Assembly: GCA_037447655.1 (NCBI GenBank)
Contig: JBBHKE010002877.1
Span: forward strand, 112,176 to 176,175
Direction of reading: 5' to 3'
Origin: Zygnema cylindricum
Taxonomy: Eukaryota; Streptophyta; Zygnematophyceae; Zygnematales; Zygnemataceae
Length of the DNA: 64,000 bases
Shown here piece by piece: positions 1-64,000 of this stretch; within the stretch, counting starts at the first letter, position 1; each line of letters opens with the position of its first letter. The translations under genes were made by a program, and so were the position numbers. A model generated the notes under the pieces. That model had not been told where the DNA came from. It did no database searches and saw only the letters and a program-made list of their open reading frames with translations.

Positions 1-810
1 CACGTTTTCATGTTGTTTCGTCGCACGTGCAATTTCACGTCGATTCACTTATTTTCACGTTTGGCTCTATAGTACTAATTCCGTGCGATACCTTTGATTT
101 CGTGCGTAGGTATACAATTTCCAAAGTATCGACGCGATATATCGTTTGGGCGACGCATCGCGATTCTGGGAATATTTCGTGCGATATATTACGTTTCGTG
201 CGGTATTTATCGTTTCGTGCGGTTGGCCGCCTATTAGCCAACATCTCAAGTAGTTTGATGCATGTAAAGTAGACTACACGTAGGCTAATTTTGCTTAGGC
301 CTAGCGTAGCTCTTACTTAGCCTAATTCTCAGACTTAGAGAATTTAGCTTTTGGACAAGAATTTTCTCTTGGCAGCGGAGCTTTTCTCTTGCTCTCTCTC
401 TCACCGATTGCCCACGTGTCTTTCTTCTCCTTGCTAGCTAGCTGTAGAGGCTAGATAGAGTAAGATTATTCTCCTTGTTTTTCTGCCCTCGTTTTTAATC
501 CACACGGCCTAAGGCCACGTCCGGAAGGTTTCCCTCCAAAGTTTGTCATTTGGTGGAAGTGTGAGATTGGAGATCGTGAGGGAGCACATATGGACCTTGT
601 TGTGCCTTCCTCGGGCAGCTAGACGGTTTGGTTGTGTTGTGTGTGTCTTGTTTGTATTTCGGTTGGCTTGAAAGGAGTGTATTTTGGATCAGATTTGGAT
701 TTTTCCTTATTCCGGTTGGAATATTTCTTGCTTTGCTGTCGTAACGAGATAACTCTTGTAGAGAATGTGATAAAGACCAGAGAGCCTAGTGGCTACCTCC
801 TGGCTTAGCA
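1..810 (+). repeat. A1, 5' terminal repeat of element A (left part off-window)
   Basis: About 90 percent similar by eye to 5677-6672 (A2). It lacks the roughly 185 bp at about 5903-6087 of A2, where two GTTTCGTGCG motifs may have recombined. It ends ...GGCTTAGCA at 810, matching the end of A2 at 6672. No copy of the B segment (starting TGGGTCCACTC) lies between it and gag; B is found only at the 3' end of the element. It should contain the transcription start and leader, and the CpG-rich left part is promoter-like. Confidence 0.8.
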
Positions 811-826
811 TTCTTGTCCAAAAGCT
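811..826 (+). other. Putative self-priming primer-binding site
   Basis: The 16 nt directly after A1, TTCTTGTCCAAAAGCT, are the exact reverse complement of AGCTTTTGGACAAGAA at 346-361 inside A1. The position immediately downstream of the terminal repeat is where a primer-binding site belongs. Self-priming by the 5' region of the transcript is established for Tf1 and relatives. No match to a tRNA 3' end was recognised. Complementarity is directly seen; its use as a primer is inferred. Confidence 0.65.
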
Positions 827-2478
827 CCACTTTTGAAAATCACATTTTCTAAAAGTCTATTTTTTTTAATATTAAATTATTAAAAATATAAATTTTATTT
901 CATTAAAAAAATATTACCTTTCATATCCGGTTTTTATTCTTGTTTTTGTCTTTCTATTTTCCTGCCTATTTACCTTTCATTTTCAGTTGTACTTCTCAGT
1001 TTTGTGTGATAAAATAAATCTGGAGGAAGAAAAATATAAAAATTAAATTATTTTCAATAGAAAATCTATTTTTTTCATTTCTAGATTTTCTCCCACCTAT
1101 TTTTGAGTTGGTTTTTTCCTTTTGACTTTGCTTTATTTTTCTACAAGCTTCATTCTACTTTCTCTCCATTATTGCTTTTGCTTTCAGTTTTGCCTTTGAA
1201 GAAAATATTATAAAAATAAATAAATTTATAAATTTTATTTTTATAAATAAAAGAAAAAAAAACATTTTGTTTTGTTCTTTTTCTTTCTTTCGTGCAATCT
1301 TTTCTTTCTTTCTTAATGCCACTCTATTTCTAGTCTGCAGATTAAGGTCTGATTTTGTGTCAGATTTTTAGGGTTAATTTACGGAATTAGGGTTTGGTTG
1401 CAGATTTAGGGTTTGGGCCGCAGATTTAGGGTTTGGGCGTATTTCGGGTTTATTTTTTGAAATTCTTCACCCTACGTCAGCATATTACCATTCATTGGTC
1501 GCAGATTTTTGATTTTTACAGTGTGGAATTAGGGTTTGGGAAACCTTTTTGCCCAATTTTACTGTATTTTGTGTTTTATTTTGATTTTTTCTCAATATTC
1601 CTCATATTTCTTTCCCTTAGTGCAACTAAAAATTGTTATCTAGTGGATGTTTATTTTGTTTGAGATTTGATATTTTCTTTCTTTTTCTCTTGTCAAATTT
1701 AATCATTCAAAAAACTTAACAAAATAAAAATATATATTCTATATATCAAGATTGCACCATTTATCACCTATAATTTTCACCGCTTTATAGTTGGGCATAG
1801 CGTGGCATAGCGCCGATACGCTTACCCTAGCAGGATACTAATTGATTTGGTGTTTAGCGGTGGTTCTTGACACGTTTATTCGGAATCGGAGCGGGTTCGA
1901 TTCCAGGGAGCTCTGCAAAATCCGACTTGCCTCGACCAAGTCTGGTTAACTTTTAGTACTCACCAGAGTATTAAAGGTGTTTGTAAATATGACGATGCCT
2001 TGCGGGTGCAGGTGCATTTCTTTGTAATTTGGACACTTGTGTAGGGGTTCGGTGTGGATTGGTTCTATTACGAACCTTTCTTTTTGAGCACTTGCATTTT
2101 CCTTGTTTTCCTTGCATGCTATCTGGCCGTGAGTGGCCTTCACTTTCCCTATGACTATCTGGATTGGATTTTCTTTCATAGATCTTGTCGTTGGTGGCAC
2201 TGTTTAGACAATTTTCTGTCTGTGCCGCTGTAGATCTGCACCGAAAGGTGCCTGGATAGTTTCTCTGATTGTTTTTATAGATCTGGCCCTTCAGTCTTGC
2301 CCCATTGTTTGCAGGGTAGAGGTTTTGGGTATTCCGGCTTTTTGCTAGATCTCACCACCGGGTCTTGCTAGAGACTTCGTGTGTTCACTTATTTTGTGTG
2401 GATTAGCTTGTCACTTAACACACCTCGGTTAGTTCGTTTTGAAATTTCCAGTCATACTCGAGGGTTTTTTCTTCGTGT
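827..2478 (+). other. Long AT-rich leader of element A
   Basis: 1.65 kb between the primer site and the gag start codon without a convincing reading frame. It is T-rich at 840-1320, carries a cluster of telobox-like TAGGGTTT motifs at 1369-1537, and has a B-box-like GGGTTCGATTCC at about 1888-1899 with no surrounding tRNA fold that I can draw. A long leader upstream of gag is common in large plant retroelements. Confidence 0.5.
1369..1537 (+). promoter_or_regulatory. Cluster of telobox-like motifs
   Basis: TAGGGTTT occurs at 1388-1395, 1407-1414, 1427-1434 and 1530-1537, and TAGGGTTA at 1369-1376. In plants the telobox (AAACCCTA and its complement) is bound by telomere-repeat-binding factors that recruit chromatin regulators. 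Whether these copies act in transcription of the element is not known; a short local tandem duplication could also explain the three closely spaced copies. Confidence 0.4.
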
Positions 2479-3780
2479 ATGCCCACGGATTGGGATAACT
2501 TACGTTATCAATCCGGGTCTACCCGCGGCGGGACAATTTTCCGTCCACCACAGTTAGATCTTTCTAGTTTCTCCGAGGCTACGGACGCACCACTTTTGAT
2601 TGCGGCCCCTAGATCTCCATCAGTTTGGTCAGTATTAACCACACTCTCATCATTATCCTCGGTTTCCTCTGGGTCATCCCTAGATAGAACCGAAGGAGAC
2701 TTTTCAGAGGAAATCTTTTCCCATCCTCTCACATTTCCGGTTTCGGTTAGTCCAAATTTGGAACCACTAGTGCATTCTTCTTTTGACGACATGGCTTCCT
2801 CTTCAGAAGGAGGCATGGGGAAAATGCAATTTTGCTTTTCAGGGATGAAAGATACCATGTCTTTATCTCATTTCCGTATGCTCTATAATACCGAAATGCG
2901 TGATTTGGAATTTCGCTATCAAGATCGATTTGATCTTCGTGTGGCATTTTCTCTTCTTGGCCGGTACCTCAGAGGTTCGGCCCTTACATTATATTCCCGC
3001 AAGTATGATGCTATACTCGCGATGACAGAATTTTCCCCTCCTTTTGCCGGTACACCCGAGGTCATAGGTCAAGCGGATATTCCATTCCAGGCCGCTTTTC
3101 CCGAGGTGTTAGATGCCCAAGGTGTTGTCCTAATTCCCGCAGTCCCAAAAATTCCTCGCCAATATGCTGTGGCCGCTCGTGCTGCTGTCCCAGCACGACC
3201 AGGGATGATAATTCCGTTGCGAGATCCACTATCTGTTATGTTCGATTTCTTAGAAGCCGAGTATCGGATGCAAAACCCCGATCAGGTGAAAGAATTGATG
3301 AATTTTACGCGTAAACTAGGAGAGACAGCCCCTGCTTTACGTGCTCGCATGGAGACTTTGCGAGAAGCTTTACCGGACCTAATGTCCGATGCGGAAGCTG
3401 CTCAAAAGTTTGTTGGAAAGTTTCCAGATCAATCGAAACGTTTTATACAAAGTCATCTCACTCAGACTTACGGTGTGAAATTTACATTTGATCAAGCCGC
3501 TCAATATGCGGTAGAATATGACATGCAATCATGTTGGTGGGAAGCTCATGATCATCCGGAAGATGCTTCTCCACTTTCTCCTCCGAGGAACCCGTGGCCT
3601 TCTAATAGGCCTCCAAAGACGTCGGCCATGGGAAATCCACAATTTAATTCCGGAGACCGATTGTGTTTTCGATGTGGAAACACGAGGCACGATGCCCTCA
3701 TGTGCCCGGATAAGTCAGCCACATGCACCCATTGCAACTAGAAGGGACATTATGTCCAACATTGCCATGTAGGACCCTAA
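2479..3780 (+). CDS. gag: Gag of element A (capsid and two zinc knuckles, TAG in the second)
   Basis: Structural protein that packages the element RNA in cytoplasmic particles. The ATG at 2479 opens 420 codons. The middle (about residues 130-180 and 250-350) has the charged helical character of retrotransposon capsids, followed by a perfect CCHC knuckle (C-x2-C-x4-H-x4-C, residues 396-409). The frame then meets TAG at 3739-3741, but the next codons give KGHYVQHC, so the stop lies inside a second CCHC knuckle, and the frame ends at TAA 3778-3780. An alanine/proline-rich insert at about residues 180-240 separates the capsid halves. The stop could be decay or readthrough. N-terminal 100 residues are serine-rich and unrecognised. 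Confidence 0.85.
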
Positions 3781-4400
3781 TTTCTCATATCAGAATCAGA
3801 TTCAGAACGGTGGAATTCCTGCCCGTTCTGCCAAGCCGGTCACTCCTCCTACGGAGACCGAGAAAGAGGCGACTCCGCCTAAGATCTCTCGCAAAGAGAG
3901 GGAAAAGGCCGAGTTACAAAATCATGATGGCCGCCATGATAAATGAACAATTTTCCGCCTTCATGGCCGAAATGAAACCCCAGTTCACGGGGATGGCAAA
4001 GACAGTCGTCCACATGCCCTCGTTGGCCGGCGGAATCCTCCGAGAATCTACTGTCCAAAAACGAGCAGCTACTTTTGATAAGGGCTCACTTGATCACAAT
4101 CGGGACGGTAAATTACAGAATTCCCGTATTCCACTTTCTTTCCAGAAAGTATCTCTCTCTCCTCTACCAAACATAGCTTCTTCCATAGTGGCTGAAGCTC
4201 TCACCATTTTGGATAGTACCATATATGATGCTCACCGAGTCAAAGAACGACTAAGCATCCTTTCTGCCATGATTGATGAAGCCCCCAGGGCCTCTCCCTT
4301 TCCTAATGAGGTTTTCAAACCTTCTCCCCTTGTTGATGAGTTCGATGCAGCCGCCCCTTTGAGGGCGTTGCAGTTGAACCGTAGTCTTTCAGTTATTTAG
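3781..4400 (+). pseudogene. Gag-protease linker region of element A, frameshifted
   Basis: After gag, one frame gives a lysine- and proline-rich stretch (KPVTPPTETEKEATPPKISR, about 3830-3890). From about 3920 the coding signal moves to the frame of the downstream protease (starting MMAAMINEQF) and runs to TAG at 4398-4400. The protease frame continues directly after this TAG in the same register, so gag-linker and protease are separated only by one UAG. I do not recognise a domain here; it probably joins nucleocapsid to protease. Confidence 0.5.
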
Positions 4401-4997
4401 TCGGTTACCGCGGATGAGCGCCGTGACCTTGATCCTCACATTAGTTTCCTGGACAATTCTCAAAAGTCCTTCTCCATTAATGGTGTTGCTCCTTCTCTCC
4501 TTCTCATGGACACCGGAGCCAAACCCGTGATCCTTGGATCCGGATTTGCGCTCAAGCTTGGTCAGACAGCAGACAAGCTCCAAGCCACGTCTATGCGGCT
4601 TTTCACTTCAACCGGTACCACAGAGCCGGTGCTTCGAATTACCAAGGACCCGCTTGTCTTTCGATTTCACAACGAAACCGATAGTGAGTCCGTGGAGGTT
4701 TCTGTCCGAGGATTGGTCATCAAATGCAAAGACTACGAATGCTTAGTGGGACAAGATGTTATCTTCCGAATCGGTGGGGGGGTAAATATGCATGATCAGA
4801 CCTTCTCCTACCGTCCCTCTAATTTTCCGGGACGCAAAATCTGCCTCCCTCTTGTCTCGGCTCGCAAACCGTTGCCCACCATGGCACATTTGGCTTCCGC
4901 TCTCCCTGCATTTTCAAGTATCGACCTTAGGGAAGACAATTGCGACTCTCTTTTCCTAGAAAAGGATCCTTCCAGCCACCCCACCTTTGCAAGATAG
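4401..4997 (+). CDS. pro: Aspartic protease domain of element A
   Basis: Retropepsin-type protease that would process the polyprotein. The active-site motif is LLLMDTGAKPVIL, with the DTG aspartate at about 4506-4510, and it is preceded by a typical FSINGVAPSL strand. A C-terminal hydrophobic segment (YECLVGQDVIFRIGG, about 4735-4780) fits the second conserved retropepsin motif. The frame is open from the TAG at 4398-4400 to the stop at 4995-4997, so expression would need readthrough or processing of a fusion. The part from about 4780 on (HDQTFSYRPSNFPG) recurs at 8615-8660 in A'. Confidence 0.8.
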   Translation, partial: SVTADERRDLDPHISFLDNSQKSFSINGVAPSLLLMDTGAKPVILGSGFALKLGQTADKLQATSMRLFTSTGTTEPVLRITKDPLVFRFHNETDSESVEVSVRGLVIKCKDYECLVGQDVIFRIGGGVNMHDQTFSYRPSNFPGRKICLPLVSARKPLPTMAHLASALPAFSSIDLREDNCDSLFLEKDPSSHPTFAR

Positions 4998-5262
4998 TTT
5001 CACTGAGCCCGGTTTTCTCATCGACTCGCGTCATCTCTTGGATACCATCCAAACCAAGGTCTCTCCACACATTCTCTATGTGGTGGACAGCGATACTAAC
5101 GGGATGTTGAGTTTGCAGAGGGTGTATACATGTACAGGTGGTGATTAAGGGTTTCACATGGAGTGCCTCTCTTCTCCATTATCTTTCAACCCTGTTGACC
5201 ATTGCTGCCTCTATATCTGTTCCAAGCCCGCGGTTGTGTTGACCAACTCCTCTAAAAGCTAA
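4990..5262 (+). pseudogene. Remnant of integrase C-terminus and PHD finger in element A
   Basis: In a second frame this stretch reads HILYVVDSDTNGMLSLQ, which lines up with the integrase C-terminus of A' (ILRIIKVDPNGMLGLQ, about 19460-19505). It is followed by GFHMECL, matching GFHMDCL of the A' PHD finger, and by a tail matching VLASSSAG. The central pol is thus deleted between the end of the protease/pre-DNMT region and the integrase tail. Stops interrupt it, so it is not functional, but it shows that the family carries the PHD module. Confidence 0.65.
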
Positions 5263-5267
5263 GGAGC

Positions 5268-5282
5268 TGGGGGGGGAATTAT
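5268..5282 (+). other. G-rich tract before B1 (polypurine tract)
   Basis: AGCTGGGGGGGGAATTAT precedes B1. A run of G at the same place occurs in A' (19802-19811) and, on the minus strand, in B (about 24000-24010), which supports a role as plus-strand primer. Confidence 0.6.
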
Positions 5283-5505
5283 TGGGTCCACTCACTGTAG
5301 GGGAGTATTGTTCCCTTTCTCGCTTTCCACTTCACTCTAGGGGGGTATTCTTCCCCTTCTCTCTTTGGGTCATTTTCACCTTTATTCTTCTCATGATGTA
5401 TATAATTTTTGTTTTTTCATATTTATTTTCGCTGGTACATATGTTGGTTAGCATGACTCTGCTGGTTCTGATGCATGTTCGCATACTTGCCTCTCATGCA
5501 CGACA
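5283..5505 (+). repeat. B1 segment of element A
   Basis: 223 bp starting TGGGTCCACTC and ending GCACGACA. Repeated almost exactly as B2 at 6680-6902. It is followed by two bases (GG) and then TGTC, the start of A2. Confidence 0.8.
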
Positions 5506-5507
5506 GG

Positions 5508-6672
5508 TGTCATGCCGCATCGTGTCGGTTGCCCGCGCGCACGATATCATGCCCGCACGCGCGATATTCGCCGTGTGCGCATGATATAATGTACGCACGA
5601 GCTGTATTTCGAATGCACGCGCGATATTTCCCACGCACGCGCGGTATCTTGCTTGCACGCACGATTTTATGCATCCACGCACGTTTTCATGTTGTTTCGT
5701 TGCACGTGCGATTTCACGTCGATTCATTTATTTTCACGTTTGGCTGTATAGCATTAATTCCGTGCGATACCTTTCATTTCGTGCGTAGGTACACAATTTC
5801 CGAAGTATGGACGCAATATATCGTTTGCGCGACGCATCGCGATTCTGGGAATATTTTGTGCGATATGTTTCGTTTCGTGCGGTATTTGTCGTTTCGTGCG
5901 TATGCACGCGATTTCGGGAGTATCGACGCGAAGTATCGTTTGGAGGCGTATCACAATTTCCGAGCAACGCTTCGATATATCTATTTATTTAAGTCGCGAA
6001 CCCATGTAGGTTCGCGCATACATGTAGTTAGGGAGGGTTTTTACCCTCGGACAATGGATTTTGTCAAGCGTACGGCAGACGATGTTGGCCGCCTATTGGC
6101 CAACATCTTAAGTAGTTTGATGCATGTAAAGTAGACTAGACGTAGGCTAATTTTGCTTAGGCCTAGCGTAGCTCTTACTTAGCCTAATTCTTAGACTTAG
6201 AGAATTTAGCTTTTGGACAAGAATTTTATCTTGGCAGCGGAGCTATTCTCTTGCTCTCAATCTCATCGATTTCCCACGTGTCTTTCTTCTCCTTGCTAGC
6301 TAGTTGTAGAGGCTAGATAGAGTAAGATTATTCTCCTTGTTTTTCTGCCCTCGTTTTTAATCCACACGGCCTAAGGCCACGTCCAGAAGGATTCCCTCCA
6401 AAGTTTGTCATTTGGTGGAAGTGTGAGATTGGAGATCGTGAGCGAGCACATTTGGACCTTGCTGTGCCTTCCTCGGGCAGCTTGACGGTTTGGTTGCGTT
6501 GTGTTTGTCTTGTTTGTATTTCGGTTGGCTTGAAAGGAGTGTATTTTTTATCACATTTGGATTTTCCCTTATTCCGGTTGGAATATTTCTTCCTTTGCTG
6601 TTGTAACGAGATAACTCTTGTAGAGAATGTGATAATGACCAGAGAGCCTAGTGGCTACCTCCTTGCTTAGCA
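5508..6672 (+). repeat. A2 segment of element A
   Basis: Starts TGTCATGCCG and ends GCTTAGCA. Its first 200 bp hold degenerate repeats around GCACGCGCGATATT and are very CpG-rich, followed by more CGTGCG-type repeats to about 5950. It includes GTTGGCCGCCTATTGGCCAAC at about 6084-6105, a palindrome with an inverted CCAAT box. The 16-nt primer sequence of 346-361 recurs at about 6209-6224. B1 plus A2 together look like one LTR, but the 5' counterpart shows only A. Confidence 0.8.
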
Positions 6673-6679
6673 TAATTAT

Positions 6680-6902
6680 TGGGTCCACTCATTGTAGGGG
6701 AGTATACTTCCCTTTCTCTCTTTCCACTTCACTCTAGGGGAGTATTCTTCCCCTTCTCTCTTTGGGTCATTTTCACCTTTATTCTTCTCATGATGTATAT
6801 AATTTTTGTCTTTTCATATTTATTTTCGCTGGTACATATGTTGGTTAGCATGACTCTGCTGGTTGTGATGCATGTTCGCATACTTGCCTCTCATGCACGA
6901 CA
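6680..6902 (+). repeat. B2 segment, right terminus of element A
   Basis: Second copy of B1, also 223 bp, ending GCACGACA at 6902. The sequence after it belongs to another element. Between A2 and B2 lie seven bases, TAATTAT; the last six equal those before B1, and the first T equals the base after A1. Confidence 0.8.
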
Positions 6903-7416
6903 ACCCTCAGTCTCTGTCTTTTGTTTTGGGTCTTGGGTTTGCAGCTGGTCGCCACTCTCAGGCACATCCGTCTCAACCAGCTCGGGGGGGGGGGGAATGC
7001 ATCACTAAGAAAATTTTTTCGTCCCACTCTCCAAGGGACCACATTTCAATTTTTCCTCTTTCCTTCTCCAAATCCACCAGTTCCAGAAATCTCTATCTAC
7101 GATTTCCTAAATCCTAGCGATATGTCCTGGTCTATTCCCGCATACACGACTTTCCAATCTACAAGTCCCATGCATATTCCACCCACTCTTCATTAGAGTG
7201 CTGCTTTTCCAACACGCAGTTGGAATCATTCGGTTAATTGCCTTATACAGACACCTATAGCTTACAAGTTAGGTCAAACACTTATCGCAGATGAGCTGTT
7301 GGCCTTTGCACAAGCCATAGAAGCTATGACAACCGAAAATCCCGATGCTCCTAAATGGAAATTCGACACCAATCTAACAAAGGCCGAACAAGAGTTACTG
7401 AATGACGTAGTTTTAC
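6903..7416 (+). pseudogene. Fragment of a second A'-family copy (DNMT end to RT start)
   Basis: Closely matches 9912-10424 of A': the DNMT C-terminal edge, the poly-G tract (6984-6994 here, 9993-10002 there), and the segment leading into RT (AIEAMTTEN... region). It is cut on the left by element A and on the right by the AT-rich block from 7417. It reads CAA where A' has the stop TAG at 10160-10162, which shows the ancestral codon was glutamine. Confidence 0.75.
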
Positions 7417-8389
7417 AAAATGGAGTCAAATTGAGTCGAATTGCGAGAAAAAATTGAGTCGAATTGGAAAAACAATGAGAAGGAGAGAGAGAGGAAGAGG
7501 GAAAAGAGGGAGAGGGAGAGGGAGAAGAAACGAAATGAGCCATTTGTGACAAAAAGAGTCAAATTGAGTCAAATTATAAAAAAAGAGTGAAACTGTGAAA
7601 AAAACTGAGTAAAAGTTGAGTCTAATTGTCTAACTGACTCAGATTTGTGAAAAAAAGAGTTAACAATTCTCCACTTTGAAATTAATTCGAAAATACCCAA
7701 GTTGAGTCTAATTGTCTAACTGACTCAGATTTGTGAAAAAAAGTGTTAACAATTCTCCACTTTGAAATTAATTCGAAAATACCCTCTCCCAAAAAATTTG
7801 TCGGTTTAAATTTTCTAACTTCCTTGTTGATAATTTTTTATTTTATTCAAAGATCATCAAGTTAAGAAGAAATTAAATATAATTCGTCCTCAAAATTAAA
7901 TCGAAGCAAATTCAATTTTAAAAAGGAGTCTAAATGGGTTTAAGATTCAATTGAACAAATTTGAGCTTATATACTAAATTAAATCTCTAAGTCAATTTCA
8001 AAATCCAACCACATCTCATTTAATTTCGAAATAAAATAAAATATATTTCATCTGAAACCTAAACAAAACAAATCAAATCAAATATAATCAGATCAAATGA
8101 AATGAAATCAAATCAAATCAAATTTCATCCGACATGAATGTTAAATCAAATCTAATGTTAACCTTCAAAAGAAATAAAATTTAATTCCTTTGAACTTAAT
8201 CTAAATCAATATCCAAATAAAGACAAAAATATACTTAGTTTAAATATTAAGTCCAACATACATATTAAATCGAATCTGATTCAACCTTCCAAATCAAAAC
8301 AAATCTAGTTTACTTCCAATCAAAATCATATATGTAATTCAAAATCATATATTACAAAAATCATATATAATTCAAAATCATATATAACT
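7417..8389. repeat. AT-rich simple-repeat block
   Basis: No gene. It holds GAGTCAAATTGAGTC-type short repeats (7420-7620), a purine tract GAGAGGGAGAGGG (7480-7530), and a tandem pair of about 84 bp (about 7616-7697 and 7702-7784) containing AACAATTCTCCACTTTGAAA. AATCAAATCAAATC stretches follow at 8070-8130. Confidence 0.7.
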
Positions 8390-8441
8390 TGTTGATTTCC
8401 AAGAAATCCGGGATTCGGCATGTCCCACACTTGGGAAAATT

Positions 8442-8512
8442 GAGCCGGCCAGGGTTCGAACCTGGGACCTTTCACTTCAGCTGCGAACGCACTACCACTG
8501 TGCCACCAGCTC
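8442..8512 (-). repeat. tRNA-like sequence, probable head of a SINE
   Basis: On the minus strand 71 nt fold as a tRNA cloverleaf: acceptor arm GAGCTGG/CCGGCTC (7 pairs, one G-U), a GCAC/GTGC D stem, an anticodon stem TTCGC/GTGAA with a 7-nt loop, and a perfect T arm CCAGG-TTCGAAC-CCTGG. The pol III boxes are close to consensus (GTGGCACAGTGGTAG and GGTTCGAACCC). The anticodon loop lacks U33, so it is unlikely to be a working tRNA. The AT-rich block beyond its 3' side (towards lower coordinates) fits a SINE body and tail. Confidence 0.55.
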
Positions 8513-8609
8513 GATGTAGAGACTGGCGGGTCCGTACCCTTTTCTTACGGGCGGCTCGAGTATGGATATTCCATATTCTACCCCGTATTGAACCGGCTTC
8601 ACGTGCCAA
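8513..8609. other. Short unassigned junction
   Basis: About 100 bp between the tRNA-like sequence and the start of recognisable A' sequence. It contains CTTTTCTTACGGGCGGCTCG and matches nothing else I noticed in the window. Confidence 0.4.
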
Positions 8610-8995
8610 TCCGACATTTACATGCATGATCAGACATTGTCTTATAGGCCCACTAACTTCCCGGAACACAAAATCTGCATTCTGCTAATTTCCGCTAGGA
8701 AGCCTATGCCTATTATGGCAAATTCGGCCACATCCATACCTGCATTTTCAGGGAATTCGGTGGGGCCGAAATATTTCATTCATTGTCACCAGAAGAAATT
8801 ATGCCCGATAGTTCTTACTTACCAAAAAATTTCAGTGACCCAGGTTTTCTTATAAATACGAGGGAATTTGACCGAATTTGTAACCAAACCTTGTCAATTC
8901 CACTTTCTCCGGCCTCTCCTACAATCTCAGTCCCTACAGACTCTTTTGGGTTTCTTCCCATTAATTCGAATCCGGTCCAATTGAAACCTCATCCA
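8610..8995 (+). pseudogene. Protease-to-DNMT linker of A'
   Basis: Begins where A' becomes alignable with element A (HDQTLSYRPTNFPEHKICIL here, matching 4780-4830). From about 8783 the frame shifts to one reading PGFLINTREFDRICNQ, which corresponds to PGFLIDSRHLLDTIQ at about 5005-5050 of A. That shared tail ends where the DNMT begins, so the segment joins protease to DNMT in the polyprotein. No enzymatic motif seen. Confidence 0.55.
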
Positions 8996-9930
8996 AATGG
9001 ATTGGTGATTTTGGACCTTTTCGCTTGAATAAGCACTTCCCTCCTTGCATGTTTGCGGAATGGATTATTAATCCGATTTAATTATTCGGTTGAGATTGAT
9101 CCGTTAGCGCGGAAAGCACAATTACATCATTGTAATCTGTTGCATTCCCAATACCTGCATTTGTTACCAAAATCCGCATACGAGCATATGCATACCGCCC
9201 TCCCACAAGACATCCGGGTTGTGGGCAATTATCACTTACAGGATATTGGTCTTATCAATCTAGTTTTTGGCGGATGGGAGTGCCAGGGAATGTCTCGGGC
9301 CGGGAAAGGTCTCGGATTAGCCGATCCCCGCACCAAATTATTTTGTGAATTGGTCCGCATCCTACATTTTCTACAAACTTTAGATCATCCTATGGGGTAT
9401 ATCTTGGAAAATGTCACAGCCTATAATGATCCAAGACCTACAGTCTTAGCTGATTATCAACGGATTGAACAATTAATTGGTCCGCCTCTTATTATTGACG
9501 CGGCTCGCCATGGTTCACTAGCACACCGGGTTCGCTCCAAATGGAAGAACTTGATCGATATTGGTAGACTCCGTGAGGCCAACTTGTCAGTTCGTCCTCC
9601 TCATACAGACATTCAGGCTGCCCTTTTTCCTTTCCATAAGGTGTTGCCTTGCCTTCAAAAGGACTATCCCCCTAATTTCAATGTCAATGTCCTGGGTCAA
9701 CCTCTCAAGGTGCTTCCTACCTTAGTTTCGTACCCACATTCACATGCATACTCTAATGACGGTTGTGGCATGCTCCGAAACATTCATACCGGTGAGCTCG
9801 AAGAGCCTACCTCTAGGGAACGAGAACTCTTCATGCATTTCATTCCTGGCACTACAGCCGCTCCTGGTTTTACAGAACGTCAAAGATGTGCTTTATTAGG
9901 TCGTGTCATGTACCCTCAGGCTTTCTTTTT
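8996..9930 (+). CDS. Cytosine-5 DNA methyltransferase domain in the gypsy-like polyprotein (A')
   Basis: Would transfer a methyl group from S-adenosylmethionine to C5 of cytosine in DNA. Motif I reads VILDLFA and is cut by TGA at 9026-9028, where glycine is expected. After it the frame stays open from 9053. Motif IV is GGWECQGMSRAGKG with the catalytic cysteine at codon 9281-9283 (usual PCQ is ECQ here). Motif VI is GYILENVT (about 9395-9420). IIDAARHGSLAHRVRSKWKN (about 9493-9552) resembles the AHRxRxxWxN block of DNMT3/DRM-type enzymes. A C-terminal region with ERELFMHF and RQRCALLGRVMYPQA fits motifs IX-X. It lies in frame with RT downstream. Catalytic cysteine and ENV kept; motif I broken. 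Confidence 0.85.
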
Positions 9931-11170
9931 TGTTTTAGGTCTCGGGTTTGCAGCTGGTCGCCACTCTCACGCACATCCGTCTCAACCGGCTGGGGGGGGG
10001 GGTGCATCACTAAGAAAATCTTTCCGTCCCACTCTCCAAGGGACCACATTTCAATTTTTCCTCTTTCCTTCTCCAATTCCACCAGTTCCGAAAATCTCTA
10101 TCTACGATTTCCTCAATCCTAGCCATATTTCTTGGTCCATTCCCGCATACACGGCTGTCTAGTCTACAAGTCCCATGCATATTCCACCCACTCCTCATTG
10201 GAGTGCTACTTTTCCAACACGCAGTTGGAATCATTCGGTTAATTGCCTTAAACAGACACCTGTAGCTTACGAGTTAAGTCAAACGCTTATCGCAGATGAG
10301 CAGTTGGCCTTTGCACAAGCCATAGAAGCTATGACAACCGAAAATTCCGATGCTCCTAAATGGAAATTCGGCACCAATCTAACAAAGGCCGAACAAGAGT
10401 TACTGAATGACGTAGTTTTACCCAATATCGATGCCTTTGCCTGTTTTATGAACGATTTGGGTCGTCACACCGCTTATAACATGTCGATAGATCTCGAAAA
10501 TGATCGCCCTATATTTAAACCAAAACATCGTTTGCCACAAACTGAATGGGAAATGGTAGACAAGCGATGTGCTGAACTAGAGGATTTTGGCCTAATCTAT
10601 CGGTTAGACTCCACATTTGCAGCTCCCACTGTCATGCCCCGGAAAAAGGATTCCGAGGGTAATTTTACTGAACGTCAAATGTGTGGTGACTATCGTGAAC
10701 TAAATGCTAGAACGGTTCAGGATTGTCGTCCCATGCCTCTTGCCGAAAAAATATTTGATCACGTAGCCGGAGCAAAGTATTTTAGTATCCTTGACCTCCG
10801 TCAGGGATTCAATCAAATTGAGATAGAGAAAAAAGACCGGCATAAAACTACCTTTTGGGGTATCGACGGCCGATGGGAATGGGCCTTAATGCCATTCGGA
10901 CTGAAAAATGCTCCGAAAGTATTTCAAAAAGTCACGGAATCCGTTCTTGGAGGTTGTAAGTTTGCTAGATGCTACATCGATGACCTCATCATTGCCTCGG
11001 CTACTATCGAAAAGCACGCTGCTCACATTGAATGGGTATTGACTGAATTAAAAAAAGGTTGGATTAAAATGTCATCCAGCGAAATGCACCTTTGGGGCCA
11101 AGGGAGTGCCTTACCTCAGCCATTTTATCTCGGCTGAGGGGATCACTCCTCTCGAAGCAAAGGTAGAGGC
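9931..11170 (+). pseudogene. pol: Reverse transcriptase of A' (interrupted)
   Basis: Copies element RNA into DNA. After a poly-G run (9993-10002) and linker, TAG 10160-10162 interrupts a frame that is otherwise continuous with the DNMT. RT blocks follow: MCGDYRELNARTV (about 10678-10716), LDLRQGFNQIEI, WALMPFGLKNAPKVFQ and the catalytic YIDDLI (about 10972-10990). Near 11070 the frame changes; the next frame reads KCTFGAKGVPYLSHFISAEG, the usual end of gypsy RT. The domain is then split at 11170 by the copia element and resumes at 17608. Confidence 0.9.
11166..11170. repeat. Target-site duplication of copia-1, left copy
   Basis: GAGGC directly before the LTR; the second copy is at 17608-17612 directly after the other LTR. 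A 5-bp duplication is standard for copia integrases. Confidence 0.95.
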
Positions 11171-12217
11171 TGCAATTCTGTGTCCTCCATTGGACCACAG
11201 AATACAGGAAGCCTCTAGATAGTATTTAACTAACCCACTTTAAGCCACAACCACTGCTGCCCAAGAAGGCAAACTGACAATTTGACTGCACCCCTGTGTA
11301 GCCTGGACTCCCCTGAGTCCGTAGAAAAAGGAATCACTGAAAACGGCCAACCAGGCGATAAGTTATAGGGTGGCAAAGATGCCAATTTATACAAACTCTC
11401 TGAGAGAGAGGACTATCTACCTAAATTTTCCTAAGTCCTAGTTTTTCCTAATTCCCTCTCACGGCTCCTATCTACTGCCTGTACGAACCAATCACAAAAC
11501 TGTATAGTACTAGAAAGTACTACTGCCGATGTACTTTCTGTACGGCCTCTGTACGACAAGGCCATAAGTGGACGCGTGTATACTTTCCACTCATCCGTAC
11601 GTTCCTCGGAATTCCCGCGACCGAATGATGTCTCCCCACGTGGCGCCAGGTGATGCCACGTCACTAAATGCCAAAGTGACCACTCCGGGATTTCGGCGAT
11701 GATGTGCGCCGTTGGATTATATGCGAAACGTAATCTTGGCCGGAATAAATACTTGCGCGATATTTGTTCCGATGTAGAAATAAAATGCGTGGTATCCGTT
11801 TTGAATTAGCGTCGTACGACGTACTTTATAAAACTGTATATATGTACGCCGTAAACAGTTTTAGTTAAATGAACTTTATCCTTTCGAACTAAATATATAT
11901 CTATCACATACCATAGCACTTAGCATTGGTCCTAGTCTATTAGGATAAAGCTGACCGCTACCGGTCGATTAAACGAACCGCAGGTACCGGGATCAAATCT
12001 CTGGTCCGTCAAGTATATTTTTAGTAACCTACTAAAAATAGCTGTCTGTTGAACTAAGGCAGCCATGGATCAACCTCTCTCTCTTTCCTTCAGTGACTAC
12101 AGCAAGTATGGGGGCTAGAGAGCGGAGGTGGAGGCAGGCTGTCCGTCCTTTTCTTTTTCCTTTTATAAAACCATATTTAAACCTAGAAAATACTCTAGAA
12201 ATCTATAAATTTCAACA
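11171..12217 (-). repeat. 3' LTR of copia-1
   Basis: 1047 bp, TG...CA ends. Compared by eye with 16561-17607 it differs at about 11453 (G/A), 11575 (C/T) and 11849 (C/T); this copy keeps C/G at each. Confidence 0.95.
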
Positions 12218-12230
12218 CTCCCCTTATTTT
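12218..12230 (-). other. Polypurine tract of copia-1
   Basis: On the minus strand AAATAAGGGGAG directly precedes the 3' LTR (TGTTGAAATTT). This is the expected position and composition for the plus-strand primer. Confidence 0.8.
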
Positions 12231-15200
12231 CTAGTCTAATTTTAATTTTTCTTTCAACCCGCATTTTTCCCGACAATATTTTAGTTTAGGAGAGGGCACA
12301 GGTTTGGTCATCATGTCAGCCACCATTTCTTCATCAGGTCTATACACAAGATTTAGAATTTTATTTTCAACTTTTTCTCTTACGAAGCTTAATCTTATGT
12401 CCATATGTTTTGCTTTGAAATGGTGTTTTGGATTGGCTGCAATTGCAATTGCAGCTTGGTTATCGCAAAAGATTTCATGCACTCCCTCCTTCATAAATCC
12501 CAGTTCTTGTAACAATGATTTCACCCACATTAGTTCTTTTACAGCAAAACACGACGCCATATACTCAGCCTCCATAGTAGACTGAGCAACCACCTTTTGT
12601 TGCTTACTGCTCCAACAGCAAGCACCTTCCCCCACATACAAAACATATCCAGAAGTGCATCTTCTCATAGGTGCATCCCCATAACTGGCGTCACTCCAAG
12701 TGGTGATATCAGTATGCTCCCCTCCCAAATGCAACCATAACTCTCTAGTTCCCACCAGATATCTCATGACTCTCTTGGCTGCCTCCCAATCTCTCTTCCT
12801 ATGATCATTAAGACTCCTACTGAGTACTCCAACTGCTGCCGCTATGTCCGGCCTGGTACAGTTCATAAAATAGATTAAGCTTCCTACGACCTGTCTATAA
12901 GGAATAGACTTCATGAACTCTCTCTCCTCTAGACTCATCTGATCGTCTAAGATCATCACTCCTCCTTCTACACTCCCATCACTTACTTTTTTCAAGTCCA
13001 TGGGAGTGGTACAACTGTTAGCATTTTCCATCTGGAATTTCTCAAGCATATTACCTATTGCTTCTTTCTGAGTAAGTCTGATAATCTTCTTCCCTCTATC
13101 TCTCTCCATTTGGATCCCCAAAATATATTTTGCCTCCCCTAAATCCTTCATATCAAATCTGCCCCTAAGATCTTTCTTTAGCCTATTGATATTATCTAAA
13201 GACTTACTTAACACAAGCAGATCATCCACATAAATTGCAATAAAAATGACACCATTCTCATCTTCAAACATATAGATAGAATGGTCAGAGCTGATCCGGA
13301 TGTATCCCAGATCGGTGAGAAACTCATCTAGTTTCTTGTTCCACTGTCGCGGAGCCTGTTTCAGTCCATATAAGGACTTTATGAGCCTGCACACTTTGCT
13401 CTCTTCTCCTTCTTCCACAAACCCCTCGGGTTGCCTCATAAAAATTTCTTCCTCTAACTCACCATTAAGAAAAGCAGTCTTAATATCCATCTGGTGAATT
13501 TCCATGTCTTCCGCTGCGGCCAGACTGAGGAGAATCCTTACCGATGGGAACCGAACAACTGGAGCAAAGGTCTCCTCATAGTCAATCCCCTCTTTTTGGG
13601 TGAACCCCTTTGCTACCAATCGAGCCTTATACCTCTCAATTGTATTATCTGGGTTCAGTTTTAGTTTAAATACCCATTTACATCCAATAGGTTTTCTATC
13701 TGGAGGGCAATCCGCTAGTTCCCAAGTATTTGCTTCCATGATAGAAGCCATCTCATCATTTATGGCTCTAATCCATCTTTCTTTCTCTGGACTATTCACT
13801 GCCTCTAAGTAAGACTGAGGCTCATCTGGGTGAGATAGCTTAGTTACCTTATGGGCAGCTTGTTTTTCCTGTATCCTTTTGCTGCTCCTCCTTCCTCCCT
13901 CAAACTCCGAAGCTGGAATGGATGGAAGTCTTGGATTTCTTCTCACTGTCTCATCGGCTCCCCTGTCCATAAAAACCGTATCTTGTCCCGCTTCTTCCAT
14001 CTCCTCGAAGTCCATAGGAGTATGTGAGGTTTCCGGTGAGTCTCCTGTATCTTCGATCTCCCCTGAATCTGTAATCACAGTTTCACTCATGTCTTTTTCG
14101 GGAACGACTGAGTTCTCCTCACTTTCGGACTCAAATCTGATCCTTATCTTCTTTGTATATTTGAAGGGGTCAAATGACTTCCCTGCATCCATGACAACTA
14201 AGTGTTTGACCAGAATGATATCTTTCTTTGCTAAGTCATAGACTCTATATCCCTTAACATCCTCGTCATATCCCACAAAGTATCCAGGTTTTCCCTTAGC
14301 ATCTAGTTTCCAGTTTTTCCTATCTGTGTCAAGACTGTAAACTTGGCTACCAAATACTTTAAGGTGTGAGATATCTGGTTTCCTTCCAACCCATCTCTCA
14401 TAAGGTGTCACTCCCTTTACAGCTGAGGTAAGGACTCTATTTTTAATATAGTTGGCACAGTTCATTGCCTCTGCCCAAAATCTCTTTCCTATTTTCTTGT
14501 CTGCCAACATACTACATGCACTATCTCCTAGTGTTCGATTCAACCTCTCAGCTACCCCATTTTGTTCCGGGTTATATGGTACAATTTTCTGGTGTTGCAC
14601 TCCCTCATCTCTCAGATATTCCTCAAACTGGTTAGAGGTATATTCCCCCCCATTATCACTCCTTATCCTCTTAATAGGGGTTTCATGCAACTTCTCACTC
14701 CAAGCTTTATATTCTTTGAAGTAAGTGGATGCTTCAGATTTATTTTTCAGAAAGTAGACTCTAGAGTATCTAGACCAATCATCAGTTATTGTCATCATAA
14801 ACCTCTTTCCTCCAACCGAAGGTACTTTTGCAGGTCCCCAAATATCTGTGTGGACCAAATCTAACACTTTCTCACCTCTATATGTGGCGGCTTTGGGAAA
14901 GGGAAGTCTGTGAGCCTTACCTTGAGCACAACCACTACAATCATCCATTATTTCATTATCCCCAAACTGAATGCCATCTACTACCCCAAGCTTTTTCATT
15001 TCCCTTAACCTATCAAAATGCACATGCCCCAAACGCTTATGCCAAATCATCACCTTAGGAACACCAACATAGTAAGCATTCTTCTTTTCATTACTCAAGT
15101 TAAGCCTAAACATTCCTTGGCTACCCTTATCTGCTGTGAAGTAAACTTCATTCCCATACTTAGCTGTAAAGACTCCCTTCCTGGTGAAGGTATCAAACTC

Positions 15201-15422
15201 TTTGTCATCTAACATAGACGTAGAGACAAGATTTTTACTCAGCAGAGGAATGTAAAGTACATCTGAGAATGTAAGTATAGAGGTCTTACCCTCCACTAAG
15301 ACTTTCAGATCTACTGATCCCACTAGATCTGTAGTAACCACTCTCCCATCCCCATACTCTATCTCTACAGTAGGAATCTTTCGTAGCTTAGTGAAGAGTT
15401 CTTTATCACGGCACATATGCAT
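12231..15422 (-). CDS. pol: Copia-1 Pol: integrase, reverse transcriptase, RNase H
   Basis: 1063 codons on the minus strand, in frame with gag through one TGA (15432-15434). Blocks seen: the GAG-pre-integrase/HHCC finger with H128, H133, C162, C165; integrase D193 (HTDIWGP), D256 (IRSDNGGEY) and E292 (NGVAERLNRTL), spaced as D-D-35-E. RT runs from WELADCPPDRKPIGCKW (about 567) through the catalytic YVDDLL (731-736). RNase H has WSDASYGDAP, CTSGYVLYVG and AQSTMEAEYMA (about 925-990). Length and order match intact plant copia elements. The ATG at its start is not a natural initiator; the protein is the continuation of gag. A serine/acid-rich linker (about 430-500) separates integrase and RT. 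Confidence 0.95.
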   Translation of the reverse strand: MHMCRDKELFTKLRKIPTVEIEYGDGRVVTTDLVGSVDLKVLVEGKTSILTFSDVLYIPLLSKNLVSTSMLDDKEFDTFTRKGVFTAKYGNEVYFTADKGSQGMFRLNLSNEKKNAYYVGVPKVMIWHKRLGHVHFDRLREMKKLGVVDGIQFGDNEIMDDCSGCAQGKAHRLPFPKAATYRGEKVLDLVHTDIWGPAKVPSVGGKRFMMTITDDWSRYSRVYFLKNKSEASTYFKEYKAWSEKLHETPIKRIRSDNGGEYTSNQFEEYLRDEGVQHQKIVPYNPEQNGVAERLNRTLGDSACSMLADKKIGKRFWAEAMNCANYIKNRVLTSAVKGVTPYERWVGRKPDISHLKVFGSQVYSLDTDRKNWKLDAKGKPGYFVGYDEDVKGYRVYDLAKKDIILVKHLVVMDAGKSFDPFKYTKKIRIRFESESEENSVVPEKDMSETVITDSGEIEDTGDSPETSHTPMDFEEMEEAGQDTVFMDRGADETVRRNPRLPSIPASEFEGGRRSSKRIQEKQAAHKVTKLSHPDEPQSYLEAVNSPEKERWIRAINDEMASIMEANTWELADCPPDRKPIGCKWVFKLKLNPDNTIERYKARLVAKGFTQKEGIDYEETFAPVVRFPSVRILLSLAAAEDMEIHQMDIKTAFLNGELEEEIFMRQPEGFVEEGEESKVCRLIKSLYGLKQAPRQWNKKLDEFLTDLGYIRISSDHSIYMFEDENGVIFIAIYVDDLLVLSKSLDNINRLKKDLRGRFDMKDLGEAKYILGIQMERDRGKKIIRLTQKEAIGNMLEKFQMENANSCTTPMDLKKVSDGSVEGGVMILDDQMSLEEREFMKSIPYRQVVGSLIYFMNCTRPDIAAAVGVLSRSLNDHRKRDWEAAKRVMRYLVGTRELWLHLGGEHTDITTWSDASYGDAPMRRCTSGYVLYVGEGACCWSSKQQKVVAQSTMEAEYMASCFAVKELMWVKSLLQELGFMKEGVHEIFCDNQAAIAIAANPKHHFKAKHMDIRLSFVREKVENKILNLVYRPDEEMVADMMTKPVPSPKLKYCREKCGLKEKLKLD

Positions 15423-15431
15423 GGATGCACC

Positions 15432-16580
15432 TCAGTCGATGATCCATCCTTCCTGTGGAGCTTCCCGAATTGCTCCAAGGGCACACTTCTGCCTCCGAGG
15501 GATCTCCTTCTCCTCCAGACTCTCGTCAAGAAGAAGCTCCCCATCCTCCTCAGATGACTCATCCTCGATTTCTCCTGACACTTTTGTAACCACAAGTGCC
15601 TTTTTCTTCCCTCCGGGAGAACCCCCTCCACGGTTTTCTTGGAGCCTCAGCTCTGACAACTTGACACAATCTGCAATAAAGTGTCCCGGCTTTTTGCAAT
15701 AATGACAAAGACCCTTTGGGGGCCTCTGTCCCCCAGAATTATCTCTTTCCCCTCTATAAGGTTTCTTCGGATCCTTCCCCCATCGGTCCCCTCCTGCTGC
15801 TAGAGCTTGAATGCTCTTTCCTCCTCTCCTAATCTCCATTGTGTTTTCCTGCACAAGTATCATCCTGACTACTGTGTTCCATTTCCATGAACTATCAGGC
15901 ATTCCCTGTACTCGGTACACTATGTTTTCGAACTCATCTGGTAATTTCATGATAAGGGTGTTAACTTTCATTTTCATTGTACCTGTCCACCCGGCACTTT
16001 CCATTTCCATATACAAACAAGAAAGATCATTACAGTAATCTAACATCTTTCCTCCTTTGTAAGTGTAACTCAATAGCTTTTGCTCAGCCAACTGGAGCTC
16101 CTGAATAGTTCCAGCTCTATAAATCTCCACCAAACTCTCCCACAATTCCTCTGCCTTGTAAATGTGAAGATGAGGAGTGGCCAAACCTTGAGTGAGGTGC
16201 CTCAAAATGAAGTTCTTGGCAGCCGTGTTTACATCCTCCCACATTTGAGTATCGTTCTCCACGGTCTTCACAATTGCCGCTCCCGATACTGTGGCAATAG
16301 AAGTAAGGGGTGTCTCCTTCCTTTTCCCCTTTTCGGACACACTGCTGTCCCCATCATCTGCCTCCTCCGCCGAGGCAGCCGTTGTTGCAGGAAACCTTAC
16401 TCCCCCAAATCCTGGTGGAGTTCCTGAAGGTGGACGTTTCACTTGTCCACTGACGATACCCCAGTATCGTTTTTCACACAAAGCTCCCATCATCATGGCT
16501 TCCCAATAGATGAACCCAGATCCATTGAAGGTGGGCACCCTAGAGGGTGGGCCCATAACCTGCAATTCTGTGTCCTCCAT
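15432..16580 (-). CDS. gag: Copia-1 Gag, ending at TGA in the protease active site
   Basis: 382 codons on the minus strand. The start ATG at 16580-16578 lies 20 bp inside the 5' LTR, so the first codons (MEDTELQ) come from the LTR and codon 7 spans the LTR end; the next codons overlap the primer-binding site. The retrotransposon capsid occupies about 110-260 (LWESLVEIY, YCNDLSCLY). The CCHC knuckle CHYCKKPGHFIADC is at 292-305. The frame then reaches GWIID followed by TGA and GAS. The related copy at 44300-44330 has serine there, giving the D-S-G protease signature, so one base change truncates the polyprotein at the catalytic triad. Confidence 0.93.
   Translation of the reverse strand: MEDTELQVMGPPSRVPTFNGSGFIYWEAMMMGALCEKRYWGIVSGQVKRPPSGTPPGFGGVRFPATTAASAEEADDGDSSVSEKGKRKETPLTSIATVSGAAIVKTVENDTQMWEDVNTAAKNFILRHLTQGLATPHLHIYKAEELWESLVEIYRAGTIQELQLAEQKLLSYTYKGGKMLDYCNDLSCLYMEMESAGWTGTMKMKVNTLIMKLPDEFENIVYRVQGMPDSSWKWNTVVRMILVQENTMEIRRGGKSIQALAAGGDRWGKDPKKPYRGERDNSGGQRPPKGLCHYCKKPGHFIADCVKLSELRLQENRGGGSPGGKKKALVVTKVSGEIEDESSEEDGELLLDESLEEKEIPRRQKCALGAIREAPQEGWIID
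16546..16560 (-). other. Primer-binding site of copia-1 (initiator tRNA-Met anticodon arm)
   Basis: The plus strand reads GGTGGGCCCATAACC immediately beside the 5' LTR. This equals the anticodon-arm segment of plant initiator tRNA-Met as I know it, so the element RNA is complementary to an internal tRNA site rather than the 3' end. Drosophila copia uses a cleaved half of the same tRNA. The site is also coding (VMGPP of gag). An identical site is at 45456-45470. Confidence 0.85.
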
Positions 16581-17607
16581 TGGACCACAGAATACAGGAA
16601 GCCTCTAGATAGTATTTAACTAACCCACTTTAAGCCACAACCACTGCTGCCCAAGAAGGCAAACTGACAATTTGACTGCACCCCTGTGTAGCCTGGACTC
16701 CCCTGAGTCCGTAGAAAAAGGAATCACTGAAAACGGCCAACCAGGCGATAAGTTATAGGGTGGCAAAGATGCCAATTTATACAAACTCTCTGAGAGAGAG
16801 GACTATCTACCTAAATTTTCCTAAGTCCTAGTTTTTCCTAATTCCCTCTCACAGCTCCTATCTACTGCCTGTACGAACCAATCACAAAACTGTATAGTAC
16901 TAGAAAGTACTACTGCCGATGTACTTTCTGTACGGCCTCTGTACGACAAGGCCATAAGTGGACGTGTGTATACTTTCCACTCATCCGTACGTTCCTCGGA
17001 ATTCCCGCGACCGAATGATGTCTCCCCACGTGGCGCCAGGTGATGCCACGTCACTAAATGCCAAAGTGACCACTCCGGGATTTCGGCGATGATGTGCGCC
17101 GTTGGATTATATGCGAAACGTAATCTTGGCCGGAATAAATACTTGCGCGATATTTGTTCCGATGTAGAAATAAAATGCGTGGTATCCGTTTTGAATTAGC
17201 GTCGTACGACGTACTTTATAAAACTGTATATATGTACGTCGTAAACAGTTTTAGTTAAATGAACTTTATCCTTTCGAACTAAATATATATCTATCACATA
17301 CCATAGCACTTAGCATTGGTCCTAGTCTATTAGGATAAAGCTGACCGCTACCGGTCGATTAAACGAACCGCAGGTACCGGGATCAAATCTCTGGTCCGTC
17401 AAGTATATTTTTAGTAACCTACTAAAAATAGCTGTCTGTTGAACTAAGGCAGCCATGGATCAACCTCTCTCTCTTTCCTTCAGTGACTACAGCAAGTATG
17501 GGGGCTAGAGAGCGGAGGTGGAGGCAGGCTGTCCGTCCTTTTCTTTTTCCTTTTATAAAACCATATTTAAACCTAGAAAATACTCTAGAAATCTATAAAT
17601 TTCAACA
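16561..17607 (-). repeat. 5' LTR of copia-1
   Basis: 1047 bp, nearly identical to 11171-12217. All three differences noticed carry A or T here against G or C in the partner. It holds the gag start codon at its inner end. The region 16900-17060 is rich in GTAC/CGTACG motifs shared by all copia LTRs of the window. Confidence 0.95.
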
Positions 17608-17612
17608 GAGGC
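17608..17612. repeat. Target-site duplication of copia-1, right copy
   Basis: GAGGC, identical to 11166-11170. Removing 11171-17612 rejoins the RT reading frame of A' (LEAKVEA followed by IRKLLAPTDL). Confidence 0.95.
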
Positions 17613-18363
17613 AATCAGAAAATTGCTTGCTCCCACGGACCTCACAAGTCTGCGAGCCTTTCTCGGACTTGCTAATTATTATCGCAGGTTTGTATCTAAT
17701 TTTAGCACCATCGCATCTCCGTTAAGTGACCTTCTCAAGAAGGAAGTGGCGTTTATATGAGGTCCCCATCAGATTTCCACATTTCAAAAATTAAAAACCG
17801 CTTTATCGAGTGCTCCAATTCTCCGTCCTCCCAATCACAAACTCCTTTTTTGTCTCCAAACAGATTTTGGGAAACCCAGAATCGTTGCCATTTTGACACA
17901 AAGAGAGTTCAGGGGAGAGGAATACGTAGTTGCTTACGCGAGTAGAAGCAATAACCGGGTTGAATCAAATTATAGTAGCTACGAAGGAGTTGGGGAGTCG
18001 TTCACTTCCGCCATTATTTGTACGGAAAACCTTTCACACTCCTAACTGACCATCAGCCCTTACATTGGTTGATGACGAACAATAAGCTTTCCAGGAAGCT
18101 AGCCCGATGGGCTTTAATCTTACAAGAATATGACGTTGAAATAATTCACCGACCCGGTCTGCTTAGTCTAAACGCAGACGGAATTTCCCAAAATCCTTTG
18201 CCTCGAACGACGGATAACGGAGTTCGACGCGATTTCGACGACGACTATGTTTTCGTCATGTCAATGGGTCCTTATCTTACTTACTGCTTGGCCACCATTC
18301 CGAACCCCCGTCCCGCCACAGATCCTTGGCATGATGTGTCTCTCATTCTTTTCCTATCCTCCT
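17608..18363 (+). pseudogene. pol: RT end and RNase H of A'
   Basis: Continues RT after the copia insertion: LRAFLGLANYYRRFVSNFSTIASPLSDLL (17645-17740), the usual RT-to-RNase H connection, then TGA at about 17756 in place of a tryptophan codon. RNase H blocks follow, with frame changes: VVAYASRSNN (about 17925), FTLLTDHQPLHWLM (about 18030-18075), KLARWALILQEYDVEIIHRPG (18095-18160) and NADGISQNP. It degrades the RNA of the hybrid in a working element. Broken by at least one stop and one frameshift around 17995. Confidence 0.88.
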
Positions 18364-19558
18364 AGACCATCAGGTCCGGCACTACCTGTAACGAAGAAGA
18401 CAGAGTGAAAAAGAGGGCCAAAAGTTACCTTTGGCTCGGGGGGTCTTTAGTTCGGTTGTTGGCAGACGGAAGCCATAGGCACGTTACACGGCCTACCGAG
18501 CGTCTTTCTCTCATTAAGCAGATTCACACTGAGCTTGGTCACTACAGTACAAAGCAAACGTTAAGTCTAGTTCAGGCACGGTATTGGTGGTCAAGAATGC
18601 AAGCTGATGTCGCTGCTATTCTGCACAAGTGTGCCACCTGTGACCGTCTCCAAACTTCTTTTTCTAATCGGCAGACTACCCTCCAACCTCTACCTATTAG
18701 GGGTTTGTTCTATCGATGGTCGTTTGATTTTGCCGAACCTTTTCCTATCTCACGTAAAAGGAAACAATACATTATGATTATGATCGAAAATATCAGTAAG
18801 TGGGTACAAGTCGTAGCCCTGCCTCACAAGACAGCTGAGTTAACCTCCGCATCTTTTAAAGAACATGTCCTTATGAGATACGGTGCCCCAGCCGAGGTCG
18901 TTGCGGATCAAGGTACAGAATTTCGGGGAGAATTTCAAGAGATGCTTGATGAGGCCCTCATCGATCATCGTCGTACTAGTCGGGATCACCCTAGGCTGAT
19001 GGTATGGCTGAACGGGCAGTCCAGACATTTAAGCGTGCCTTGCGTAATCATTGCTTACAGAAACACATTTCGGTTTGGGACGAGTCCCTCGGCTACATTA
19101 CCATGGGATATCGCATGTCACTTCAAGCTAGTCTGGCTAATTTCAGCCCGTACTATGTTTTATTTGGGCGACAACCGTTGCTCGGTCGCAATATTCAGAA
19201 AGCTGTAAGCTTTCCACTTTCGCTGATGTCTGACACTGTCTTTTTGGAAGAACTCACTTGTCGTGCTTTGCTTTTTGCTCGTGAAATGCCCATGGCTTTT
19301 GATAACCTGCAGATTGCCCAGCATCAGGACACACTTCGGTTTGCCACCACTTGAAGCGGCAGTTACAGGCCACAACAAAAGCCCTATCCGGTGGGAGACT
19401 ATGTTTATCTTCGCAGGCAATCTTTCGACACTTTGGACACTGATGTTTCTGCACAGATCCTACGGATCATCAAGGTGGATCCAAACGGAATGTTGGGATT
19501 ACAAGGAGCGGACACATGGACTTTTCGAGAGCACTCTAAGAATTGTTCTCCATGTTAG
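18364..19558 (+). pseudogene. int: DDE integrase of A'
   Basis: Inserts the DNA copy into the genome. The HHCC finger is complete (H41, H46, C76, C79 counted from the ATG at 18405). The core has D108 (SFDFAEPF) and D168 (VADQGTEF). A one-base frameshift near 18988 then moves the frame, and the glutamate lies in MAERAVQTFKRAL (19004 on). Another shift near 19355 leads to the C-terminal SH3-like part, PYPVGDYVYLRRQSFDTLD ... VDPNGMLGLQ, ending NCSPC at 19555. The next codon is TAG, with the PHD finger in the same frame behind it. This is a classic retroviral-type integrase, not a tyrosine recombinase. Confidence 0.9.
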
Positions 19559-19795
19559 TTACCACATTTTTCACAGGATATGGATCCTATGCAGATGCCG
19601 ATTACAGAGGCGACGGCATGTACCTTTTGTCTTCGATCGGACGGGGAAACTACCATGTTACTTTGTGATCATTGCAGTCAAGGGTTTCACATGGATTGTT
19701 TGATGCCACCATTGTTGGTAGTTCCGGATGGTTATTGGTTTTGCCACGGATGTCGAGAGCTTGCGGTCGTGTTGGCCAGCTCCTCTGCCGGCTAA
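19559..19795 (+). CDS. PHD finger at the C-terminus of the A' polyprotein
   Basis: PHD fingers bind histone H3 tails, often reading methylated or unmodified lysine 4. All eight ligands are present: CTFC, then 11 residues, CDHC, four residues and H, two residues and C, then 14 residues and CHGC (a C4HC3 pattern), with the conserved aromatic two residues before the seventh ligand (YWFC). It follows integrase in the same frame after TAG 19556-19558. In element B the integrase tail and PHD are fused without a stop, so a fusion is the ancestral state. It could guide integration to chosen chromatin, the role of chromodomains in related elements. The ATG at 19580 is available but probably not used. 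Confidence 0.88.
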   Translation, partial: LPHFSQDMDPMQMPITEATACTFCLRSDGETTMLLCDHCSQGFHMDCLMPPLLVVPDGYWFCHGCRELAVVLASSSAG

Positions 19796-19799
19796 AGAG

Positions 19800-19811
19800 T
19801 TGGGGGGGGGG
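19800..19811 (+). other. Poly-G tract before B1 of A'
   Basis: TTGGGGGGGGGGGA stands directly between the PHD stop codon and B1, the same place as in A and B. Probable plus-strand primer. Confidence 0.6.
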
Positions 19812-20002
19812 ATAAACCGGCCTAACCATAACCAGCTAAGTCGTTGACCTTTCTTTTTCTTTCACCTTGCCTGTTGTTATATTTATTCATTTTTCTCTTT
19901 CATGTCTTATTTCATTCACAACATATTTTCATCATTTCGGTTTAAGTGGAGCACAGCTGATGATATTGCATGCATCTTCACGTTATTGACACATGCACGA
20001 CA
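19812..20002 (+). repeat. B1 segment of A'
   Basis: 191 bp from ATAAACCGGCC to GCACGACA; repeated as 21934-22124. Followed by GC and then TGTC. Confidence 0.8.
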
Positions 20003-20004
20003 GC

Positions 20005-21932
20005 TGTCATGCTGCATCTCGTCGGTCATTTTAATTTTTAATATGTAGGTGTTAAGACGGGCAGCCGCCACACTAATTTATATTTGGGTGTATTAAGGTT
20101 TTGCAAGGTCGTACATACTTATGTTGGTCGTAATTTCCGCCGACGGCAAGTTCAACCGTACGACATACATCTCCCGTGATTTGCGTAGACGGTGGATTTC
20201 GTCATTTCACGTCGTCCGTACAATATATATTCTGCGCGATTTCCGCCGACGGTGGATTCGATTTTTCACGTAAACCGTACGACTAACATTTGTCGGAATT
20301 TGCGGACAACAAAGTGGACCGTACCTACGGTTCTACCGTACCTATTCTCATTTCCCGGAATATCCGCCGAAGACTCATTTTCGAATTTGCGCTCGTACAA
20401 ATAATCGTACCGTACCAACTTTCATTCCCGTGAATTCCGGGTGACAACAGAATTTAATCATTTCGCGTGGAGTACACCGTCAATCGCTATTAGAGTATAT
20501 AACGCCAATTCGGTGCCCTTTTTTCAAAAAAAAAACCCGAAATACAATCCATAATTTTATTTTTTCCATTATTCTAATTAGGTTTTTTTTTCAATTAGCG
20601 TTAATAAAAAAAGTACACTGCGATGGAAATAGTGTGGCGTACGGACAGGGAATATTCGTACGAAATACTACTTTTTGAATAAGGAAAGCATAAAAAGACA
20701 CTTAACATTATTGCGCACACATGTGAATGTGCACTGGAAGAAAGAGACGCAAACTCGTCGAAAAAAATCACGTTCTCATATGTTCGTCCGTCGACCGTGT
20801 GAACAGCGCGACAGCGTACAAATTGTCAGATTTTGTACGGCTACACAGATTAATGTAGACATCGAAAGGGCGGGCATTTATTATTCAGGACAACCCAAAT
20901 TACAGTTAGGGATTAATTAGTATATATATTTTTTTTCAAAAAAAAATATTTCCCGATTAGTGTTAATAACACTATTTTTTTTTTTACGCTATTTATTCAG
21001 TTACTCTAATAGCGATTGACGGTGTAGCATCTCGGTTGTCGACGCAGAGTATGCAATTTTTCGTAACATCACATCTGGACCGTTAACGCGTGTGACAAAC
21101 AAAGCGACTGTTAGTTCTGACGAAGCGACGTGATTGGACTATTTTAAGTCGTGAACCATTTAGAGGTTCACGCATTCACATGTAGATAGGAAGGGTTTTA
21201 ATCCGTAGGTTATAGATTCTGTAATGTAGGGCATAGGATTTCGGCCTCCTATTGGCTGAATCCAAACAAGACGCAAATACTTACATAGCACGATGTACTC
21301 TGATTGGCCTGTTTTCACTAGGCATAGTTTTTGTTACTTAGTTCATTTCGGATCATTTCGTGCACACAATTTTCAAGTGCAGGAATTATTTATTTTTAGT
21401 ATTGAGGATTTTCTGCAACCATCTTATTATTTGTAAAATTGTCCGGACAGCTTAGAGGCGATTTTCTACCTTTGCGTGAAGCGTCTAGTTTTCTATTACA
21501 TTATCAATATCTTGTAAAGCCTTACAAATTAATTTCTACGGCTTCGACCAAGAACTACACGGTTTCCCTTCACTTTTCTCGTCCTTTTAAGTGGATTTCG
21601 ACCGCGTTCTCACGACACAAACTTCTTTTCTCGGCTTTGGCTGAGCTTTTATTAGTGTGAAAGTTGCATGTTGGGATTATTGATTTGTTGTTTTTATTTT
21701 TTGTGATTGTGTATTTATTTCTATTTGCTTATGCGCATCTTTTGAGTTTGGCTATCTCAAACATCATAAGTGTCAAGCATATTGTCATTTTTAATTTGTT
21801 GTTTGTCTTTCTTGGTTGTTTATGCTTTGATTTGTTTTATTTAAGTATAAATTCAGATTATCCTTCATAAGATAACTCCTACAAGGAATATAAATAGACC
21901 GTGGGGCCTAGTGGTCATCCATCGGCTTAGTA
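20005..21932 (+). repeat. A2 segment of A'
   Basis: Starts TGTCATGCTGC and ends CGGCTTAGTA. Its second half resembles A2 of element A (GGCCTCCTATTGGCTGAATCC, then GATAACTCCTACAAGG ... GGGGCCTAGTGG). A 557-bp MITE is inserted at 20471-21027. Its repeated GTACGAC/CGTACAAT motifs give a CpG-rich front part. Confidence 0.75.
20471..21027. mobile_element. MITE with CACCGTCAATCGC ends, inside A2 of A'
   Basis: Terminal inverted repeats: GTACACCGTCAATCGCTATTAGAG at the left, CTCTAATAGCGATTGACGGTGTA at the right. No transposase. An inner stretch (about 20690-20870) resembles 33420-33610 and 47510-47690 in the sister copies. Its ends fit a Tc1/mariner-like family with TA target. Confidence 0.8.
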
Positions 21933-21933
21933 A

Positions 21934-22124
21934 ATAAACCGACCTAACCACAACTAGCTAAGTCGTTGACCTTTCTTTTTCTTTCACCTTGCACGTTGTT
22001 ATATTTATTCATTTTTCTCTTTCATGTCTTATTTCAATCACAATATATTTTCATCATTTCAGTTTAAGTGGAGCACTACTGATGATATTGCATGCATCTT
22101 CACGTTATTGACACATGCACGACA
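21934..22124 (+). repeat. B2 segment, right terminus of A'
   Basis: 191 bp, ends GCACGACA exactly where B1 does. Twelve bases further (22137) the B element ends in the opposite orientation. Confidence 0.8.
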
Positions 22125-22136
22125 ATCTGTCATTGA

Positions 22137-22402
22137 TGTCGAGCGTGCCGGAAATCACCAGAGGAGGGCCCACTACCCGGGTAATTCGCATTGGAGTTAT
22201 GCAATCAACCTTCCCCAGAATGCGAATGCTCCCCACAACACTACCGATGTCCAATGCTGCCCACCTTGTTCCCGTGAGCATGCATGCAAAGGTGGGGATG
22301 AGTGCCTTAGGGAGGGCGAAAAGATATCCCCCCACCCTCTCCTTCCCCCCCCTGGCCGAGGGAAAGGAGGGAATCCTTAGAGGTGTAGCCGGGTCCTAGA
22401 TA
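22137..22402 (-). repeat. B2 segment, 3' terminus of the left B copy
   Basis: 266 bp repeating 23734-23999 (shared CGAGCGTGCCGGAAATCACC ... GGGAATCCTTA). On the minus strand it ends CGACA. Six bases, 22403-22408, separate it from A2. Confidence 0.8.
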
Positions 22403-22408
22403 CGGTCT

Positions 22409-23731
22409 GTTGAAAGTCTAACAAGAATCATCTCAAAATCCACTATTCTGGTACAAAAGATTCTGGCAATCGACCCCAGAAGGGACCCAACCGAAGCCCC
22501 AAAAAGGACTACCAAAGAGAGAACTAAGATACTCCCACTCAGAATAATGAAAGGATAGAAATATATAAACGTTGTCTCAGATTTAACAATATCACCTTGC
22601 CCTTAGAAAAATAGAGAATAAAGATAAAATATGGAAGAATAGCAAGCGAGCTCAACCTTCCCCCAAAACGTAACGCGGACAACAAAAGGAGACGAAATCT
22701 CCCCCCGAAAACCCCGGAACAGGTAAGGTCTCCTTAACTCTTCGGTTTCCGCGACCTGGAACCGGCAAGACCCTTCTTGGTTTCCAACAACCACCAGTCC
22801 ACAAATCGCCCAAACAGGAAAGACTGTGCCAACCACCAAACCGGACTACGATTTCCACAAAGGACAGATGAAAACCAAGATGGCAATAGGGTCACAATCA
22901 CATACAAAACAAAAGTTCTCCACAAGAAAGTTTGCTGGAATTTCTAGGGTTTTTCTCGAAGGATAGTACTGAAACAGCCACTTGTCTCCTTCGGCCCCAA
23001 GTGCCTTATACAAGCAAAGTTGGCAATAAGGTCACAATCACATACAAAACAAAAGTTCTCCACAAGAAAGTTTGCTGGAATTTCTAGGGTTTTTCTCGAA
23101 GATAGTACTGAAACAGCCACTTGTCTCCTTCGGCCCCAAGTGCCTTATACAAGCAAAGTTTGTCCTACAAACAGTGCCAAAGTCAAAACAATACCAAGAG
23201 CCAATCAACGGTCGGGAATGGTTATCGTACGGACATAAGACAAAACAGGTTGTACTACACTCAAGGCAAAAAGTTAGGCGACTATCTCTTGCTAGATTAG
23301 AAGCCACGTGTGTTTCTATAACACAATTCTGAGCACCAAAGTTCTAAATTGACGTGAAACACCTAACTTTGACTCTCATTAATAAATGCTCTACCCGGCT
23401 GGTGGACCTGAAGTAACGTCCTACTAATAGCCAACAGCAAAATCTAATAGACTATCCCAAAAGTTACGTGGTATTCCACAATGTAGGCCCCAAAGGGACA
23501 AGTGGAAACTGGTCGCATGTAACAGGATGATAATCTTTAGAACGGAATAACTTCGTTGTTAGGCCTCAGTTAGGCGAGAAATAAAGTGCGTTCTGCTCAG
23601 TTAAGAAAATAGAAGAATCTGGTCCGGCTGGGTGCGCTCCTTTACCCGTACTTGCAGGGCCACATAGAGGAAGAAGGTCCAAAAATCCTTGATAAGATAA
23701 AAGGGGTGCCTGTGAGCACACGAGCTTGACA
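22409..23731 (-). repeat. A2 segment of the left B copy
   Basis: On the minus strand starts TGTCAAGCTCG and ends GACTTTCAACA. It matches A1 of the right B copy (39581-40767). It contains a 140-bp tandem duplication (22881-23020 and 23021-23160) absent from the right copy. Confidence 0.82.
22881..23160. repeat. 140-bp tandem duplication inside A2 of B
   Basis: Both units begin TGGCAATA(G/A)GGTCACAATC and run to CAAGCAAAGT. The right B copy has a single unit at about 40050-40190. Confidence 0.85.
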
Positions 23732-23733
23732 GT

Positions 23734-23999
23734 TGTCGAGCGTGCCGGAAATCACCAGAGGAGGGCCCACTGCCCGGGTTACTAGCATTGGATTTTTGCA
23801 ATCAACCTTCCCCAGAATGTGAATGCTCCCCTCAACCATACCGATGCCCAAAGATGCCCCCCTTGTTCCCGTGAGCATGCATGCAAAGGTGGGGATGAGT
23901 GCTTTAGGGAGGGCGAAAAGATATCCCCTCCCCCTCTCCTTCCCCCCCCTTGGCCGGGGGAAAGGAGGGAATCCTTAAAGGTGGAGCCGGGCCCTTGAT
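23734..23999 (-). repeat. B1 segment of the left B copy
   Basis: 266 bp, minus strand start ATCAAGGGCCCGG, end CGACA, then AC and TGTC of A2. A G-rich tract (minus AGAGGGGGGGAAA, about 24000-24012) precedes it. Confidence 0.78.
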
Positions 24000-24059
24000 T
24001 TCCCCCCCTCTTAGTCAACTGTGACTAAGACTTTCGCATAATTACCCCCCCAATTCTCA

Positions 24060-24215
24060 TTTCCCACAGAACCAAAGTGCCGAGGGTTTAGGACGAGGGT
24101 CCTAAGAGGAGGGGAGACAAGACTGATGCCAACACTGGTCGCATCGATCACAGACCAGTACAAAATTCTGGGATGAAGACGAGAGGCAATCGAAGGAACA
24201 CAAAGGGGGATCAGC
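24060..24215 (-). pseudogene. Degenerate PHD finger of element B
   Basis: Minus strand: FVLVCDRCDQCWHQSCLPS followed by TAG, then WFCGK and TGA where the last cysteine pair should end. Ligands three to six of a PHD finger are present, and the WFC before the seventh; the eighth is lost to TGA. An upstream CSFDC stands for the first pair with abnormal spacing. It is continuous with the integrase tail upstream, with no stop between. Same module as at 19559-19795, independently decayed. Confidence 0.7.
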
Positions 24216-25400
24216 AAAATAGGTAAGGTGAAAAGTAGGTTCGTCTTCTAATCCCCGGATGTGACAGGGAGCCACATTGATCTGATTTTTCTTGATCCTC
24301 TGCCCATCCTTCGCTTCAAGTGTCAAGTCACCCTTATTGGAGACTTCCACTACTTTCAAAATCACCCTTCCCGCTAAAATGTCCGGAGTGTCCCTTTTCT
24401 GTTGCATGCGGTACACGAAATCCCCGGGAAGAAATCGCCGTTGCCGTGGGACAAAATTTCCGCTACGACGTTGCGAATACCAGAGTTGATCTCGGTGTTG
24501 GGCTGCTTGTAAATTTCCCATGGCCAGAGGCATTTCCTGGTGGAACACCTTGGCCCTATCGGCAATCAATTTCTCGACTGTCCCCTTATTGTCTATTTTC
24601 GGAAGGACCACAGCTTGGGAAAAGGCTCCGCCGGGTAGGATTGGGTGTCGTCGAACAAGTGAAATATGGACTGTAGGTGTTGAGGGATGCTTGCCGGCTG
24701 AACCGGTAACCCATGGCAATCCAAGGCACCTTTTTATCCCAACCCATGGCAATCTAAGGCACCTTTCTATCCCATTCTCCCAAATCCTCTTCCACGGCAT
24801 ATTTGCGCAGTGACCTCTTCACTGTCTGTACGCACCTTTCGCCCAAACCGTCGGCCTGGGGGTGATCTTGGCTGGTCAACCGGTGGTGGATGAGACATAA
24901 TTCCAACAAGTTGGAGAACTCTCCCGCAAATTCGGAGCCCTGGTCGGTCAACACTTCGATAGGGGCCCCAAATTGGGACAGCACTCGCTGCAAGAATGCG
25001 TCTGCAATTGCCTTAGACACCTTCCTAGGTAAGACCACCAATTCGATCCACTTCGAAAAATGCTCTATCATTACTAGGACAAAGCGGTTTCCTTGTCTGC
25101 TAGTGGGGAGAGGGCCCAGCAGATTCAAAGACCACCGATAAAACATTCCCCGCATTGGAAGTGAATGAAGCTGGGCACATCCCTTTATGTCGAGGGCTGC
25201 TTTGACTCGGTCACAGGAGGAACACGTCTGCACAATCCGGTTGACTAGGGTCCGCAACGCGTGCCACCAGTACGATCTGGTGACCAGGAGGTAGTCCGTT
25301 TCTACCCAAAATGGCCACATTGCTGGTGAAGACGAAACATCAGAGTCTCCCGGTCAGCCGGGGGAGGAACCACTTTACTCGTCCCGTGTGCCCACTTGCG
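24216..25400 (-). pseudogene. int: DDE integrase of element B
   Basis: Minus strand. Blocks: RLHQQCGHFG then CSSCDRVKAA (remains of the HHCC finger), FYRWSLNLLGPLPTSRQGNR, in which the first catalytic aspartate is replaced by asparagine, LTDQGSEFAGEF with the second, and GERCVQTVKRSLRKYA with the glutamate. A frameshift near 24790-24750 joins to the C-terminal part (GDFVYRMQQKRDTPDILAG, KKNQINVAPCHIRG). The integrase tail runs into the PHD region without a stop. Confidence 0.88.
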
Positions 25401-26158
25401 GATTAAAATACCCCTTTCCCATTCATATGCCGTCATTCGAGTCAGAAACCGTGATAACTTCAGTCTAGACAAATGGGGAAGAGGGGAACCTTGTTGGATA
25501 GATTGAAGTGCATTAGGGTCATTCCAAATGTCTTTTCGCTCGGCCCCTATTGGCGCTTGCCCCTCCACGTCTGCAGAGAAAGTTGACATTTCCCCCCTAG
25601 ATTGAGGAAGCCAAATAAAGGCAGAGGAAGCTCGAATGAGTCCCAAACTCATTTCAGGATCCTCATCATGGCGGGCCCTGGTGGAATCTCTAGAGGAAGG
25701 GTCAGTATTTCTACTAAGTCCGTCGGCATTCCCATGAATCTCTCCGGCCCGCTGGATTATGTTGAAGTCATATTCCAACAGTATTAACACCCACCTGGCG
25801 AGCTTGCCACTGAGCTTGCTGTTCTCCATAATCCACTTGAGAGGTGGGTGATCCGTAATCACAGTGAAACGGACTCCGTATAGGTATGGTCTGAAGTGTT
25901 GGATGGCCCATACCGCCGCCAACAATTCCCCATGATAGCTGCTGTAATTCCCCTCCGCTCGGTTATTACTCCTACAGGCGTAAGCTACCACATATTCGGC
26001 CCCAGCATCATCCAGTTGGGCTCAAACAGCTCCCAATCCAAACCGGCTCCAATCAGTGTACAGGAGAAAGGGTCTCTGGTGATCAGGCATTCGGAGCACT
26101 AGATGTTGCTTCAGGGAGTCCTTCAAGAACAAGAAGGCAATCTGTTGCTCCTCGTCCA
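25401..26158 (-). pseudogene. pol: RNase H of element B
   Basis: Minus strand: VVAYACRSNNRAEGNYSSYHGE (25990-25920), LLAAVWAIQHFRPYLYGVRF, TVITDHPPLKWIMENSKLSG, KLARWVLILLEYDFNIIQRAGE and NADGLSRN. This is the typical gypsy RNase H sequence with intact DH and aspartate blocks. The first part, about 26150-26000, is frameshifted. A spacer to integrase follows (about 25690-25480). Confidence 0.88.
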
Positions 26159-27130
26159 CTACCACTCCTGGTCCTTCCGCAGCAACTGGTTCAAAGGCTG
26201 AGTGTGGCTGCTAAATTCAGGGATGAATCTCCGATAGTAGTTGGCCAAGCCTGAAAATGTGCGAAGTGTAGAGACGTCCTGAGGAGGGGGAAGGGCATCA
26301 AGGGCTGCCACTTTGACCATATGAGGACCCTCTGTCTCGGGTGTAACTTCATGTCCCAGGTAAATAATTTTCTGCACCCCAAAAATTCCCTTACCCGGTG
26401 ACATTTCAAGCTCGCTGCTTGGAGAGTTCGGAGTACAATCTGTATGTGCTCCAAGTGTTCCTCGAAGGTCTTCGAGAAGATAATAACATCGTCGATATAG
26501 CACCGTGCACAGTCAATCCCCCGGAGCGCCTCGTCCATGGCACGTTGGAATTTGGCTGGCGCATTATTCAGCCCGAATGGCATGTAGAGCCATTAATACA
26601 ACCTGAACCCTGCCCAAAAAGCTGTCCTTTCCCGATGCTTTGGATCCATCGCCATCTCGTGGAACCCATTCTTCATGTCTAGGGTGGAATAAATGGTGGC
26701 CCCGGCTAGCGAGTCAAAAATCTCTTCCGGGGTAGGCATTGGGTATCGGGCGGGTACAGTTGCCGTGTTAAGCATCTGGTAGTCTCCACACATCCGAAAG
26801 TCTTCCGTTTTCCTAGAAGAGTCCTTCTTGGGTGGGAGAACGGTTGGAGACGCAAATCCATGGAGTCCGGTACTTTCCTGTACCAATCTTGCTTCTACCA
26901 AAGTTTTGTACCTTTGCCGTGATTAACTCTTTTTCCTTGAAACTGAGAGGGTACTGCTTCTGCCAAACAGTAGACGTCTCATCTATTAAATCGATTCGAA
27001 AAGGGGTTCCTTTGTAGATGCCTACGTCGGTATCTGACCACGAGAACACCTGTTTGTTCTTCTCCAACAGGTCGGCGAGCCGGGCCTTTTGCTGAGGGTC
27101 CAACTGTTCTCTTAAGGTCCAATCCATCTT
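26159..27130 (-). pseudogene. pol: Reverse transcriptase of element B
   Basis: Minus strand: KNKQVFSWSDTDVGIYKGTPF (27060-27000), PLSFKEKELITAKV, then a frameshift near 26890 to PTVLPPKKDSSRK, FRMCGDYQMLNTATVP, STLDMKNGFHEMAM, MPFGLNNAPAKFQRAMDEAL (26583 on) and catalytic YIDDVI (about 26500). A further shift leads to FGVQKIIYLGHEVTPETEG and LRTFSGLANYYRRFI at about 26250. All main RT blocks are there, in at least three frames. Confidence 0.9.
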
Positions 27131-27464
27131 TTCGGGTTCAACCGCTGCCCATGCCTCCGGGGGTCTACCCCAGCGGGAGATATCGAATTCCAACCCTACC
27201 TGCGGGTCTACCTCTTCTCCTCCCATCAGAATGCTGCTGCTAACAACTTCTGCTAAGTTGTCCCCTTCCGAGCCTCCGCTCCCCCCCACTGAGGAATCCA
27301 TTAATTTCGGTAAAATGCTAGGACTAGAAAATTTTGATGATAAAAATTGTTTTCTTGCCTCCCTCCCCCCCTCAAGCTGCAAGTGGGCTGGCACCGCTAA
27401 CAACTTTGGAGCTTGAAGGTAGCTAACCCTCGATTTCCGGGACTGTAGGCTAGAGAAGGCCAGA

Positions 27465-28470
27465 GAATGTTTTATCACCCATGTTATTGCATTTAGATCC
27501 ATACTCTGTCCGAGTAGGCTGCACTGCTGGAGGTCTGAAATACCTGGTGCCGCAGTGCTGGCCGATTGGAATCCCATAGCTTGTTCTCGTTCTTCCACCG
27601 TTGGCGTTGTCCACACCCCACTTCCGTTGTCAAATATCATTCCGGCCGCTCCCTTTCGATACGCATGGCTATTTGGGAAGGAAACAAATGTTGGCAGTGC
27701 TCGCCATGGTGCTTCTGGTTGGTTGCACAGGAAGAACGGAGGACGATCAGCCTTAGTTACTGGAGTGGCCATCCGCCCTGGCCCTAAAATTTGTTGAAGG
27801 GTAATCTGGGGATTTGTTTTGGTGTTCTGTTAGAGCTTGTTCGTGACTGACAGAGGTATTAAATTGGTCCAGTACGCCCGAACTCTGTGAGCCCTAGATC
27901 ACAGTTGCGCTGCATCAAAAACAAGTGGAGCTCCTAGAATCTGCTTGACTTTATTCTTGCTATTGGCGACTTGTTTTCTCTTATGATCCCTCGGGTGGAT
28001 ATTCTCCAAAACGTACCGCACTGGTTTGTCTTGGGACTGCTGCAGCCAAGAAATTAATTTGATCATCTGGAAGAAGGTTCGACTTCTGCTGTCCTGATGT
28101 CCCTCGCCTTTCCGTGCTAGAGAGTATCCTTGACATGGCCATCCTACAATCACCAAATCTACTCGCTCCAGCATAGCGAGATGAGGCTTCAGAATGTTGT
28201 TTATATTTTGCGGGACACTACGGTGAGATCTGCAGATGGCGGATACTGGAAGTTGCTGGGGATACAATTGGTGGAGTTGTTGTAGTCGGTATTCACTGAC
28301 AGCCCGAGCATCTGGTGAAACTAACACGGCCACATAGGACTCCATTTTATATCCAGCTTTCAAGACAGCTTCGAGGTCCGAGCTAATTCCAGAAAATAGG
28401 GATAATATCCGGAGTTCAGATTCCGGGATAGATAATGAAACCACTTCTTGATAGAATTTTTTTTTTTCAG
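27465..28470 (-). pseudogene. Cytosine-5 DNA methyltransferase domain of element B
   Basis: Minus strand, between protease and RT as in A'. Motif I ELRILSLFSGISS (about 28415-28375) is intact. Motif IV VDLVIVGWPCQGYSLARKGE keeps the canonical PCQ catalytic loop (about 28160-28105). Motif VI is VRYVLENIHP. After FDAAQL a TGA interrupts, then SRAHRVRAYWTNL gives the DNMT3/DRM-like arginine block. A further TAA and frame change follow, then LPTFVSFPNSHAY, EEREQAMGFQS and QQCSLLGQSMDLNAITWVI, motifs IX-X. Decayed by two stops, but every catalytic motif is visible. Confidence 0.88.
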
Positions 28471-28616
28471 ACGGAACTCCCGAAGATTCCAACTGAGGTT
28501 TTTTTTCCTTTACAAAAACAACTGTTAAGGATTTGTCCACTTCCCGCCAAAGTTTTGTTATCTGTAATTTTTTTGTTCTGGTATCCCTCTTCTTACCGCT
28601 TAGAAATAGGGAATTG

Positions 28617-29587
28617 CTATATTATGTCCACGATATCGGTGGAGCTGGCGAGCAGTTCTGTGGGTGTGTGGGTGGCATAGACGGGATAACATCCGGTGAC
28701 GGGAGCATTATTTTTCCCCCTATTCCATATATCCAGGGGAACTACCACCTTGAACCCTTTTGGATTTTCAGGATCCCGAACAGTAAACTGCTCTTTCCAC
28801 ACACTTAATCCCATATTCACCCTTGTCCAGGTGGCCATTCCCAATAAAATTTCAAACTGCTTACCTTCCACCACTAAGAAGGGAAGCTGAATTTGGATTG
28901 ACCTGCGTCATCGGCGAACTCGATTAACATAGCTTTAATTATTCCGTGTACCAGTTGGCTCCCAGTGCTAACAGTACTTAGGCAGATGTCACTGGGGAAG
29001 ATTTCCGGTATGAGTTCTTCAGGCATTTGCTGCAAAGCCGATGTGGTGATTAGATTTGGGAGTGCTTCTGTATCGATAACTGCGTCCTGATACCCGGCGT
29101 ATCCGTTGAGTTTGAAATTTCTCGTCCGATTAAGGATAAGCGCCACACATAACGTTTTGTAGTCCCTATCCATCATAGGTGTCTTTGGGTCAACTGACCA
29201 AAACACGGATCTGGCCTGATCGGCCCGGTGTTTCTCCCCTCCTGAATGGATTTCCTCTCCGAGGGCTTGGATGAAAACTTCCTCCGACAAGTTATGGGAA
29301 GAGGCCAGTGTTTTCACGTGACTGAGAGCGTAGGGCATTAGATGCCTTACTAACATCACTGCTGGTTTGGAGGAAGGAGGTTGAATTTTTGGCGACAAAA
29401 TAGGGGAATCTGCTGGTTCCTCCGGTTGATGATTTTCTTTCCCCCCCACTCCTGCTTCCTCACTTTCTTGGTCGAATTCTAGCGTTGGCGGCGTTTCTGG
29501 CGTGTTATCCTCCGGGCGTTCCGCCAAATATTTTTTGAACCAGTCTTGGTTGTCACGCGTTTCTTCCTCCTTTGCTTGTTCGTACAT
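28617..29587 (-). pseudogene. pro: Protease region of element B
   Basis: Minus strand. An acidic/proline-rich linker (residues 1-90 of the frame from 29587) precedes LKGYAGYQDAVIDTEALPNL-type sequence around the active site. The expected D-T-G is D-T-E, a single G-to-A type change, so the protease should be inactive. The C-terminal block KQFEILLGMATWTRVNMGLSV (28865-28800) fits the retropepsin flap/end motif after a short frame break at about 28875. No other domain seen before DNMT. Confidence 0.7.
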
Positions 29588-29989
29588 CTTCCTTGTTTTA
29601 GTTGTCCTGTAATTTTCACATTCGGGAGGCAGTTTCTTTGCGGCTGGTGGAGGTGGGTTTGTAGATTTTATCCCGAGACCTATTTTGTCGTTCAGGATGA
29701 CGGTTTTGGGGGTGTACTACAGAGGTCCAATAGCGTTCCTGTTGTGGTCTCTTGGAGCGAGCTTTTGCATGTCTCTTCTCTGCGCCAAGGTTGAGTTACG
29801 GAGCTTCCCCCACACCGACATTCCAGGCTCCAGAAAGGAAGGTCTGTGCGTGATGTTATTTAGGGGGTTCCATGTCCCTCCCCATCACCTCGTCATCGTC
29901 TTCGCCCGCTGCGGTTTCCTGTTCAAGCTTCGCCAGCTTCTGTAATAATTCCTATTTTCTTCGGTGGAGTTTCTGGGCGGCCGTCAGAG

Positions 29990-31709
29990 CTGGAGTCTTG
30001 GAGGGCGATCCTAATCGCAGTGTTGCCAATCTGCAGCCATGGCTGCTATCTGTTGGCTCTGCTGTTGGATGATAACCTCCGGGGTTAGTCGGGCTTGACC
30101 TGTTGGCTGTCGTTCTTCGGGGTGCGGCGCCCCAAAGGGTAAAGAAGCTGCAGCGGGAGAGGATTCACGGCAGTTTCACCTTCTCCGGTGAACAGTGCAT
30201 ATTGCATCATCTCTTTTGGGACTCCATTCTTTCGAAAACACTGCCCTTCCTTGTGACACATGAAACCGCTAGGCTCACACTTGGAGCCCTCCGTAGTATA
30301 TTTGCCCCTCAAATCGTTGGAGATTTGCGCGTCATCAAATTATGGAAGTTTTATATGTCGCAATTGGGCTTGCAACATCTTGGCAGTCTCAGATCGTGGG
30401 GTCTGTCGGTAATTTTCTTTGTTAACCGGAGTTTTATTGTCAGACCCTCCTCCTTGTTTCCTTTTTTGCTGCCTCTTTGTCCTTTCAGCTCTATCCTTCT
30501 CCCATTCGTTTTGCTTAAGGGCTAATTCCGGTTTGAGCTTTCGGGGGCAGCGCTTCCATCCATGACTTGTTTGTTGACAGTTCAAACAGTTATATAGGAA
30601 GACTCGGTCATCGGCTCCCCTGGCGGGTTCGAATCTGCTATCCGCCACGTGTTTCCCCTTGAGCTTCCGCAGAGCTAAGAGTTCGGCCGACTCCTCATTT
30701 TCAGGAGGCATTTCTCCGGCGAAGCTTGCAAAGTTCCACCGTGTTTTTCCTGTTACCGCCTTTTCTTGGGCCTCTCTGTGGACAAAGTGATCATAAAGCT
30801 TCATTGCGGCCATAGAGATTTCCTTGGCGGTGGGATTGACGTCCTGGATAGCTTGTCCAGAAATCCAATTATCGAAGGTTGCCTTCCCCGTGGGTCCAAA
30901 TGAATTTCGAACTGTGATAAAGTATTTGGTTGCCATTGCCGGGAGGTCAATGGTTGAGAGTTTGGTCTTTTGACAAAGGCTGGACAATCTGTTAAAAAGA
31001 GTCTGGGGAGTTTCACTCTTTTGGCAACTGAATTCTATAAATTCCTTAATAGCAGATTCATTCCTTTCAGTGTAAAGGAGTCTCCACGCATTCAAAAGGG
31101 TTGTACAGGGGGTTGGGTCTGAAACCATCCGAGTGGCTTCTCTTGCAGCCTAGATGGCCTGAAGCTGAGCGACATAGGCTCGTCCTTGTGCCTGTAGTTT
31201 CATGTCCTCTGAGAAGAGAGCGGTGACAGGAGCGACTGCAGCGGCAGCCAAGTTTGCTTCTGCCTGCAAGACTACCTCATCAAGGACAGGGTTTGAAACT
31301 TTAATGTTGGGAGCAATCAGAAGAGGTTGTCGCTCCTTGTAATCCGCTAAAGCGCCACCAACCAGATAATTTACCATCATGGGGGAAAGTGTGGTTTCGA
31401 AGTCATGCGGAATGGCTCCGCCCCTATATTTGTTGATTTCGGGTTGAGTGAACGACTTCAACAACAATCAAAAATCTGAGAAACGATTCCCGAACTATCT
31501 CCTGTAAAGATCCTTGCGTCCCCCATTTCTTTCTCCTCCTCTACAAGGTTGGTGAACTGGAAAAAGGATGGTCCGGTGGAGCTAACAAACTGAACCGGTG
31601 AAATGACCCTTGGATCCGCGTCGGGTGGCTCGGAGCCGCCTCCTTCTCCGGTAGAAGGAGCTGCCTGATGAGAGCAGCCCCCCCCCCCCCCCCCCCCCGC
31701 GAGTCTCGC
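29990..31709 (-). pseudogene. gag: Gag of the left B copy (5' truncated at the gap)
   Basis: Minus strand: capsid with NKYRGGAIPHDFETTLSPM, LLYTERNESAIKEFIEFSCQ and FNRLSSLCQKTKLSTIDLPA (31450-30960); first knuckle CLNCQQTSHGWKRC (about 30590-30545, perfect CCHC). The second knuckle reads CEPSGFMCHKEGQC (30280-30240), where the right copy has the intact CEACGFMGHKEGQC. A stop near 31140 splits it. The start is missing because the sequence enters a C-run and the N gap. Confidence 0.85.
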
Positions 31710-31719
31710 NNNNNNNNNN
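31679..31719. other. Homopolymer C run and assembly gap
   Basis: 20 C at 31679-31698, a few bases, then ten N at 31710-31719. The right B copy has a C-run of similar kind at 37554-37566, so the run is native to the element; the join across the N is uncertain. Confidence 0.95.
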
Positions 31720-31984
31720 GTTTCGTGTAGAAGAAGTTTGGCACCTTGCCGTGTCCAACATTGCGTAATGCAGATGTTACAGTGCCATTTTGTACGCTAC
31801 AGTGTTCATCAAGGTTTTTTATTGCACGCTGTTGTGTCTAACAATTGCGACTGTTGGCAGTGTCCATAAAAACTGTATATGTAATCAGTGTTTGCATTCA
31901 ATGCTAAAGCAAGAATGCGAATCCCTGTTAACTTTTGGCTCAGGCCGCCTAGGCGCGATTTTATGTTGGTCAGAGTTTTTGTCT
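31720..31984. other. Unassigned stretch right of the gap
   Basis: 265 bp with CAACATTGCGTAATGC and repeated GTGTTC/TACAGTG motifs. Nothing recognised. Confidence 0.4.
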
Positions 31985-32086
31985 GCCAGGGTGGCAGTTA
32001 TTTTTGCTTAAACACAAAGGGGTCAGGATTATCCTAGAGGCTTCTTGGAAGCTGTCCACTCTGAGGACTTATGGAGGTCTCAGAGT
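31985..32086 (+). repeat. Inverted copy of the end of a copia-type LTR
   Basis: Reverse-complement match to 34806-34905: AGGCTTCTTGGAAG(C/A)TGTCCACTCTGAGGACTTATGGAGGTCT, ending GAGTTTCA, the complement of the TGAAACT that starts the LTR at 34806. It is therefore a plus-orientation piece of the same LTR family. Confidence 0.75.
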
Positions 32087-33178
32087 TTCAGTCCCCATGT
32101 ATTTCTAACTTAGCAAACTTACTTTGTATTTTAGCGCGGATCCGCCGGACTCGGTTTTCAATTGTCCCTAAGCGTAAGAACGAAATCGTAACTTACGTTT
32201 GTGACTAATGTATATGTCAAAAATACCTGTGACGGTTGTCAGCGTTAACAATCTGTGTTGTCGCACGTTATTTTTTGGAACTACTTGTGACATCGCATGT
32301 TTTACCGTGACATTGTAGACGTAATGCGTTACAACCTGTGCCGTTCCACGGTTTGAAGAAGATGTGCTTTGCCATTGCGTCCTTTGTCCACTCGACGTGA
32401 AATGGCATCAAAATTTCAAGACCCTTGCAAAAAAAAATTATGTACCGGGCAAGAACGGACAAGACAAAACAAATTGTGTACTTTTCATCGCCGTACTGGA
32501 CGCAAACGGACAGAACATAGCAAATTCTGTACTTTTCTTTGTCGCTGGAAATTGTTTGATTTTTTTTGGACATTACGGCACGTGCAAACATGTGTTTCGA
32601 TTTGTTTATCGAAAACACCAAATTTTAAAACATATCGCCGGTGTGTTTTAAAGATAAGTTTGAAGGTGACGTTTTTTGTCATGGCCGTGGGTCGAAAAAC
32701 ACAAGACGACAAACTTTTTTTAAAATATAAGTTCGAGGGTGACGCAAATTATACTTTACAAATTTGCGATTCGTTCGTACGGTTGCAACTTGGGCAGTAC
32801 GACGCTAAGTTTTACAAAAAAACGACAGAAAAAAACCCTTATTTATGCATATGGGGACATACCCTTAGCCTAACACTTTAGGAATTTGACATTTTGCTCG
32901 TTGTCGTTGGAGAAACGCTATTCGCAAACACGATTTCTACTTCGCGCAAGCGGTAAACTCATGGCTACAAATATTGACGGCTGTACTTTTGACGGCTGAC
33001 TCCCGAAAACGAATCTCACAACCGGCTAAAGTAAATAAACAAGTGCGAATGCGATGCTAGTGTGTAATCGCGCTTGGTCGATGTCAACGTTTTGTAAACT
33101 CTACAAATTTCGACGGTGTAGGACATTGACAGCTAACTAAAAATATTAAACCTGATCGCTGATAACAAATGTAATGTA
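32087..33178. other. Unassigned AT-rich stretch
   Basis: No domain-bearing frame. Frames at 32268-32881 are low-complexity translations. Repeated motifs such as TTGTGTACTTTTC and CGGACA suggest decayed repeat DNA. Confidence 0.4.
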
Positions 33179-33742
33179 CAGTACACCGCCATTCGCTGTT
33201 AGCGTATTGAACATTAATTCGGTCATGTTTTTTTTTCCAAATTCTTAAATAACATAAATTATTGTGTTTTTCCAATTACGCCATTTAGGGTTTTTTTTCC
33301 AATTAAAAACGAAAAGACATTGTCATTTAAAAAGTGTGGTGTACGGTAAGTGTTAGACTATACAAAATTGTTTATTTTTAAGTGAAAAATTATGATTAAT
33401 GAGTTTGAGTAACCGCGGACGCATGAGATTATGCGCTCTAAAAAGGGGATGAAATCGGGCTGTCAAATATCACGTTCGCACATATTCGTCCAACAACCAC
33501 GTTTCGACTGTGTGAACATACAATTTGTGTACGACTTGTATGATTTTGTACGAGTGCCTATATTAGTGTTAGCATGTTTGCGACCGACACATATTTTTTT
33601 TCAAAAACCCAAATTAGCATTAGTAAACAATTAGAATGTTTGTTTTTTTTGAAAATTTCAAATTCCTAATTAGCGTTAATCACTGTAATTATTCGTATAC
33701 GCTAAAGAAATATGTACGCTAATAGCGATTGGCGGAGTACTG
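33179..33742. mobile_element. MITE, 564 bp, CAGTACACCGCC ends and TA duplication
   Basis: Left end CAGTACACCGCCATTCGCTGTTAG, right end CTAATAGCGATTGGCGGAGTACTG, flanked by TA at 33177-33178 and 33743-33744. CAGT...ACTG ends with a TA target fit Tc1/mariner-type non-autonomous elements. No transposase. Confidence 0.85.
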
Positions 33743-33744
33743 TA

Positions 33745-34805
33745 CCGATGGACCATACACTATACAGTTCACGCTAGAGAATTTTCAATAGCCAATCTCG
33801 ACCCTTGATCTCGTCCTAACGTTTCAATACGTTCCGCCTCGTGTGCCCCACAGACCTTCGAGCTTGATGCAGTGCTTCGAAGCATGCACATAGCACCTAT
33901 GCTTGGACGACGGCGTGAAGGCCATGCCATGCGCAGAACTTCTTCTCCAACTCAAGCACAAGCCGAACATGGATTTCTAAGCCGAGCATGGATCTTCTGG
34001 AAAGCTTTACAGAGACGGTAAGGAACATGGACAATGATAGCCTTTCGGTTGCTGGAGACATTAATCTCCCTGCAATTCCAAACATAAAAATAATAGGGTT
34101 AATTTCCAAAAACATGAAAAAAAAATAAAAGACCACCTTCCCATTTGCTAATAGCAACAAAAATACTACCACAAAAAATACAAGATGAATAAAGTCGAAC
34201 TATCTCAAAATTTTTGAGTTGAAATGCTACCTTGAATTCAGCTACAACTGAAGAATGATCCCCCGTCCATTAACTAGTGACCACAATGCACACTATGCAC
34301 ACACCTTAAAAAGGTATTACTACCTCATTTAAAAGAAATTGGAAGCATTAAATTTCAATGTCCTTAGTGAACCAATTCGGACCGTTCAAACCGTGTGCAC
34401 CTAAATCACATGTTTACTCACAACGGTGATGTTATTTGAAACTATGAGTTTTGTTGTATCCAAAAAAAAACTAAAATTACGAGAGATTAGGAATTGTCAT
34501 GCATTGCCCACGTGGTTTTCCAGCATGCTACCATGTGGCATTTGGTGCAAGTTGGCATGTTGCGAAGTTTTGTCAGGTTACTTAGACGGATTCTATGTAA
34601 AACCCGCCCTCCTTGCCCGCCCTCTCCTGCTTTTAAAATAAGCTGATTCAGAGGAAAGGTGAGCTAAGAAAGCAAAACTTGAGAAAACAAAAACTGAGAA
34701 AGCACAAAAGTGAGGTAGAGCGCGTCTTACCAGTGGAGTAATTACAGGTGTTCTTACGAGAGACGCTTTGATAGTTGGCGCCGGCGGAGGCGCGAGAGCA
34801 TTGCC
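33745..34805. other. Unassigned stretch
   Basis: Contains no convincing gene. On the minus strand 34805-34650 is proline-rich at first (PPPAPT) and then hydrophobic, directly inside the LTR at 34806; it could be the 5' interior of an unrecognised copia-like element, but no Gag motif is visible. Confidence 0.35.
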
Positions 34806-35863
34806 TGAAACTATAAGACCTCCATAAGTCCTCAGAGTGGACATCTTCCAAGAAGCCTCCAGAATAACCCTGACCCCTTTGTGTTTCAGCATAAACAACT
34901 GCCACCTTGGAAAACAAAAACAATGACCAACTTCACCCCTGTGAAGGCAAGACGCCCCTGAGTTGATAACAAAAAGAATCTCTGAATTTGCTCCCCTGAG
35001 CACTAAGTTATGAAGGCTCAAAGTTGACCATTTGTACAAAAGCTCTCTGGGAGAGAGGGTCCTATCTCCTAAGTTTTCTAAGTCCTATCTCTCTCACAGA
35101 CTCTATCTACTGATGTACGGAGCCAATCAGATTACACTTCCGTACACAAAAGTACAGCTGCCGGTGTACTTTCTGGACGAACACTGTACGAGATAGCCTA
35201 AATGTCGACACATGGTATATCCAGATTCGCTCCCTTAATCCTCGGAGATGCCGCGATCGAATGTCATTCTGCCACGTGTCATCCAATGTGGCGATGACCA
35301 AAAACCGCCGAAATCCTCTTCCGCGATCTCGGCGTTAATTGCGGCCGTCCGATAAAATTCACATTTAATCGTAGCCGTAATAAATACATGCTCGGTATTC
35401 ATTTCATTAAAGAAATAAATGCGCGGTATTGGTTTTTTATCCGTACCGTAATCCGTACTTTTACATTACTGGATCTATGTATCCCGTAAAAAGTTACAGT
35501 TAAATGAATTATCCTACCTGATAATGTTTAATTAAATATCAAACCATATAGTACGTAACATTAGTTAAAGACTTAACGGCTAAGGCTACCGGCTACCGGC
35601 TGTCTGCCGTCCGGTAGGTACCAGGATCAGATCCTGTGGCCAGAACATACCTTTTAGTAAATAAACCCCTAACTAATATATATTTCCCGTAAACCTCTGG
35701 ATAGCCTAGGTAGCCAATGGCTCTAGCTCCCTCTCCAATTTCTCAGTGACTGCGACAAGTTTGAGAGTTGGAGAGAGAAGTTAGAGGTAGACTGCCTCGG
35801 CTTCTTTCTATATTTCTATTTAGACCTAGAAAATACTTTAAATGGACCAATAATTTCTACACA
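34806..35863 (-). repeat. Copia-type LTR, 1058 bp
   Basis: TGAAACTATAAG ... TTCTACACA. It aligns along its length with the copia-1 LTR (GAATC(T/A)CTGAA, AGAGAGGG, AAGTCCTA, CCACGTGTC, GCGGTATT, GCAGCCATGG-type blocks), but is clearly diverged. Its right edge abuts gag of the right B copy at 35864. Flanking pentamers (TTGCC and GGAGT) do not match, so this is not a simple solo LTR. Confidence 0.75.
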
Positions 35864-38800
35864 GGAGTCTTAGAGGGCGATCCTAATCGCACTGCTGCCA
35901 ATTTTGCAGCCATGGCTGCCATCTGCTGGCTCTGCTCTTTGATGATCACCTTCGTGGTTAGTCGGGCTTGACCTGTTGGCTATCGTTTTGGGTTCTCCCG
36001 GGTGCGGCGTCCCCAAAGGTAAAGAGCTGCAGCGGGAGAGGTTCGTGGCAGTTTCACCTTCTTTGGTGAACAGTCCATATTGCATCATCTCTTTCGCGAC
36101 TCCATTTTTTCGGAAACACTGCCCTTCCTTGTGACCCATGAAACCGCAAGCCTCACACTTGGAGCCCTTAGTAGTATATTTATCTCTCAATTCATTGGAG
36201 ATTTGCGCGTCATCGAATTTTAAAAGTTTTATCTGTCGCAACTGGGCTTGCGATATCTTTGCTGTCTCAGATCGTGGAGTCGGCCGATAATTGTCTTTGT
36301 TAACCGAAGTTTTGTTGTCCGATCCTCCTCCTTGTTTTCTTTATTGCAGCCTCTTTGTCCTTTCAGCACTCTCTTTCTGCCATACCTTTTGCTTAAGAGC
36401 TAATTCTGGTTTGAGCTTTCGGGGCAGCGCTTCCATCCATGACCTGTTTGTTGACAGTTCAAACAGTTATATAGGAAGACTCATGCATCGGCCCCCATGG
36501 CGGGTTCGGATCCGCTATCAGCCACCTGTTTCCCCTTCAGCTTTTGTAAAGCTAGGATTTCGGTTGACTCCTCATTTTTGAAGGCATTTCTCCGGCAAAT
36601 CCTGCAAAGTTTCCCCGGGTTTTTCTGTTACCGCCTTTTTCTGGGCCTCTCTGTGGACGAAGTGATCATAAAGCTTCATTGCGGCCAAAGATATTTCTTT
36701 GGCGGTTGGATTGACGTCTTAGCTGCCTTGTCTCGCAATCTAATTATCGAGGGCTGCCTGCCCCGTGGGTCAGAATGAATTTCGGACGGCGATGAAGTAT
36801 TTGGTTGCCATTGCCAAGAGATCAATGGTTAAGAGTTTAGTCTTTTGACAAAGGGTGGACAATCTGTTAAAAAGAGTTTGGGGAGTTTCACTCTTTTGGC
36901 AACAGAATTCCGTGAATTCCTTGATAGCAGATTCATTTCTTTCGGTGTAAAGGAGTCTCGACACATTCAAAAGGGTTGTAAAGGGGGTTGGGTCTGCAAC
37001 CATGCGAGTGGCTGCTCTGGCAGCCTAGATGGCTTGAAGCTGAGCGACATATGCTCGTCCTTATGCGTGTAGTTTCATGTCCTCTGAGAAAAGGGCGGTG
37101 ACAGGAGCGGCTGCAGTGGCAGCCAAGTCTGCTTCCGCGTGCAAGACTGCCTCATGAAGGATAAGGTCTGAAATTTTGATGTTGGGAGCCATCACAAGAG
37201 GTTCTCGCTCCTTGTAGTCTGCGTACGCTCCACCAGCAAGATAGTTTACCATCATGGGGAAAAGCGTAATTTCGAAGTCATCTAGAATGGCTCCGCCCCT
37301 ATATTTGTTGATTTCGATTGAGTGAACGACTTCCACAGCAACTCCAAATCCGCGAAAGTGATTCCCAAACTATCTTTTGTAAAGATCCTTGCGTCCCCCA
37401 TTTCTTTCTCCTCCTCTGCAACGTTGATGAACTGGGGAGAGGATGGTCCGGTGGGGCTAACAAACTGAACCGGTGAAATGACCCTTCGATCCGCGTTGAG
37501 GGGCTCGGAGCCGCCAACTTCTCCGGTTGACAGAGCTGCCTGACGAGAGATGCCCCCCCCCCCCCCTGAGGAAGTTCCGGTTACTGGTGATTTAGCGAGA
37601 GGACCTATATCTCCCTTGGGTTGGCCTCTGGGAAAAGATGATACTATCAGCTTGTGAAAAGATGTCTCAAATTCTGCTCCTTGATACGCAGGAGAGGCCT
37701 TTTCCTCCTTGAGGAAAGTTTCCACCGAGGGGATATGGAGAAAAGGTTTAATCACAGGTGGTCCTTGAGGGATTGGTGGAGAAGGGGATGGAGATGACTG
37801 AGGGCTACGAGGGAAAGGTGTCAGTTTTCGTGTAAGCCTTCTGGAGGTCTCTGGTGGAGGAGTTCCTTCGTTGGAAGCGGGAGAACGCATGTGAGGAGGG
37901 GAGTAGGCAAGAACGTCGTATTTGTATGGTAAGACAAGTGGGCTTGGTGACCCACGAACTGCAGCAGCAGGAGAAACAGATGGCAAAAGAGAGGATGCCT
38001 GAGGTGGTGATGGAGGAAGAGTGGAAAGCCCGAGGGAGATGTGTTTGTCTCCGGACGGGTTGTAATAACACCACGGCCTCCGCAGTTGAAGACCCAGCCA
38101 CTCAGACAAAAGTAGGACGCTCAGTGGTGGCGGCTGCAATGTTATCTGGTAGATCTGCACCCATCCCCTGTTTGTTAGGTCTTGTTGTTCCCCCCCTTTC
38201 CCGTTGAAGAGGGGAATCCGGTCTATGTTCCGAGGAAGTCACGAAGCTTGCGTCTCAGTAGGGGTAGTCTCCATGGTAGGTTGTCTCTCAACAGAGGGGC
38301 TTGTCTCTCTAGGAATAGATACCTGTCTACTAAAGATCCCCCGTGATATCCATCTAACCTCCCTAATGAGGAACAATTCTTGTTCTAGGGCCCTCTTCCG
38401 TTTTTCAACTAGGGCCTCCCAATCTATGGTGACGGGTCCAGCCCCCGGCGTAGCTTGAGTCTGGGATCGTAGGATATCAGCCAGTTTTTGCGTGCTGCTC
38501 ACCACCCCCGAGAGATCCGCAATCCCCAACCCCGGTACCTCGGGATTGGTGGGCTAGAACGCCACAACCCCTCAGATGGTCAAATTGCCGGTACAGATGG
38601 AGACTTTGAGCTCGGAGAGGGGGAGTCGGAAGGGAAGAACGGCTCCGTTTTAGGTCGGGGAGCGAACATGCCATTGCGGTCTCGATGATCGAACCGATAC
38701 CTCTTCTTAGGCTCAGGTAACCCTCGCTTGGTAGCCCCTTCCCTGGCTCGTGTCCGAGGGTTCACCCCTCCCTTAAATGGCCTGCTAGTTGCAGTGTCCT

Positions 38801-39480
38801 GAGATGCTGTGGGCTGCTGATATGAAGTTGATGGCCCCACCGGTTGCTCCGTTACTGAGGTTGAGGAGCCGCTCTCTGAAGAACTACTCGGTATCTCCAC
38901 CACACCTCTCACTGGGCGTATTACCTTGGCTCGGTCTGACCTAGCGACCCGCTGCACCAACTCCTTCTTAACCTTCAACTCATGGAGATTATGAAGGGCT
39001 AAGATTTCTTTGCGACCTGGCCGGTTACGATCAGCTAGGATCTCTGGATCCATGTACATCTCTGCTATCGGTGCGTTACACCTGGTATAGCGATCGATCT
39101 CGCGAAGGTGACCAGGGACCGCTTCTTTGTGGGCCAACCCGTTTCTACGGGCTTTAAGGGATAAGGGCGGCCTCTCCGCCTTCTCCGCAACCCAAGCTCT
39201 GGCTAACTCTGACAAAGTTGGGAAATTCTCGGGGGAAAAGATTAATGGAGGTGGAAGAGAGGGTCGCCTCTCTGGTTGCGTTGGAGGAGTGTCGACTGCA
39301 ACCTCCAAAGGCATCTCTCCCTTAAGAAACCGCTCTATGTGTAAAGGTGAGCCAAAGGGGGGTGCTTCCTCGGGAACCTGTGACTCTTCCGCCTTGGCCA
39401 CCGCTTCATGCCTCTCTTGCTCTTCCGATCTGACACCTAAAAGGTCCTTATCCTGAACTTCTCCTCCCCCTATAGATGAC
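35864..39480 (-). pseudogene. gag: Gag of the right B copy
   Basis: Minus strand. The N-terminal part from about 39480 is proline-, serine- and arginine-rich with no fold recognised (EEAPPFGSPLHIERFLKGE, then SSSSESGSSTS). A second proline-rich part (38160-37600) leads to the capsid (37340-36770, LLYTERNESAIKEFTEFC). Two knuckles follow, the second perfect: CEACGFMGHKEGQC (36160-36115). Stops and frame changes near 38570, 38200, 37030 and 36350 break it. The long N-terminal extension is well over typical gypsy Gag length. Confidence 0.75.
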
Positions 39481-39580
39481 TGGAGAAGAAGATCTAAATC
39501 CCCTTATAAAAGTACTCCGCCCTGAGCACCTATCCTCTTTAACCTAAAGAGACAGGTGGATGTTTTAGTACTGTGACCTT

Positions 39581-40767
39581 TGTTGAAAGTCTAACAAGAA
39601 TCCTCTCAAAATCCACTGTTCTGGTACAAAAGATTCTTGTAATCGACCCTGGAAGAAACCGTAACGAAGCCCCAAAAAGGACTACCAAAGAGAGAACCAA
39701 GATACTTCCACTCAGAATAATGAAAGGATATAAATATAAAAATGTTGTCTCTGAATTAACAATATCACCTTGCCCTTAGAAAAATAGAGAATAAAGATAG
39801 AATATGGAATAATAGCAAGCGAGCTCAACCTACCCCCAAAACGTAACGCGGACAAACCAAAAGGAGACGAAATCTCCCCTTGAATACCTGGAACAGGTAA
39901 GGCCTCCTTAACTCCTCGGTTTCCATGACCCGGAACCGACAAGACCCTTCTTGGTTTCCAACAAACACCAGTCCCCAAATCGCCCACACAGGAAAGACAG
40001 TGCCAACCACCAAACCGGACTACGATTTCCACAAAGGACGGATGAAAACCAAGATGGCAATAGGGTCACAATCACATACAAAACAAAAGTTCTCCACAAG
40101 AAAGTTTGTAGGAATTTGTAGGGTTTTTCTCAGGAGACTGTACTGAAACAGCAACCTGTCTCCTTCGGCCCCAAGTGCGTTATACAAGCAAAGTTTGTCC
40201 TACCGACAGTACCAAAGTCAAAGCAGTATTAAGAGCCAATCAAGGGTCAGGAACTGTTATCGTCCGGACATAAGACAAAACAGGTTGTACTACACTCAGG
40301 GAAAAAAGTTAGGCGACTATCTCCGGCTAGATTAGAAGCCACGTGTTTTTGTATGACATAATCCTGAGCACCAAAAATCTAAATTGAAGTGAAACGCCTA
40401 ACTTTGAATCTCATTAATAAATGCTCTATCCGGCTGGTGGACCTGAAGTAACTTCCTACCAACAGCCAACAGAAAAATCTAATAGACTATCCCAAAATTT
40501 ATGTGGTGTTCCACAATGTAGGCCCCAAAAGGGACAGGTGGAAACTGGTCGCATGTAACAGGATGATAATCTTTGGAACGGAATAACTTCGTTGTCAGGC
40601 CTCTGTTAGGCGCGAAATAAAGTGCGTTCCGTTCACTTAAGAAAATAGAAGAATCAAGTCCGGCTGGAAGCGCTCCTTTACCCGTACTTGAACGGCCGTA
40701 GAGAGGAAGAAGGTCCATAAATCCTTGGGTAGATAAAGCGGTGCTTGTGAAGCACACGAGCTTGACA
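39581..40767 (-). repeat. A1, 5' terminus of the right B copy
   Basis: Matches A2 of the left copy (22409-23731). On the minus strand it begins TGTCAAGCTCGTGTG at 40767 with foreign sequence directly before it. There is no B segment on either side of it. It ends GACTTTCAACA, followed by AAGGTCACAGTAC at the primer-site position (39580 down). Confidence 0.82.
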
Positions 40768-41109
40768 TTAATGATGTAGCTAATTTTTAAATAGCTATCA
40801 AACCCTATGTATCCTAACGGACTACTACGATAGACCGCTAAGAGCTTACGGCTACGCCTTGCTCTGCCGGTCGGAGGTTCGAGTCCTGCCAGACTCAACC
40901 TTTTCGTTTAGAGTGACTTAGGTCACTCTTTAGTCCTGCCTATGGAGTAGAGGCAGTCATGGCTCCAGCGCTCTCTCTTTCTTTCAGTGACCACAACAAG
41001 TATGGGGGCTAGAGAGAAGAGGTGGAGGCACACTGCCTGTGTTTTTCTTTAAACTATTTTAGCAAATTAAGACCTAGAAAATACCTCCCCTAAATCCATC
41101 ATTTCAACA
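40768..41109 (-). repeat. 3' LTR remnant of copia-2
   Basis: Ends TTTCAACA like copia-1. It includes GGAGGTTCGAGTCCTGCC (about 40865-40882), a tRNA B-box-like motif not seen in this form in the copia-1 LTR. Confidence 0.8.
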
Positions 41110-44100
41110 CTCGCCTTATTTTCTAGTCTAATTTTAGTTTCTCTTTTAATCCACACTTTTCTCTACACTATTTTAACTTGGTAGAGGGCACAGGTTTTGT
41201 CATCATATCAGCCACCATTTCCCCATCACCCCTATACACCTAATTCACAATTTTGTTTTCCACTCTTTCCCTCACAAAACTTAGTTTTATGTCCATAAAT
41301 TTTGCTTTAAAATGGTGTTTTGGATTGGCTGCAATTGCAATTGCAGCGTGGTTATCACAAAATACTTCATGGACTCCCTTCTTCATATACCCTAGTTTTT
41401 GCAATAAAGACTTGACACACATCAACTCTTTCACAGCAAAGCAAGAAGCCATGTACTCAGCCTCGATAGTGGACTGAGCAACCACCTTTTGTTGCTTGCT
41501 ACTCGAACAGCAAGCACCCTCCCCCACACATAACAGATACCCAGAAGTACATCTTCTCATTGGTGCATCCCCATAACTGACATCACTCCAAGTGGCGATA
41601 TTAGTGTGCTCGCCTCCCAAATGCAACCATAAATCCCTAGTTCACACCATGTATCTCATAACTCTCTTGGCTGCCTCCTAATATCTTTTTTTAGGATCAT
41701 TAAGACTCCGACTGAGGACTCCAACTGCTGCTGCTATGTCCGGTCTGGTACAATTCATAAAGTAGATTAAACTTCCTACAACCTGTCTGTACAGAATAGA
41801 CTTCATAAACTGTCTCTCTTCTAGACTCATCTGATCATCTAGTATCATCACTCCACCTTCCACACTCCCATCACTTACTATCTTCAAGTCCATGGGAGTG
41901 GTACAACTGTTTGCTTTTTCCATATGAAATTTCTCAAGCATATTTCTGATAACTTCTTTCTAAGTAAGTCTGATTATCTTTTTCCCCCTATCTCTTTCCA
42001 CTTGAATTCCCAAAATATATTTAGCCTCCCCTAAATCCTTCATGTCAAATCTGCTCCTAAGATCTTTCTTTAGCTTATTGATCTTCTCCATATACTAACT
42101 TAACACCAACAAATCATCCACATAAATTGCAATAAAGATCACACCATTCTCATCCTTAAACATATAAATAGAGTGGTCGTAACTAATCCTAACATATCCA
42201 AGACTAGTGAGAAACTCATCTAGTTTCTTGTTCCATTGTCGGGGAGCCTGCTTCAGTCCATATAACGACTTTATGAGCTTGCACACTTTGCTCTCCTCTC
42301 CTTCCTCTACAAAACCCTCTAGCTGGTGCATGAAGATTTCCTCTTCTAGTTCACTGTTGAGAAAGGCGGTCTTGATATCCATCTGGTGAATTTCCATGTC
42401 TTACGCTCTTGCTAGACTGAGGAGAATCCTTACAGATGGGAACCGAACCACTGGAGCAAAAGTCTCCTCATAATCTATCCCTTTCGTTAGGGTGAACCCC
42501 TTTGCTACTAACCGAGCCTTATATCTCTCAATGGTATTATCTGGGTTCAGCTTCAGTTTAAATACCCATTTGCACCTGATAGGTTTTCTGTCTAGAGGAC
42601 AGTTCACTAGCTCCGAAGTATTTGCTTCCATGATGGAAGCCATCTCATCATTTATGGCTCTGACCCATCGGTCTTTCTCCGGACTGTCCATTGCCTTCGA
42701 CTATGACTGAGGCTCGTCTGGGTGAGATAGCTTTGTTACCTTGTGAGCAGCCTGTTTATCTTGTTGTCTTTTGCTGCTCCTTCGTCCTCCCTCGAAGTCT
42801 GAAGCTGGAATGGAGGGAAGTCTTGGATTCCTCTGCACTGTCTCATCAACTCCCCTATCCATGAAATCTGGTGCTGGCTCCTCTTCCTTTCTCTCGTCAG
42901 AGTGTGTAGGAATATGAGGGGATTCCACTATATCTCCCCCATCTTGGATCTCTCGTGAATCTGCAATCACGTTTTCACTTGTGTCCTTTTTGGGAAGACC
43001 CAAGTCATCCTCACTCTCGGACTCAAAATTGATTCTGATTTTCTTAGTGTATTTGAAGGGATCAAATGACTTCCCTTCATCCATGACAACTAGGTGCTTT
43101 ACTAGGATGATATCTTGTTTAGCTAAGTCATATACTCTATATCCCTTGACATCCTCATCGTATCCCACAAAATATCTTGGTTTTCCAGTAACATCTAGTT
43201 TCCAGTTTTTCTTATCTGTGTCAAGACTATAAACCTGGCTACCGAATACTTTCAGTTGAGAGATATCCAGTTTCCTTCCAACCCATCTCTCATAAGGTGC
43301 CATTCCTTTGACGGCTGTAGTGAGGACTCTATTCTTAATACAGTTAGCACAGTTCATGGCTTTTGCCCAAAATCTTCTTCCTATTTTCTTATCTGCCAAC
43401 ATACTACACACGCTATCTCCCAAAGTCCGGTTCATCCTCTCAGCTACCCCATTTTGTTCTGGATTATTCGATACAATTTTCTGATGCTGAACTCCCTCAT
43501 CTCTCAAGTATTCTTCAAACTAGTTAGAGGTATACTCTCCCCCATTATCACTTCATATTCTATTAATGGGGGTTCCGTGCAACTTTTCACTCCAAGCTTG
43601 GTATTCTTTGAAGTACTTTGGTGTTTCAAACTTTGTTATCAAGAAGTAGACTCTTTAATGTCTGGACCAATCATCAGTAATTCTCAGCATATACCTCTTC
43701 CCCCCTATCGAAAGTACTCTTGCTGGTCCCCAGATGTCTGTGTGGACCAGATCTAATACTTTATCACCTCTATACGTGGCAGTTTTTGGAAAGAGGAGTT
43801 TGTGAGCCTTACCTTGGGCAGAGCCACTACAATCATTTATCATTTCATTGTCCCCAAACTGAATGCCTTCTACTACACCCAATTTTTTCATTTCCCTCAG
43901 CCTATCAAAATGCACATGCCCCAACCGCTTATGCCAGATCATCAAGCTCGGGACACCACTATAGGAAGCACTCTTCTTTTCATTACTCAGGTTAAGCCTA
44001 AACATTCCTTGGCTACCCTTATCTGCTGTGAAGTAAACTTCATCTCCATACTTAGCTGTAAAGACTCCTTTTCTGGTGAAGGTATCAAAATCCGTGTCAT

Positions 44101-44134
44101 CTAATACAGAAGTAGACACAAGATTTTTACTCAG
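41110..44134 (-). pseudogene. pol: Pol of copia-2
   Basis: Minus strand. Pre-integrase MIWHKRLGHVHFDRLREMKK (about 43945-43886), NPEQNGVAERMNRTLGD (43460), GCKWVF-type RT start (with R for G, 42590), YVDDLLVLS (42120-42095) and RNase H blocks CTSGYLLCVGEG, AQSTIEAEYMAS (41550-41450). At least five frame breaks or stops (for example near 43520, 42700, 42400, 42094, 41945 and 41660). All domains recognisable, none continuous. Confidence 0.9.
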
Positions 44135-45490
44135 CTAAAGAATGTTGAGCACATCTGAGAAGGTGAGTATAGAAGTCTTACCCTTCACTAAAACTTTCAG
44201 ATCTACCAAGCCCACTAAATCTGTGGTATCTACTCTCCCATCCCCATGCTCTATTTCTACAGTAGGGATCTTTCTTAGCTTAGTGAAAAGGTGCCTGTCA
44301 CGGCACATATGTATGGATGCACCTGAATCGATGATCCATCCTTGCTGTGGAGCTTCTCGAATGGCTCCAAGAGCACACTTCTGTCTCCGAGGAATCTCCT
44401 TCTCCTCAAGGTTCTCGTCGAGGAGAAGCTCCCCATCCTCCTCCTCAGAGGACTCGTCCTCCTCAGTCTCTCCTCTTACTCGGGTGACCACAAGTGCCTT
44501 CTTCTTCCCTCCGGAAGAACCATCTCCACGGGTTTCTTGGAGCCTCAGCTTTGACAGCTTGATGCAATCAGCTATGAAGTGTCCTTGCTTTTTGCAGAAA
44601 TGGCAAAGACCCTTTGGGGGCCTAAGTTCTCCGGATTGATCTCTTTCTCCTTTAAAGTTGTTGTACAGCTTCTTCGAATCCTTCCTCCACCGGTCCGTCA
44701 TGGTAGCTTGAGCTTGAACGCTCTTACCTGCTCTGCGGATATGAATAGTGTTTCCCTGTGCGAGTATCATTCGAACCACGGTGCTCCACTTCCAAGAACT
44801 GTCATCCATTTCTTGCACTCGGTATACTATGTTTTCATACTCCTTCGGCAGTTTCATAATAAGAGTGTTAACTTTCATTTTCATTGTGCCTGTCCACCCG
44901 ACGCTCTCCATCTCTATATACAGGCAGGCAAGAAAGATCGTTGCAATAATCTAACATCTTCCCTCCTTTGTAAGTATAACTCCCCAACCTTTGCTCAACC
45001 AGCTGGAGCTTCGAATGGTACTGGCTCTATAGATTTCCATTAAAGTCATCCACAACTCCTCGACCTTGACGATGTGAAGATGGGAGGTTGCCAAAGCTTG
45101 AGTGAAGTGCCTCAGAATAAAATGCCTGGCATTCATGTTGGTGTACTCCCATATTTGAATATCGTTTTCCTCGGTCTTCACGACCACCATTCCAGGTGTC
45201 GTGGCAATAGGAGTGAGAGGTGTCTCCTTTCCTTTCCCCTTTTTGGACACACTGCTGTCCCCATCATCTGTCTCTTTCGTTGAAGCAGATGCTGCTGAAA
45301 AAAATCTCACTCCATCAAACCCTGGTGGGGTCCCCTGAGATGGACGTTTCACTTTTCCACTGACGATATCCCAATATCGTTTTTTACATAATGCCCATGT
45401 CATCATGGCTTCCCAGTAAATGAACCCAGATCTGTTGAAGATGGGCACCGTAGAGGGTGGGCCCATAACCTGCAATTCTGTCTCCCCCAT
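44135..45490 (-). pseudogene. gag: Gag and protease of copia-2
   Basis: Minus strand. The ATG at 45490 again lies inside the LTR (LTR edge 45471), giving METELQ-type codons (MGETELQ) across the boundary. Frame breaks occur near 44950. The knuckle is CHFCKKQGHFIADC (about 44600). The protease signature WIIDSGASIHM (about 44345-44310) is intact, with TCA where copia-1 has TGA. A TAA-type stop near 44134 ends the frame. Confidence 0.88.
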
Positions 45491-46195
45491 CGGATCACTG
45501 AATTCAGGAAGCCTCTTTATAGCTTTTGGCTAGCCTTCTTGTAAATTGGATCTCTGCTCCCCGATCAGGTAAAAAGACAATTTGACTGCACCCCTGTACA
45601 ATCTGGACTCCTCTGAGTCCACAGCAAAAAGAATCACTGAAAATGCCCAACCACGCAATATATTATCAAGTGGCAAAGATGTCAATATTTATACAAGCTT
45701 GTTGGGAGAGAGGCGGCTACCTCTTCAATCCTCTAAGTTCTAAACCCCTCTCTCAACCCCTATCTACTGTTGTACGAACCAATCAGAAGACTGTTTAGTA
45801 CAGAAAGGTACTACTGCCGATGTACTCTTCGTACGGCTGGTGTACGAGAAGGCCATGGAGGGGACGCCTGTCTCCTTCGGACTTGATTTTATGCTCCCCG
45901 GAAATCTCGCTTCCCAATGATATCTTGCCACGTGTCGACAGGTAATGTCACACCCGAAAACTGCCAAGACGGCCACTCTAGGATCTCGACGATGAGGCGG
46001 GCCGTTGGATCTAAACCGGCTTTTAATGTTCGCCGTCGAAAAATAACAAATGTCCGGTACATTTGTTTTGTGCCCACTAAACGCCAACTAGTTCCTATGT
46101 CCTTAATTTGGTATTCCGTTAATTCGATTAATGATGTAGCTAATGTTTAAATAGCTATGAAACCCTATGTATCCTAACGGACTACTACGACAGAC
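45471..46195 (-). repeat. 5' LTR remnant of copia-2
   Basis: Starts (inner edge) TGCAATTCTGTCTCCCCCATCGG as in copia-1; carries the CGTACGG/GTACGAGAAGGCCAT block. Sequence after 46195 belongs to another repeat. Confidence 0.8.
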
Positions 46196-46785
46196 AGGTA
46201 AGAATTGACCGTTGGATGTTCATCTACGACGAGTTCGCTTCAATATATTTTGTAACTGTCAACCCACCTTGATGAGGTGGGTTGGCATATACAAAAAAAA
46301 ACCGGTGACACAGTAGAAGATTAAGCTACGTGTCATGATGTAAAACCAACGAAAAATCTTAAGATTTGCACATGACACGCGCTTTCCAAAATACAACCGA
46401 AAATAAAAACGAAATTTCGTAACATTCATTCGTCACCCTATTTTCGGTAACTTATGTTCGTCACATTATTTCTCTCAAAGGACTTTCGTTATGTTCGAAA
46501 ATACAAACCCTGAAAATGAGTTGGCGTACAGAGTGGCGTCTGCAAAAAGTACAAAAGTTCTGTCGTATAATGATTTTGTACGTGGTACGCAAGTGAAGAT
46601 TTGAAGTTAAGTTTGTCGGTGCTGAAAAATCTGAAAGATATTCACTATCGGATTGTAGCTTGCTTGGCGCCTGTAAATTTAGAACACGTGGTTTACCGAC
46701 TCTTCGTGATGGAACATCGACTCAATCGACCCGGTCTGTAGAGTTGTCCGCTCGATTACAGAAACGTCTGATAGAACTTCACCCT
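46196..46785. mobile_element. Harbinger-like MITE fragment
   Basis: Matches about 60470-61068: the hairpin CAACCCACC...GGTGGGTTGG, GCTACGTGTCATGATG, CGAAATTTCGTAACATT. The left end is missing. The right inverted repeat TGATAGAACTTCACCC is followed by TAA. Confidence 0.7.
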
Positions 46786-46803
46786 AAAGGTGAAGTTCTA
46801 TCA
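46769..46803. repeat. Perfect palindrome formed by two transposon ends
   Basis: TGATAGAACTTCACC and GGTGAAGTTCTATCA, 15 + 15 nt, are separated by CTAAA. It looks like the right end of one MITE, the TAA target, and the left end of another. Confidence 0.85.
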
Positions 46804-47288
46804 TTGGAAATGTTCTTAAACGTTATTTGAGGTACCACACTTACTATGTTTAATAATTCTAATATAGTGTCGTTTTAAATAGTGTGGTGTATGTTATGCC
46901 AGATTTGGTACTATATTATAATTTTTAAAGTAAAAAAGTACAGAAAAAATATTTACGCTGTCGCGCGCACATGTAAACGTGCTCTGAAAAAACGATAAAA
47001 TGGGGTCGGCAATGAAATGGCGTACGATTTGACCAATTTCGTACATGCACATATTTTAGTCTGGAGATATTATGCGATGACAATTATTAGAAATCAGTTT
47101 ACAAATCAGAGTTAATGATAAACTAGAATAAGTATTTTTTTGGAAAAAAATGAAATTCCCAATTAGCGTAAATAACGTTAATTGTTTCCTTACGCTAATA
47201 GCGATTCACGGTGTAATGAGCGAGTGTGCGGTATAGTGGTGTATACAGTACTATTAAGTACGAAAATGAGGTCGGACGAAGAGTAAGG
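46804..47288. other. Decayed MITE remains
   Basis: AT-rich; CTAATAGCGATTCACGGTGTA at about 47198-47218 is the right end of a CACCGCC-type MITE, but no clear left end was found. No gene. Confidence 0.45.
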
Positions 47289-47290
47289 TA

Positions 47291-47828
47291 CACCGCCAAT
47301 CGTTATTAGCGTTGTGTACGCTAATTCCTTCCCGCTTTTTTTTTTTTTTTATTCTCCATTAGTGTAGTTCATTCTATTTTTTCTTTATTCTATTTAGGGT
47401 TATTTTTAGTACGTTATCTCTTAATAGAGTGGTATATGGTCAGTGTCAGACCGTACATAAATGTACCTTTTTAAGTTAAAAATTACAATAAATTAGTTTT
47501 AGTAACTGCGAACGCATGAGAATGTGCGTTCTAAAAAGGAAAAAAACCAGGTCGTAAAAAATCCTGCTCGCACATATTCGTCCGACAGCCGCGTTTCGAC
47601 CGTGTGAATGTACGATTTGTGTACGATTTGTCATATTTTGTACGGAAGCCTATATTAGTGTAAGCATGTTTGCTACCGACATTTTTTTTTTCAAAGATCC
47701 AAATTACCATAACCAAACAATTAGAATGTATGTTTTTTTCCAAAATTTTCAAATTCTTAAATAGCGTACACCACGGTAATTATTTTTATACGCTAAAAAA
47801 ACTTTCACGCTAATAACGATTGGCGGTG
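47291..47828. mobile_element. MITE copy 1 of a three-copy cluster
   Basis: CACCGCCAATCGTTATTAGCG ... CTAATAACGATTGGCGGTG, 538 bp. Its interior (GAACGCATGAGAATGTGCG...) is close to 33410-33640. Confidence 0.82.
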
Positions 47829-47830
47829 TA

Positions 47831-48037
47831 CAGTACACCGCCAATCGCTATTAGAGTATATAACGCCAATTCGGTGCCTGTTTTTCAAAAAAAAAAACCT
47901 GAAATACAATTAATAACGCTATTTAAGTACGTGGACCATAATTTGTCTCGTCTCAGGTACTAAATTAGAATCAATAACGCTAATTGTTTTTTGACGCTAT
48001 TTAATCCTTGACTCTAATAGCGATTGGCGGTGTACTG
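47831..48037. mobile_element. MITE copy 2, short form
   Basis: 207 bp, CAGTACACCGCCAATCGC ... GCGATTGGCGGTGTACTG, flanked by TA on each side. It begins two bases after copy 1. Confidence 0.85.
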
Positions 48038-48039
48038 TA

Positions 48040-48242
48040 CATCGCCAATCGCTATTAGAGTATATAACGCTAATACGGTGCCCCTAAATTTTGACCCCAA
48101 AACCTGAAATAGAATTAATAACGCTATTTAAGGACGTGGACCATAATATGCCACGTCTCAGGCACTAAATAAGAATCAATAACGCTAACTATTTTTTGAC
48201 GCTATTTAATCCTTGACTCTAATAGCGATTGGCGGTGTACTG
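48040..48242. mobile_element. MITE copy 3, short form
   Basis: About 203 bp, CATCGCCAATCGC ... GCGATTGGCGGTGTACTG, same orientation and very similar to copy 2 (ACGTGGACCATAAT shared). Confidence 0.85.
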
Positions 48243-49886
48243 TATTGTAAGGTGTCGACACTCCAGAGCCTATTCTCGATATTTGATATGTACCTTTTTT
48301 GACCTACTCATAATCGATATCGGTCCTGCATATCAAGACTGCTCTTATCGCAATGCAAGTACGGTATATCCTGATACTGTATTGTAGTTTATCGGCACGA
48401 CGATCCTTTTTTCGTGCTTACGACCGACTTTGGACCGAATAGGCCCTTATGGAGCCGACGAGCCCTACGTCACGATCACCTTACCGTAAGGCTGCTTACG
48501 TTCGCCGTGCCGATTAGTTCCTCTTACGAGGTGACATCCGACGGTTCCATGCTCCCTGTTTAAAAAAGTATATCTGTTTCACGTACATTTACAGTCCACC
48601 GTATATTTGCCAGCAATGCGTTTTGTTTCCCCATCGGGCCTTGTTTTCAAGAAAGCAGTGCTGAACGGACGGCTTACAGCGACACTACAAACCAAGGCAG
48701 CGATCTAACGGACGGTCAACGATCAGGCCGCTGACCAAAGCGCGCACGTTGCTGTTCTCTGCGTGAAAGGAATACGGACGGCTTGGATGCGTGCCGTACA
48801 TTCAAAGCAAACGAAAGTGCGTCAATGCATGGCTCGAGGTGCGCGTCACATGTGTCACACCTGGGTCTGAATTCTAGTGCCGACAAAGAGCCGTTGCAAC
48901 TTTGGGCCTAGCTTTTCTCGCCTGCTTCTTGCTGCTCTCTACTCCGCTGCACGGTGGTTGCTTTTGCAGTTTTGCTGTTCAAATTTGTAGCTCTCTTTTT
49001 TTTCCTGCTATTTTCTCTTTTTTTGCGTTACTTCATAGACGACTTACCGGCAACGTGCTGGACTGAATTCTGTGCGATATTGAGCCGGCGGTTATAAAGT
49101 ACGTTTCTAGTGTATGACTACACGACTGGTAAATAACCAGCTCGGTCATGATGTGCTGGAAATAAAGAAAAATAATTAATGGCTCGTCAAGTCCAAGAAA
49201 AATAAAGCATTTTATGATAATGAATCCAAAATGATGATACATATTTCCCAGTCACTGTATGGAAAAGTTTAGAAAATATTTAAAAGCTGGAAAAAGTAGC
49301 ATTAAAACTAGAGCCTACATTCTGAGGTCGTTGTGTTTTTGAAATTCTAAAAAATCCAGGATCTCTGAGTTATGATAAGTAAAGTTTGTGGAAGAAGGTC
49401 TGAATGATGCAAGTGCATTCTCTATATACGACAGAACTATACAAATCAAGAGATAATTGTTTCTTTCAAGAAAATATTTCATTGATTGAAACTAAAAATA
49501 AAGAGATATATTCGTACCATAGCTGGAGTACGACAAGGAGTTGGAATACTCCGCCTAATTTTTTATTATCTAAATGTCTGCTAGATTCACGAGATAGAAC
49601 TTCCTCTATTCAAGCTAGGTAAACTGGAATAGGAAGACTTATTCTCATTAATATTGGATAAGTAATTTTCACCGGATGTTTTTTTGTTTTTTTTGTTTTT
49701 AGTGTGGCCAGTTTATTTTATTTCTTTGTTTGTACTTAACTTGCCTGACATTTTAATTTCTTAAACACACAATTTCTCGTCTAGTATCATATACTCTTTT
49801 TTAAGCTTTCATAGTCAGGTTTTGCCAAATGATAAGCCATATTTAAGTGCACTTTTCAATGGGTGCAGAGGTCTGTGAGCTTCTAA
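48243..49886. other. Unassigned stretch
   Basis: 1.6 kb, no long coding frame or terminal repeats noticed. It has mixed composition up to about 48900, then AT-rich. Confidence 0.4.
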
Positions 49887-50476
49887 TTGGTACATTTGAC
49901 TCGTCCAATGAGGCACTGGCGTGGAACAAGTGAATGGGAGGAGGAGGCAATTTCACCGCCTAAGACAAGAATGACACTTGCAGACTCTTCAAATAGTTAT
50001 GGGGGAAAGTTCAGGCTGAGGTCCAATAGTTGTCAGGACAAGGAGGCTTCCATTCGAGAAGATAGTGAAAGCCGTGAAAAAAACCTTCGAAAAACATCGT
50101 CCCAGCGCAGCCCATCGGATTTCTCGTCTCCCCCGAGGTCTATGATAATCAGACATCTGGTTACCTGTCAAGCAAGAGAACATGGCCCTCCACAGCTTCT
50201 TCGAGGTCGCCTCTTAGTTCAGACACAAGTGGACACAATGAGGGGAGCAGTGGAAGGCATCGTTTGACAAAGGCAGGGTCGGTCGAACCAAAGAGCAATG
50301 AACGAAGAAGGCATCTTTCCACAGGTGTTAACGAACATGTAGATGAGAACAGCACGCCACAATTTTCTTTCAGAGAAGAGTTTGATCAGATGCGTGGCCC
50401 TAGAGAAGATCATAGGAGGAGAGAGCCATTGGATGGTTTGGAGAACAACGCAGAGCAGTCAAAATATGATGACTAG
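49887..50476 (+). pseudogene. Coding-like remnant of unknown nature
   Basis: Two overlapping frames together give serine-, arginine- and acid-rich sequence: first LADSSNSYGGKFRLRSN and NLRKTSSQRSPSDFSS (from 49887), then, after a probable shift near 50140, TKAGSVEPKSNERRRHL and FSFREEFDQMRGPREDHRRR up to the stop at 50474-50476. Base composition differs from the AT-rich surroundings. It resembles a disordered protein segment or a Gag fragment, but no motif identifies it. It runs into a copia-type LTR fragment. Confidence 0.35.
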
Positions 50477-50528
50477 GACAATGGTCAAAGGTCCAAGTGG
50501 AGATGGGGGAGTGGAACTCAGACTAGGA

Positions 50529-51230
50529 ATAGTTGTTGGAGTACTTTTTGTACGACCATCGTACGGCATAGCCAAAATGTTGATGCTTGCCATATCCGGA
50601 TTCGTTCTCATATTCTTCGGAGATGCCGCAAGCCAATGAGGTGGTGCCACGTGTCACTTGACGTGGCTTTGACAAAAAACCTCTAAATCACCGATTCCAC
50701 GATCTCGGCTCCTATTGTGGTCGTTCGATCATATCCGACTTTTAAATCTAGCTGTCGAAACAAATGCGCGGTATTTGTTTCGTGCGGTACCGAAAACTGT
50801 ACTATACCTAAACTGTATCTATCTGCTAAGAATCTATTCGTTCTGTTAAATGAATTCGTCTACATTTACATCTTTAGATACTCATCAAACACTATGTATC
50901 TCATCACAGGTCCTAAACTATAGGACAAAGCTAACGACTACTGTTGACATTGTGGGCGTGTAGGTACCAAGATCAAATCATGGTTCCATCAAGTACCCTT
51001 TTGGTAAATCTACTAAAACTGCTATTTGTCTCTCTCAGGACAGCATAGGCAGCCATGGCTGTAGCTCCCCTTCGACCCCTTCGAACCTTCAGTGACTGCG
51101 ACAAGTGTGGGGGTTTGAAGGGAGGAGTTATAGATAGACTGCCTCTGTTTCTTTTTTGCATTTATTCTTACAAGTTTAGACCTAGAAAAATACTCAAATT
51201 TGAACAAGGAAGAATTACAACTTCGTAACA
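50529..51230 (-). repeat. Copia-type LTR fragment
   Basis: GTACTTTTTGTACGACCATCGTACGGCATAGCC onward, through GCAGCCATGGCTGTAGC, TTCAGTGACTGCGACAAGTGTGGGGG and GACCTAGAAAAATACTC to ...CGTAACA; lines up with 63405-64000 and with copia-1 LTRs. The first third of the LTR (left side) is missing. Confidence 0.78.
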
Positions 51231-52252
51231 CTTGTCACAACACGCTGAAGCTTTACCATCATCAATTAAAGTACGTGAAGCTAGTGTGGAATCATGCATA
51301 AACATTTTTTTAAACAAATAACAAACATATTAAGAAGAAAAAAATGTAAAAAAATTCACAAGGACTTCTCCAACCCAGGGAGTGAGGGTGGGGCTTATGG
51401 TAAAAGTAACTAAACAGTAAGGTAAAAAAAAATAGAAAGCAATGGAATAACAAAGGGAAAAGAAAAATACATTATTAAATGGTTGTATTTGTAAATATGA
51501 AAGAGCTAAAGTACGATCGGCACGATGGTCAGAGACATTGGTGAATGTTTATTATTGTAATGTAAAAATTAACAAAAAGTATAAAAAATATGATATTTAT
51601 GAGTGCTGCTGAAATAAAAAAAAAAAAACGCAGGAACACTAATAAAATGGAAGACAAAAATTTTAAAATATAGAAAGCGGGTCGAAGGGACAAAAAGGTG
51701 TTATTAACTTACAATAGAACTGTTCATTGACAAGTTATATGAAAACGCTAACCAATCGATCGAGGGAGTAAGTGGACATTTTGTTATTTAAACCTTCTCT
51801 GCAAGGGGCGCCGAGATAAGTTAGCGGGGATTGTAATCGCGTCGCCTTATTGGAGAAATTTAAACAGCCGTAGATTCCTACGACAACATCTTTCCAACCG
51901 ACAGTTCGACATTTTTTAGCGTGTGACAAAAATTATTACACTATGGATTATTATCCTATACTTTGGCATAGGACCGAACTGTAAAATAAACTAAAATTAA
52001 TGTTTATTCGCAGCCAACCACTAAACCAATGGAATAATCGATTGACACTTAGCATCCGACACTATCCGACAACAAAACTACAATACAATAGTTTGGCGTT
52101 TTCGATATTGATAATGTCGCTGATCTTTATATAGTGTGGGAGCCGCCGACGGACGACCCATAGTCCCACACTAATAAAGCACATGGCAACACAAGGTTGC
52201 TGTAGCATGGGCCGCGCTACCTTGGAAAGACAAAATTCATAGATGTCCAATT
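51231..52252. other. Unassigned AT-rich stretch
   Basis: A-rich at 51290-51680; nothing recognisable. Confidence 0.4.
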
Positions 52253-54055
52253 CATAGTTGTTCAAACCGCATTCTACGCACGATTCAAACGCGCGAAATG
52301 TACATAATTGACGCATTGAACGATTTGAAAAAATCGTTAAAATCGTTAATGAATTTGTATCCGTACTATTCCGTACATGTAAAAAAAATTGAATTTTAGG
52401 TGTACCACAGTTTGTAAGTTTTTTGTTAAATGAGCGCTAAATAATTGTTTATACTTAGATAGTTATCACACTCTATGTGTGTATCTGAACTTCTACATCA
52501 AATGGTTACGGACAAATGTTAGATAGGATATTACGGTAACATGTAGTGCCAAGTTCAAGTCCTAGCTAACACGACTTTTTTGTCGGAGGTTGTCTGTGTG
52601 AGACTATCTGACAGGAAGCCATAGCCTTCTCTCCTCGATTTCTAGGTTGCTTGTGCCGAGGTCGGTAACTGCTTCGACAATGGCTTTAACGGCAGTTTCA
52701 GTGTCTACTTCCGTGGCGTCAACAATGGCGGCTTCCTTGAAGATTCGTTTTCACGACGACTTATTTGAAAAAAAAAAAAAAAAGACGTTCGTACAGATTT
52801 CAAACTTACTGCGCGCAAATAGTGTAACACTGCAACGTCTCTTTTTCGTAAATGTCTGTACATTTTTTAGAAAATTCCGTACATTTTTTGTGAAATTTTT
52901 GTTCAAGTATCTTTTCGTCAAAGTCCGTACATTTCCCGTAAAATGCTGTACATTTTTTGTAGATTTTTCGTTCAGTTTAACGGACAGGAAATACTCCCCA
53001 TCTTTTTGCGATTTTTTCAAAAGTCACGAATTAAACGTAGAAATAAAAAAAAATGAAAAAGTTGCACAATTTGATCAACAGCGGTCCAGTTCGTACGGAT
53101 TTAGACTTTTTCCGATTTCGTTCGTTTCGTGCGTAAATGCGAATTGAACATCCATGACAAAATTCATACACAACGAAAAATGAAATTGGAACGTGAGCTC
53201 GCGTTTGACAAGTGACCACGAGGTCAGTTGTCACGTAACGGGTGCAGAATTGTACGCAATAGAGGTTCAAGAGAGGGTCGGGCGGCCGACTAATTACGAC
53301 TACTTTTAATCATAGTTTCAAATCGCGCGGAATTTTCATTTTTCCGATAGAAACGAATAATTCGTGACTTTTGAAAAAATCGCAAAGAAACGTCTACTGT
53401 AAATTGAAACTGAGAAAATACGGAAACCTGTAAATAAATTACGTTAACTGTACATTTTTGTACGGATATATACGGAATTCCAAGAAAATAAACGGTGTAG
53501 TTATTGGTACTTTCTGTTCAGTCAACTGAACAGAAATATCATGGAACTTGTACGTTATTTCATCAAAAATGTACGGACATTTTCGAAAAGAGACGTTGAA
53601 TGTCACATTAATTTCGCGCGGTAAGTTTGAAATTTGTACATGCGTCTTTTTCAATTTTTTTTGAAAGAAGCTGCCATGGAATATTGAAAACGAAACTGCG
53701 AGGAAGCCACAGAATTTGATAAAAGTTTACTTTCGCGGACGTTCGAACCCGGGTAAAACATATATGTGGTGTAGCGTAGGTTGATAATTTCACTACCAGT
53801 TGATGAAGGAATTTTAATGTAAACATTGTGTGTGATATCAATCATATGTATTATGATATCTTTAATGTTTAAGCGCTCATTTAAAGTAAAAACTTCCAAA
53901 CTGCGCTATATGTATAAGTTTTTTTTTATGTACAAAATAGAACGGAAGGAAATTCATTAACGATTTTTAACGATTTGTTCAAAAGGTTCATTGCGTTCGT
54001 TACGTATAATTCGTCGCGATTGGTACGTTCTCACTAATCGCCGTCAACAACTATG
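52253..54055. mobile_element. Large hAT-type derivative with long inverted arms
   Basis: Ends CATAGTTGTTCAAACCG and GTCAACAACTATG. The arms are inverted over several hundred bases: for example GACGTTCGTACAGATTTCAA at 52782 against TTTGAAATTTGTACATGCGTC at 53628, and AAATGAGCGCT at 52428 against AGCGCTCATTT at 53872. No transposase. The left arm matches 55030-55400, the end of the autonomous hAT element. 8-bp flanks (GTCCAATT, GTTTAAAC) do not match. Confidence 0.75.
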
Positions 54056-55032
54056 GTTTAAACCAAAGTTCAAAAGTAGGTGAAACATAGTTGTTCAAAC
54101 CGTTTAGTGCGAACGATTCAATCGCGACGAATTATACGTAACGAACGCATTGAACGACTTGAAAAAATTGTAAAAATCGTTAATGAATTTTTATTCGTAC
54201 AATTTTGTACATGTTCGTACGTTTCGTACACATTTCAAACTTACCGCGCGCAAAAATTGTGACGCTGCAACGTCTCTTTTCGAAATTGTCCGTACATGAA
54301 CAATAAAATTTCGTATATTTCCTATGAATTTTTTGTTCAGTTTACAAGACAGAAAGTACTAATACGTGCAGCGTATCTTTTCGTCAATTTCCGTACATTT
54401 CCCGTAAAAAACCGTACAGTAAGCGTAAATTACCAGAAAGTTCCGTAAATTTTCCGTTCAAATTTTCCGTTCAGTTTACCTACAGAAAGTACATTGCGAT
54501 TTTTTGCGATTTTCTCAATAGTCACGAATTATATGTTTCAATCAGAAAAAAGGAAAAAATCGCACGATTTGAACAACAACGAGGTGAAAGTAGGCCCATG
54601 CAATATGCCTATTGTACGCAAAACATATAATATGACCTTAAAACCCATATTGTATTGGTCGCAAAATGAAAAAAAAAAGTAACAAGGTTGAGTTGCACAT
54701 AGATCAATAGAGAATTAAACGTCATGTCTAAATTTTGAAAAACATTCGGACAAAAAAATATTTTTTCTGTGAGTTTTGAGGTGTTTTTTATTTAAACCGT
54801 TATATTTGGACGATCAGACGGTCGCTGATCAAAGTAGCGATCTAAGAAGATCACATGAAAAGCCCATAGAAAAACTTACGATAGGACTATTGTCGGATTC
54901 GGACGATCGGACGTTCGCTGATCAAAGTAGCGATTTAAGAAGATCACATGAAAAGCCCATAACACAACTTACGATAAAGGCGCCTACAAAAGGCCTACGA
55001 TAGAAACGCCTACTTTTGAACTATGGTTTAAA
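54056..55032. mobile_element. MITE with AGTTCAAAAGTAGG ends, split by a hAT derivative
   Basis: Left end AAGTTCAAAAGTAGGTGAAA (54066-54085); continues at 54582 as AGGTGAAAGTAGGCCCATGC; right end GCCTACTTTTGAACTATGG. The uninterrupted sister copy is at 62060-62382. The interior holds a partly duplicated block (GACGATC(A/G)GACG(G/T)TCGCTGATCAAAGTAGCGAT at about 54818 and 54900). Confidence 0.75.
54086..54581. mobile_element. 496-bp hAT MITE with 8-bp target duplication
   Basis: Ends CATAGTTGTTCAAACCG and CGATTTGAACAACAACG (13 of 17 bases inverted). The flanks AGGTGAAA at 54078-54085 and AGGTGAAA at 54582-54589 are identical. An 8-bp duplication is the hAT signature. Confidence 0.9.
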
Positions 55033-58000
55033 CAGTTTAGTGGGAACGATTCAATCGCGACGAATTATAAGTAACGAACGCATTGGGAATTTGAGAAAAT
55101 CGTTAAAATCGTTAATGAATTTGCATCCGTACATTTCTGAACATGTAAATAAAATGAATTCTTCATATAGCGCAGTTTGTAAGTTTTCCGTTAAATGAGC
55201 GCTAAACAATTTTAAATATTTACATACGTATCACATTGTGTGTATCGGAATTACTTCATCAAGTAACTGACACTTAAATAAATAGGTTACTGCGACATGT
55301 CGTAGAGCCAAGTTAAAAACTCGGCCAACACAAAAAAAATTGTAAAAAAATTGTCAAAGTCCGTCTGTCTGATACTATCTGACAGACAACCATTGCCGCC
55401 TTCTCGCTTTATCTCTCAAACAACATACGACTGTTTTATCTCTCAAACAACATACGACTGCAAAACAATAAATTACAGACCATGTACAGATGACATTTTT
55501 CACATTCAGTATTGCACAACATAAAAAACAAAATAATAAAAAAAGATCAATCACATTAATCCAAAAAAAAATACATCTCTTCATCTATCTCTACTCTCAA
55601 TCTTTTTCCCCTACATTGAAGTCCATGATTTCTTCATCCGAATTCTTTTTCCCTTACCTCCCTTTCTTCTTTTTTCCATGCTATTATGTCTCTTCATAGC
55701 TGACATTCTTAGCCACATTAATTCAAAAAAAAATACATATATCTCTCTCGTTTTTCTCTACTCTACATCCTCTTTTCCTACATCAAAGTCTGTGATGTTT
55801 TCATCCTAATCCTCTTCCACTACCTCCCCTTCCTCTTCTTCCCACGCCATTATGTTTTGTTCATAGCTAACATCCTTAGTCTTCTTTAAAAGTCTAAGAT
55901 TAGTGAAGACCCATACCAGATCATTAGCCCCTTCAGCCGTTAATCTATTTCTCTTCTTATAGTGTATATGGTGATATGCAAGTATTTTAACTGCTACCTT
56001 CTGCAAGATAAAAAAAAAAACAAACGAATAATAAAAATCAGAAAAAAAAAATTGAGGAAAGCAACTTACTCATAGCGTCTAACATAAAAAAAATGAAAAT
56101 AAAACAAACAAAAAAATAAACAAAAAAATGACTAAGAAGAGCAAATAAAAAAAAACACATAAAAGAGAATATAACGAAAAATAACAAAAAGAAAAAAAAA
56201 AGATTGAAAAAAATAACTTACAGATAGGGGTGGCAGACCCAAACTCTTGCCACCATTTCCACGTTGACATCTTCTTTGCACAAGATATTGTTACTTCCAT
56301 ACCAAGAACTCCCTCAAAACCTCTATTTATTGACAGTTGTACGCGGGCATCTTTTTGCTCCTCCACATTTGGAAGCATCTTCTCCAACATTGTCTGAAAA
56401 CCTTCTATAACTGTTGCACATGCATGACTTTCATACTCCGGATCGAGCACAAAGTTGACCACATAAATGGGGCTATACGCCATCTTCCACTTCGCCACCT
56501 AAGCTGTCGTCAACTCTACCAAAATATGCATGAACTCGTGAATATTATCTCCTCCAACACAAGCTAAATTCTCCCAAAACTGTCCAATCGCGTAAAAACC
56601 GTGGTAAACCTTCCTCATATTTGGGCCACCTTTGTCGCATTCCCTCATCAACCGCACCACAGGTTTTGAAATTGACACGACCTCTCTCACTCTTACTCAA
56701 AACTCCGTGTTCAAACGTGGCACCTAATCTTAGGCCATTATGTCCTGTATATAGGCTTACCCCTCCATTCTTTGAATTTGTCATCAAACATCAAACGCTC
56801 CCGACTCTCTTTCACATCTAATAACCTCTGGAGCATAATAAATTTTTTAGCAAACCTAGTCCCTCTAGGTTTTAGAAGCCGAAGTTGAGAAATTTTATTG
56901 AATATGGCTACACTCATCCTATGATTAGAGATGAATTTCAGAATTTCTTTTGCCTTTCGGACAAGTTTGGAGATAAATGTCAACCTACTCCAATCTTCCA
57001 ACATCAAGTCTTGAATATGTGCAGCGCATGGAGTCCCCGTGATAGAAGGGTTCTTTTCTACAAGCAACGAGGCTGCAAAACGTAATCTCAAGTTTTAGAA
57101 GCCGAAGTTGAGGAATTTTATTAAATATAGCTACACTCATGCTATGATTAGAGATGAATTTCAGAATTTCTTTTGCCTTTCGGACAAGTTTGGAGATAAA
57201 TGTCAACCTACTCCAATCTTCCAACATCAAGTCTTGAATATGTGCAGCACATGGAGTCCGCGTGATAGAAGGGTTTTTTGCCAGAAGCAACGAGGCTCCA
57301 ACCTTGTTCACTGGGGGAGAATTGGTAATAATCTGCACCACTTTCTCCACCATTACCACAAGTACTCCCTTTTCGAACACCTTACATATGTTGTTGTTGT
57401 CCTTAATTTGTACACTCGTGTCTTTTGCCGTCAAGAACATATCACCTTTTGGGGCGACAACTATAATACTTATGAGAGGTCTATCGTCAATTGCTCTCCA
57501 CCTGTCTGATGTGAAAGTGGCACCGTTGATATGAATAGTTTCCACATTACTTGCGAAATCTTTCTTCACCTTCGCCTTGGTCTCTAATAGAAGACGGTTT
57601 CTCATTGCACTACGGATTGGTTACTTGTAAGATCCACCTATATCACTAGTCTTTTTCACCGCTTGCCTTGAAATATGAATCCTCTAAAAGTCTGAATGGC
57701 AATCCATTGGCAAAAAAAGCAGTGGCCCAGGCTAAATCTACCTCTTTCTAATTATGCTTGTTTAATGCATTTTTTATTATAGTTTCCACACCTCTTACTT
57801 TGGTCCTCGGAATTGGTGGAAAAATGTTGAGTTCATCCAAGTCGCACATTGCACGTTTTTGTGAGGAATTTGCAGATTTTTGGTTTTCGGATGCATTAAA
57901 CTCCTCTTTCACTTCGACTAGACATTGTGAAGGCTCTAATCCCTCCACCCTTGACATTTCCAAGGAGATGATTTCTAATCCTGGTTGCTTGGGTGTTTTA

Positions 58001-59084
58001 TTCGAAGTCGCAATAAATAGAGACGCATAGTCGGTTGGCCACTAGAATCCCACCGTTTGTAGCCTTCACGTGCTCCCACTCCTCTTCTCGATTTCTGGGC
58101 ATTGGTGCTTCTGTCGATGTCTTGAAGAGAGAAAGTAAAAAGCTTGGGAGGGAGGAGGGTAAGATATAGGGAGGCGGTTTCCTTGCGGTTTCGTTTTCAA
58201 CATTCCATGACGACTTCTTTCAAAAAAAATTGACGAAGATGTTCGTATAGTTTTCAAACTTACTGCGCGCAAATAGTGTGACGTTTCATCGTCTCTTATC
58301 GAAAATGTCTGTACATATTCCATAAAATTACGTACAGTTCATCCAAGTCGCACATTGCACGTTTTTGAGAGGAATTTGCAGATTTTTGGTTTTCCGATGC
58401 ATTAAACTCCTCCTTCACCTCGGCTGGACACATTGTGAAGGCTCTAATCCCTCCACTCTTGACATTTCCAAGGAGATGATTTCTGATCCTGGTTGCTTGG
58501 GCGTTATATTCGAAGTCGCAATAAATACAAACGCATAGTCGGTTGGCCACAAGAATCCCACCGTTTGTAGCCTTCACGTGCTCCCACTCCTCTTCTCGAT
58601 TTCTGGGCATGGTTGCTTCTGTCGAAGTCTTGAAGAGAGAAAGTAAAAAGCTTGGGAGGGAGGAGGGTAAGATATAGGGAGGCGGTTTCCTTCCGGTTTC
58701 GTTTTCAACATTCCATCACGATTTCTTTCAAAAAAATTGAAGAAGACGTTCGTATATTTTCAAACTTACCGCGCGCAAATAGTGTGACGTTTCAGCGTCT
58801 CTTATCAAAAATGTCTGTACATATTCGATAAAATTACGTGCATGTTCTGTGAAATTTTTGTAAGTTTACTTTACAGAAAGTACCAATAACTACGAGGTAT
58901 GTTTTCGTCAAGTTCAGTACATTTCTGTGAAAAATAGTACATTTTATGAAAGATACTGTACTTTTCCCGTATAATGTCTGTTCAGTTTACCGAACAGAAA
59001 GTACATCGTGTTTTTCTGCATTTTTTTCAAAATTATACGTAGAAATTGGGAAAATTGAAAAAATTGCATGATTTGAGCAACAGC
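55020..59084 (-). mobile_element. Autonomous-type hAT transposon, rearranged
   Basis: About 4.1 kb. Left end CTATGGTTTAAACAGTTTAGTGGGAACG and right end ATGATTTGAGCAACAGCG resemble the ends of the derivatives at 52253 and 54086. The transposase is on the minus strand. Two internal tandem duplications: about 500 bp (57830-58330 and 58336-58830, including the BED exon) and about 215 bp (56885-57090 and 57105-57310, in the catalytic part). Repeated TGCGCGCAAATAGTGTGACG blocks at 58265 and 58775 belong to the subterminal region. No convincing target duplication found. Confidence 0.75.
55806..58610 (-). pseudogene. hAT transposase (BED finger, DUF659-like core, C-terminal dimerisation domain)
   Basis: Would cut and paste the hAT element. 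Order on the minus strand: BED zinc finger from ATG 58610 (EEEWEHVKATNGGILVANRL, then CIYCDFEYN and RIRNHLLG); a second BED copy at 58050-57750 from the tandem duplication; core 57605-56985 with TFTSDRWRAIDDRPLISII and PCAAHIQDLMLEDWSRL (DUF659/hAT type); the duplicate of that at 57091-56738; then FYAIGQFWENLA, FVLDPEYES and WWQEFGSATP (56690-56230). GTAAGTTA follows ATPIC, a splice-donor-like site; an acceptor TTTTATCTTGCAG lies at about 56002-56014. The last exon 56001-55806 gives KILAYHHIHYKKRNRLT and NDLVWVFTNLRLL, the hAT C-terminus. Duplications and stops make this copy defective. Confidence 0.82.
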
Positions 59085-59402
59085 GATTTGATAACAAATA
59101 AAATAAAATAAAATATGGTAATATTTGGCATGAGATCTCGCGTCAGCATACCATAAAAACAAATCTGAATCGTTCACAATTTGATTAACGGTAAAGTTCC
59201 ATCACCCCAAAAGTGAGGCTGTTAACTTAAAGCCGTACTTTTCGTACCTGACCGTATTGATATATCAATTTAAATATAACTTCATACCGGAGATATGCCA
59301 AGATTCTCCAAGCTTCGGGGTGCAAACCATGAACGTCCGATTTCTCGATTTTGCTCACTCGCGACGCAATCGCTCATTCTTATCCATTTTGTGGCTGGTA
59401 AC
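59085..59402. other. Short unassigned stretch with a Harbinger-like MITE end
   Basis: GGTAAAGTTCCATCACCCCAAAAGTGAGG at about 59190-59218 resembles the left end of the element at 60329. Nothing else recognised. Confidence 0.4.
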
Positions 59403-59623
59403 TACATCGTGAATTGCTATTAGTATTAATGTTTTTTTCGTCTCATAAAATATATTTTCTTCATAAACAGATGTTGGATATTGGATCTGACACTTGCAAT
59501 TGAAAGATGGGACTCTCAGCCTCTGATTGGCGGTCTTAATTTGAAAATTGGACTAATGTTTACGGAGAGAAGATGTTTTCAGTGGCAAAAAAAAATATTA
59601 ACGCTAATGCGATGCATGGTGTA
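59403..59623. mobile_element. MITE, 221 bp
   Basis: TACATCGTGAATTGCTATTAGTATTAATG ... ATTAACGCTAATGCGATGCATGGTGTA, imperfect inverted ends, same family as 61693-61914. Confidence 0.65.
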
Positions 59624-59693
59624 CTTTAAATGTGGCATAGCCACGTGCCACAAGGTGGAATCAAATCCAACGAAGACAATTTTTTTGTTAAAA

Positions 59694-61420
59694 ATAGGGA
59701 ATTGCTAATCGCAGAGACGACTTTTGCTGCGCGCAGGTAGTTGTCAGAAACTGTACATTTGAACTACAGTTTCGTACAAGCTACGTACCTTTGAGTTCAG
59801 ATTTGACGGTCAATCCGTCGAACAACTTTGACTGGCGAAATATTGTAACGGCAGTTAAAAAACTGTCAGGCTTGCGAACGTTGACCGTCATGAACAAAAA
59901 AAAACAATTCACAAGGCCGACGCAGGTTTACTGTAACAAAACTGACGCAGCCACATATAAATAAAATGGTTGCGTGCAGGTAGTTACTCACTTCACGTGA
60001 GCTCCATTGTGAAAGCACACACTGACAATGGGAATCAATATGAAGTACTTATTCAATGTAAGAATGTTGATTCGTAAATAGTGTGGCGGAATCAATGTGA
60101 AGTACGTTTTCAATGTAAGAATGTTGATTCGTAAATAGTGTGGCTCATTTGGTCGCGCGTGACTACGCGTCATTTTAGTTTCATTGATATTTATACGCGG
60201 GTACGCTTTTATATTTTGAACGAAGTTTATTTCGTTTCGTGCGAGTTTATACATGTTCTACGTCGTCCTTTAATTTGTGTCCAAGTTCAGTGTAACAGTT
60301 CGCGATTAGATTCCATTTTTGCGGCTAAGGGTGAAGTTCCATCAGGCGAAAAGTGGCGTAGTTTACAGATATCCGCGACCCTCGGTACCAAGTCGTACCG
60401 CCTATTTTGTTTTTATACGAAAAACTACATTACATAGAATCTTTCCAATACTCTCTGAATGTCTTGGAGGTAATAATCGCTGTCGGATGTTCATCGGCGA
60501 GGAGTTCGCTTCATTTTTTTCTGTAACTGTCAACCTACCTCGAGGAGGTGGGTTGGCAGATACAGAAACAAAAAAATCGTGACACGCTGGACTATTAAGC
60601 TACGTGTCATGATGGAAAACCAACGAAAAATAGTAAGATTTGCTCATGACACGCGGTTTCCAAAATAGAACCGATAAATAAAAACGAAATTTCGTAACAT
60701 TCCCTCGTCACGCTATTTTCGATAACTTTTGTTCGTCACACTATTTCTCTCAATAGACTTTCGTTATATTCGAAAACTAAAACCCTAAAATTGAAATGGC
60801 GTTCAGACTGGCGTCTGCAAAATGCATAAAAGTTTTGTCCTATGGTAACTTCGTACGCAAATACATGGTACGCAAGTCAAGATTTGAAGTTAAGTTTGTC
60901 GGTGCTAAAAATGTGAAAGATATTTAATATCATATCGTAGCTTGCGTGGCGCCTGTCAATTTAGAACACGTGGCTTACATACTCTACATGATGGAACATG
61001 GACTCAATCGACCCGATCTATAGAGTGTTGGCCGTTAAATTACAGAAACGTATGATGGAACTTCCCCCTAAGTCAAATGTCGGTGTGTGCTTTCACAGTG
61101 GAGCTCACGTGAAGTGGGTAACTACCTGCGCGCAGCCATTTTATTTATATGTGGCTGCCTCAGTTATGTTACGCTAAACCTGCGCCGGCCGTGTGAATTG
61201 TTTTTTTTTTCATGACGGTCCACATTCGCAAGGGCGACAATTTTTTAATCGCCGTGACAATATTTCGCCATTCAAAGTTGTTCAACGGGATTGACCATCA
61301 AATTTGAACTTAAAGGTACGTAGCTTCTACAAGACTTTACTTCAAATGTATAATTTCTGACAACTACATTACTTGCGCGCAGCAAAAATCGTCTCTGCGA
61401 TTAGCAATTCCCTTAAGAAA
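59694..61420. repeat. Fold-back structure with arms of about 330 bp
   Basis: Left arm about 59694-60030, right arm about 61075-61420, in inverted orientation: GGGAATTGCTAATCGCAGAGACGA at the left and TCGTCTCTGCGATTAGCAATTCCC at the right end; also TGTGAAAGCACACACTGAC (60008) against GTCGGTGTGTGCTTTCACA (61078). The spacer holds a 56-bp direct repeat (about 60032-60087 and 60088-60144) and the Harbinger-like MITE. No coding capacity seen. Confidence 0.8.
60329..61068. mobile_element. Harbinger-like MITE, 740 bp, TAA duplication
   Basis: Ends GGGTGAAGTTCCATCA and TGATGGAACTTCCCCC, flanked by TAA at 60326-60328 and 61069-61071. G-rich ends with a TWA target fit PIF/Harbinger. An inner perfect-stem hairpin CAACCTACCTCGAGGAGGTGGGTTG lies at about 60529-60555. 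Confidence 0.8.
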
Positions 61421-61692
61421 TTATATATGACCGCCAAGGTCCTTCACGATTACATTGCCGCGTCACAGTTTAAAATATTGTTATCTCGTAAGCAGCTTGA
61501 CATTTGACACGTGGACGGTGAATTGGCGACGTGACCCACAGCTTGATAAGATAATATTGGCAGCAAATGATGACATGTGTCTCAATTGAAAGTGAAATCA
61601 GATACATGCGTACTTTCTCGTGTGAGCGTTTTGTCTTGGGCAGGATACGCATATTCGTTCCCATCCACACTATTTGAGTATACTTCTCCCGG
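61421..61692. other. Unassigned spacer
   Basis: No gene or repeat recognised between the fold-back arm and the next MITE. Confidence 0.4.
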
Positions 61693-61914
61693 TACACCCT
61701 GTATCGCAATTAGGGTTAATGTTTTTCCCGCCACTTAAAACATTTTTTCTCCGTACACACGTGTCTGATTTTCAATCTGAAACCGCCAATCGGCAGCTAA
61801 GAATCAAACCTTTCAATCACTGCAGCCAGATCCACAATCGGACAAGTTTGTACGGATAAAAGATGATATAAGTGGCGAAAAAATCATTAACACTAATAGC
61901 GATACACGCTATAC
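61693..61914. mobile_element. MITE, 222 bp
   Basis: TACACCCTGTATCGCAATTAGGGTTAATG ... CATTAACACTAATAGCGATACACGCTATA, imperfect inverted ends; same family as 59403-59623, with GGCGGTTT/CCGCCAATCGG in the interior. Confidence 0.7.
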
Positions 61915-62059
61915 AGGACAACGAAGCGTAGGGTATATCCGGGGAAAAGCGATTAAGTAGCCTGCAAGTTGATTCTTGATACCCGTAAAAAAGGGTACGA
62001 AATGAAGGCTACGTAGGATGGTAAAGGAGTACGGGAAATTTTACTCTGGTGAAAATAGT

Positions 62060-62382
62060 GGGTTAAAAACCGTAGTTCAAAAGTAGGTGAAAGTAGGCCC
62101 ATACATTATGCCTATTGTATGCTCAACATGCGATATGACCTTACGACCCATATTGTATTCCGACCTATTCGGCCAATTAAAACATTTAGACCAAAAATTG
62201 GACCAACTAAAACATTCGGACCAAAATTTTTTATTTACACCGTCACATTTGGACGATCGGACGGTTGCTGATCAAAGTATCGATCTAAGAAGATCACATG
62301 GAAAGCCCATAACACAACTTACGCTAAAGGCAGCCTATCAAAGGCCTACTAAAAATGCTACTTTTGAACTATGTTAAAAACC
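62060..62382. mobile_element. MITE, 323 bp, AGTTCAAAAGTAGG ends
   Basis: GGGTTAAAAACCGTAGTTCAAAAGTAGG ... CTACTTTTGAACTATGTTAAAAACCC. Sister of the split copy at 54056-55032. Confidence 0.82.
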
Positions 62383-63062
62383 CTTGCCGTCGGAAATTCA
62401 CACAGGTGATGAAGCAAAATGGTTAATGGCGGCTTGGAGAAACGACGAGAGAAGAGCGACGGGAGGACAGTACTCAACCTCCATAAGGCGGCCGAGGGAG
62501 TTGTAGTAATGTCATCCTTTTCCCGCTTTTCTTACATTTTTGCTTTGCCCCTTTTCTAACATTCTAGTCGCATTCGTCTCTAGTCACAACGATAATTGAT
62601 CATTGATTTTTTAATTGTGTAAGATCTTGAGCCGTTGAGTGTTTTGAGTTTTGATTGGCGTCTCTGGTGACAACGATAATTGATCGTCGATTCTTTTTGT
62701 GTATGACCGTGAGCCGTTGAGTAATTTGAGTTTTCATTGGCTTTGTTATATTCCAATTTTGAAGTAATGAAAATAGACACGTGGTAGAATCCTATTTGTT
62801 GTATTTCGCGTGGTTGTAATGGTATGATAAACGACACGTGTTACTAATACCGGCAGAGTAACGTACAGTATCATACTTTCATTTTTTCCGCATGCGATCC
62901 TGTCATATCTGAAATTCTATGGGCTCTATTGCCACACAGAATTCCCAAATCCAAAGAAGTTAATCTAGATAGTGCCGACTTCAAATTTATATAAACCCAA
63001 ATGATTGACCCCTTGACAATCAAAACCCCGTTACAACTTCAGCCCTATGAAATAAGACTTTA
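62383..63062. other. Unassigned stretch
   Basis: Apart from the tandem duplication at 62577-62745 nothing recognised; no coding frame. Confidence 0.4.
62577..62745. repeat. Tandem duplication of about 84 bp
   Basis: Two units each with ACAACGATAATTGATC and GAGCCGTTGAGT followed by TTTGAGTTTT(G/C)ATTGGC. Confidence 0.8.
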
Positions 63063-64000
63063 TGTGTTCTCAGTTCCACCACAGAATACAAAGTTAGAAT
63101 ATGAGTTTTGGATAACATTCCCCACTTTGACATTCCCTTAGAAATGCAGCCACCCTAGCAGGCAAAAACTCCAACCAACTACACCCTTGTGTAGACTGGA
63201 CTCCCTTGAGTTTGCAGCAAAAAGAATCACTGAAAATGGTCAAGTGAGTTAATAGTTATGGCTGCTCAAAGTTAACCTTTTATACAAAGTGCTCTCTAGG
63301 CGAGAGGCGGCTATCTACCAAATTTTCTAAGTCCTATCTCTCTCTAAAACTCTATCTATTGCTGTACGGCACCAATCACAATACTTTGTTGTACAGAAAA
63401 AGTACAGGTGTAGGTGTACTTTCTGTATGGCCATCGTACGACATAACCAAAAAGCCGACACATGCCATATCCGGATTTGTTCCCGTAATCTCCGGAGTTG
63501 CCGTAATCCAAAGTGATTGTGCCACGTGTCATTTGACTTGGCGATGACAAAAAAACGCCAAATCGCCCATTCCGCGATCTCGGCACCCATCGTGGCCGTT
63601 CGATCAAATCTGACATTCAATTCTACCCGTTGAAAATATGTGCGCGGTATTTGTTTCGCGAAGTACCGTAAACCGTACTCTTTGAAACTGTATCTATGTA
63701 CTAAGAATCTATTCGCGACGTTAAATGAATTTGTCTACGCGTACATGTTTTATTAATTATCTAACCCTATAAAGTTCAGCACTGGTCTACACGAAACGGG
63801 CAAAGCTAACGGCTACAAGTAATCTGACGGACGGTAGGTACCAGGATCAATTCATGGGTCCGTAAATCTCCTTTTGGTAAGTCTACCAATTTCCACTCTT
63901 GTCTCACTAGAAGGCCTAGGCAGCCATGGCTCTAACTCCGTATCCAGCCTTCAGTGACTACAACAAGTGTGGGGGCTTGAAAAAAGGAGTTTGGAGGAAA
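63063..64000 (-). repeat. Copia-type LTR, cut by the window end
   Basis: TGTGTTCTCAGTTCCACCACAGAATAC, then TAGACTGGACTCCCTTGAG, AAAGAATCACTGAAAATGG, the CGTACGACATAACC block and TTCAGTGACTACAACAAGTGTGGGGG: the same block order as the copia-1 LTR, diverged. The sequence left of it lacks the tRNA-Met-like primer site of copia-1. Confidence 0.8.

Follow-up and report, generated by a model that had tools for sequence, protein, structure and literature searches.

The window analysed here, a stretch of 64,000 bp from Zygnema cylindricum, encodes a C5-DNA-methyltransferase (DNMT) domain at positions 8996-9934 of the plus strand. The match to the Pfam family PF00145 (E 7.7e-8) bears out a previous sequence-only reading of this DNA, which had placed such a domain at 8996-9930, had proposed the profile search, and had named the lack of a profile match as an outcome that would speak against it; the match obtained is significant. 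It is carried by the frame 9029-10159 (+), and the part ahead of a stop codon at 9026-9028 (+), which falls inside motif I as judged by frame reading, extends the domain to about 8996-9934. The following motifs are found in one frame: DLFA*IST (motif I, shortly downstream of 8996), GGWECQG (motif IV), ILENV (motif VI), AHRVRSKWKNL (motif VIII) and ALLGR (motif X), the last two ahead of 9934. They include the cysteine of GGWECQG, the ENV motif and the AHRVR block, all of which had been pointed out before.

The domain is part of A′, a Ty3/gypsy-type element split by a nested copia-type element. The DNMT is followed, in the same phase, by the first part of the reverse transcriptase (RT; 10163-11137 (+); RVT_1, E 2e-19), from which it is separated by a stop codon (10160-10162, +) that is absent from a sister fragment of A′ (6903-7416 (+); the DNMT end plus the linker to RT, 92.6% identity to 9912-10421). 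The suggestion that the DNMT lies between protease and RT, in frame with the latter, therefore holds on the RT side, the stop notwithstanding; the protease domain is missing from A′, which retains only DNA from just downstream of it (about 8598-8863 (+); matched by both tblastx and blastn to 4764-5031 in the related element A), the 5′ end having been lost near here. Beyond the copia element are located (i) the last part of RNase H (18033-18254 (+); PF17917, E 2.7e-8), (ii) the integrase, with its H2C2 finger and core, frame-shifted near the end (18366-19208 (+); PF17921, E 3.4e-14; PF00665, E 3.2e-10), (iii) a PHD finger at the end of pol (19559-19792 (+); PF00628, E 2.3e-11) and (iv) after a G-rich run, the putative start of the 3′ terminal repeat (19812-20010 (+); 94% identity to 21934-22133). 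This copy is dead. A comparison of the two window fragments over 166 codons gave dN/dS of 0.64 (NG86) or 0.86 (YN00), with no clear constraint, and selection was therefore measured on genome copies.

The copia-type element inserted in A′ (11171-17607, -) lies outside the DNMT family. Its repeats are near-identical (99.7% over 1048 columns), it is flanked on both sides by GAGGC, and it has an open frame of 1063 codons (12231-15422, -) with a CpG observed/expected ratio of 0.32, compared with 0.86 for the whole window. Just upstream of the cut end of A′ lies a gene for tRNA-Gln (CTG) or a repeat derived from a tRNA (8441-8512, -; Rfam 53.6 bits; ARAGORN). The window also contains a pair of 229-bp repeats (5277-5505 and 6674-6902, 97% identity), the right copy of which abuts the sister fragment of A′ at 6903, forming an odd junction.

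A second DNMT-bearing element, B, is present on the minus strand and belongs to a sister clade with PCQ in motif IV. Its DNMT (28621-27416) has internal stops: the first part (27902-28621, -; motifs I to VI, GWPCQG; PF00145, E 8.3e-9) is stop-terminated, and the last part (27416-27829, -; to motif X), which has no Pfam match on its own, was recognized by alignment with relatives. It is followed by RNase H (25305-26021, -; PF17917, E 1.1e-25), integrase (24757-25353, -; PF00665, E 1.6e-10) and a PHD-like piece with a stop inside (24114-24188, -; PF00628, E 0.0035, 17.8 bits, below the Pfam cut-off of 24). The Ty3/gypsy order of RT, RNase H and integrase is found in A′, in B and in the open genome copy L011 described below.

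Relationship of the methyltransferase to DNMT3

A phmmer search of PDB sequences gave DNMT3A as the top match of the A′ domain (E 6.4e-8) and DNMT3C as that of the first DNMT part of element B (E 6.9e-7). A profile built from 18 family sequences matched 57 PDB sequences at E up to 10, of which the best 29 were DNMT3 (87 to 61 bits), followed lower down by DRM (41 bits), HhaI (35), HaeIII (34) and DNMT2 (18); no entry named DNMT1 was among the 57. DNMT3 accounted for 50 of the 50 fold matches listed for the predicted structure of the relative P0001, a model with a mean pLDDT of 58 in which only the DNMT part is, for the most part, confidently predicted. In sequence and predicted fold, the element DNMT thus appears to be closest to DNMT3.

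The description of the domain as DNMT3/DRM-like consequently stands for its DNMT3 half. DRM identity was rejected, because DRM enzymes place motifs IX-X before motif I, whereas the elements have the canonical, non-rearranged order I-IV-VI-VIII-X. The host possesses clearly different methyltransferase genes of its own. Locus L007 contains an exon whose best PDB matches are 7ubu, 9mvy and 4fsx (E about 3.5e-29), the last of which we take to be the maize chromomethylase ZMET2; the gene is chromomethylase-like. A native DRM (L046, 1562-2710, -; DRM2 match, E 2.8e-71) shows the rearranged order and PCN. DRM is reported to be confined to streptophytes (PMC12344493), which makes a streptophyte host most likely.

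The element DNMT shares with DNMT3A/3B/3C the fold, the motif order, and the AHR.R..W.NL and LGR blocks. It differs from them in having no adjacent ADD or PWWP domain, a PHD finger being placed at the far end of the polyprotein, and in motif IV, where the PCN hallmark (DNMT3A/3C) is replaced by ECQ or PCQ.

Copies in the genome

In the 352.8-Mb assembly (2689 contigs), 782 candidates were obtained for PF00145, of which 123 were scored, and the matches number at least 123. With P0001 (protease and DNMT) as the query, at least 86 matches were obtained (85 scored of 2123 candidates), many of them near full query length and one of them the window copy (query 163-480). Fifty loci were fetched, corresponding to 46 distinct places; the two window copies raised the number to 48, and removal of the native genes L007 and L046 left 46 retrotransposon DNMT copies, 21 with ECQ and 25 with PCQ. 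The locus sample is non-random, being composed of the 10 best-scoring loci, 20 chosen mostly for long frames and 20 from a lower-ranked block.

The search for genomic copies that had been recommended was successful: L011 has a single open frame of 2395 codons with DNMT, RT (1496-1647), RNase H (1739-1841), integrase (1962-2128) and PHD finger (E 1.5e-9). It has no Pfam protease match, and its protease was seen by similarity to P0001 alone (43% identity, query 3-476). In L013, the same modules are contained in 1525 codons, with a PHD finger of 21.5 bits against a cut-off of 24; all modules except the PHD finger match in L014, yet its end is nearly identical to that of L013. The set is spread over two or three frames in L016, L019 and L020. 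A DNMT3-related domain within the Pol frame of a gypsy-type element is thus seen among these loci. Upstream of the DNMT, weak protease matches (E 2.2e-4 to 3.4e-4, below the Pfam cut-off) were found in L015, L019 and L020.

Direct end repeats, cut off by the limits of the fetched 9.9-kb stretches, were present in 6 of 19 loci; neither full-length repeats nor target duplications were seen. Their identity is 93% to 100%, which indicates that some insertions are recent, and it reaches 100% over the covered stretch in L011 (434 bp) and L019 (262 bp). The polyproteins of L011 (ECQ) and L014 (PCQ) share 47% identity from RT to the PHD finger and 42% over the DNMT, and the common module order of the two clades therefore most likely reflects one ancestor.

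Two clades of methyltransferase under selection

The catalytic Cys is retained in all 46 copies. The neighbouring residue is Glu in 21/21 ECQ copies, encoded by GAA (8) or GAG (13), and Pro in 25/25 PCQ copies, encoded by CCA (18), CCT (6) or CCG (1); silent change with the residue retained is a signature of selection. Random decay as the source of ECQ was rejected on these grounds, and ECQ had rightly been called unusual; its fixation in a clade, like the PHD finger, had gone unremarked. The Trp preceding the motif is conserved in 19/21 ECQ and 24/25 PCQ copies, and the following Gln in 21/21 and 24/25, respectively. In addition, all 21 ECQ copies keep the Glu and Asn of motif VI, and 20 of 21 the Arg at each position of motif VIII.

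The median dN/dS of the DNMT is 0.338 in the ECQ clade (50 usable of 210 pairs) and 0.288 in the PCQ clade (91 of 300), most pairs having been excluded for saturation, excessive similarity or a length below 150 codons; at dS 0.6-1 it is lower, i.e. 0.119 (5 pairs) and 0.218 (11 pairs), respectively. Constraint on RT exceeds that on DNMT when the same pairs are compared (0.168 vs 0.312 for ECQ, 21 usable of 105; 0.229 vs 0.291 for PCQ, 53 of 153). The DNMT is under protein-level selection, and a single genome harbours both of the sister clades, ECQ and PCQ. In a tree of slices of about 160 residues, the ECQ and PCQ rows are separate; since the supports are only 52 and 54, a single origin of ECQ is plausible.

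The PHD finger at the integrase end

Among Pfam matches with E up to 0.001, a PHD finger was found at the integrase end in five of the six loci L011, L013, L014, L016, L019 and L020, and a chromodomain in none of them. A strict PHD pattern was present in 10 of 15 ECQ loci of 9.9 kb vs 0 of 5 PCQ loci; it was missed in the latter because their first Cys pair is irregular, and in the PCQ clade the finger scores below the Pfam cut-off. The L011 finger matches 87 PDB sequences, including PHF12, BAZ2B, WSTF, KDM5, PHF21A, AIRE and UHRF1. Several of these fingers bind unmodified H3 tails. Chromoviruses are Ty3/gypsy elements with an integrase chromodomain; the elements described here resemble them in that the integrase core is followed by a module of a chromatin-reading type, and differ in that a PHD finger replaces the chromodomain and a DNMT has been added.

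Environmental relatives

Relatives were obtained by protein searches (5 proteins of 4019 candidates; 18 of 7999 scored). In the ten retrotransposon-type proteins that cover motif IV, it is WECQ in seven (P0001, P0002, P0003, P0006, P0009, P0011 and P0013) and WPCQ in three (P0007, P0008 and P0012). Five bacterial-looking methyltransferases (P0004, P0005, P0019, P0020 and P0022) have PCQ, and DNMT3A/3C have PCN. Protease (above the Pfam cut-off) and DNMT are joined in one frame in P0006, single frames run from the DNMT end into RT in P0015 and P0016, and P0023 covers the end of an integrase together with a PHD finger (E 4.1e-9). The integrase end of element B, used as a query, yielded two proteins from 114 candidates, one of them with a PHD match. 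In P0003, the DNMT is directly followed by integrase, with no RT between them, a layout that may represent either a second arrangement of DNMT in pol or a deletion.

In a genome contig collection, 19 stretches matched the search pattern and none was confirmed as a relative. A first scan of a viral contig collection gave no pattern match, and two more scans gave two and five stretches, none of them confirmed.

Comparison with known elements

A DNMT inside a gypsy Pol is a kind of arrangement already known. KnitGypsy-Dnmt3 of Klebsormidium nitens, described by de Mendoza et al. in 2018 (PMC5890265), supplies the charophyte precedent that had been mentioned: it is a streptophyte gypsy LTR element with a DNMT3-related, non-rearranged, intron-less DNMT in the Pol frame, under purifying selection, for which self-methylation was suggested. 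A yeast assay of the Klebsormidium DNMT in that study gave no methylation, a result its authors call inconclusive. Compared by description only, the repeats of KnitGypsy-Dnmt3 are described as DIRS-like, whereas the partial end repeats seen here are direct; the main text of PMC5890265 mentions neither a PHD finger nor motif IV, and the element could still carry a PHD finger. SymbioDIRS-Dnmt3 likewise has a DNMT3 domain inside a retrotransposon Pol, but is a dinoflagellate DIRS element with a tyrosine recombinase, reported as an independent acquisition (PMC5890265). In the open-licence literature, outside which most subscription papers lie, we found no fixed ECQ clade, PCQ sister clade or integrase-end PHD finger of a DNMT-bearing gypsy element.

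Possible function of the methyltransferase

As regards identity alone, it is nearly certain that 8996-9934 of A′ is the methyltransferase module of a multicopy streptophyte family of Ty3/gypsy type, in which the order of modules is protease, DNMT3-like methyltransferase, RT, RNase H, integrase and PHD finger. We propose that the protease cuts the methyltransferase out of the polyprotein, and that the latter would be packaged with RT and integrase and would act on new cDNA or at the insertion site, while the integrase-borne PHD finger would help to choose chromatin. Judged by the sequences, action on new cDNA or the insertion site might well occur, with the scales tipped slightly against it; for PHD-guided insertion they are evenly balanced. 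The whole explanation taken loosely, i.e. family identity, action on cDNA or insertion site and PHD-guided choice of chromatin, is one that we consider somewhat probable.

An insertion of the element into a methyltransferase gene of the host, which the sequence-only reading had named as a finding that would overturn it, or a chance association of the domains, has a negligible probability. The window copy by itself is broken and nested, as an interrupted gene might appear; however, there are scores of copies in the genome, many matching the protease-DNMT query end to end, some copies have a single frame, the same order recurs in environmental relatives, and the native DRM and chromomethylase-like genes are distinct. 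The interrupted-gene explanation was rejected: the DNMT module belongs to a real multicopy family kept under selection.

More weight is due to the view that the ECQ module, its fold and its binding of DNA or SAM being kept, is no longer a cytosine methyltransferase and has a structural or DNA-binding role, or a different substrate, for instance RNA. The substitution of Glu for Pro beside the catalytic Cys in every ECQ copy agrees with this, as does a CpG content without a strong methylation scar. The observed/expected ratio is 0.77-1.05 in 15 ECQ loci and 0.59-0.69 in 5 PCQ loci, compared with 0.32 in the copia frame of the window, and C-to-T type changes are in slight excess at CpG relative to other positions (0.111 vs 0.100 for ECQ; 0.130 vs 0.112 for PCQ). 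Lasting self-methylation finds no clear support in these CpG values; the elements may be unmethylated, methylated for a short time only, or methylated in contexts other than CpG. However, the near-complete conservation of the catalytic Cys and of the key residues of motifs VI and VIII exceeds the needs of a mere scaffold, and we regard loss of the enzymatic role as unlikely. An active enzyme could also serve restraint, silencing sister copies or older insertions and reducing harm to the host, an idea likewise considered by de Mendoza et al. (PMC5890265). Selection on the DNMT alongside many broken copies would fit such a role, but recent insertions exist, and we consider it quite improbable.

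A further reading, which the sequences make conceivable and which we hold to be doubtful, would be that of a retrotransposon lineage with its own chromatin writer and reader, in which each new copy picks chromatin and sets its own mark. As part of the same joint reading, Glu in place of Pro would define a new active-site class, perhaps with a chemistry unlike that of ordinary CpG methylation.

Since many transposons are silenced by DNA methylation, it is puzzling that one should maintain a methyltransferase of its own under selection; the question first appeared in print in 2018. The presence of Glu-Cys and Pro-Cys clades in one genome, in many copies, some of them long-framed and with identical end repeats, constitutes a natural comparison of active sites, and the coexistence of the clades makes it directly testable whether such elements mark their new insertions. 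The PHD finger is a testable reader beside the putative writer.
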